A stretch of 37,637 bases of DNA from Candidatus Methanoperedens nitratireducens. Lineage in GTDB: Archaea; Halobacteriota; Methanosarcinia; Methanosarcinales; Methanoperedenaceae. Each line of letters begins with the position of its first letter. Positions within the stretch are counted from its first letter, which is position 1. Both the position numbers and the translations under genes were made by a program. Shown here piece by piece: positions 1 through 37,637 of the stretch. The notes under the pieces are model-generated. The model was not told where the DNA came from, did not search any database, and saw only the letters and a program-made list of their open reading frames with translations. The stretch is from assembly GCF_900196725.1 (NCBI RefSeq), contig NZ_FZMP01000168.1, forward strand, positions 1 through 37,637, given 5' to 3'.

Positions 1-29
1 TTTCAATCCCTCTAAGGTCTGATTTTAAC
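1..29 (-). CRISPR. leader-proximal CRISPR repeat (array continues left of window)
   Basis: The first 29 bases match the style of type I-B archaeal repeats. Read on the minus strand the unit begins GTTAAAATCAGACC and ends GGGATTGAAA, the classic ATTGAAA 3' handle that Cas6 leaves as the crRNA 5' tag. Only one repeat is inside the window and no spacer is visible, so the array must extend to the left. The position next to cas2 and an AT-rich leader supports this reading. It is inferred from a single copy, so repeat length and array existence are unproven here. Confidence 0.8.
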
Positions 30-226
30 CTAGCTTTTTTAAGCCAGTTTTTCTATGGATTTGTTGGTATTTTCGAGACAATTTTTATGGGAATTGTCTA
101 TCGTTTTTAATCTTAAATCTCAATTGAACTCCATCCACAAAAAACTTTGGTAAAAAGAAGATTTTTATCGTGAATGTGAGGTTTTGTATCGCCTTTATAA
201 AGATCCACGATTTTTTAGGTATCAAA
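30..226 (-). promoter_or_regulatory. CRISPR leader
   Basis: This is AT-rich noncoding sequence between the repeat and the end of cas2. Transcription of the array would run leftwards on the minus strand, in the same direction as the cas operon. Several T-rich runs are present and no convincing ORF is seen. The role as leader (array promoter and spacer-acquisition signals) is inferred from position only. Confidence 0.6.
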
Positions 227-502
227 TCAAATTATTGTTGAAATTTCAGCTTTTCTGGTGCCGATCTCATCTGTATCAAGATACCTCTTATCCCTGCTCT
301 TGTAGCATATTACATGATCCAATGACTCATCGGTTATCTCTTTTAAATGACTCGTTATTTTCATATATTCAGGCTCGGTAAGCTCACCTTCAAAAACACT
401 GTTCTGCACCCAGTTAAGATATTGCTTGAGATAAATTCTTATTTTATTTACCCTTTCTACCCCTACGTCATAGACGATTACCACGTACAGAATTACCACC
501 AC
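227..502 (-). CDS. cas2: CRISPR-associated endoribonuclease-fold protein Cas2
   Basis: Small (up to 91 aa) Cas2-family protein that pairs with Cas1 in the spacer-integration complex. The N-terminal beta strand YVVIVYDV with the conserved Asp is visible, followed by an amphipathic helix ([12 protein letters not shown]) and the [10 protein letters not shown] strand typical of Cas2. The listed start (residue 1) gives a few extra residues before the usual YVVIVYD, so the true start may lie slightly downstream. It overlaps the 3' end of cas1 by 10 nt, so the two are translationally coupled. It is the last gene before the CRISPR leader. Confidence 0.9.
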
Positions 503-1482
503 ATTACAAGAGGTTTGTATTCCTTTTCACCAAGACAATGTTTTACCAGTTTATATAGTTCAAGCCTGATGAGTCTCTTGAAAGAAACGTTTCTGTCCAA
601 CCCCCGGTGTTTTATCGTAGTAGATAGTTTCTCATTGTATTCTGCCAGGAACATCTTTTTTCCTTTTTCACTCAGCAGCATATCCCCAATCTCACCCCTG
701 AAACAATCCTCATCAAGCATGTTCTTATTCACCAGTTTAAAGATTATCCTGTCTATCATGATTGGCTTGAATATCTCGCTCATGTCAAGAGCTAGTGAGA
801 ACCGCCTCTCAAAGGGCTCGTGAAGAAAGGATATTGTAGGGTTAAGCTGGGTATTATAAATCTCTGAAAGAACTGTAGTGTACATTAATGAGTTACCGAA
901 GCTGATGAGTGTATTCATTTTATTTCCTGGCGGCATCCTTGATCTTTTGATTATCTTGTAATCTTCCGGGAATATCTCGTCAAGAGCATTATAATAAATC
1001 TCTCTTATTCTGCCTTCTACATTCATGACTTCGGGGATGGTCGCTGTTGCAGGCAATCTTACGAACTCAGATTCGATGTTAGTGATGCGCGCCTCCAGTT
1101 CAGGTTTTTCCCGCGCATAATATCTCAGGTTTCTCAGGATATTGCCGCACGCGCCTTCCACGAAGGATTTTGCAAGGCAGAGCCTTTTCCCGCTATCGAG
1201 ATAATTTGAAGCCTGTTTCACTATCAAGTCGCCGCTCACCAGTGTTTCTCGCGGGTAGAAAGTGCCTTCATAGAAGCCGTAATAATTGAAGAAATGTATC
1301 GGTACCCCGTTCTTTGCAAGGTAATCCACCACGCCTGATGAAAAACTTAACCTTCCGTATGCGTATATTGAATATATTTTGTTTATCGGTAGTGCACGTT
1401 TTGTGTTCTCGTTCTCAAAGTAAACTGTGTTCTCATGTCTGGTCAGGCTGCCGTCCTGTGTAATATAGAAATCATCCTTCAT
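493..1482 (-). CDS. cas1: CRISPR integrase Cas1 (type I-B form)
   Basis: 329 aa, normal length for Cas1. The N-terminal beta domain ([18 protein letters not shown]) is followed by the alpha-helical catalytic domain. The conserved metal-binding positions are visible as [11 protein letters not shown] (Glu), [20 protein letters not shown] (His, Glu/Asp) and DCFRGEIGD. With Cas2 it integrates new spacers at the leader-repeat junction. It overlaps cas4 by 4 nt (ATGA) and cas2 by 10 nt, forming an adaptation sub-operon cas4-cas1-cas2. No disruption is seen, so adaptation genes look intact even though cas8 upstream does not. Confidence 0.95.
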
Positions 1483-2048
1483 GTTATTTCATCTCCAAAG
1501 CAGAACTCGAAGTAAGCGCATTTCGGGCAAATCCTGATCTTTTTGGGCGAAGGCATCCTACCAGTTACGATTCTTCTGATTTCGCTCATCACGTTATCTA
1601 TACCCGATTCATCTTTTTCCGATAGTACGACCTCCTCTCTTTTACTGATAAGCGGGTAATTGATCTCACCGGATGCCGCGATACCTTTTGACTTCAGATA
1701 AAAAAGGTAGTAAAGCATCTGCCAGTGATGTGCTTCTTCCATTCTCTTTGTCTTTTTTATTTCATGGAGGACTATCGAATCTCCTTTCCTGATGAAATCG
1801 ATGCTTATCGTCTGGTCTATAGTGATTTCCTTCGAGTCGCGCTTGTAGCAGTCCTCATGCAGGAGCTTTCCAATATTTACGTTATCATTCTCTTTTTCAA
1901 GGGTGATATTATGCGAGAAAAGCCAGAGTTTTGTGTGGCAAATGAAGTAGTACGCTATCTTCACGCCGCTGATGCGCATACTGCCGGTAACGATCCCTTC
2001 AGATGGGACTTTTTCTGTATCTTCCACTTTTATATTTGGCTGGGTCAT
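1479..2048 (-). CDS. cas4: CRISPR-associated exonuclease Cas4
   Basis: 189-aa Cas4 of the RecB-like PD-(D/E)XK family, which trims and selects prespacers by PAM. The four Fe-S cysteines are present: one in [11 protein letters not shown] and three in [10 protein letters not shown] near the C-terminus. The nuclease core reads SIDFIRKG (Asp), HEIKKTK (E-x-K) and QMLYYLFYL (motif III Gln). The first about 22 residues precede the usual Cas4 opening ([12 protein letters not shown]), so the second Met is a plausible alternative start. It sits 28 nt after cas3 and overlaps cas1 by 4 nt. Confidence 0.92.
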
Positions 2049-2076
2049 TCTATTTTGACGAATTAAGTTTGGCGTA

Positions 2077-4392
2077 TCAAATCATTAAAAAGGGTGACTT
2101 ATCAGTTATTCCTATTAAGGGATCATAATGTAAGTAAAGATATCGTATCTCACCATTATCCACATCCCTGTTTTTATCATATATCCACTTGGGTATCTTG
2201 ACATTATATCCAACACGATTAAGCGGATTAAGTTTTTCTACCTCTTTCTGATATTCTATTGGTATGCAGGTAGCAGTTGGATAGTCAGATTCTCTTGTAT
2301 AGGCAGAAATATCATCATCAAAAAGTTTACCAGTGTATAAAAATCTTCGTTGCTCAATCGCACGATATACTAATTGTTGTGCTTTTTTCAACCCCGCTTC
2401 TATTTTTGGTAGATATTCTTCATTATATAATTCATCCACAAGACTTCTTAAAATCCCTTCATTTGGTTGGTTGCCTACACCATCGAGCAATGATATAGAA
2501 GATTTTATTATATCGATATCATCATATGGTCTTTGAGATTTGACCTGATAAACATAAGCAGGACACAGTATATTTTGTGGTCTATTGCGGTTGACACGCC
2601 CAAATCTCTGGATCAATGAATCGATAGGTGCAGCTTCGGTATGCAGTTCATCAAAATCAATATCTAAACTCACTTCGACAACTTGCGTTGTAATTGCAAT
2701 AAATGCACCCTTTGGCAAGTTTTCCAATTGATTTTCCCTTATATTCCTGTGATTAAGAATGAAGCGAGAGTGAAATAACATAACTCGCTCTCTGGATTTT
2801 TTAATGTCTTCTAACTTTAGTTTTTTCTCAAGTGTTTCAATTATACTGTTGTATAATTTAACACTTTTATCAACAGTATTAGCAATAACAAGTACTTTTT
2901 TCCCTTCTAAAAACGATAAGATCACTCGATCAATGCAATCTTCTATTAGTTTATCCTCAATATTAATCATAAGTTTTATCCGGTTATTGTACTCCTCATC
3001 TTGTATAAACGAAAATTTTCTTCTACTTTTCTCTTCTATCATTTGCTTTATTACATCTGGCAATGTCGCACTTATTACACAGAACTTACTTCTCGCGCTT
3101 GACAGTTTCATTGCCTCTATTATCAGTCCTAACGTATAAGGGTCATATGCGTGTATTTCATCAAGTATCGATAAACTACTTTGGAGTGCATCATTCCTAG
3201 TTTCCCACTGATTCGAATGAAAGAGACTAAATAATAATTGGTCAACAGTAGTAACTGTAACTGGATAAAAAAAAGCGCTCATTTCTTTCATTTTGTAATT
3301 ATAAGTGCTCTCCTGATAATCCTCATTTAATTCTTCTTTCAGAAGAAATCTAGATGTTCCATGAACCAGGGCAACATTTGCATTACCAAATATGTTCGCT
3401 AATCGTTCCCACATTTTGTTTGAAGTGGTCATTGTTGGAAGTAGGTATAGTAACCTGTGCCTGTTTAGATTATTTTGTGCCCATAATAAACTCGCTTCAG
3501 TTTTGCCTGTTCCGGTGGGTGCCCTTAAAAAAATATCGCCTTGCACACTGCCAACCTTTTTTTGATAATTGTGCCATATTATTTTGTCTCGTGGAATTGT
3601 TCCCCGTTTTCGATCCCGCTCTTGAGCACGTTCAAGGGTTGCCTGCTCTAAAGGATTCGTAACATTTTCGATAACGAAAATTCTTTCAGTTTGATTGCTC
3701 GATCCCCACCAATCGCAATAATGCATTGCTGACTTTAGAAATGAAAATATATCTCGTATCAAAGAATCTTCTCTATAAAGACATTTTAATTGTGAGAATT
3801 GATAATTTATCACGTTGTAGTTTGGTTCATTAAGTTTTGGATACATTGCAGTTGGTTTTTCATCACTGAAAATATCTGAATATTCTTTGTTAAGGAAGTC
3901 TTCCATACGAATTAGATAGCTCTCACAGTAGCTTGGCGGCATTTTACCTTTCCATTTTGTAAATTTATCTGGATGCAACCGAGAGTGATGACTTGCAACA
4001 ACAAGTGTTTCCAATTGTAGCTCTGGAATTGAGTCGTAAAGTGGATTATTTTTGACCTGTGCTTCGATAAATGGTAATGAATCTAGAGAATGAGAGCAAT
4101 TTATGTTTTTTTCACCTCTGATCTTTAATTGAAAAGGAACTGTCGCCTTTCCATGGTCATGATATGCAATACAGTAAAATGCACCTTCCAACAATCTATT
4201 TTCAGTAGAATCCGCCCTTTCCGCCAATTTTTTAGCATCCAACTCACGATGTTTCTTAAATCTTTTGAAAATACGAATACATTCGAGAATATGTTTTTCA
4301 AGTGATATTGAAGGATTAAATTTAGCGAGAATATCTTCATTATACTTATCAGAGCAAGAAAAAATTATATTTTCCATCTGTAAATCCCCCAT
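2077..4392 (-). CDS. cas3: CRISPR helicase-nuclease Cas3 (HD + DExH)
   Basis: 771-aa Cas3 that unwinds and degrades target DNA after recruitment by Cascade. The HD nuclease motifs are in order: H in LEKHILECI, HD in YHDHGKA and HH in ASHHSRLHP. The helicase has Walker A (APTGTGKTE), the DExH box as DEIHAYDP, SAT (VISATLP), and TTQVVEVSLDID plus the QRFGRVNR motif VI. The gene is complete. The first ATG lies 44 nt inside the cas5 reading frame. The second Met (MENIIF, 4377) gives a more typical opening and still overlaps cas5, so either start implies translational coupling. Confidence 0.93.
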   Translation of the reverse strand: MGDLQMENIIFSCSDKYNEDILAKFNPSISLEKHILECIRIFKRFKKHRELDAKKLAERADSTENRLLEGAFYCIAYHDHGKATVPFQLKIRGEKNINCSHSLDSLPFIEAQVKNNPLYDSIPELQLETLVVASHHSRLHPDKFTKWKGKMPPSYCESYLIRMEDFLNKEYSDIFSDEKPTAMYPKLNEPNYNVINYQFSQLKCLYREDSLIRDIFSFLKSAMHYCDWWGSSNQTERIFVIENVTNPLEQATLERAQERDRKRGTIPRDKIIWHNYQKKVGSVQGDIFLRAPTGTGKTEASLLWAQNNLNRHRLLYLLPTMTTSNKMWERLANIFGNANVALVHGTSRFLLKEELNEDYQESTYNYKMKEMSAFFYPVTVTTVDQLLFSLFHSNQWETRNDALQSSLSILDEIHAYDPYTLGLIIEAMKLSSARSKFCVISATLPDVIKQMIEEKSRRKFSFIQDEEYNNRIKLMINIEDKLIEDCIDRVILSFLEGKKVLVIANTVDKSVKLYNSIIETLEKKLKLEDIKKSRERVMLFHSRFILNHRNIRENQLENLPKGAFIAITTQVVEVSLDIDFDELHTEAAPIDSLIQRFGRVNRNRPQNILCPAYVYQVKSQRPYDDIDIIKSSISLLDGVGNQPNEGILRSLVDELYNEEYLPKIEAGLKKAQQLVYRAIEQRRFLYTGKLFDDDISAYTRESDYPTATCIPIEYQKEVEKLNPLNRVGYNVKIPKWIYDKNRDVDNGEIRYLYLHYDPLIGITDKSPFLMI

Positions 4393-5056
4393 CTTTTTTA
4401 ATATATATTTTTAAGTTTTTAAGAAAAGCATAAGTTTGTAATCCAGACGGTGTTCTCATACCATTTTTTGAGATAAACGTCGATGGTAAGGTTGCTAAAT
4501 TATATGGTTCAAAGTACTTTTGATTGTTGATATCTATATTAAACCCCTCAATGGCAGGATTAAACGGTACAATTGTTTCCCCATACTCACCTGCTTCTAA
4601 GGGAATTAAATTAACTATTTCAACTTTATATAATATTATAAGCTCATCATCACGTCCTAAACTTAAAGCAAATCTTGGGTTTAGAAACGCATTATAGAGT
4701 TTTTCGAGAGTGCTTTTTTGATTTGGAACATAGTAGACCATGTATTCTGGTTTATATATCAATTCACGCACAAAAATACTCGATTCGATAGTAGTATCTT
4801 TATATTTTTTATATCTTACGAGGTCATCTGTTCTTCCTATACCGTGCAAAATTGTATCCTTTGTAACATCAACTACTGCGACTTTTAAGTCATTAAATTC
4901 TTTCCAAAGAATATCTTCAGAAAGCCCCATAGCAGCTCCTGCAAGTCCTATTAGAGTTGTACGTGGTGGGAAAGGAAATGTACGATGTATTTTATGTGTT
5001 TTTGGGTCTCTATATGAATTCAGAAGTCCACGCACATGGAGTCGAATAGCATCCAA
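4349..5056 (-). CDS. cas5: Cascade subunit Cas5 (type I-B)
   Basis: 235-aa RAMP-fold Cas5, which caps the crRNA 5' handle in the type I-B effector. The N-terminal strand (AIRLHVRGLLNSYR) and the segment TFPFPPRTTLIGLAGAAMGL are the family signature; the latter is the usual Pro-rich turn followed by the Gly-rich helix. It starts 4 nt after the cas7 stop and runs into cas3. It is intact. The pairing with a DevR/Cst2-like Cas7 and a Cst1-like Cas8 points to the Tneap-style I-B subtype. Confidence 0.88.
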   Translation of the reverse strand: MDAIRLHVRGLLNSYRDPKTHKIHRTFPFPPRTTLIGLAGAAMGLSEDILWKEFNDLKVAVVDVTKDTILHGIGRTDDLVRYKKYKDTTIESSIFVRELIYKPEYMVYYVPNQKSTLEKLYNAFLNPRFALSLGRDDELIILYKVEIVNLIPLEAGEYGETIVPFNPAIEGFNIDINNQKYFEPYNLATLPSTFISKNGMRTPSGLQTYAFLKNLKIYIKKDGGFTDGKYNFFLL

Positions 5057-5060
5057 AATT

Positions 5061-6008
5061 TCACCCTGTATAAACTCTTTCGATGTCTTCTCGTATCTGG
5101 TTTAAACATTCATCAATATTCAAAATATCATTGAAAATTTGCTTAATTTCAATATCGTTGCCAAAGAAGCCGGGCAAATATCCGACGAGTTTTTTCTGTA
5201 TAATGCTCTCGTTTGCATTGAATGCATTATTAAGAAGGTTAACATTAATTGATCCAACAGCATTCTGTTTTGTTTGTAAAGTTTCAAGGAATATTGGATG
5301 TTTTGAAGATTGCCGTGTATAAGCCACAAACTTAGGAGATATATCTGTAAGTAATCTGGTTTGCTTCCCACCACCCCATAAATGTTCTATTGCATTAATC
5401 AGTGCACTCAAACGCATGGCCTTAGTTTTCCCATCTAATTCAAATCCGTCTTTTTTATTAAGTTCCATGCCAACAAATTTTCCAATACGATCGAGTTCGA
5501 TGAGAATACTACCAGAGAAGTAGTTGTATGTAATTTCTGTTTCAAACATAGCCCCTCCAGATGCAGCTTTCTCTCGTGTTTGTTCACTGCTTTTAGTTCC
5601 AAGGTCACGATTATTCTGGAATGGATAGATGCCGATGGCAGGGCTCACGCGCACAGGAGAAGTACGTTTGCGATTATCCCCAGTTACCGCTCTCATAAAG
5701 CCAAACAAATCATCATCAATATAAGTTATTGGGTCGCATTCAGTGAAATCTGGGCTTTTGGTCTTAGTTTCCTTTATTATATCTTCATTAGTGCGTGGAT
5801 CTTGTAACGGTGAGATTTTAAATCCTACCTCCAAAAACTTATCCCGAATACTACGGCGAATTGCTTGACCTGATATATATGGCAATGTTGAACCATCTGG
5901 AAGTGTTATCTTTTTCAATGTTGAAACATTATCCTCATTAAATCCACTATTTGCATTTCCAATACTCATTTTGAATAAATAACCTATATTTATACAATTT
6001 GATTCCAT
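5061..6008 (-). CDS. cas7: Cascade backbone Cas7 (Cst2/DevR type)
   Basis: The Cas7 backbone protein polymerises along the crRNA in type I-B Cascade. I place the start at the ATG at 6008 (MESNCINIGYLFK), because GGGAGGA lies 5 nt upstream and because longer versions read through the preceding gene. The product is then 315 aa. Recognisable family features are SGQAIRRSIRDKF near residue 50-60, DDLFGFMRA, the KRTSPVRVSPAIG segment and the Gly-rich GGGKQTRLLTDISP. Its ATG follows the upstream stop codon by one nucleotide, so translation is coupled to the cas8 tail. Confidence 0.9.
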   Translation of the reverse strand: MESNCINIGYLFKMSIGNANSGFNEDNVSTLKKITLPDGSTLPYISGQAIRRSIRDKFLEVGFKISPLQDPRTNEDIIKETKTKSPDFTECDPITYIDDDLFGFMRAVTGDNRKRTSPVRVSPAIGIYPFQNNRDLGTKSSEQTREKAASGGAMFETEITYNYFSGSILIELDRIGKFVGMELNKKDGFELDGKTKAMRLSALINAIEHLWGGGKQTRLLTDISPKFVAYTRQSSKHPIFLETLQTKQNAVGSINVNLLNNAFNANESIIQKKLVGYLPGFFGNDIEIKQIFNDILNIDECLNQIREDIERVYTG

Positions 6009-6009
6009 T

Positions 6010-7676
6010 TTAGTCCTCCCTTGTCTTAATTTCTTCATGTTCATCTTTTGCCTCCTTTTTTGGAGGAGGATTCTTTGCAAAAATTGTGATTAAAGACTTA
6101 TATTGACGCCAATTCCGCTCATCAATGCTCAGAAGGAATTCTTTTGGAATTTCTAATCGACCGGAGAATTTTTCATTTGGCATTTTAAATTGTGCGCTGT
6201 TAAGATTTTCCAAGAATTCCGTAAGGTTCTTGGAGTTGCGCAATCCAAAAAGTACACCCTTATCATTGGTGAAGTAGCTATATTTTCCAATGCGGTCACC
6301 AATCTTCTCGCATACTTCTACTATATGTTCTTCCATACGAGTCACCTCATTAACACTTTTTGTCATGTAAACTTTTACAAAATGATGAAGTCCCTCAACA
6401 GGCCGACCTTTTTCGAATGTGAACTGCTCAACTTCATCAGTAATATCTTCGAAATTAAGTATTTTTTCTGAAATTTTTTCCCTATATATTACATTTGCTA
6501 TGCTAACACCACGTTTTTTTCAATAAATAAATCACCGAAAAGGCGATACAGATTTACTCCATCTTCCCCTTCAGTTACAAAATCAAAGCATTTGAAGAGA
6601 TCACCGAAACGCGTAAATTCCATTGTCTTGCGGAACTGTAAACTTTGTGCTTTGACCCCAGAACTTGCGTACCATCGTTTTGAGGCGAGATGCTTCCAAG
6701 CTGCATCATTTTTCATTTCTCTTTGAGATACATAATTTTTCAAATAATTATACATTGCAATCGCAAGATAAACAAAATTCTCACCTAAGTGATACGCTGT
6801 GATGCGTTCTTCAGTAAAATTGCAATAGATATTTTCAGTCCCCCGTGTTGATGTGTGTGGATCTATTTCTTTCCATACACTCCAAAGTTCACTAAGAGTC
6901 TCAGCATGTGGTAACGCGATAAAAACGCGGTCCCCATTGATATGATATCGAACTATGTCGTAAGCCGCAATGGACGCTGCTTCACAATATCCACACATGA
7001 TAGATGTACCACGGTGCATTGAATTAAAATTTTTCATTTTATTCGCGGAGGTCATCCAAGGGTAATTCACGCCAGTTGGGTTCATTCCTTTAGTGCTTCT
7101 TCCGCAGAATGAACAAAGATTTTCACCTGTATTGAAATCTAGTACTGTCTTAATTGTGAGTTTTGGCGCATACATTGGTATGTATGCTTTATTTAGGTCA
7201 CTTGCTTGCTTCGGACTGATCTTTGCTTTCTGTTGTTTATTTTCATTATAAGATTTTATTGCATTATCAAATTTTTCTTTCTGTTCATTACTCATGTCTT
7301 TCAAGAATAATTTTTGCTTTATTGAAGGGACTGGTCCCGATATGAGTGCTGAGTGGAATGGGGTAAAGTTAGTCTTCTGGTAAAGTTTAAATTCACCAGT
7401 TTCATTATCATACCAAACATCTTTATTTTTTGTAGGAGTTATGTAATTTGTGTTTACAAGATTATTAACTACTTCTTTTATAAATGAAGAGACTGTTTCC
7501 TCGCTTATTCCCTCAACAGCAAATATGCGTTCTTTTATTGTAATTCCCATCTTATCGGCTAATTCCACATTTTCTGGAAAATTGAACGCACAGAATAGAG
7601 ATATTATTCCAGAATCGAGCCAATAATTACCTGTTTCTTTAAACTCAGCTCTAAATTGATTGATTATTTGCTGCAT
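6010..7676 (-). CDS. cas8: Cascade large subunit Cas8 (Cst1-like), split by a -1 frameshift
   Basis: The 392-aa front part (7676-6498) carries two CxxC pairs (CSFCGR, MCGYCEA), as expected for the zinc-binding Cas8b/Cst1 large subunit that recognises the PAM and recruits Cas3. Its frame ends (VVLA stop) just after an A7 run on the coding strand. The -1 frame from that run stays open (KKRGVSIANVIYREKI onwards) to a TAA at 6010. That adds about 165 residues ending in an acidic/Lys tail, which would restore a normal 550-aa-class Cas8. Either the gene is mutated, the read has a homopolymer error, or ribosomes shift at the A-AAA-AAC heptamer. The name rests on zinc motifs and position between cas6 and cas7. 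Confidence 0.78.
6513..6520 (-). other. slippery-type heptamer at the cas8 frameshift
   Basis: On the coding strand the sequence GAA-AAA-AAC contains A-AAA-AAC, a canonical -1 slippery heptamer, exactly where the cas8 frame must shift by -1 to continue. No search for a downstream stimulatory stem or upstream Shine-Dalgarno could be scored, and a homopolymer indel explains the same observation. Confidence 0.4.
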
Positions 7677-7891
7677 TGAATTACCTCACCCTTCGCCTCC
7701 CTTATCGTCTCCTCCAGGTCATCCAGAAACGATGGCGGCATCCCCGTACTTATCAAAAGCCCCAGCATCGAGCTTGCGCCCTTGGGGTAGAGTTCTTTTG
7801 CAGCGCAGTCCATGTCAGAGTCACAGATGGAGCGTTGGATAGTCATCATTTTTGAGCTTTTTGCTCTTCCACCTTTTTTCGCCACCTTCAT
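7664..7891 (-). CDS. small hypothetical protein between cas6 and cas8
   Basis: A 75-aa ORF (or about 60 aa from the internal Met-Met pair) overlaps the start of cas8 by 13 nt and has the same orientation. It is basic at the N-terminus (KVAKKGGRAKSSK) and helical/acidic at the end (SFLDDLEETIREAKGEV). I do not recognise it. The local base composition (about 7690-7830) is clearly more GC-rich than the cas8 or cas7 genes. No strong ribosome binding site is visible. It may be a degraded gene or a small operon member. Confidence 0.4.
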   Translation of the reverse strand: MKVAKKGGRAKSSKMMTIQRSICDSDMDCAAKELYPKGASSMLGLLISTGMPPSFLDDLEETIREAKGEVIQCSK

Positions 7892-8014
7892 AAACTCTTT
7901 AAATTAACTGTAAGTTTATAAATGTTTGGAGAGCAGAGTGAAACTATTTCTGCTGAGCCATCCGTCTTGCTTTAGCTAAATGGAAGGTGATATGAATGCA
8001 GTACCGATCAATAA

Positions 8015-8044
8015 ATCTGCGTTTATCTGCGTTCATCTGCGGTT
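8015..8044. repeat. three tandem 10-bp units (ATCTGCGTTT-like)
   Basis: ATCTGCGTTT, ATCTGCGTTC and ATCTGCGGTT follow one another directly. The stop codon of cas6 lies inside this block, so its last residues (NLTADERR) are encoded by it. Short ATCTGCGTT-type runs are, from general experience, a widespread kind of intergenic repeat, so the cas6 3' end may have been altered by repeat insertion. Confidence 0.6.
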
Positions 8045-8790
8045 AAATTTTTCATCTGTTGGCTGCTATTTACCACATCCACACACCCGAATCCCATCGC
8101 ATTCTTCTCCCCAAGTCCTGCTTCATAGGCGAACTTTAGCAATTCAGAGCTTGCCTGTATTTTTAGGCTCATGAGGTTGCATCGCCTATAGCTTTCTGCA
8201 ATTTTAATGCGTTTGGGCTTTATGTCTGCGGTTTCAATTACATCGAAATAATCCGCAGGTGCTTTACCATAAAATTCGCTGAAGCGCTCAATTAGATTCT
8301 TGTGTAGGTTCTCATAGAACTTTGGCTCAGTCGGGTAAAGATCTATCTCCCGCAGGCTTTCATTCTCCTTTCGTATTGTCTTAACATATATGGGCGAAAG
8401 AGTCTTAAACCAGCACTCATCCTCAAAAGAAAAATCTTTGAGTATCTCAATACGCTCTATGCCAAGATTTGCTTTACCTTTTGGTCCATCTAAATAGAAT
8501 TCAGGCTGTTGGAGAAGACCTTCAGCAAAGCTTTTGATAAATCTATCGTCAGGTGAAGACAGAATAAAAAAAGCCCTCTCAAAACAGAGGCCTGATTTGT
8601 CGTGTCTTTTATTCATCAGTATAAGATTGGAAAATGTATAGAACTTAAATCCCTGATGGGAATGGGTCTCGTTTGCCAGCTTAACATCAGCGCTGGCAAA
8701 TTTGAAATAGAGCATCGAAGCTAAACCGTATTGATAATCGAAATTAACAGGAAGGTTCGAGAGATTTCTGACAGTTATTTTGCTTCTCAG
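8023..8790 (-). CDS. cas6: crRNA-processing endoribonuclease Cas6
   Basis: Cas6 cleaves the repeat RNA. The first ATG (8715) gives 230 aa that begin in the middle of the usual N-terminal ferredoxin strand. Upstream the frame stays open and encodes LRSKITVRNLSNLPVNFDYQ, a typical Cas6 opening. I therefore extend it 25 codons to a CTG at 8790, which has GGGG 8 nt upstream and lies about 23 nt from the predicted transcription start. The C-terminal Gly-rich loop (GLGEKNAMGFGCV) is intact, and HSHQGF may hold the active-site His. It heads the cas operon. The non-AUG start is inference; loss of an original ATG is the alternative. Confidence 0.82.
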   Translation of the reverse strand: MRSKITVRNLSNLPVNFDYQYGLASMLYFKFASADVKLANETHSHQGFKFYTFSNLILMNKRHDKSGLCFERAFFILSSPDDRFIKSFAEGLLQQPEFYLDGPKGKANLGIERIEILKDFSFEDECWFKTLSPIYVKTIRKENESLREIDLYPTEPKFYENLHKNLIERFSEFYGKAPADYFDVIETADIKPKRIKIAESYRRCNLMSLKIQASSELLKFAYEAGLGEKNAMGFGCVDVVNSSQQMKNLTADERR

Positions 8791-8834
8791 CTTAGATTCC
8801 CCTTTGTATAATCACTATCCTCAAACTTTCTCAC

Positions 8835-8849
8835 ATTATAAACCTTTCC
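8835..8849 (-). promoter_or_regulatory. archaeal BRE/TATA promoter of the cas operon
   Basis: On the minus strand GGAAAGG (BRE-like) is followed directly by TTTATAAT. Placed this way, transcription would begin near 8813, just upstream of the proposed cas6 start. This is the standard archaeal arrangement; no good bacterial -35 is present. Confidence 0.55.
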
Positions 8850-8938
8850 GGGTACGTTTGGATCAGGTCGCTTTTATAATATTAAAAGCAAATGCTATAT
8901 AACATCTCTTATTGTCATTTGATACATAAATACTCCAA

Positions 8939-9289
8939 TTATTTACAAAATACTTTGATTCTCCCCTTCCATTTTTCAAGATAAACTCTCACAATCGCCT
9001 CTTTATCACTCTTTGTTAAACGTGAATAATTCTTAAGCATATTAATAAAATTTGCATCCTTTATCCCCAAACTTTCGAGTCTAGATTCAAATAGAATATC
9101 TTTTATCCTTGAGGAAGGGATCATTAAGGCTCTGGCAAGCCTTTTTATTTTCTCATCCGTGGGAATAAAACTCCCCTTCTCTATATCATAAATATAACTG
9201 TTTGATTTGTAACCAAGTCTTTTTGCCAGTTCCTGCTGGCTTATTCCTTTCTCCTCCCTTAATCGCCTCAACTTCTGCCCGAAATTCAT
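8939..9289 (-). CDS. XRE-family transcriptional regulator
   Basis: 116 aa with an HTH_3/Cro-C1 domain in the first 60 residues (LRRLREEKGISQQELAKRLG), followed by a helical C-terminal region of unknown role. It is transcribed away from the second XRE gene at 9471, the two sharing a 181-bp intergenic region. It may regulate the neighbouring mobile module or itself; its relation to the cas operon 150 bp away is unknown. Confidence 0.8.
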   Translation of the reverse strand: MNFGQKLRRLREEKGISQQELAKRLGYKSNSYIYDIEKGSFIPTDEKIKRLARALMIPSSRIKDILFESRLESLGIKDANFINMLKNYSRLTKSDKEAIVRVYLEKWKGRIKVFCK

Positions 9290-9419
9290 ATTTTCTTATT
9301 TATTTTTATGAAACCGCCTACTGAACTGATGATACCAAAGCTAGAAGAAGTGTCAAGCTGGCTTTTCCGAAATCATTGACAGGAGAAAATTATCAGTAAT
9401 ACCTGATTGTCCACTTTAC

Positions 9420-9437
9420 AACCGTATTTATACGGTT
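9420..9437 (+). promoter_or_regulatory. palindromic operator overlapping a TATA box
   Basis: AACCGTATTTATACGGTT is a perfect 7-bp inverted repeat around TTTA. The core TATTTATA fits an archaeal TATA box, 34-40 bp upstream of the XRE gene start at 9471. An autoregulatory operator that blocks TBP binding is the natural reading. Confidence 0.55.
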
Positions 9438-9470
9438 AGAATGAAATTATACAGTTAATTTAAGATTATA

Positions 9471-9677
9471 ATGTTGATAAAACTACAAAATAAAATAAAG
9501 GAACTCAGGAAAGAGAGAAAACTAAAGCAATCTGCTTTAGCCAGTAGGGTTGGCGTTCATCAATCAGAAATATCAGCGATTGAGACCGGTGAGCGGATGC
9601 CGAGCATTCGCCTGGCAGGAAAAATAGCAAAAGCGTTGAAGAAAAGCATTGAAGAAGTTTTCTCTGAATTAATATGA
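9471..9677 (+). CDS. small XRE-family regulator
   Basis: 68 aa, nearly all helix-turn-helix (IKELRKERKLKQSALASRVG, then HQSEISAIETGERMPS), resembling short plasmid or toxin-antitoxin regulators. Its TGA stop overlaps the ATG of the downstream nuclease gene (ATGA), so both were one translation unit before the insertion sequence split the second gene. The upstream palindrome at 9420-9437 suggests autoregulation. Confidence 0.82.
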   Translation: MLIKLQNKIKELRKERKLKQSALASRVGVHQSEISAIETGERMPSIRLAGKIAKALKKSIEEVFSELI

Positions 9678-9759
9678 AAACTATGAATTCCTACAAGAAA
9701 GGTTACCTAAAAGAGTTAGAAGCAAAGAGGGTATTGAAAAGGAAGAAAAAGTTCCATAC

Positions 9760-10986
9760 TCAGTAGTTGTAAATCATCTCGCCTCCAAAACAGCAAGAAT
9801 GTGGTCTACGCCTGACTAAATCATTATTTGGAATGTTCCTCGTTATGATGAATGTAACCTTGCCCATAAAAGCTTTGCATCCTTCAACTATGCTGTCAAG
9901 GAACTTGTAGAATGTTATTCCATCATTTGTCTTTCGAACTCCTTGTTTTCTCTCTCTCATGTAAGACCAGTTGAAATAAACCCATGCGTTCTGGATTATC
10001 AGAGAAATCACCACATACAGCAGTCTGAGTTCGGGTGACCTGCTGGATGTTCTGGCTCTTGATTGACCTAAAAGCCTGTAAGAAGTTTCTATCCCGAATC
10101 TTTTTCTATATTCTTCAAATACCTTCCTTGGTTTTGGAATAGTGCCGATTAGAGCATAGGCGAAATACTTTGCTCCCCTTCTGTTGTACTTTTTTTTGCT
10201 GTACTTGCATACTATTGCAAGGTCGAAGGTAGCCGTAGCTTTTGTCTTTTGAGATTTCATTGTATAACTGATGATCTTGCTCTTCTTTCCTTTTAAATAA
10301 GATTTGACAGTTTTACCTTTTAAAGGAAGCGCTATGATGGCATTCATGCTTCTTTTCTTTAGATAGTTGATTACAGGAACTTCACAAAATCCCTTATCCA
10401 TGTACAGCCTTTTGATACTCAGGTTCAGAGATTGTATTACATCCATAAAGTAACCAACGATTTCCAGGTTTGAGGTGCCCTTCTTTATGTATTTAACAGC
10501 AAGAGTAAACCTTTTGCCCAATACAATAACATAGAGCGTTGCATATGCATGAAAATGTGTTGTTCCGCTTTTAGCTTTGGATCTCACTATCTCAGCATCA
10601 TCCTTCTTAGGCTTGCCATGGTATGGTATATAGTGAATATCTATGGCAAATTCGAGGCATTTTCCAGAAAGAATGGGCCGAGCAAGCCTTTGAAGAATTT
10701 CATTTGCCATCTGTTCTATCTGCACTATATCCAGTTTTTTTCTTAGATGAAACCTGATAGCGGGAGCCTTAGGAGCTTTCTTGAATATTTTAGCTGCCTG
10801 TTCGATTGATATACACTGAGAGCATGCATGAACTATTACTCTTACAATATCTTTCAGATCGCATTCGCCATTGAAGGCAAATGCAAACAGGGGCATCACA
10901 AGATTCACTACAAATTGACATATTTCTTTGTCTGAGATTTCTATTCCTGTGCGTAACTTATTTCTGGTTTCAAAACTATTGTTCAT
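9760..10986 (-). CDS. DDE transposase (IS4 superfamily, ISH3-like)
   Basis: 408 aa. The DDE residues are visible as AIDIHYIPYHGKP (first Asp, about residue 115), LYMDKGF (second Asp) and FGIETSYR (Glu in the YREK-like segment). This pattern is that of archaeal ISH3/IS4-type transposases. The TGA stop codon overlaps the left IS end: its last base is supplied by the duplicated target DNA. The promoter region lies between the arms of an 11-bp inverted repeat. There is no frameshift, so it is likely functional. Confidence 0.88.
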   Translation of the reverse strand: MNNSFETRNKLRTGIEISDKEICQFVVNLVMPLFAFAFNGECDLKDIVRVIVHACSQCISIEQAAKIFKKAPKAPAIRFHLRKKLDIVQIEQMANEILQRLARPILSGKCLEFAIDIHYIPYHGKPKKDDAEIVRSKAKSGTTHFHAYATLYVIVLGKRFTLAVKYIKKGTSNLEIVGYFMDVIQSLNLSIKRLYMDKGFCEVPVINYLKKRSMNAIIALPLKGKTVKSYLKGKKSKIISYTMKSQKTKATATFDLAIVCKYSKKKYNRRGAKYFAYALIGTIPKPRKVFEEYRKRFGIETSYRLLGQSRARTSSRSPELRLLYVVISLIIQNAWVYFNWSYMRERKQGVRKTNDGITFYKFLDSIVEGCKAFMGKVTFIITRNIPNNDLVRRRPHSCCFGGEMIYNY

Positions 10987-11094
10987 TTGCAGTACCTGTT
11001 CTTGTTTTCGGGTTTTAAATGACTGAACAGGTACTAATTAACATTTCCTTGAAACCATAATTTAGAGAAGGAAAATGCCGTTTTACAAGTACTG
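9761..11094 (-). mobile_element. 1334-bp insertion sequence, probable ISH3-like, with 5-bp target duplication
   Basis: The ends are imperfect inverted repeats: CAGTAGTTGTAAAT at the left and, reverse-complemented, CAGTACTTGTAAAAC at the right. ATACT flanks both sides (9756-9760 and 11095-11099) as a perfect 5-bp target duplication. One transposase gene fills the element. The clean duplication and intact transposase indicate a recent insertion. Confidence 0.88.
10991..11034. repeat. 11-bp inverted repeat upstream of the transposase
   Basis: AGTACCTGTTC and GAACAGGTACT are perfect complements separated by 22 nt that include a TTTAAAA TATA-like core on the minus strand. The repeat lies inside the IS, just before the transposase ATG. 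It may be an operator or a foldback that limits transposase expression from read-through transcripts. Confidence 0.55.
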
Positions 11095-11319
11095 ATACTG
11101 TTTTTAGAGCGACAAGCACTCACTCTCCTTTTGATATTGTGGCAATTTCCGGCTCAAAGATCCTGCTTTTACAGGTCAAATCCGGCAAATTCAGCATGAA
11201 AAAGGAATTAAAGAGATTAAAAGCAATCAAAGTTCCTGATTCCGTTCAAAAACAACTCTGGTATATTCAAAAGAGTTGGAAGGTAGTTAATTGCTGATTT
11301 TTTAAAACTAGTGGACAAA

Positions 11320-11391
11320 GCCTCCATCCCCCGATTCAGTCCCCTGTTTCAGGGATTGAGTTGGTGGATTAAAAAATCCATCTAAGGAGGC
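11320..11391 (+). promoter_or_regulatory. structured leader that can sequester the DUF932 ribosome binding site
   Basis: Three stems can form: GCCTCC (11320-11325) with GGAGGC (11386-11391), ATTCAGTCCC with GGGATTGAGT (11334-11361) and TGGATT-AAAA-AATCCA (11365-11380). The outer stem pairs the Shine-Dalgarno AAGGAGG of the gene starting at 11399. Translation control by this fold is inferred. Confidence 0.5.
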
Positions 11392-11398
11392 AATTAAA

Positions 11399-12424
11399 AT
11401 GGAAATTGGAACACTGATAAAAGAATTAGAAAGGCAAAAAGAAACAAGCTTAGATCTGATTGTAGACAGCCGAAGTTTAAAAGCAGCACCGGATGGAGAG
11501 CATGTAGTAGAATTGGAAATACCAGATCATGGAAGATTTCCACTGACTGCCTGGGCACACTTACAGATGGCTGAGAAACTCGAGATACCGAAGAGATACT
11601 ATGACAGGATGATTACTGCTGGAAAGGCCGAACTTTTAGCAGATAACATCAATGCCTGGCTTGGAGAAAGAGATAGAAGGCTGGTAAGAGTCTTAGATAG
11701 GCAAATCAGAGCCATACTCTCAGACAGATACCGGATAATGGATAACTACGATCTGCTATACCTCTCAATGGAGGAGTTCAGGAAAAAAGAGACCGTGGAG
11801 ATTTACAAAGCTGAAGTTACAAAGACAATGCTTTATTTGAAGGCAATAGACAGGACTCTGACAGCAGAAATCACCAGAGGAGATATAATCTACGGCGGGT
11901 TAATTATCAGAAACTCGGAAGTGGGAGCATCAGCTTTCAGGGTTGAGACCTTCATCTTGAGGAAAATCTGTAGTAATGGCCTGATCGGAGAGCATTCGCT
12001 TAAAAAAGTTCATCTGGGGCATCAGACCTTGGAAATCGGAGAGATAGACTGGTCTGATGAAACAAGGGAACTTGAGGATAAGGCACTCTGGGCAAAGGCA
12101 AGAGATATTATCAGACTAACGTTTGACAACAGCATCTTTTCTTCCTGGGTTAAGAAGATGAGAGAAAGCACTGAGATTACAATTGAGAAGCCGACAAAGG
12201 CAGTAAATAACGTTGCAAGGCTTGCCAGCTTGAGTGAAGAGCAAAGAGATGATCTTCTCGCCTATTTCTCAGAGCACACAAAGTACGGATTAGTTAATGC
12301 AGTTACAAGCTTAGCCCGGGAGACAAAGAATGTGGATGAACAAATAAGGCTTGAGGGGTTTGGTGGAAAACTCTTGAATACGCCAGATAAGGAATTTGAA
12401 CAAATGGTTGTTCAAGAAGGCTAA
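11399..12424 (+). CDS. DUF932 (phage/plasmid-like) protein
   Basis: 341 aa, resembling the DUF932 family found on phages and plasmids. Recognisable parts are FPLTAWAHLQMAEKLEIPKRYYDRM near residue 50, then RAILSDRYRIMDNYDLL and GLIIRNSEVGASAFRVETF, followed by the ICSNGL segment. No biochemical function is established for the family to my knowledge. It has a strong Shine-Dalgarno 8 nt upstream within a foldable leader, and is followed after 3 nt by the next gene. It marks the block as plasmid- or virus-derived. Confidence 0.78.
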   Translation: MEIGTLIKELERQKETSLDLIVDSRSLKAAPDGEHVVELEIPDHGRFPLTAWAHLQMAEKLEIPKRYYDRMITAGKAELLADNINAWLGERDRRLVRVLDRQIRAILSDRYRIMDNYDLLYLSMEEFRKKETVEIYKAEVTKTMLYLKAIDRTLTAEITRGDIIYGGLIIRNSEVGASAFRVETFILRKICSNGLIGEHSLKKVHLGHQTLEIGEIDWSDETRELEDKALWAKARDIIRLTFDNSIFSSWVKKMRESTEITIEKPTKAVNNVARLASLSEEQRDDLLAYFSEHTKYGLVNAVTSLARETKNVDEQIRLEGFGGKLLNTPDKEFEQMVVQEG

Positions 12425-12427
12425 AAC

Positions 12428-12916
12428 ATGGAAAAGAAAATCGAAGACAGATTAGAGCTTTACAGCGAGATCTATCAGAAAGCCTTTGAAAAAGCCCTAA
12501 AAGTAAATCCTAACAATGCCAGATATATAGCCAGCGAGATATTCAAAGAGATAGCCCGGGACATGAGATCAGAACTCATTTCCAAGCTACAGAGAGAGAA
12601 TGGGAAAAACGCAGGAACAAAGGCAGAAGATTTAGTAGAAACAGAAGATAAGGGTAAAATAAACGGCAATGGAGATAAACCAAAGGAAGAAAACACCGAT
12701 CCAGCCACCGTAAAACAAAGGTACGCTTTGCATAAGTTCGGCATAGAAAACGTGCCTGAGAGTCTGACAAAAAAAGAAGCCTCTGAAATTTTAAACAGCC
12801 TGGTTTGCTTCTCAAGAGAAGGAAACAGAGAAGCGGTTAACGAGATAGTTGAGAGATTAAACGCCATAGACGAGTTGAAAACCAAAACAAACCAAACCTC
12901 TAAAATAGCTCTTTAA
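12428..12916 (+). CDS. charged accessory protein of the plasmid-like block
   Basis: 162 aa, strongly charged. An N-terminal helix (MEKKIEDRLELYSEIYQKAF) is followed by a low-complexity Lys/Glu/Asn linker (residues 60-90) and a C-terminal motif DPATVKQRYALHKFGIENVP with a following KKEASEILNSL. This motif type recurs in proteins of mobile elements and may bind nucleic acid, but I cannot assign a function. It is 3 nt from DUF932 and certainly co-transcribed. The hydrophobic minus-strand ORF here is a shadow. Confidence 0.72.
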   Translation: MEKKIEDRLELYSEIYQKAFEKALKVNPNNARYIASEIFKEIARDMRSELISKLQRENGKNAGTKAEDLVETEDKGKINGNGDKPKEENTDPATVKQRYALHKFGIENVPESLTKKEASEILNSLVCFSREGNREAVNEIVERLNAIDELKTKTNQTSKIAL

Positions 12917-12927
12917 AGTAAACAACG

Positions 12928-13032
12928 CCAAAGAAGCTTTTCCTCTTGCTAATTAGCAAGGGAGTATTACCTGAAGGAGGCAGTACTGTTCCGAATAATT
13001 CGGAATCAAAAGCTTCTTTGGTTATTTTTTTT
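12928..13032 (+). other. four-stem cloverleaf-like foldback followed by a U-tract
   Basis: An outer perfect 14-bp stem (12928-12941 with 13008-13021) encloses three hairpins in a tight junction. These are CTTGCT-AATT-AGCAAG (12945-12960), AGTATT/AGTACT (12963-12987, loop with GGAGG) and TTCCGAA-TAA-TTCGGAA (12989-13005). TTATTTTTTTT follows at 13022. It could be an elaborate terminator for the DUF932 operon, a structured RNA, or a DNA foldback (origin or recombination site). It has no tRNA features. Confidence 0.7.
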
Positions 13033-13045
13033 ACGCCCAGCTTTT

Positions 13046-14344
13046 ATGCCAAACATCAATTTTTTTGCAAAAACTGATTTCAGAGGTGAAGAGAAAGTCT
13101 TCGGAATAAAGAAGGAGGATAGGCGGCTCCACATTTATATCATTGGAAAGACAGGAATGGGAAAGACAACTCTTCTCTTAAATATGATTCTGAATGATAT
13201 TTACAGAAATGAGGGAGTATGTTTTATAGATCCGCACGGAGATGCTGTAGAAGCTCTTCTTGATTATATCCCTTCGCATCGAATTGATGATATTATCTAT
13301 TTCAACCCTGCTGATGTTGATTACCCAATCGCCTTAAATATTCTGGAAAATGTAGGACCTGAAAGGAAACATCTTGCAGTTTCAAGCCTTGTTTCAGTTT
13401 TTAGGAAATTATACGCTGAATACTGGCAGCACAGACAGGAACATATCCTGAGAAACACGATTTTGGCTTTGCTTGATGAAGAAAAAACTTTGTTTAACTA
13501 CAACAAAAGCAAAACCTTGCTTGACATATACAGAATGCTTTCAGATTGGAGGTATAGAAAGGAAATTACAGAAAAGGTAAAAGATCCAATCGTAAAATCA
13601 TTCTGGAAGAACGAGTTTCCAAAATACCTTTATCAATTCAAGGGAGAGGCTTTAGCGCCTATCCAGAACAAATTGGGAGCCTTTTTATCAGTTCCTTTAG
13701 TCAGGAACATTACCGGGCAGGTTGAAAACAAAGTGGATTTCAGAGGGCTGATGGACAAACAAAAAATCCTCCTTGTAAACTTGGCAAAGGGAAGGATTGG
13801 AGAAGATAATTCTTCTTTCCTTGGCTCTCTTATCATCACAAAACTACAGCTTGCAGCAATAGGCAGGATTGATATTACAGAGGAACAAAGAAAGGATTTT
13901 TACCTTTTTGTTGATGAGTTTCAAAATTTTGTTGCTACCGAAACTTTTGATGGTATTTTGTCAGAGGCAAGGAAATACAGGCTGTGCCTCTCTCTTGCCC
14001 ACCAGTATATTGGTCAATTGGACGAGAGATTGAGTAAGGCAATATTTGGGAATGTAGGGACTATCATAACATTTCCAATAGGAGCAGAAAATGGAGAATC
14101 CTTGGAGAAACACTTCTTTCCTGAATTTAATAGGCAAGACTTGATAAATCACGGCAAACACCATCTATATCTGACGCTTGCCATAGATGGTAAGACATCC
14201 CATCCCTTTTCTGCAATAACCTTGCCTCCTTTTTACAATTTTAAACCCCAAGGGAATAGGGAGAAAATAGTCATGGAGTCAAGATCAAAGTATGCAGGTA
14301 AAAGAAAAGAAATAGAGAGGGAAATTGAAAAACAGAGCTGTTAA
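13046..14344 (+). CDS. TraG/VirD4-like type IV secretion coupling ATPase
   Basis: 432 aa, membrane-segment-free coupling-protein type. Walker A is IIGKTGMGKTTLL (about residues 33-45), then FIDPHGD, and Walker B is FYLFVDEFQNF (about 289-299). The C-terminal TraM-recognition-like part reads EARKYRLCLSLAHQYIGQL and GNVGTIITFPIGAENGE. The family moves DNA through conjugation-like channels or acts in plasmid partition. The closest forms I recall come from Patescibacteria, and also archaeal plasmids. It ends overlapping the convergent nuclease gene by 4 nt. A second, truncated copy of its tail lies at 22530-22931. No clear Shine-Dalgarno precedes the ATG. Confidence 0.85.
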   Translation: MPNINFFAKTDFRGEEKVFGIKKEDRRLHIYIIGKTGMGKTTLLLNMILNDIYRNEGVCFIDPHGDAVEALLDYIPSHRIDDIIYFNPADVDYPIALNILENVGPERKHLAVSSLVSVFRKLYAEYWQHRQEHILRNTILALLDEEKTLFNYNKSKTLLDIYRMLSDWRYRKEITEKVKDPIVKSFWKNEFPKYLYQFKGEALAPIQNKLGAFLSVPLVRNITGQVENKVDFRGLMDKQKILLVNLAKGRIGEDNSSFLGSLIITKLQLAAIGRIDITEEQRKDFYLFVDEFQNFVATETFDGILSEARKYRLCLSLAHQYIGQLDERLSKAIFGNVGTIITFPIGAENGESLEKHFFPEFNRQDLINHGKHHLYLTLAIDGKTSHPFSAITLPPFYNFKPQGNREKIVMESRSKYAGKRKEIEREIEKQSC

Positions 14345-15333
14345 TTCTCCCTTAATTCAAAGTAATCTTTACCATCAAAATAGGCGGCACTGATCTTTTG
14401 TAAGGGAATACCGGTCCTTTTGCTCAAGGCGAGCTTATAAAGATAGATCTGATGAAGGGATTTTACAGGGTTGAATTTGGCGTCCGGCTTGTAGTCAAGA
14501 ATCCAGACCTTGTCCCAGCGGATTTGCAGAAAATCGATGTGGCCACAGATCGGTTCCTTTATGCCAAGTTCTGGAACTTCGTTGGGATAAAGATAAACCG
14601 GAACTTCTACTGCCACTGTAGCGGTATCGTTCTTCAGCATAAAATCTTGGATTGTAGGGTGCCTATCTTTGTTTCGTTTTGCCAGGAGCAGGGCAAGCCT
14701 TGCCAGTAAGACCGCGTTATTATCTTTCGTTCGCTCTCTTCTGAGGTGGACGTTTTCTATTATTGTGCTAGAACACCTTTGCCCGTTTTCAAAGATTTCA
14801 TCTGGACAGCTTTTACAAATCTGCCAGAGGTACTTTCTGATTTCCGGGAGCTTTTTTGAGAAGATGTTCAGCTTTAAGCGGTGGAATTTAAAAGCGTACT
14901 CCTGATGATGCTTGAAAACTTTTTCTGTTATTACTTCTTCCGGTGAAAAAGAGAGCTTTCGGCGGTATTTGGTAAAAGTACAGATATTCTCGTACTGTTT
15001 TATCCAGGAATGAAGAGTGCCTTTGGGAACCTGTTGTTTAAATTGGCTGTTTAACTTTTTACGGGTGGCATCGAGTTTATAACCGAGATTATAATAAGTG
15101 ATGCCATTAAGAATAACTTTGGGAGAATAGGTTTTATGAGGCATAGGAGAGGATGAAAAATATTTCTTGCAGGTTTTACAGTAATATTTTTGCACTGTCT
15201 CCTCTCGCTTTATCCTCTGGCCGGCTTTGGCGGTGTTTTGGCTCTCGCAGAAAGGGCAAGGGGTTTTGGGTTCAAAATTGAGGAGCTTTAGCGCTTGGTT
15301 TTTAGTTTGATTTTCGTCTGTTTTTGGGGTCAT
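14341..15333 (-). CDS. zinc-ribbon/HTH transposase-like domain fused to a PD-(D/E)XK nuclease
   Basis: 330 aa. Residues 27-65 form a CPFC...YYCKTCKKYF zinc ribbon like the DNA-binding end of IS1/IS1595-type transposases. A helix-turn-helix region follows (about 70-115, GTLHSWIKQYENI). No DDE domain follows; instead residues 240-325 hold a nuclease core: GHIDFL (Asp), WILDYKP (D-x-K) and HQIYLYKLAL (motif with Gln and Tyr). All expected catalytic residues appear present. The gene converges tail-to-tail with the TraG-like gene (4-nt overlap). A decayed copy of the first 40 residues lies at 21240-21373. The role is unknown; an element-encoded site-directed nuclease is plausible. Confidence 0.75.
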   Translation of the reverse strand: MTPKTDENQTKNQALKLLNFEPKTPCPFCESQNTAKAGQRIKREETVQKYYCKTCKKYFSSSPMPHKTYSPKVILNGITYYNLGYKLDATRKKLNSQFKQQVPKGTLHSWIKQYENICTFTKYRRKLSFSPEEVITEKVFKHHQEYAFKFHRLKLNIFSKKLPEIRKYLWQICKSCPDEIFENGQRCSSTIIENVHLRRERTKDNNAVLLARLALLLAKRNKDRHPTIQDFMLKNDTATVAVEVPVYLYPNEVPELGIKEPICGHIDFLQIRWDKVWILDYKPDAKFNPVKSLHQIYLYKLALSKRTGIPLQKISAAYFDGKDYFELREN

Positions 15334-15518
15334 ATTTGGTTCGAATGAGATGACGGATTTCGTACATTTTGATAGGTTACCTGACGCAAATTGGACAAAA
15401 GTAAAGACTCCAGAGATAGGATAGAAGGGGAGTCTTTGTTAAGCATTAAGCTTATAATACCAGGTTTTTTAGAGTTGTTCAAGTTTCGTCTGGTGGATTA
15501 GGTTCGAAATTCGTCTGG
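15313..15518. repeat. cluster of TTCGTCTGG motifs upstream of the nuclease gene
   Basis: TTCGTCTG(G/T) occurs at 15313, 15485 and 15510 here, at 17451 and 17477, and again at 21353 and 21536 beside the second nuclease remnant. A variant, TTCGTCAGG, is at 21512. The noncoding stretch 15334-15598 holds otherwise only the flank shared with 21374-21545. The clustering beside both nuclease copies suggests binding or end sites of the same element. Confidence 0.55.
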
Positions 15519-15598
15519 TGGTTGGGTTATGTTATTGCAAGAAAAAACCTCCTCTGAGTTGAGGTTATTAAAAAGAGACTTGAGAATAGGATGAAATC

Positions 15599-15719
15599 CT
15601 ATCTTGCTCTAACTTTGGATTCGAGGGCGGCGACGCGTTTTTCGAGGACTGCGAATTCCTCGATATCAACCTTCCGCTTGAGGGAGTTTTTGATGAACTC
15701 CATACCGGTTTTCATTATC
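15599..15719 (-). pseudogene. C-terminal piece of a split coiled-coil gene (copy A)
   Basis: The minus strand encodes MEFIKNSLKRKVDIEEFAVL and on to ESKVRAR stop, nearly identical to the C-terminus of the full-length copy at 21966-22275. Its N-terminal half is at 16528-16749, so an 830-bp segment (15720-16550) now separates the halves. Confidence 0.75.
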
Positions 15720-15926
15720 TAAAATATATAATAGAAACGTAACCTGTGGTTTAACACTTGAAATTATCTCAGCAACACGCATTGTAATTTTTTCTTCCAA
15801 CGAGAAAGAAAATTTAACATTTGTCAAGCGTTAAATTTATATTTCTATTTAATACTCAATATTTAATAAACATATAAATTCACAAGGTTGTTCGTTCGGT
15901 ATAACGGCCTCCTAGATCTCATGATC

Positions 15927-16499
15927 CTACTTATCGCATATGATATTAGAAATCCATGCACTTTCTCTATCCAATTCCAATTCAGTACCAAAACCGAGTT
16001 CTTGCCGTATCAGGTTTCTGAATTCATTAAGTAAGTCAGTATATGGTTTAGAGTCTACGTGTCCCGTTAAGATCTCTGAAAACTTTTTTAGAATTAAAGT
16101 ATTTTCGCATGATAGTATCAGCTTGCTATGGCAGGCTCTGGCACGTTCTGTTGTAAAGATTTGTTGCTTGAGCGATTCTACTTTAGGACTTTTCAAAATA
16201 CATGAAAAATATGCATCGATTAGTTCTAATGCTTCCAAACACGCCTCATGTTTCAGCTTATATTTCATTTGTTGAACCGACAATCCGAGAGCAATATCTG
16301 CTTTTACACTTTCAACCTTTCTAGTAATCTCTTCGATATCTTGTTTCGTAGCCAAATTCTTTCCCTTTTCCTCAAAATATTTCGGATAATAATACCGAAG
16401 ATAATATACTATTATTAATAGTGCGATGACCGGAATGATGGCGATAACAGTATAGATAATATTTGCTAATGACATATCTATTTCTACCATGTTATACAC
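15927..16499 (-). CDS. single-pass membrane protein of unknown function
   Basis: 190 aa; the start may be the second Met (MSLANII, 16475). One N-terminal transmembrane helix (IIYTVIAIIPVIALLIIVYYL) is followed by YYPKYFEEKGKNLATKQDIEEITRKVE, a phrase common in a widespread bacterial/archaeal family of unknown function, then a helical cytosolic domain. The gene lies entirely inside the segment that splits the coiled-coil gene, so it probably arrived with it. No transposase or integrase accompanies it. Confidence 0.65.
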   Translation of the reverse strand: MYNMVEIDMSLANIIYTVIAIIPVIALLIIVYYLRYYYPKYFEEKGKNLATKQDIEEITRKVESVKADIALGLSVQQMKYKLKHEACLEALELIDAYFSCILKSPKVESLKQQIFTTERARACHSKLILSCENTLILKKFSEILTGHVDSKPYTDLLNEFRNLIRQELGFGTELELDRESAWISNIICDK

Positions 16500-16527
16500 C
16501 TATGTAGTTTTGTTAGTGCTTGTAACC

Positions 16528-16749
16528 TTATAATTCTGCCGAACTTATTGTTTTTATTATCCCAATATCTTCTTTCATTGAACCTATCACTTCTGTATGG
16601 GAGTCCAGGGTCTCTTTGATCGAGCTATATTGCTCGCCAATGATCTTGACTTGGGAGTGACTATCTTCGGCCAGGGTGCTGACATGCCTTTTAAAATCAT
16701 CGCTTTGCTCTATTAATATTTGTTTTAGTTTTTTGTCGTTGATTTCCAT
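16528..16749 (-). pseudogene. N-terminal piece of a split coiled-coil gene (copy A)
   Basis: 73 aa, heptad-rich, starting MEINDKKLKQILIEQSDDF. It matches the copy at 21966-22275 as far as KEDIGIIKT, then ends in six unrelated residues. The intact family member would be about 103 aa and entirely coiled coil. It may still be translated as a shortened product. Confidence 0.7.
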
Positions 16750-16786
16750 GGATTTGTTTTAAAAAGTGAGTTAAGTCTGCTAAGGT

Positions 16787-16822
16787 GGTTTCATTATAAG
16801 ATAGAAGAAATGCAATGGCAAA
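16787..16822. repeat. dispersed 35-bp repeat (ATTATAAGATAG...ATGGCAA), copy 1
   Basis: TTCATTATAAGATAG with AATGCAATGGCAA follows. Related copies occur at about 17491-17527 and 22307-22345, each next to a module boundary. It is a flank of the coiled-coil gene in two of the three places. Confidence 0.6.
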
Positions 16823-16859
16823 GGAGGGGGATGGAAACAACCTTTTTCAAATGTGAGAA

Positions 16860-17369
16860 TTAGGCGCGAATAGTCTTACGGTCATGAGACTCAAGATATC
16901 GCCTATATTTTGGGTTGATTTCAAGAGCTTTATCGTAGCATCTGATGGCTTCCTCATGCTTGCCCGAATTATCAAGAGCAATTCCCTTGTTTAACCACGC
17001 TGCTTCGTATTTTGGGTTTAGTTCCAGGGCTTTATCAAGGCACTCTATTGCCTCTTCATATCTACCCAATTTATCTAGGGCATTACCTTTGTTGTTCCAT
17101 ACTGCTTCTTCGTGAGGATTCAGTTTCAATGCTTTATCAAAGCATTCTAGCGCCTTTTTGTGTTTGCCTAAATTAACGAAGGCAACGCCTTTATGGTTCC
17201 ATATACTCCAAAGTTTTGGGTTTGGATGTAATTTAAATTGATAGATTTTAATAATTTTGTCATAATATTCAATTGCTTCTTTATATCTGCCTGACTTAAT
17301 GTAAAAATCGCCTTTAGCAGCCATATATAATGCTTTTATTGAATTAAACGTCTCATCACTCCCTGTCAA
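16860..17369 (-). CDS. TPR-repeat protein
   Basis: 169 aa built almost wholly of tetratricopeptide repeats: GRYKEAIEYYDKIIKIY, GKHKKALECFDKALKLNP, GRYEEAIECLDKALELNP and GKHEEAIRCYDKALEINP, spaced about 34 residues apart. It has no signal peptide or membrane helix. Such short TPR proteins are protein-interaction adaptors and are abundant in Methanosarcinales genomes. The partner is unknown. Confidence 0.85.
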   Translation of the reverse strand: MTGSDETFNSIKALYMAAKGDFYIKSGRYKEAIEYYDKIIKIYQFKLHPNPKLWSIWNHKGVAFVNLGKHKKALECFDKALKLNPHEEAVWNNKGNALDKLGRYEEAIECLDKALELNPKYEAAWLNKGIALDNSGKHEEAIRCYDKALEINPKYRRYLESHDRKTIRA

Positions 17370-17662
17370 AATGTTATCTCTTATGAAAAACCTTTCATGA
17401 CATTATTTGCCTTAAATTAGCTGTAGACAGCAGACATCAAAAAAGCCATTTTCGTCTGTGTTTTTGAAGTTTCATTTTCGTCTGGTTTGAGAGGTTATTA
17501 TAAGATAGCTGGAATGTAGTGGCAAGAGCATCTTTTCTGCTCTGGTGAAAAGATGCAAAATGTAAGATCAAAACCTTATAGCAAATTTTAATATCGTTCC
17601 AACGAATCTCTTCCATAAGGGAATTACAGGTTCTTTATGAGCGGGTTAAAGAGAAAATTACT
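17370..17662. other. intergenic segment with two TTCGTCTG motifs and a dispersed-repeat copy
   Basis: No gene is seen. It contains TTCGTCTG at 17451 and 17477 and the third copy of the dispersed repeat (about 17491-17527, ATTATAAGATAGCTGGAATG). Because both signatures also flank the duplicated nuclease/coiled-coil blocks, this may be the scar of a further copy. Confidence 0.5.
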
Positions 17663-18292
17663 ATGACTATTATCGAGAAATATAAAACATATAGAAATAT
17701 TGCAAAAGAACTAAATCATAAAATAATGAATACATGCCTTGATCAGGATGTATTGAAAAAATCAGCAAGGTTACTCGGCATTGCCCGAGGAGAAATTTTA
17801 GTGTTTGAGAGTGAGAATGATACGAGCGTTTTGATGGATTTTGCCCTGTACGATTATAGGGCGAATAAGCAAAACGCCATTGAGATTTATCGGGAGAAAA
17901 TTGGCTGGCAAAATGAGATTGAAAAAGAGATATTAGATGCTTATATCTCATCGTATACGTCCTTATTCAAAGTTATATCGATTTCAGAAGCTGAAAATTC
18001 TTTGATTTTGAGTGACCTTTTAAATAAGAAGGATAACATAAAACTAATAGACATTGCGTTAAGCATAACGGCTGTCCCTGGATTACTGGTGTTTATCAGG
18101 CTTATCCCATTTAAAGATTTTAATATGGCTGCTGGATCATCATTCGCTTTTCCTAGCAACTCAGAAAATTATCTTCTTAGAAGATACAAAATACTAAGCA
18201 GAAAGGTTAAATCAGGCAGTGACTCCATAAAACGGTTTGTTTCTTTCTATAAATTAAGTAAAACTCAGGGCATTGAGGTAAGATATTTGTAG
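17663..18292 (+). CDS. conserved-looking protein of unknown function upstream of the nuclease-transposase fusion
   Basis: 209 aa, soluble and helical, opening MTIIEKYKTYRNIAKELNHK; I do not recognise a defined domain. The central part (VLMDFALYDYRANKQNAIEIY) is acidic/aromatic and there is one moderately hydrophobic stretch near residues 130-145. It ends 115 bp before the 926-aa fusion on the same strand. The archaeal-type promoter between them suggests separate transcription, though they could belong to one element. Confidence 0.6.
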   Translation: MTIIEKYKTYRNIAKELNHKIMNTCLDQDVLKKSARLLGIARGEILVFESENDTSVLMDFALYDYRANKQNAIEIYREKIGWQNEIEKEILDAYISSYTSLFKVISISEAENSLILSDLLNKKDNIKLIDIALSITAVPGLLVFIRLIPFKDFNMAAGSSFAFPSNSENYLLRRYKILSRKVKSGSDSIKRFVSFYKLSKTQGIEVRYL

Positions 18293-18357
18293 AGGGTTTT
18301 ATCCAGATGGCATATCCGGCTTTACGCCTTGTGCAGTGGAATTCCCGCGTTAAGGAA

Positions 18358-18365
18358 TTTAAATA
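18358..18365 (+). promoter_or_regulatory. archaeal TATA box (TTTAAATA) of the fusion gene
   Basis: TTTAAATA preceded by AAGGA lies 42-49 bp upstream of the ATG at 18407, giving a predicted start site near 18387. This favours the ATG at 18407 over the upstream in-frame start. Confidence 0.4.
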
Positions 18366-18406
18366 CTCCTTATGCGCAACTCTCAGAAGCGATAGCGAAA
18401 AGAGAA

Positions 18407-21187
18407 ATGATCATAATGAAGAACATTATCACTTCTGAAATTGTAGTGGCATATTCTCATTGTTCTCGGAAGGCATTCCTTCTCCTTTTCAGTAACGAGA
18501 AGAAGGAACCTCATGAATACGTGTGCCTTCTTGAAAAACAGGCGAGCATTAATCAGGCTAAATATCTAAATGCCCTCAAACAAGATAATATTTCCTTGAG
18601 TCGCTATGACCCTGATAATATCGACAGCAGTAGTGATTTTCTTATCGAAGCAACACTCAAGGCTCATGATTTAGAGGCTTATTGCGATGTCCTAGCGAAA
18701 GTGCGAGGTAGCTCATTCTTCGGCAAACACAGTTATGAACCAACGATTGTTGTTGGAACGCAAAGTATTACGGAAGAGCTGAAAATCAAATTAGCGTTTG
18801 TGGGCTTTGTTCTTGGAGACGTGCAGAAAACGCTCCCTATATCTGGATCCATCGTTGGAACAGAAATGAAAACTCATAAAGTAAAACTGAATAATATTTA
18901 CAAGAAACTCAGACCCATGATCCAAACTCTGAAAGAATGGATAACAACATCCCCCTCGGAATCATCTCAGGTTATTTTGAACAGACACTGCCCATACTGC
19001 CAATTTCAGAAAGAGTGTACGGAGAAGGCAGAAAAGAATGATGACCTTAGCCTACTAAGTAAGATGACTCCAAAGATTATTCGTCGGTACCACAAGAAAG
19101 GCATCTTCACAGTTAACCAGCTCTCCTATTCGTTTAAGCTAAGAAGAAAACGGAAGCGAAAGAAAGAGATGCCTGTGCGTTTTAATCTAGAACTGCAAGC
19201 TTTGGCAATAAAGACTGGAAAGATATACATCCAGGAACTTCCAGAATTGCATAGACATAAGGTCGAGCTATTTTTAGATATAGAGGGCATACCAGATCAA
19301 AATTTTTACTACCTGATAGGTCTGCTAGTGTGCGAAAGTGATAACAGAGTCTATCATTCCTTTTGGGCAGATACTATCCAAGACGAAGAACGAATTTGGA
19401 GTGAACTTATCGAAAGGATAAACAAATATCCTGAAGCTCCCATTTATCATTACGGCAGTTATGAACCAAGAGCTATTGATAGGCTGACAAAAAGATATCA
19501 GACAAATTGTGATGGGTTTAAGAAGCGCTTGATCAATGTCAATTCGTATATCCACGGAAAGGTGTATTTTCCAGTAAGGTCTAACAATCTGAAGGACTTG
19601 GGTAAGTTCATAGGAGCATCATGGACTTCTCTTGATGCTTCTGGGTTACAAAGTCTTGTATGGCGACATCGCTTGGAAGAAAATCAAAACAGTGATTACA
19701 AGCAAATGCTGGTTACGTACAATGAAGAAGACTGCCGAGCTTTATGGTTATTGACCGAACGACTTTCAGAAATTAGTGAAACTGCTGATTCACAGGCGAA
19801 TATTGATTTTGCTGATCAGCCAAAACAGAACACAACAGAAAGAGGCGGTGAAATACATAGAAAATTTGAGGAGATACTGAGAAATGCACACGCTGATTAC
19901 AATAGGAACCGGATAAGCATTCAACCAAAAAGAAGCATGGAAAGTACTAAAAACAAAAAGCGTGGTGCACAGAAAGGTCACCAGGGGTATAAAAGAATAA
20001 TCCCTTCAAGCACAGGAAAAGTAATTCGAGTACCAATGCGAAGAAAATGTCCCATCCATAAAGGTGTCCCTCTTCACAGATCTGAAGAAACGGCTAAAAA
20101 AATCATTATTGATCTCCACTTTACAAAGAATGGGTACAGAAAAACTGTTACAGAGTACGTGGGCACTAACGGCTACTGCAAAAGGTGTGGCAAATACTAT
20201 ACTCCACATGGTATCCAGAAACTTAGTCGTCAGTTGTTTGGGTATTACTTTCAAGGATGGGTAATCTATCAGAGAATAATCCTTCGTCTACCATATCGGG
20301 TAATTAATCAAGTTACGGAAGACATATTTGGTGAAAGAATGAGTGAAGGTACCATCCTAAGCTTCATTAGCCATTTTGCTCAGTTCTATATTGTTACCGA
20401 TAACATTCTAATTCGGCGCATTCTTGAAAGCCCATTCATTCATGTCGATGAGACACGACTTAATATTCAAGGCACTGATTACTATGTATGGGTATTCACG
20501 GATGGGAAGCATGTAGTCTTCAGGATGACTGAAACAAGAGAGACAACCATAGTGCAGGAATTTATGTCAAACTATGAAGGAATACTGATATCCGATTTCT
20601 ACCCTGGTTATGACTCAGTACCGTGCAGGCAACAAAAATGCTGGGTTCATCTAATCCGAGATATCAACAATGATCTCTGGAGTGCACCGTTCGACACTGA
20701 ATTCGAATCGTTCGTTTTTGAGGTTAAGAACCTTATTATACCCATTTTTGAAGCAGTCGATAAGTATGGATTAAAGAAGAGACATTTAAACATGTTCAAG
20801 AAGTCCGTAGAGCAGTTCTACAAGGAGAATATTGTTGATATGGATTACAGGTCCGAAGTAACAATCAAGTATCAAAAACGTTTTCAACGCTATAAAGATA
20901 GCCTATTCATGTTTCTCGAACAAGACTCTATACCGTGGAACAATAATATGGCTGAAAGGGCTATTAGACATCTCGCCATACAAAGGAAAATATCAGGGAC
21001 ATTCTTCAAAGATACTGCTCCTCAATACCTGCTGCTGCTTGGCATTGCACAAACCTGCAGATTCCAAGACAAATCGTTTCTTAAATTCCTCATATCTAAA
21101 AAGATAGATATCGACAAATTTAGATCCACCAAACGAATAAACATCTCAACGCCCGTTATATCACCGAGAGATAATGAGGTACAATGA
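18407..21187 (+). CDS. fusion: RecB/TM0106-like module + DnaQ-like exonuclease + IS66 transposase
   Basis: A single 926-aa ORF (from the ATG at 18407). Residues 1-230: TM0106-type RecB-like module with N-terminal SHCSRKAFL and a CPYCQFQKEC cluster (about 195-204), four Cys for a possible Fe-S site. The catalytic Lys I expect after VVGT is absent (VVGTQS), so nuclease activity here is doubtful. Residues 280-450: RNase H/DnaQ-like exonuclease with LFLDIEGIP and YNEEDCRAL (DEDD-type acids). Residues 520-910: IS66 TnpC with RGAQKGHQGY, a C-x-C zinc region, and DDE residues in HVDETR, LISDFYPGYD and NNMAERAIR. The usual IS66 leucine-zipper head is replaced by the nuclease module. No TnpA/TnpB partner or clear terminal repeats are seen. 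Confidence 0.85.
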   Translation: MIIMKNIITSEIVVAYSHCSRKAFLLLFSNEKKEPHEYVCLLEKQASINQAKYLNALKQDNISLSRYDPDNIDSSSDFLIEATLKAHDLEAYCDVLAKVRGSSFFGKHSYEPTIVVGTQSITEELKIKLAFVGFVLGDVQKTLPISGSIVGTEMKTHKVKLNNIYKKLRPMIQTLKEWITTSPSESSQVILNRHCPYCQFQKECTEKAEKNDDLSLLSKMTPKIIRRYHKKGIFTVNQLSYSFKLRRKRKRKKEMPVRFNLELQALAIKTGKIYIQELPELHRHKVELFLDIEGIPDQNFYYLIGLLVCESDNRVYHSFWADTIQDEERIWSELIERINKYPEAPIYHYGSYEPRAIDRLTKRYQTNCDGFKKRLINVNSYIHGKVYFPVRSNNLKDLGKFIGASWTSLDASGLQSLVWRHRLEENQNSDYKQMLVTYNEEDCRALWLLTERLSEISETADSQANIDFADQPKQNTTERGGEIHRKFEEILRNAHADYNRNRISIQPKRSMESTKNKKRGAQKGHQGYKRIIPSSTGKVIRVPMRRKCPIHKGVPLHRSEETAKKIIIDLHFTKNGYRKTVTEYVGTNGYCKRCGKYYTPHGIQKLSRQLFGYYFQGWVIYQRIILRLPYRVINQVTEDIFGERMSEGTILSFISHFAQFYIVTDNILIRRILESPFIHVDETRLNIQGTDYYVWVFTDGKHVVFRMTETRETTIVQEFMSNYEGILISDFYPGYDSVPCRQQKCWVHLIRDINNDLWSAPFDTEFESFVFEVKNLIIPIFEAVDKYGLKKRHLNMFKKSVEQFYKENIVDMDYRSEVTIKYQKRFQRYKDSLFMFLEQDSIPWNNNMAERAIRHLAIQRKISGTFFKDTAPQYLLLLGIAQTCRFQDKSFLKFLISKKIDIDKFRSTKRINISTPVISPRDNEVQ

Positions 21188-21239
21188 TAGCTCTCCTTAC
21201 ACGAAACTGAACGTTTAGCAAGAATATTTTTACTCTCTC

Positions 21240-21373
21240 CCCTCTCGCTTTGTCCGTTGTCCTGCTTTGGCTGTATTTTGGCCCTCGCAGAAAGGGCAAG
21301 GGGTTTTGGGTTCGTAATTTAGGAGCTTTAGCGCTTGATTTTTAGTTCGATTTTCGTCTGGTTTTGGGGTCAT
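21240..21373 (-). pseudogene. 5' remnant of the zinc-ribbon nuclease gene (copy B)
   Basis: The minus strand encodes MTPKPDENRTKNQALKLLNY, then CPFCEGQNTAKAGQR, closely matching the first 43 residues of the gene at 14341-15333, and then diverges at about 21240. The upstream flank (21374-21545) also matches that of copy A. The break lies 50 bp past the IS66-fusion stop codon, so arrival of that gene or a recombination next to it removed the rest. Confidence 0.8.
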
Positions 21374-21658
21374 ATTTGGTTTGAATTAACTGACGGATTT
21401 CGTACGCTTTGGGAGGTTAGCAGACGCAGATTGAACAAGAGCGAGAGCCTTGAAGAGTTGCTTTTCGCTTAAACAATCGCTTATTGGCAAAGTTTTTTGG
21501 ATGTTCTATCTTCGTCAGGTAGATTAGGTTTGAAATTCGTCTGGTAAGTGGATTTTTTCCTTACGAGGGATGGATTCTCATGTTAAAACACGAAGCGCGG
21601 CGTAATCCTTTTATAGACTGAATATTAATGATAATTATGTTAAAGTCTAATGGGAGTT

Positions 21659-21677
21659 ATATCCCAGTTTGGGATAT
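21659..21677 (+). promoter_or_regulatory. inverted repeat upstream of chaB-like gene
   Basis: ATATCCCA-GTT-TGGGATAT is a perfect 8-bp inverted repeat 41 bp before the ChaB-like start. It is a plausible operator site. Confidence 0.4.
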
Positions 21678-21717
21678 CAGAAGGCTTTAAACAAAAAGAT
21701 AATTGGGAGTGGAGCAA

Positions 21718-21960
21718 ATGCCATATTATAACAGTATAAAAGATTTACCTGAACGGGTCCGCGATAACCTGCCAGAGCATGCGCAGCACATATTCATTGA
21801 CGCGTTCAACAGTGCATGGGAGCAGTACAAAGAGCCGGAGAAAAGAAGAGGCGGCCCGAAACAATCGCACGAGGAAGTTGCGTTCAAGGTAGCATGGTCT
21901 GCAGTTGAAAAGGAGTATAAAAAGGATGAATCGGGAAAATGGGTGAAAAAATATGGTTAA
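21718..21960 (+). CDS. ChaB-domain protein
   Basis: 80 aa from the ATG at 21718, chosen over a TTG 15 nt upstream because GGAGTGGAG sits just before it. It has the ChaB domain (DLPERVRDNLPEHAQHIFID, then HEEVAFKVAWSAVEKEY), ending in KWVKKYG. ChaB was named as a putative cation-transport regulator in enterobacteria, but in archaea and viruses the domain is a small helical module of unknown role. It is an insertion in copy B compared with copy A, where the same flanks are only about 55 bp apart. Confidence 0.82.
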   Translation: MPYYNSIKDLPERVRDNLPEHAQHIFIDAFNSAWEQYKEPEKRRGGPKQSHEEVAFKVAWSAVEKEYKKDESGKWVKKYG

Positions 21961-21965
21961 GATTT

Positions 21966-22275
21966 TTATCTTGTTCTGACTTTGGATTCGAGGGCAGCGA
22001 CGCGTTTTTCGAGGACTGAGAACTCGTCAATGTCAACTTTTCTTTTGAGGGAGTTCTTGATGAATTCCATATCCGTTTTCATTATCCCGATGTCTTCTTT
22101 CATTGATCCTATCATTTCTGTATGGGAATCGAGAGTTTCTTTGATTGAGCTATATTGCTCGCCAATCAGCTTTACTTGGGAGTGAAAGTCTTCTGCCAGG
22201 GTGCTGACATGCCTTTTAAAGTCTTCACTTTGCTCTTTTAAAATTTGTTTGAGTTTTTTTATCGTTGAGTTCCAT
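21966..22275 (-). pseudogene. coiled-coil gene (copy B), full length but frameshifted
   Basis: The minus strand starts MELNDKK at 22275, then a T7 run (22254-22260; T6 in copy A) shifts the frame. In the shifted frame it continues EDFKRHVSTLAEDFHSQVK through to ESKVRTR stop at 21966. This gives a 103-aa heptad-rich protein without other domains. It shows what copy A looked like before it was split. The single-base difference may be a sequencing error. Confidence 0.7.
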
Positions 22276-22529
22276 GGTTTATTTTAAAATTGGTTAAAGC
22301 TGCGTGGTTGTTTCATTATAGGATAGCTGGGATGCAATGGCAAGGGATAAGACTTGATAAATAACAATAAACATCATCTATATCTTATGCTTGCCATACT
22401 CACAAAAGCTATATTGAGCTAACCACCAGCGTTATATATAGGCAGGTTGTTTGGTTTGCTTGTGGGCAGGCAAACTCTCATTTAAATATCCTTAAACATT
22501 TTTCCCATATCCCCCTGCCCACTGAGTTC
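22276..22529. other. intergenic junction segment in duplicated block B
   Basis: It contains the third dispersed-repeat copy (about 22307-22345), then AT-rich sequence with a TTTAAATA at about 22475. No gene is seen. Homology to the TraG-like gene begins near the right end of this stretch. Confidence 0.4.
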
Positions 22530-22931
22530 TGTTGCGATAAAACTGTTGGCATCTTATTAGAGGCAAGGAAATACAGGCTGTGCCTCTCCCTCGCCCACCA
22601 GTCTATTGGTCAGTTGGACGAAAGATTGAGTAAGGCAATATTTGGAAATGTAGGGACTATCATAACATTTCCAATAGGAGCGGAGAACGGAGAATCTTTA
22701 GAAAAACACTTCTATCCTGAATTTAATAGGCAAGACCTGATAAATCACGGCAAACACCACCTTTACCTGACGCTTGCTATAGATAGCAAGACATCCAATC
22801 CCTTCTCGGCCATAACCCTGCCTCCTTTTTACAACTTTAAGCCTCAAGGAAATGAGGAGAAGGTAATCGCGGCATCAAGATCAAAGTATGCAGGTAAGAG
22901 AAAAGAAATAGAGAGGGAAATTGAAGGGTAA
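22530..22931 (+). pseudogene. C-terminal fragment of the TraG-like ATPase (copy B)
   Basis: It encodes GILLEARKYRLCLSLAHQSI through to the KRKEIEREIEG end, about 93% identical by eye to the C-terminal third of the 13046-14344 product. The Walker A and B motifs are missing, so it cannot be an active ATPase. It retains the TraM-recognition-like end, and could be translated from the internal Met. It belongs to the second, rearranged copy of the block. Confidence 0.82.
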
Positions 22932-22933
22932 GA

Positions 22934-22999
22934 AAAAGGTGCAGGATACTTTTATTTATGCCAAAACTTATTCGTTAATAATTGTACCTGGCACCTTTT
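22934..22999. repeat. REP-like imperfect inverted repeat
   Basis: AAAAGGTGCAGGATAC (22934-22949) pairs with GTACCTGGCACCTTTT (22984-22999), differing by one missing C and one extra A. Arms of the GGTGCCAGGTAC type recur in many bacterial genomes as extragenic repeats. It directly follows the TraG fragment and marks the border to the bacterial-looking RHS region. Confidence 0.55.
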
Positions 23000-23075
23000 C
23001 CTTGCTCATGACCGACACCTGTTGGGAGTTCTTGATTTTCTTCGAGGGCGAAAAAGAAAGAAACAGATGACTTTT

Positions 23076-23306
23076 TTATCCCTCCCATTTAGAATTTTTG
23101 TCAATCCACTTAATGCAGAACCAATACCACCAAGCAGCCAATAGAAAAAATAATCCCAAAAGATATTTACCATTTGTAAGACCTACAAAAAAAGTAATAA
23201 ATGATAAAAGTATAGACAACCAAAAATACGCTAAAGCTGTTTTTCTGCTTCCGATTCCAACGAGGCCAAGTTTAACTAATAATGGAAAACCATGTGTATT
23301 TTTCAT
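23076..23306 (-). CDS. small membrane protein downstream of the RHS/immunity pair
   Basis: About 76 aa from MKNTHGF (23306). This start is favoured over the upstream in-frame ATG because a TTGACA promoter element lies within the extra codons. There are two transmembrane helices: FWLSILLSFITFFVGLTNG and YLLGLFFLLAAWWYWFC. I do not recognise it. It could be an accessory or second immunity protein for the toxin, which is pure inference from position. Confidence 0.55.
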   Translation of the reverse strand: MKNTHGFPLLVKLGLVGIGSRKTALAYFWLSILLSFITFFVGLTNGKYLLGLFFLLAAWWYWFCIKWIDKNSKWEG

Positions 23307-23348
23307 TGTATTTTTTATTTTAAGAATAATTAAATGGTTGTGTGTCAA

Positions 23349-23380
23349 GAACAGTTCTCGTCTTAAAACGAGAACTGTTC
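23349..23380. terminator. perfect 13-bp hairpin between immunity gene and membrane gene
   Basis: GAACAGTTCTCGT and ACGAGAACTGTTC flank the loop CTTAAA. There is no U-tract on either side, so terminator function is uncertain. It also abuts the TTGACA of the next gene and could be a regulator site. Confidence 0.45.
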
Positions 23381-23401
23381 TCAGAAAGAAAAGGACTATT
23401 C

Positions 23402-23734
23402 TTAATCTTTGCTATACGTAGAATGCATACCCCACCTTTTTTCCAGGTTCTCTTTAAACTCTTTTAGTTCTGCTTCGGAAATATCATAAAGAGAAGGGAT
23501 GTCAGTAGTTACATAATGCAATGCACCAGCCAGGCAATTTAAAATCACCTGTTTTTCTGTATCAGTTAATTTCTTATTATGATTCTGTAACAATTCATCT
23601 GTAAGCTTGTGTAGTTCAGTAGACGAATAACCAATCTGCCTTTGGGCTTCATCAGATTTTGGATAACCAGATCCGTCAATTAATGCTTGAATAGCCAGAT
23701 GCCGTTCGCGATTATCTAAAAAATCTTTGGTCAT
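23402..23734 (-). CDS. candidate immunity protein for the RHS toxin
   Basis: 110 aa, helical and acidic, with no signal peptide (MTKDFLDNRERHLAIQALID). Its ATG overlaps the RHS stop codon by 4 nt, the usual position of an immunity gene in polymorphic toxin operons. I do not recognise the family. Coupled translation would ensure that the antidote is made with the toxin. The role is inferred from position only. Confidence 0.65.
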   Translation of the reverse strand: MTKDFLDNRERHLAIQALIDGSGYPKSDEAQRQIGYSSTELHKLTDELLQNHNKKLTDTEKQVILNCLAGALHYVTTDIPSLYDISEAELKEFKENLEKRWGMHSTYSKD

Positions 23735-26700
23735 CTGCCACCTCCTTTCAACTGATCCATTTGCTTGGCAACTTCTGTCTGATAATACCTAAATCCCTCT
23801 TGCGGTTTAAATGCAGTAGGTGGACCTCCAGCTTTATTGTTTATAACGATAGTACCTAATCTATCATCCCAATATAAATCTTTGGTTGGACCGCTAAAGC
23901 TGGCCGAAGGCTTAGCTATTACATTACTCACATACTCTCTCCACTGGCCTTTATTCTGGAACAGTGTACCATATTCTTTGCCAAAAATACTGCCTATGCC
24001 AAGAACATGTTTTTCATAGCTACCATGTTTATCGATACTATTAACTAGAGTAAATATATTTCTTGCTACTGCCCCACTGGTTTTACCAGCCGCAGACATA
24101 ATTTTCCCTGCCGGTACTTCACCAGAAGTAATAGCTCCAATTGCTGCCATGCCGTAGTTACCTTTTTGTGCATCTTGCCCTGCTTGGATTAAACCGACTT
24201 GTCCGATAGGTGTAGTTAGAGACTGGAGAAAAGAAGTGATTTGCGGAGCATAGGTTACAAATGCCATAAATGCCGCTGCTGCCGCAATTTGGATGAAATT
24301 GCCATCGGGATCGCGAAATGCTAATGGGTTGTTTCTTCCGTAAGCGTAAGAGTTCAATAATTGAGGATCGGATAAGAGCTGTTGGGATTCAAGTTTAGTC
24401 AATTCTTTAAGTTTGACGCTATCTCCAACCGCCAAGTATGCCGGATCTTGCGAGATAAATCTCCCAGTTGATGCCTCATAGTATCTCGCATTCATATAAC
24501 TCAATCCTGTATCAGCATCGTATTCATGTCCAGCATATTTTCGTTGTTCTGAGAAAGTAGAAGCTTTTTCATCAAGTCGTATATCGCCATAGGGATAGTA
24601 ATCCATCAACTCTTCAACTGTTCCGGGGCCATTGGTAACTACATTTGAACCGGTAAGATGGTCAGCATGAACAAAATAGATTTGAGCGGCGGCGCCTGTA
24701 CCTTTGACCGTGGCAACAAGCTGATCTCTGGCAAATATCTGCTTGGTCGGCACCTCTCCGGTTATATTATAGTCTTTTGTAGGATAATAGGTAGTATCCG
24801 TGCCGTTGGAATATCCGATTCTCTGGCCGGAAACGTCGTAAATATAGCTGACGGTCATTGAACCGATCACTGATTGGGTTAATCTATTGTCATAGTTCCA
24901 GGTATTGGTTAGAGTGCCATCGGTTAATAAATTTCCATTATCGTCGTATGTGTAATTCGCGCTTCCAATACTGGTGACGGCATGAGGATTGGCTTTGCCT
25001 GTTTGGGAATAGGTATAGGCCACTCCATTTTTGGAAGTGATATTTCCGATGGCGTTGTAAGCGTAAGTTTCGGTATAGTTTTGTCCATTCACCGCTCCGG
25101 TAACAGTAGCGGAAAGCAAACGATTTAGAGAGTCGTAAGTATAATCAACTGTTTTTTTGGAGTTGGTAGCGGAATTATCGACAATTCTTGTAATATTGCC
25201 ATTGGCGTCATAAGTGTACGCTAAATCCTGCGCGTGAGCGCCGCCTGTTATAGTAGTAACTTTTGAACTTAGCCTATAGAGTTTAGTGGAATCGTAAGTA
25301 TTGGTGGTTGTAGTGCCGTTGGCATAGGTTTGAGAGGTGATTTTCTCAAGCGGAGAGTAGTTGAAGTTAGTTACGAGATCAGTAAAACCTGTTGCGCCGC
25401 TTGCTCCAGAAGGGTTGTTGTATAAAGCGGCAATATTGCTTGTAGTCAAAGCGGCGCTATAAATCCTCGCTTCGTCAAGCTTGCCGTCAAGATAGTTGCC
25501 GCTGCCCGGAGCAATGGCTCCCATTCTCAAAGGAGCAGTATTATCGTAAGTGACAGAACCTGTCCCGCCATAAGTTCCTGATACTTCTACTCCGTTGACG
25601 TAAAGGCTGATATTGTTGAGTCCTCGGATAACTGCGGCAATGTGGTACCAAGAGCCGGGAGCAACTACTCCGCCGCCAGAATCTTTGCCGGCAAGATTGG
25701 TTCCATCAGCATAAAATCCTCTGATTGCACCATTAGAAAGAATAATTAAGGCATAAGCCATTGTTTCCCAGCCAGTATCCCATTTGCTGATTACGGCAGT
25801 ATTAACATTTAAAGTATCAAGCTTCACCCAAGCACTCATGGTAATAGGAAGAGATGGGCTGAGAGAGGGAGAATCCGGAGCGATAATCTCATCATTGATC
25901 CCGTCAAGATCAAGAGCGTTGCCGGAGATTCCGGGAATATGATTGGCGTTAGTCATAGCGCCGGAGAGAGTTCCCGTATTGTTGTTCCCGCTGGAATCGC
26001 TGGCTGTGAGTCCGGTGGTTTCATCAAAGCTCCAACGGCTCAAGAGATTAGTGCTTGAAGGAAGGTTTGGGTCAGTGGTTTCTTTGGTTGAGATTTTTTC
26101 AAGCAAACCCGCAGAATTGTATTCGTATTTAACCTGAGAGTTATCTGGATTGGTGATTAAAGCCTGATTTCCTTGGCGGTCGTAAGTATATTGAGTAATA
26201 TAGTTTACCGAGCTGATGGTTTTAGTTTCTTTGGAAGTTAACCCGAGAGAATTGTATTCCTTTGCTTCGGTTGAAGCAGCATTAACAATGGAACAAATTC
26301 TTCCTTTGCCATTAACGCAAGTGTCGTAAGCGTAAGTTGCTTCTATGCCGGTTGCGCCGGTATAGTCTTCAGTGAGTTGCCGGTTAAGATCGTCATAGGT
26401 ATAGTTAATGGTCTGGACTTTGGGATCTTTTTGGGAAATTAAATTGCCGCTATTGTCGTAAGTATAAGTCCAGGTGCCAAAAGTAGTATCGGCTGAGGCG
26501 TGAAGATCTTGGGCGGTTAATCTTTGGCCCAAAGCATTGTAAGTGAAATTGCGGATATTTCCCAGAGCATCAGTGATTTTGGTAAGGTTGCCAACGCCAT
26601 CATAAGTATAGCTTGTGGTGAGCGTAGTCGAACCATGTTCATCGACTCGAATTAAATTACCATAAGCGTCTTTGTATAAATCTTTTTGAGTCCCTTTGGC

Positions 26701-29700
26701 ATCAGTTGTGGTAACTTTCCAATCGTCATAGGTGTTAGTAATTGTTCCAACGGCATTGGTTGTCTCGATTATTCGACCAAGCGGATCATAAGCATAAGTG
26801 GAGTAAAGCGTTGCGTCCGCCGTCGCTGAAGTTCTAGGTATACCAGTTGAAAAATACGGAAGCGATTCTTTTTGCAGTAGTCCCCTGTTATTGTAAACAA
26901 GATCTTTAACTGAGAAGTTATTAGCGTCTTCGGCTTCCTTTCTGGTTTGGATCAAACGGCCAAGACCATCAAAATAAGAATAAGAATCAACGCTGGTTGT
27001 GACATCCAGATAATCGGTTTTTTTAACGCTTACCGCATTAGCTGTGTCGGTGTAAACATAGACAGATTTCGTAACCCATACTCCAAGCGAAACTTGATCA
27101 GGTTGTTTTTCTCCAGTCACCCTGTCCAATCCATCGTAGATTGTTTGGAAGACAAAGCCATTGGGGTCAGTGGTTTGCTTGGGTTTTCCAGCTGAATAAT
27201 CATAAGTATATTGAGTTATCTGGCTCAAGGGATTGGTAACTGAAATGGGATAAAGATTATATGAATCATAAGCATAAGCGGTGATTTTACCTCTGGGATC
27301 AGTTGTTTGGGTTACCAAGCCGTAAGAGTTGTAAGATTTTTGGGTATTGATGTAATTCGTGCTGTCTTTCCAATTTTCTTCTTTGGTGAGATTGCCTTTG
27401 CCAACGCTGCCTAAAGCGAGATTATCGTAATAGTATCTTGATTCTTTGATTTTAGTAGCGCTTTGATTGGTTAAAGAGCTGGAAGAAGGCAAACCCAAAA
27501 CATTCAAACTAGAGTTTGAAGCGTATGTAATTGTTTCGGTTAGTTTGTCAGTACCAACATCGGTAAAGGTTCCATTATCAGATCCGGTTACTTCACCTAA
27601 TTGGATTTTTTGGGTAAGGTTGCCGTTAGTATTGTCGTAAGAGTAGGTTTCGGCTTTGTCTTTGTGGGTAGCGTTGCCATCATAGGTGAAATTGATCTTC
27701 TGGCTAAGTTTCACGAAATTCCTGTCATTACCCAAATCATAGTTTTCCCATTTGCTTATGGTTTTGGAATAGAGATTGCCTGAAATATCGTAATTTTCCG
27801 AACGATAGGGTTTGCCAATTTTTGAAGAGTGATCGCTGAACTCGCCTTGCGCGCTATTTGTGGCATCGCCTTGATGATAATAGGTTTTAGTAATATTGCC
27901 AGCCGCATCTGTTTTGGTGATTTTGGCAAACCCCGCGAATTTGCGGTCAAAGGCGGTGTTGTAGTAATACTTGCCGCCTTCATAAGAATAATTAGTAGTA
28001 GAAGTATTGCCAAAACTGTCGTTAGTGGCAATAGATTGGACGGTATCCATGATAAAAGGCAAGTTCGGATTGGAAAGAGTTGAGCCGGTTGAATACAAAG
28101 GCGTGGCCTTGTAGGCAATGTCTGTTTTGCCGCCTGTGGGGTAAGTGATTCTAGTAAGAAGATCGGATTTGGGGCCGTTATTCAGATAAACTTTTTTACT
28201 TTTAATAGGATAACAAACTGGATTAACCGAACCAAAACATATCGATGAAATATCCGTAGTCAAAGACCTAAGCATATCGGGCAAACCATCTCCATTAATA
28301 TCCGCAATCCTAACCGAAGGACTATAAGCACCTTGATCCCCTAGATAATAGAAAGCTAGAGGTATTGTTTGGCCGTTAAAGCTATAGGTAGTCCAACCTT
28401 TACCGTTGTTTAAATAAAGTTCGCCGTAATTTTGTTCTTGCCAGGTTCCGTCAGGTAATTGGATTGAACTACCGAACAAAGACCTCAACACGTCTGCTAA
28501 GCCATCTCCGTTAACATCTGCAATTCGCATTCCATTTGAATTAATGCTATAAGGATCGTAAAAAGGATGAGGATTGGAAAGAGAAGTTTCCTGCTCCCAA
28601 CCATTACCGCTATTCAGATAAACCTTATTAGCCGCAAGGTAATAGCAGGTTGGACTGGAACAAGGCGAACCAATATCAGTTGCAATGTACCTAAGCAGAT
28701 CCGGCAAATTATCCCCATTAATATCGGCGATTTGAACCGATTGGCTAATTCTGCCATCATCTTTATAGTAAAAAGCCATTGGTACAGGCCAAGAAGTACT
28801 TTGAGTCCAGCCATGGCCGTTATTAAGATAAACCTCTGAATTATTAGTCTCATACCAAACATCATTGCTTCCTTTTGTTGAATAAAGATACACGGATTTA
28901 ACTATATCAGCCAAACCGTCGCCATTGATATCCGAGATTTTAGACGCTTGAGTAATAACAACATTTCGTCCAGAAGAATCTGTTCCTCGAGAATAAAAAT
29001 CTACAGGTATACTCCATGAGGTATCAAGCGTCCAACCATGGCCGTTATTTATATAGACTTTTCTTGAAGCTGGAATATAGTAACAGTTGTAGCTATAATC
29101 GCCGTAACAAGCATCAGCCCCGCCTTCTATGGATCTCAATATATCCGCTAAACCATCGCCGTTAACATCAGCAATCTGAACCGAGGCTGCAAGCTTACTG
29201 TTTCTATAATATTGAAAAGCTACTGGTATAGTCCAAGAAGTGTCTTGGGTCCAGCCATGCCCATTATTAAGATAAACTTCTGATGAATTACTTTCCTGAT
29301 AAGTCCCGTCAGCTAATTTTGTTGACGAACGAAATGCAGATTTAAGCAAGTCTTGCAGACCATCCCCATTAACGTCCGCGATTTGAATTGATTGTGGGTA
29401 ATTACCATCGTTTCTGATATAAAAATCTACGGGTATTTGCCATGATGTATCTTCAGTCCAAGTCCTGTTGTTATCCCAGCTAACAAGCATCATTTTCTGA
29501 TAATCAAAACTTATTGCCGGAAGTATTGTAATGTTTCCACCGTCATCCTGTCCTGATTCTGTGATTGACCCGAGAAAGGATTGCGCTTTGTCAGTAGTTT
29601 TATAACCCAAAACATATTTCTTTACCCAATTCCCATTAACTTTCGTACGTATTTCATTGATCCGATAACTGGTAGTAACCGCGAATCCTGTTTTATATGA

Positions 29701-30690
29701 TTTTGCAGCATTGGATACTGTTTCTTTTAAGAATTCAACTTCAAAAATGCCGTCCGTTGCTCCGCTTCCGGTGTAAACAATCCTTGAGGGATAAATTTGC
29801 CCTGCGTCTTTAAGATATTCGTAACGGATATAGTTATCATTCGTATCGCGGACTTCTTCAAGCATCCATTTAAAAACCTTGGTGGAATCAGTTGGGTTAT
29901 CTTGTCTTGCGGCGGCACTGTAGCCGAATTTATACTTAGTCCCATTTTTATCTGTAACAAGCCAGGAATTATTGGAAAAATCATATTTCAGAAATTCTCC
30001 GTTATCCACTTTTGAACCATAACTTGTTCCGCTGATCAAAACCAGTTCTCCGGAAAGAGAAGAATTAAAATAATTTTCGGTATAGAGTTTATCAGTGCCT
30101 TTGCGATTGATTCTTTCAATGTATGGAATGTTTATATTCCAACCATAGCCAAAGGCGCTTTCTTCTGAAGATAATTGGCTGTTATAGGATAGTTTTAAAT
30201 CCGGCTGCAAACCGTTTCTTCCCGGAGGAACAGTTATTGGGTAGTCATAGGTTAAAGATCCGTTGATATCATTGGGATTCAAGATTATTTGTTTTTGAGA
30301 GCTAGAGGAGTTTGAAGAAGTAGAAGAAGTTGAGGAGTTGGAAGTCGCAGTCATAGCTTGAGCATCTGCGGTGGTATCTGTTCCATTTTTATCCTTTTTA
30401 TTTCCTTTATCCAAAATCAGAGAGTCTTTTGTCTTCCCTGAGTCAATCGAAGAAGCCTGTTCCGGGTTGCCAACTGGCGAGGCAGAATCGCTTTTCGCAT
30501 TATCGGTAGAGGAATTGGTAATTCCTGCGGTGTCAGTATTTGCTGGTACGGCCGTATTTTGCGGCGATAAACTTTCAGTTGCGGCCGGAGAACTGTTCTC
30601 CTCGGCTAAGGCCGGTGCTAAAGGCGCAATAATAAACAAAAAAGCTAACAACGCGCTTGTTAACTTAACAGACAATGAGTTCCCCTTCAT
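23731..30690 (-). CDS. secreted RHS/YD-repeat polymorphic toxin with VCBS and LamG domains
   Basis: 2319 aa. Residues 1-29 are a Sec signal peptide (LLAFLFIIAPLAPALAEE). A Ser/Thr/Asn-rich segment follows to about 135, then a SpvB/TcdB-like start. Six VCBS/FG-GAP motifs of the IADVNGDGLADILRS type lie between about 435 and 815, then YD/RHS repeats. A LamG-like insert lies at about 1560-1755, then more YD repeats. The RHS core is YPYGDIRLDE, YMNARYYEASTGRF and AYGRNNPLAFRDPDG (about 2045-2130). After a hydrophobic pre-toxin region, the last about 110 residues form a tip (KHVLG, YWDDRLGTIVI, TAFKPQEGFRYY) with the look of a BECR-type RNase, which is tentative. A Shine-Dalgarno-like AGGAGAGAGG lies unusually far upstream of the ATG. 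Confidence 0.9.
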   Translation of the reverse strand: MKGNSLSVKLTSALLAFLFIIAPLAPALAEENSSPAATESLSPQNTAVPANTDTAGITNSSTDNAKSDSASPVGNPEQASSIDSGKTKDSLILDKGNKKDKNGTDTTADAQAMTATSNSSTSSTSSNSSSSQKQIILNPNDINGSLTYDYPITVPPGRNGLQPDLKLSYNSQLSSEESAFGYGWNINIPYIERINRKGTDKLYTENYFNSSLSGELVLISGTSYGSKVDNGEFLKYDFSNNSWLVTDKNGTKYKFGYSAAARQDNPTDSTKVFKWMLEEVRDTNDNYIRYEYLKDAGQIYPSRIVYTGSGATDGIFEVEFLKETVSNAAKSYKTGFAVTTSYRINEIRTKVNGNWVKKYVLGYKTTDKAQSFLGSITESGQDDGGNITILPAISFDYQKMMLVSWDNNRTWTEDTSWQIPVDFYIRNDGNYPQSIQIADVNGDGLQDLLKSAFRSSTKLADGTYQESNSSEVYLNNGHGWTQDTSWTIPVAFQYYRNSKLAASVQIADVNGDGLADILRSIEGGADACYGDYSYNCYYIPASRKVYINNGHGWTLDTSWSIPVDFYSRGTDSSGRNVVITQASKISDINGDGLADIVKSVYLYSTKGSNDVWYETNNSEVYLNNGHGWTQSTSWPVPMAFYYKDDGRISQSVQIADINGDNLPDLLRYIATDIGSPCSSPTCYYLAANKVYLNSGNGWEQETSLSNPHPFYDPYSINSNGMRIADVNGDGLADVLRSLFGSSIQLPDGTWQEQNYGELYLNNGKGWTTYSFNGQTIPLAFYYLGDQGAYSPSVRIADINGDGLPDMLRSLTTDISSICFGSVNPVCYPIKSKKVYLNNGPKSDLLTRITYPTGGKTDIAYKATPLYSTGSTLSNPNLPFIMDTVQSIATNDSFGNTSTTNYSYEGGKYYYNTAFDRKFAGFAKITKTDAAGNITKTYYHQGDATNSAQGEFSDHSSKIGKPYRSENYDISGNLYSKTISKWENYDLGNDRNFVKLSQKINFTYDGNATHKDKAETYSYDNTNGNLTQKIQLGEVTGSDNGTFTDVGTDKLTETITYASNSSLNVLGLPSSSSLTNQSATKIKESRYYYDNLALGSVGKGNLTKEENWKDSTNYINTQKSYNSYGLVTQTTDPRGKITAYAYDSYNLYPISVTNPLSQITQYTYDYSAGKPKQTTDPNGFVFQTIYDGLDRVTGEKQPDQVSLGVWVTKSVYVYTDTANAVSVKKTDYLDVTTSVDSYSYFDGLGRLIQTRKEAEDANNFSVKDLVYNNRGLLQKESLPYFSTGIPRTSATADATLYSTYAYDPLGRIIETTNAVGTITNTYDDWKVTTTDAKGTQKDLYKDAYGNLIRVDEHGSTTLTTSYTYDGVGNLTKITDALGNIRNFTYNALGQRLTAQDLHASADTTFGTWTYTYDNSGNLISQKDPKVQTINYTYDDLNRQLTEDYTGATGIEATYAYDTCVNGKGRICSIVNAASTEAKEYNSLGLTSKETKTISSVNYITQYTYDRQGNQALITNPDNSQVKYEYNSAGLLEKISTKETTDPNLPSSTNLLSRWSFDETTGLTASDSSGNNNTGTLSGAMTNANHIPGISGNALDLDGINDEIIAPDSPSLSPSLPITMSAWVKLDTLNVNTAVISKWDTGWETMAYALIILSNGAIRGFYADGTNLAGKDSGGGVVAPGSWYHIAAVIRGLNNISLYVNGVEVSGTYGGTGSVTYDNTAPLRMGAIAPGSGNYLDGKLDEARIYSAALTTSNIAALYNNPSGASGATGFTDLVTNFNYSPLEKITSQTYANGTTTTNTYDSTKLYRLSSKVTTITGGAHAQDLAYTYDANGNITRIVDNSATNSKKTVDYTYDSLNRLLSATVTGAVNGQNYTETYAYNAIGNITSKNGVAYTYSQTGKANPHAVTSIGSANYTYDDNGNLLTDGTLTNTWNYDNRLTQSVIGSMTVSYIYDVSGQRIGYSNGTDTTYYPTKDYNITGEVPTKQIFARDQLVATVKGTGAAAQIYFVHADHLTGSNVVTNGPGTVEELMDYYPYGDIRLDEKASTFSEQRKYAGHEYDADTGLSYMNARYYEASTGRFISQDPAYLAVGDSVKLKELTKLESQQLLSDPQLLNSYAYGRNNPLAFRDPDGNFIQIAAAAAFMAFVTYAPQITSFLQSLTTPIGQVGLIQAGQDAQKGNYGMAAIGAITSGEVPAGKIMSAAGKTSGAVARNIFTLVNSIDKHGSYEKHVLGIGSIFGKEYGTLFQNKGQWREYVSNVIAKPSASFSGPTKDLYWDDRLGTIVINNKAGGPPTAFKPQEGFRYYQTEVAKQMDQLKGGGR

Positions 30691-30748
30691 ATGTTTTTTC
30701 GACGCAACCCTCTCTCCTTGGCACGCCAGATATAATGATTAAATTATC

Positions 30749-30757
30749 TTATCCACA
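30749..30757 (+). promoter_or_regulatory. DnaA box 1 (TTATCCACA)
   Basis: Exact match to the bacterial DnaA-box consensus, 63 bp from a second identical site in the same orientation (30812-30820), both in the RHS upstream region. Archaea lack DnaA, so this argues for bacterial ancestry. Confidence 0.55.
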
Positions 30758-30776
30758 ATTCCTGTAGATCAGAAAT

Positions 30777-30806
30777 AATATATCATAGATATGGATGAGA
30801 TGTCAA
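30777..30806 (-). promoter_or_regulatory. sigma70-type promoter of the RHS gene
   Basis: On the minus strand TTGACA (30801-30806) and TATATT (30777-30782) are 18 bp apart, about 85 bp upstream of the RHS ATG. One DnaA box lies just upstream and one downstream. Confidence 0.6.
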
Positions 30807-30811
30807 AAAAG

Positions 30812-30820
30812 TTATCCACA
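30812..30820 (+). promoter_or_regulatory. DnaA box 2 (TTATCCACA)
   Basis: Second exact DnaA-box match, adjacent to the RHS -35 element. Two boxes are too few to call an origin. Confidence 0.55.
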
Positions 30821-30887
30821 CTAAAAAGGTCTTTGGGTTGTGAATTACCCTGTAGGAGGGTTGTGAAAATTATTCGCTTTTAAAGGC

Positions 30888-30915
30888 TTGACTTCTTCAA
30901 AATCTCTGCTATAAT
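30888..30915 (+). promoter_or_regulatory. extended -10 sigma70 promoter
   Basis: TTGACT, 16-bp spacer, then TGC-TATAAT (extended -10). The predicted start is near 30922. It faces the 30-codon ORF, the terminator and the structured leader. Confidence 0.75.
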
Positions 30916-30947
30916 ATAGATAATTTACTAACACACCTAATTTACTT

Positions 30948-31040
30948 ATGTTAAAAGGCTTTATGCAAAGCAAAAAGGATCAAATGCTAGATATTAGCCT
31001 TAATTTTAGCCAATTTAAGAAAGGAATGATAAAAGCCTAA
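30948..31040 (+). CDS. 30-codon ORF in a short terminated transcript
   Basis: It encodes MLKGFMQSKKDQMLDISLNF and ten more residues ending in GMIKA. It starts about 26 nt after the predicted transcription start, has no Shine-Dalgarno, and ends 13 nt before an intrinsic terminator. It may be a leader peptide or a chance ORF within a small RNA of about 155 nt. Confidence 0.35.
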   Translation: MLKGFMQSKKDQMLDISLNFSQFKKGMIKA

Positions 31041-31053
31041 AAGTGAATTAAGT

Positions 31054-31076
31054 GTGGGAGTAATTCCCACTTTTTT
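31054..31076 (+). terminator. Rho-independent terminator
   Basis: Stem GTGGGA/TCCCAC with loop GTAAT followed by six T. Together with the promoter at 30888 it defines a short transcript, or an attenuator for the gene at 31358. Confidence 0.8.
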
Positions 31077-31080
31077 GTTC

Positions 31081-31252
31081 TTTAAAGGCTATGAAGACAG
31101 TAAAATTCATAGCGAACCTAATGATTTAGGTTTAAGAATGAAAAAACTCGACATTAGTCGAGATGTAGCCCTTTAAAAATTTATCAGTTTAATTTCTTCA
31201 GGACAGAAGTTTGGTTATAAGAGAGATGTAGCCAGAAGACTGTCTTGAAGAA
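31081..31252 (+). ncRNA. multi-hairpin leader RNA of unknown class
   Basis: Part 1: an outer stem TTTAAAGG (31081) with CCTTTAAA (31070 offset, 31170-31177) encloses CTATGAA/TTCATAG (31089-31112), AACCTAA/TTAGGTT (31115-31132) and CTCGAC-ATTA-GTCGAG (31147-31162). Part 2: a 13-bp stem TTCTTCAGGACAG/CTGTCTTGAAGAA (31194-31252) has an inner TGGTTA/TAGCCA. The 11-mer GAGATGTAGCC occurs in both parts (31160 and 31223). It lies just upstream of the gene at 31358. I cannot match it to a known riboswitch. Confidence 0.5.
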
Positions 31253-31357
31253 GCAAACGTTTTTTGTGTTTTGTATTTGGACAAAGTTTGCTACTTTACG
31301 GCAGAATTGAGATAACTGAAAATTAAAAGACCTTTAAGATCAGGAGTAATGACAGAA

Positions 31358-31951
31358 ATGGTAGTAAAAGGATTTGGATCAGTACATAAAAATGAACGGG
31401 TTGGAGAAAAGGGATTTAACGAAAGCCTATACAAATACGTGGCAATAATAATCGGTATATTCATTATAGCCGCATTTGTATGGTCCAACATGCCGCTGGC
31501 AAAGACCGTGTCAAATAGCATACAGACAACTACAGGTGTATCGACTAGCGATACAAGCACCGGAGCGGCGAATCCATCCCAGGTAAATAATGCTGGGCAG
31601 GAGACGGATGGAGTAGCAGGCGCATATATAGCAGGTGTATATACGCCAAAGTTCTATCCAAAAGGAGACACGATTTATCAAGGAGTAGACATAGATAACA
31701 TACCGGCAATAATACCCTTTAATAATGGTAAAGTCTATATAAAGGACATGAAACGTAAGGAAGATTATCTATCTGGGAATTTGGGTGCAGCAAGCGCTCG
31801 CTATAACGAAAGAGTATCCTTTACAATACTGGATAGTAATGGCCAATACCTAGGGGGTAACGGGCCATTCACAATATCGGATGAAAAAGAATCTTCTTTC
31901 AAAATTCCAATACCGGCAAACGCAAAATATCTAGTAATATCAAACGGATAG
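31358..31951 (+). CDS. membrane-anchored extracytoplasmic protein of unknown function
   Basis: About 197 aa. The ATG at 31358 is preferred to the one at 31349, since AGGAG ends 11 nt before the former and only 2 nt before the latter. A cytoplasmic basic head is followed by one transmembrane helix (YVAIIIGIFIIAAFVW), a Ser/Thr-rich linker (to about residue 85) and a beta-rich outer domain (SFTILDSNGQYLGGNGPFTI). I do not recognise the family. It follows the structured leader and ends in a terminator shared with the convergent gene. Confidence 0.65.
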   Translation: MVVKGFGSVHKNERVGEKGFNESLYKYVAIIIGIFIIAAFVWSNMPLAKTVSNSIQTTTGVSTSDTSTGAANPSQVNNAGQETDGVAGAYIAGVYTPKFYPKGDTIYQGVDIDNIPAIIPFNNGKVYIKDMKRKEDYLSGNLGAASARYNERVSFTILDSNGQYLGGNGPFTISDEKESSFKIPIPANAKYLVISNG

Positions 31952-31973
31952 ACAAATGTCTATCCGTATTTTT
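31944..31973. terminator. bidirectional terminator hairpin
   Basis: ACGGATAGACA and TGTCTATCCGT pair (31944-31967), followed by ATTTTT. The stop codon of the upstream gene lies in the left arm, and the convergent gene ends at 31972, so it can serve both. Confidence 0.7.
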
Positions 31974-33272
31974 ATAGATTTTCAATTGTAATATCTATCC
32001 AATCTTCTGCTACATTGCAAGCTTCATCTGTAATATGAAGCCATGCCTTATAAACCCCGGGCTTATCATAAGTATGATATGCTTTCATGGCAGAATCTTT
32101 GCACCCCGATATGGGAATAGGGAAAGGGAAAGGTCCGATAACCGGACACATAGTAACCACGGTATTACATCCTATATCTGAAACAAATCCACCTATAAAA
32201 TCATTATCAAAATCCATTTCATAACGAACAATGGGTTTACCGCTAATATTATAGGTAACTCCGTCAAAGAATATTTTTTCACCAACTTTTCCCCATATAC
32301 TTTTCGAATTTACATCAAACGCCGTCTTCCCCGCCCTTAAATCCGCTACCATGCAATGATACGCGTTATCATTCGCCAACGTCGTATCCGAACAAATTGA
32401 CTGGCAGGCAGATCCTCCGGTTGCTGAGGTAATAGAAGCAGTAGCGGGACTGGAGGCATAATTGGCAGTAGTACAAGTGGTCATTCCATTGATGACAAGC
32501 GATACGGCAGTGCTAGACGATCCTGCGTACGTGGCATCTCCGGCATAAACTGCTTGGACCTGATCGGTTACCGCGCATGTGGCAGTATAGCTGGTTGTAA
32601 AGTTTCCATCGGCACCGGAAGTTGCGCTAAACGTAGTTGAAGCGTTTAATGTGCTATTAACCTTATTGATCTTGATCGAACCCGCCACGCCTTTACCGGC
32701 AGTGTCAGTCAATTTTCCCGATAATGTTATACTATTACCGGGGGCTGTGCTTGAACCAGGGTTTGGGGATACTGTCAGGGTTAAAACCGTCGGAACCAAA
32801 GTTGCTCCTGATTTCGCGTAAACTTTCTTTCCATCAATGCAAACGCAAGGATTAGCCGCCGTCCCTGTGCCGGTGCGTTCGCGACGCAGGTATTTTTAGC
32901 GTCAGCATAACTATAGGTGCCTGCTCCGCTCACTCCTACCGATTTTAAAACAAGGATGTCGGGATTGATAGTGCTTAAGATCAGCCACGAAACAAGCGCT
33001 AGGATCAATCCGGTTACCGCCGAAGTAATGGCGTCTTTGGCTTCTTCCACCGAGCTCGGATTTCCGGCTGAAGTAAGATAGCGCATGCCTCCATAGATGA
33101 TCACGGCCATCGCCAGGATTCCGACCACGGAGATGAGGAAATTATAGAGTCCGGATAGATAAGTAAGCAATCCGGCATCGGCATTGACGCCGGGTATAGC
33201 AACCAAAGGCACGTAATTGGTATTGGGGGCCGCGGCTAAAGCCGGAGAAACGAATAAAAGATTTAAAAACAA
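31972..33272 (-). CDS. VirB2/pilin-like membrane protein with Ig-like exported domain, split by a frameshift
   Basis: The N-terminal part (33272-about 32870) has a signal-like start (LLFVSPALAAA), then two membrane helices around GILAMAVIIYGGMRYLTSAG and GLILALVSWLILSTI. This is the TrbC/VirB2-like arrangement common in Patescibacteria. In the next frame the protein continues without a gap: GTAANPCVCIDGKKVYAKSG, then an Ig-like/bacterial surface repeat (LTLTVSPNPGSSTAPGNSIT) and a PKD-like end with VYKAWLHITDEACN. One missing G in the GGG run near 32868 explains the break. The start is also uncertain (TTG at 33272, with in-frame TAA codons shortly upstream). Confidence 0.7.
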
Positions 33273-33405
33273 TACGGCAAAGATTAAAAATATTTTTTAT
33301 TACAGCAAAAAATTTTTGAAAACATAGTATTTTTAAAGATTTAAAATACCTAAAAATTATCCCGTAAGCGGAATCCCACTTGAACGGTACAAGCTACTCA
33401 TCAGT

Positions 33406-35789
33406 TTATATTATACCTCTTTTCCTCTTTTTGAGCAAATAACTCTGAGGCTCCGGAGATTCATTATTTTGGCTATTACCTTGTTTGGATACGCCAGTTT
33501 TAGCTAGATCAAGTTTAGATACCTCGGCTGAAATAGGCTGTTTAATCGGTAATAATATCACAAAAGTCGAGCCTTTGCCTTCTCCGAGACTTGAAGCCTG
33601 AATTTTACCGTGATGTTCGTCAAGAATTTGTTTGGCGATAAACAGCCCCAACCCTGAACCATTTGGATTAAAATTATTCGATTTCTTGCCGCGGGAGAAT
33701 TTCTTGAAAAGTCTTTCTTTATCTTCCTCACTTATTCCCACTCCGGTATCGGTAAATTTTACGGAAATGTTATCATTTTCGCGCTTGAGCGTGATATCCA
33801 GTCCGCCTTTTTGGGTGTATTTCTCGGCGTTATCGACTATATTCATAAATACATGGAAAAGATTCCTTGGATCGGCTTCAATTATGGGTATCCCTTTTTC
33901 TATTTTATCAAATTTTATATATAATCCTCTTCTTTCGTAATTGGCTTTAAACATTTCAACGACTTCTCTTATCATTTTCTCGACATCTACGGAATCAAAC
34001 ACTAATTTCAGCTCGCCTTCGGACTCCATTGCTACAAGCATATCATTAATGATGTTATTCAATCTGTCAGCGTTAGCCAAAACCCTGTCTTTTATTCCTT
34101 TCATTTTATCGGCAGTATAATGATCGAAGTCGCCGTCATGCCACATTGAAATAAGCCCGCGTACGGCAGTAAGCGGAGTCCTTAATTGATGCGAGACAAT
34201 ATGGAGAAAATCATTTTTCATCGTAAGAATTTCTTCAAGATTGTTTTTAGTCCGGGTAAGCTCTTCGATGTTTTTGTTTAAAGTTTCATAATATTGCAGA
34301 TTTTCAAGCATTACTCCGACTTGCTGGCTGAAGGCGGTTATGAGATCCATGTCTCTTTGGGTGATTTCTCTAAGAGGTTTTGAGAACATAAGCATAAGAG
34401 CACCGAGTTTTACGCCTCTTACATTAAGCGGTATTGTAACAACTGATTTTATACCCATTGCTTTTTGCATCAATTGCGCAATATGCTTTTCCACCGGCGG
34501 AGACGCAAAATCTGTCAATTTTTCGCTTTTTTGAATTTTATTGCTTAAAATCGCTTCTATGGTTAAATTATGACGATTTTCTTCACTAACTACTAACGCA
34601 TAGTCGGTTAGGGCTGGTTTGGGTAATAGACTCACTCCCTTTTTCAGCAATATCGATTCGGTAGTAATATAAGCGTAAACGCTATTACTCTTTTCGTCGC
34701 AACGAAGCAATGCGGCTCCTATGATTTTTGTATAACCAAATTTTGTTGGAAGAATGTTTAAAATATTCTGGATGCCTTTTTTAATTCCCGATCCAGAAGA
34801 ACTGGTTTGACTCAAAGATAATAAAGCATCCAAATCCTCATATTTTTCTGTAAGATTTTTATTTACTTTTTCCAGCTCCAGTGTATACTGCTTTATTTTA
34901 TCGTAAGCTGTTTCCAGTTCTCTTCTGGCTTCTCTCTCCTTTTTAATGCCCTTGATAAGCTCTAAACTGAAATACAGGAAAGTAATTAAAATTCCCGCTT
35001 TCAATAACTGCATTATCAGATTGTTTGTTAGAAATAGAATGTCCGCCAAGAGGATAATCGAGATAAAGGATACTAAAACCTGAATCAAAAGAACTTTTAC
35101 GCCCATTAACTCATGCTTAAAAATAGCGTAAGCGGTAAAAGCAATAAGAAATATTGTTGAATAGTTCCAAGCCCAAGAGAATTTATAATTATTGAAAAAC
35201 ACAGGAAGCAAAACATCAAATATAAAATTCAGAACTGCAAATATAATAAAGCCTGTTATAAAATATTGAATTTTTAATTTTTCTACTTTGGTAGAAATAG
35301 AATACTTAGTCACAAGAATCTTATTAATTAATAAAGTAAGTAAAATCACATATCCATAAAAAGTCAGCCTGCCAAACGAAGAAAATTCTGGATAAATTCC
35401 CCAAGATTCAACTATGGAATTCTTTATAATTAAATCTGTAAATATCGTAAAGAAACTAAAAAGCAAACCGTAAATAATTATTAATTTTCCAAGTTGCTCA
35501 TAGAATTTATTTTCTCTTGTAAACAAAATAATGAAATAGTAGTAAAAAATAAAAAATAAAAAAACTGAACTGCCTGATATTCTGAAAAGAACTAATGAAA
35601 GATCTTTGTTATCAGAAAGCGAAGCAAAGTGGTAAAGTGTTATCCATAATAAAATTGAAATAATAAGCAATGAAAAAACCTTGTTAGTTTTTTCTTTTTT
35701 ACTACCCCCAAAGCCCAAACTGCCAAAAGAAATCCCAAAATATCAACTAAATATATTAAAAAAGTGTTTATAGAATTGTAATTAATCAT
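33406..35789 (-). CDS. 7TM-GAF sensor histidine kinase, frameshifted near the N-terminus
   Basis: The main frame (TTG 35718) has 770 aa: about seven membrane helices (to residue 255), a coiled coil, a GAF domain (about 310-475), HisKA with the phospho-acceptor in IVSHQLRTPLTAV (about 507), and HATPase_c with NAEKYTQKGG, DTGVGISEEDKERLF and SGLGLFIAKQI. The true start is probably ATG 35789 in another frame: it encodes FLIYLVDILGFLLAVWALGV, the missing first helix. One lost A in the A6 runs near 35690 accounts for the break. That ATG overlaps the upstream gene by 8 nt. No response regulator is adjacent. This N-terminal type is common in Patescibacteria. Confidence 0.85.
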
Positions 35790-36639
35790 GCTTGTGATTC
35801 TTTATATATTGAATTTTTCTGATAGCTTTATCCAAAATGTAATTTATCTCTTGCCAATTTTTTTGATTAAGCTTTGTAATTTTTTCCATTTTTCCTATCT
35901 CAGCCTTTCTATAGTCTTTGAAATTTTTACATGAACCATTTATAAATTTGTAAGCTATGACTGTCGATCCAAAAATTACCGCTGCCTTAAGAAATCTATT
36001 TGTTGCCCAAGCACAACCAACAGTCATGAGGGGTTTATATTTTTTCGATTGTATAAAATCTTGAAATCTAGGGAGAAGATAGCGGCTAAACATTAAATTG
36101 TCCTTTGTCACAATAAAACATTGACAGCCTATTTTTTTTGTTTTTAAAACAATGTTCCTGAAAGAACATTTGTTACAAATAGGATGATCAGCGGGTTCAC
36201 ATTTTTCACTGAATCTTCCAAAAGGACACTCAAGAGGTTTAGAGCAGTACGCTAATAGTATAAGAAAGTCTGCTGGAGATTTAGCAATTTTGTCAATAAT
36301 TTCATCAACATTTTTAAATCCTACAAGAATTGAGTTATTTATTACTCTCTGTTTTTTAAATAATTCATTCGTTTTTTTTATACAACCAGTAATCTCTACC
36401 GGATGCTTTTGTGATTCTTTTAATAGAGATTCGGTAATCTTTCGAGATAAATGTTTGCTTAATTGCGAAATCTCTCTTTCGTATTCTAAAAGAAAGGGTT
36501 CTTCTTCAGAAACAATCGACTTACTTCGTTTCTCTATCCTTCCATATTTCTTTGCTCTTTTCGGTTCTAAGGGAGTAAAATTATAACAAGAAAGCAGAGA
36601 TTTGCTCTCTGGATTTGATTTTCTTTTTATTTTTTCCAT
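35782..36639 (-). CDS. Cys-rich protein, possibly DUF116-like
   Basis: 285 aa. It has a basic N-terminal third (IKRKSNPESKSLLSCYNF) and a central Cys cluster (YCSKPLECPFGRFSEKC, then CNKCSF and IGCQCF), suggesting metal or Fe-S binding. VGCAWATNRF and a short hydrophobic stretch (AVIFGSTVIAYKFING) follow. The Cys pattern reminds me of DUF116, but I am not sure. It overlaps the kinase start, so the two are probably co-expressed. An 18-bp perfect palindrome sits at the start codon. Confidence 0.55.
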   Translation of the reverse strand: MEKIKRKSNPESKSLLSCYNFTPLEPKRAKKYGRIEKRSKSIVSEEEPFLLEYEREISQLSKHLSRKITESLLKESQKHPVEITGCIKKTNELFKKQRVINNSILVGFKNVDEIIDKIAKSPADFLILLAYCSKPLECPFGRFSEKCEPADHPICNKCSFRNIVLKTKKIGCQCFIVTKDNLMFSRYLLPRFQDFIQSKKYKPLMTVGCAWATNRFLKAAVIFGSTVIAYKFINGSCKNFKDYRKAEIGKMEKITKLNQKNWQEINYILDKAIRKIQYIKNHKHD

Positions 36640-36656
36640 TTAATAAGCTTATTAAA
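36639..36656. promoter_or_regulatory. 18-bp perfect palindrome at a start codon
   Basis: TTTAATAAGCTTATTAAA directly abuts the ATG of the Cys-rich gene. It could be an operator or an RNA hairpin at the ribosome-binding region. Confidence 0.45.
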
Positions 36657-36745
36657 ATAACGGCAGAGTTTAGTTTATTTTACCACATTTTAATTTCTAA
36701 AGCAAAGTAAGCAATCTTTTCCATACCTTATTTTTTGGGGTCTCA

Positions 36746-37108
36746 CTATTCTGCCACTTGTTTTAATACCCTTTTCGCATCCTCGTGAAGAAGCGCATTG
36801 AGGGTTTTTAACGATTTTTCAACGGTCGGTTTTTTATCGCTAATAACAGCCTCAAAAAATCCCGCGCCAAGAAGATCCACTACATTTTTATCCTCGGATA
36901 CTGCCATTTCGTCTAAAAATTTGCAGATTTCAACAATCTCTGGATTACTGATTGGGTTATTCGCTTCGCTTACTATTCTATTGAAATAGCGTCCAAAATT
37001 AGCGTAAACCACATGAGGCAAATCAAAATCACAGTGCTCTATTTCCGAAGAAGCCAAATAATGAGGGAATCTGCCAAGTAAAATATTAACGATTTCACAA
37101 TATATCAT
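36746..37108 (-). CDS. small helical protein, DUF7674-like
   Basis: 120 aa, helical, no signal peptide. The pattern of an N-terminal FDLPHVVYANFGRYF and a C-terminal NVVDLLGAGFFEAV followed by repeats of Leu-rich helix recalls the DUF7674 (immunity-like) family, at low certainty. It is on the same strand as the genes to its left but separated from them by 106 bp. The interval 37109-37277 to its right holds no gene that I can see. Confidence 0.5.
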   Translation of the reverse strand: MIYCEIVNILLGRFPHYLASSEIEHCDFDLPHVVYANFGRYFNRIVSEANNPISNPEIVEICKFLDEMAVSEDKNVVDLLGAGFFEAVISDKKPTVEKSLKTLNALLHEDAKRVLKQVAE

Positions 37109-37263
37109 ATTGATCTATTTTATTTTAATCCGCCATCCATAAATCACGAAAACATCCTTAGCTTAAATTAGCTCTATTTTAACATAATTTAGAGTTGATG
37201 CAAAGGACGAGTAGATACAGAATGAGTGAACTTTTATTTTGGTTTTTATTCGTGAATCCTTAG

Positions 37264-37290
37264 TAATACCTTCGCCATCACGAAGTATTA
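37264..37290. terminator. hairpin at the 3' end of the cupredoxin-like gene
   Basis: TAATAC(C)TTCG pairs with CGAAGTATTA around CCATCA. The stop codon of the gene lies in the loop and arm. It is a possible terminator, but without a U-tract. Confidence 0.4.
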
Positions 37291-37637
37291 ACACCACTGA
37301 TTTTCCTTATTTGGTCAAAGATTTGCTGAATTAAAATTTGGTCAGGCTTTTCATTGACCTTTACGGCGATAGTCTGGATCTTTGGATCGCCTCTCATTCC
37401 GTTATAAAATAAACCAAATTTATAGGTACCAGTTGTGTTGAAGATGTATGTTGTCCTTCCACTTCCTCTAACCGTTATATTTGCCATCTTTTGATTCATC
37501 TCGACAAGCGTGAAAGTATCATCATCATAATTGTTCCATTCCAACGCATCACCAGCATTTATTTGTTCATTTGGCTCACCGAAGTTGTAGTTCATTATCC
37601 TTGTAACATTAACCCTTAACTCCGCTGATTTTAAGTA
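37278..37637 (-). CDS. cupredoxin-like exported protein, partial (runs off the window)
   Basis: The frame is open to the window edge, so the ATG at 37595 is not the real start: upstream codons read YLKSAELRVNVTRI in frame. INAGDALEWNNYDDDTFTLV and YIFNTTGTYKFGLFYNG form the typical strand pattern of plastocyanin-like (cupredoxin) domains. The blue-copper Cys/His/Met ligands are not clearly all present. An acidic/helical tail follows. Domains of this style are frequent in archaeal surface proteins, which is why I consider this edge archaeal. Confidence 0.55.
   Translation of the reverse strand, partial: YLKSAELRVNVTRIMNYNFGEPNEQINAGDALEWNNYDDDTFTLVEMNQKMANITVRGSGRTTYIFNTTGTYKFGLFYNGMRGDPKIQTIAVKVNEKPDQILIQQIFDQIRKISGVNTS

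Follow-up and report, generated by a model that had tools for sequence, protein, structure and literature searches.

The question raised by this locus of Candidatus Methanoperedens nitratireducens (GCF_900196725.1, contig NZ_FZMP01000168.1) is whether a gene that joins two nuclease modules to an IS66-type transposase is an ordinary insertion element with an added exonuclease, an enzyme of another kind or an accident of assembly. The window, i.e. the whole 37,637-nt stretch that was analysed, contains an open frame of 952 codons (18329-21187, + strand) with candidate starts at ATG 18407 or ATG 18416; an equivalent MKNIITSE opens the homologues, and the window genome has a single copy of the fusion. 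A previous reading from the letters alone (the sequence-only reading) had claimed three modules in one uninterrupted frame, and profile searches of each third agree, all above cut-off: TIGR03491 (TM0106 family) matches aa 35-477 with 262.7 bits against 97.45, PF13482 (RNase_H_2) aa 314-479 with 93.9 bits against 22, and PF03050 (DDE_Tnp_IS66) aa 637-895 with 115.8 bits against 23.1. The IS66 model NF033517 covers aa 548-921, at 178.9 bits by hmmscan, just below its cut-off of 180, and at 181.2 bits, above the cut-off, over the same stretch in the genome search. The four cysteines, the exonuclease residues and the DDE triad named in that reading are all present, the exonuclease residues in the motifs LFLDIEG (D317/E319) and YNEEDC (Y464/D468), and the triad in HVDETR (D707), SDFYPGYD (D756) and MAERAIR (E876).

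Table 1. Features of the fusion gene and its surroundings in the window
Feature	Position	Strand	Details
Inferred transferred unit	18297..21223	+	Gene with ~110 nt upstream and 20-35 nt downstream
Fusion gene	18407..21187	+	926 aa from ATG 18407; Cas4-like module, PolB-type 3'-5' exonuclease and IS66-type DDE transposase
N-terminal Cas4-like module	18416..19033	+	aa 30-235; Cys45, Cys221, Cys224 and Cys230 kept; PD-(D/E)XK positions 140 and 142 lost
RNase_H_2 / DEDDy-type 3'-5' exonuclease	19268..19765	+	aa 314-479; D317, E319, E379, Y464, D468
Codons 456-459	19694..19705	+	Start zone of three separate C-half-only copies in other genomes; codons read by eye
Linker	19766..19969	+	aa 480-547; predicted disorder aa 524-556
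IS66-type transposase module	19970..21091	+	aa 548-921; zinc-ribbon-like C574, C617, C620
DDE codons in transposase module	D707 20447-20449, D756 20594-20596, E876 20954-20956	+	

The structure model of the window protein has a pLDDT of 85.1 and a pTM of 0.56, and because of the latter the arrangement of the modules is left tentative. Structural similarity search gave Cas4 within the Cas4/Cas1/Cas2 complex as the best match of the N-terminal module, and matched the transposase module to the ISCth4 transposase (6xgx) with an E-value of 6.4e-8, Foldseek being the sole basis of that match. A second list of structural matches was filled by the exonuclease, so that the transposase module was hardly tested there, and a profile search of PDB sequences gave no match at E 0.1.

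The two N-terminal modules, together with the four cysteines and the exonuclease residues, are shared with the TM0106 family (TIGR03491 / COG2251), which combines a DUF83 Cas4-like module with an RNase H-like exonuclease. The fusion differs from this family in having lost the PD-(D/E)XK residues and in carrying an IS66 transposase behind. Many cyanobacterial stand-alone members likewise lack the PD-(D/E)XK catalytic Asp and Lys. In the accessible part of PMC3985635, COG2251 is taken to have 3'-5' exonuclease activity and is reported to carry DUF83 and AAA repeats, and a transposase fusion is not mentioned. The four-Cys set occurs in all 26 fusions of an alignment that excludes same-place duplicates and incomplete N-halves, and its last three cysteines in 64/64 stand-alones. 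At VVGTQS, where the catalytic Lys had been suspected to be missing, none of the 26 fusions has D/E at 140 or K at 142, versus both in 22 of 66 stand-alones; D/E-x-K is also lost in 25/25 fusions of a second alignment, which includes the Bacteroidetes copy L040 that the first filter had removed. With the PD-(D/E)XK centre lost, the likeliest role of the N-terminal module is that of a DNA-binding or Fe-S scaffold, as the sequence-only reading had suggested. It shares the Cas4 fold with Cas4 of CRISPR adaptation, but the fusion does not lie within the cas operon of the window (227-8715), which is ~9.7 kb away and has its own cas4; association with cas1/cas2 was judged on the window locus.

The count of independent genomes with the same fusion excludes chance, since 17 further full-length, uninterrupted frames exist (no ATG was located for one of them, L028). 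The 18 full-length frames aligned, window included, are 28-96% identical, and their hosts are archaea, Cyanobacteriota, Ignavibacteriota, Bacteroidota and Pseudomonadota, with identities of up to 76% across phyla among archaeal and bacterial fusions. In no relative seen are the two halves intact genes of their own; the departures from the joined frame are frameshifted copies and C-half-only truncations. TIGR03491 occurs in 2/294 genomes of the archaeal phylum sample, both times within fusion-length frames. One query of viral_contigs confirmed no relative, and one of phages returned one partial IS66 match. D317, E319, Y464 and D468 are present in 26/26 fusions, with E (24) or D (2) at position 379, and the four cysteines, D317/E319/Y464/D468 and the DDE triad are invariant in 25/25. 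Purifying selection acts on all three modules; dN/dS, computed for 7 pairs, is 0.09-0.34, including one saturated value for the exonuclease. In quick trees that include the 26 filtered fusions, each half forms a single group against its stand-alone relatives (SH-aLRT 100 and 99), a pattern that fits the joining, long ago, of a TM0106-type nuclease pair to an IS66-type transposase, most simply in a single event.

The fusion has in common with IS66 TnpC (NF033517, PF03050) the zinc-ribbon-like cysteines, the DDE triad and the overall C-terminal module, but its head is replaced by nuclease modules, and neither TIR/TSD nor a TnpB on the same contig was found. The NF033517 match begins at aa 548, behind the nuclease modules and linker, and the IS66 head (zipper/HTH) is missing, in agreement with the sequence-only reading: 6 of 8 ordinary IS66 frames aligning from the first C-half residue have 71-100 residues ahead of it, where the fusion has the nuclease modules and linker, and the remaining two, with 37 and 13, may be broken frames. 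The absence of TnpB that had been pointed out also stands; PF05717 never occurs on a fusion contig and is found in 3 of 30 fusion/remnant genomes, always on other contigs. TnpB is not universal in IS66, as the ISAva2 control has no annotated neighbouring TnpB.

As a rule, DDE transposases rely on defined inverted ends. Among ordinary IS66 control loci, 7/15 had such ends together with an 8-bp duplication at a score of at least 20.8, a scan sensitivity of about half that makes weak ends possible; none of 37 fusion loci (32 distinct places, 27 of them with at least 500 bp on each side) reached 20. The difference between 7/15 controls and 0/27 fusion loci gives a Fisher p of 0.0002. Several fusion loci score slightly above their own five simple shuffles (e.g. 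L134 19.0, L147 15.2, L040 14.6 and L033 14.4); the best of them, L134, is a T-rich stretch. Searching for classical IS66 ends in three ways, one of them a scan for 3-10 bp duplications within 700 bp, gave no convincing pair, and by eye the clades have no terminal motif in common. Fusion paralogues are 35-54% identical (9 pairs in 5 genomes; two further G104 copies left out); with no near-identical copies among them, recent intragenomic transposition is not seen. Near-identical IS66 copies are common within a genome, though not strictly defining. The earlier idea of an IS66 element with an extra exonuclease thus finds no ends, duplications, same-contig TnpB or near-identical copies on its side and, judged by sequence comparison, the fusion is not an ordinary IS66 element.

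Homology between relatives indicates what has been transferred: the moving unit seems to consist of little more than the gene, and inverted repeats are not recognisable. On the right, homology ends no more than 60 nt from the stop codon in 17/20 pairs; on the left, it ends no more than 120 nt from the start in 15 of 16 pairs with both starts. The pairs share members and are not independent. Blocks stop near the gene at 88-95% DNA identity in L024/L025, L028/L126, L109/L037, L003/L005 and L138/L137, and, on the left side, in L024/L006; boundaries seen in pairs at 73-81% carry less weight, because flanks diverge faster than coding DNA. The exceptions are L022/L038, in which a shared upstream stretch of 597 nt takes in another ORF and homology returns past a 730-nt downstream stretch, and L138/L137/L145, with 126-236 nt shared downstream. 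For the window, the left edge is inferred from homology to the same-genus genome G014, which stops at 18296, and the right edge from a repeat copy that starts at 21208 or at 21223, which places it in that interval; ANME-1 homology spans 18392-21216. G014 has the upstream neighbour (209-aa gene), 28 unmatched nt and then a match to 21338-21551, which is part of the repeat 3' of the window fusion and not its start; with the unmatched nucleotides and the repeat start absent, it is not a clean empty site and gave no readable target duplication for the window insertion. The three C-half-only copies (Table 1) are nearest to three different fusion clades. One of them, L037, is flanked by codon ~57 of a hemN remnant on its 5' side (TIGR00538: 44.2 bits for profile positions 2-49, against a cut-off of 324.95) and by bchE on its 3' side; this is no clean insertion, and a deletion or MAG join may have been involved.

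We tentatively favour, at a little less than an even chance, a family of single genes that spreads horizontally and encodes a nuclease-assisted DDE recombinase resembling a 'trimmer-integrase', with a biochemistry that we infer from the modules. The Cas4-like module would grip a DNA end or junction without cutting it, the 3'-5' exonuclease would trim the 3' strand back until a usable 3'-OH is exposed, and the DDE domain would join the trimmed end to target DNA. In this way a short unit whose right end is at the stop codon would need no long inverted repeats for its insertion. Processing of donor ends or target DNA by the exonuclease, as proposed in the sequence-only reading, is likewise conjectural. 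The least certain step is self-mobilisation, in which the encoded protein may move its own unit; cyanobacterial fusions are often close to ParA and integrase genes, so plasmid carriage with recombination could be an alternative route of relocation.

A rather unlikely alternative, still to be taken seriously, is an exapted immobile enzyme for defence or plasmid competition, which would cut or degrade incoming DNA ends, use its DDE domain as a nuclease and travel as cargo of plasmids or integrative elements. It would fit the missing IS ends, the diverged copies and the purifying selection, as well as the recurrence of ParA-like and tyrosine-recombinase genes nearby (8/39 loci each, some several kb off; Phage_integrase 8/149 and AAA_31 6/149 of neighbours). 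Two paralogues in one genome share a Cas4-like module that is 79-95% identical, the rest being 16-68% identical in 40-aa bins, as in specificity swapping, and TM0106 relatives that are also longer, at ~1,100 aa (by length), lie on two rhizobial plasmids. However, PADLOC gave no match for the window protein, and for two relatives it gave Cas4 matches alone (18 and 35 bits); three SNF2-type neighbours match defence models, with no other recurrent kind in 25 families of 259, and simple cargo transfer does not predict homology blocks that end at gene ends. The upstream 209-aa ORF was rejected as an obligate partner, occurring in 3/30 genomes and near the fusion in the window and G142 alone (in G395 it is ~0.8 Mb from the nearer fusion). 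An upstream 179-aa ORF is common to L022/L038 alone among 39 loci.

It is improbable, going beyond the favoured recombinase, that the protein is a complete one-protein DNA-capture machine, a convergent counterpart of the CRISPR adaptation complex. Cas4-like end recognition, exonuclease and DDE strand transferase would here trim and insert ends without inverted repeats and mobilise the gene itself as nested units, long from near the ATG and short from ~Tyr457, with a common right end at the stop codon.

Slightly harder still to credit is an ordinary mobile element of IS66 type whose ends are cryptic or degenerate and in which the nuclease part is a passenger with no role in transposition. The DDE and zinc-ribbon cysteines are kept, the transposase half is able to exist by itself, as the C-half-only copies demonstrate, and the end scan missed 8/15 controls; against this stand the ends seen in controls and in none of the fusion loci, the lack of near-identical copies and exonuclease residues as invariant as the DDE. 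An assembly or binning artefact in the window and metagenome bins is scarcely conceivable and, for the family as a whole, already refuted, for although several relatives lie on short MAG contigs (L024, L027, L034, L039), the fusion is present in four named cyanobacterial records (Calothrix PCC 7716 plasmid, Acaryochloris MBIC10699 plasmid, Dulcicalothrix PCC 7102 and Nostoc flagelliforme FACHB-838), and the other intact frames, with DNA on either side of the window copy that matches other same-genus genomes, led us to reject an assembly accident.

Tn7-type TnsA-TnsB also pairs a nuclease with a DDE transposase, TnsA being an active endonuclease, whereas the fusion has an exonuclease and a Cas4-like module without catalytic residues. 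An artificial TnsA-TnsB fusion is mentioned in the accessible text of PMC12326709. Cas4-Cas1-Cas2 and the Cas1-Cas2/DEDDh 'trimmer-integrase', as presented in the available section of PMC10284694, likewise combine a Cas4-like and/or DnaQ-like exonuclease with an integrase; the integrase of the fusion is a DDE transposase and not Cas1, and its Cas4 catalytic residues are lost. Casposons, in the available portion of PMC6614799, have a Cas1 homologue as integrase, sometimes accompanied by cas4-like genes, together with TIRs and TSDs, whereas the fusion has an IS66 DDE domain and no TIR/TSD was found. The open-access literature, to which the search was confined (closed-access papers and preprints lay outside its scope), yielded no description of a TM0106 and IS66 fusion. 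If the favoured recombinase is true, it would represent a new way of preparing DNA ends for integration by an almost bare gene that moves between archaea and bacteria, parallel to the trimming of DNA before insertion in CRISPR. The fusion also places the TM0106 'putative nuclease' family in a functional context that can be tested.

The fusion protein of the window (926 aa, numbered from ATG 18407) consists of an N-terminal Cas4-like module and a 3'-5' exonuclease, the pair found in the TM0106 family, followed by an IS66-type DDE transposase. ATG 18407 or 18416 is the likely start. It is the single fusion copy of its genome, and the same-genus genome G006 also carries the fusion. The component modules are known families; no description of the fusion itself was found in the open-access literature searched, and databases already list members as 'transposase IS66, putative' or 'TM0106 family RecB-like putative nuclease', each a partial name.

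Features of the fusion protein and of the surrounding window
Feature	Position	Strand	Remarks
Type I-B CRISPR-cas genes	227-8715	-	PADLOC matches Cas1, Cas4, Cas3, Cas7, Cas8b, Cas6
DUF932-like (below cut-off) and TrwB/TraG-like coupling genes	11399-14344	+	
Dispersed, partly colinear repeats	13948-16825 and 21208-22925		67-90% identical; between accessory genes
209-aa ORF	17663-18292	+	no convincing Pfam family
Fusion ORF	18329-21187	+	open over whole span
TIGR03491 (TM0106 family)	aa 35-477 of fusion		profile match, 262.7 bits
RNase_H_2	aa 314-479 of fusion		profile match
NF033517/PF03050 (IS66)	C-terminal part of fusion		profile match
RHS-repeat protein, 2319 aa	23731-30690	-	FG-GAP, SpvB-like and lectin-type domains

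A genome contig scan (best 80 matches) revealed at least 18 fusion-class loci (L024-L040 and L042), beside two decayed acidobacterial copies (L041 and L043). Among the 18, the frame is broken in L029, L032 and L035, contig ends truncate L034 and L039, and L037 retains the transposase half (C-half) only. Two of 191 matching plasmid records, from Calothrix PCC 7716 and Acaryochloris MBIC10699, carry the fusion, with 80% or more of the query matched in one place. Alignment of 18 full-length uninterrupted frames, including that of the window, gave pairwise identities of 28-96%; the window fusion shares 76% identity with an ANME-1 copy, 68% with an Ignavibacteria copy and 56% with the Calothrix plasmid copy. 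The fusion is rare. Within the window's order it is present in 5/185 genomes (the window's genome counted; three of the five are fragments), and the sample from the order of a Nostoc genome has it in 9/291, including three carriers known before sampling. In the archaeal phylum sample, TIGR03491 matched 2/294 genomes, each time inside a fusion-length frame. Many carriers are MAGs, yet several are named cyanobacterial strains.

In quick trees, 26 fusion N-halves (the nuclease modules) and one decayed copy separate from 14 stand-alone TM0106 proteins (SH-aLRT 100), and 38 fusion-class C-halves from 15 ordinary IS66 proteins (SH-aLRT 99), although long branches leave the exact IS66 neighbour unsure. 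The archaeal fusions cluster with Ignavibacteria and CSMAG copies, apart from other archaeal IS66. The simplest reading of these sequences would be a single origin of the fusion. Another long form is seen in two TM0106 proteins of rhizobial plasmids (L156, L157), whose annotated coding sequences (~1,100 aa) far exceed the nuclease pair.

Four Cys residues, D317, E319, Y464 and D468 of the nuclease part are invariant in 25/25 aligned fusions, as are three zinc-ribbon-like Cys residues and D707/D756/E876 of the transposase part. By contrast, all 26 fusions lack the D/E and K of the PD-(D/E)XK motif at positions 140 and 142. Of 66 stand-alone proteins, 22 keep both residues; a rhizobial TM0106 protein reads YEVYDTKLAR at this site. 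At position 379, presumably the ExoII residue, 24 fusions have E and two have D, and position 403 shows a fusion-specific change (N in 26/26 fusions versus D in 64/64 stand-alone proteins). The three modules are under purifying selection, with dN/dS of 0.09-0.34 (seven pairs; one exonuclease value saturated); values for the linker are 0.16-0.83.

Comparison of oriented loci, in pairs that share members and hence are not independent, demonstrated that homology is mostly bounded by the gene. On the right side, 17/20 pairs lose homology no more than 60 nt from the stop codon; in the three pairs among L137, L138 and L145 it extends 126-236 nt past the stop, and one of the 17, L022/L038, regains homology beyond a 730-nt stretch. 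On the left side, where 16 pairs have both starts, homology reaches no further than 120 nt from the start in 15 of them; L022/L038 is the exception (597 nt). Six pairs at 88-95% DNA identity (L024/L025, L028/L126, L109/L037, L003/L005, L138/L137, and L024/L006 for the left side) have no detectable homology more than 134 nt outside the gene, the available flank being just 96 nt upstream in L005 and 190 nt downstream in L137. The fusion gene appears to relocate nearly alone. Homology between the window and same-genus G014 stops at 18296, 4 bases after the stop codon that ends the 209-aa gene upstream; in G014, 28 unmatched nt are followed by a match to window 21338-21551, part of the repeat downstream of the fusion. 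The window unit therefore probably spans ~18297 to 21208-21223, although G014 does not offer a clean empty site. The dispersed repeats recur in other Methanoperedens genomes, e.g. G005, G014, G008 and G017.

The fusion is not an ordinary IS66 element, and the IS66 hallmarks were looked for and not found. When loci were scanned for inverted ends flanked by an 8-bp duplication, 7/15 ordinary IS66 loci scored 20.8-24.0, against maxima of 11.2-14.4 after shuffling, and the highest score among 37 fusion loci was 19.0 (32 distinct places, of which 27 have 500 bp or more on either side). This result is strong as a contrast only, because 8/15 controls were missed or unclear. TnpB models match 3/30 genomes, never on the contig of the fusion. 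Paralogues within genomes are 35-54% identical (nine pairs, five genomes).

A nested short form of the fusion comprises the C-half-only copies. L126, L037 and L164 share 95%, 88% and 83% DNA identity with L028, L109 and L139, and start at codons 456, 457 and 459, respectively (window numbering, from printed junctions); over the preceding 20 nt, identity drops from 19-20/20 to 6-10/20. A contig end lies ~100 nt from L164. A fourth copy, L005, starts at about aa 482. The open frames of these short copies are 472-494 aa. Against full-length relatives, L126, L037 and L005 have dN/dS of 0.18-0.26, with time before truncation included. On the Pleurocapsa MAG contig of L037, a hemN remnant, the short unit and bchE follow one another (L175).

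Paralogues L138 and L145 share one 7.87-Mb contig of genome G395. Their identity is 79-95% in 40-aa bins over aa 30-230 and 16-68% beyond, and DNA identity begins 86 nt upstream of the start codon; the two halves of L145 sit in different clades of the quick trees. The Cas4-like module is near-identical and the rest different, as if the module had been swapped. G395 also has about 40 copies, 98-99% identical, of a ~849-bp stretch beside L158, apparently an unrelated, very active repeat or IS.

Recurrent neighbours over 39 loci are ParA-like and tyrosine-recombinase genes (eight loci each). Pfam analysis of 149/156 neighbours gave Phage_integrase in eight and AAA_31 (ParA type) in six, among 25 of 181 families listed; PADLOC gave SNF2-helicase models in three, among 25 of 259. 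In the window, the DUF932-like and TrwB/TraG-like genes suggest an integrated conjugative-type element adjoining the fusion. The 209-aa ORF is another cross-domain gene: proteins encoded by two cyanobacterial genomes are 40-44% identical to its product, and plasmid proteins of the haloarchaeal Natribaculum ~36%. Tandem Repeats Finder detected no CRISPR array in the window.

The fusion might alternatively be an exapted, plasmid-borne DNA-processing or defence enzyme, a reading we favour less. Because homology so often stops at the gene itself, we lean towards a nuclease-assisted, self-mobile gene, on evidence that does not decide between the two. In such a gene, the nuclease modules would assist end processing before DDE strand transfer, and the fusion gene may move itself.
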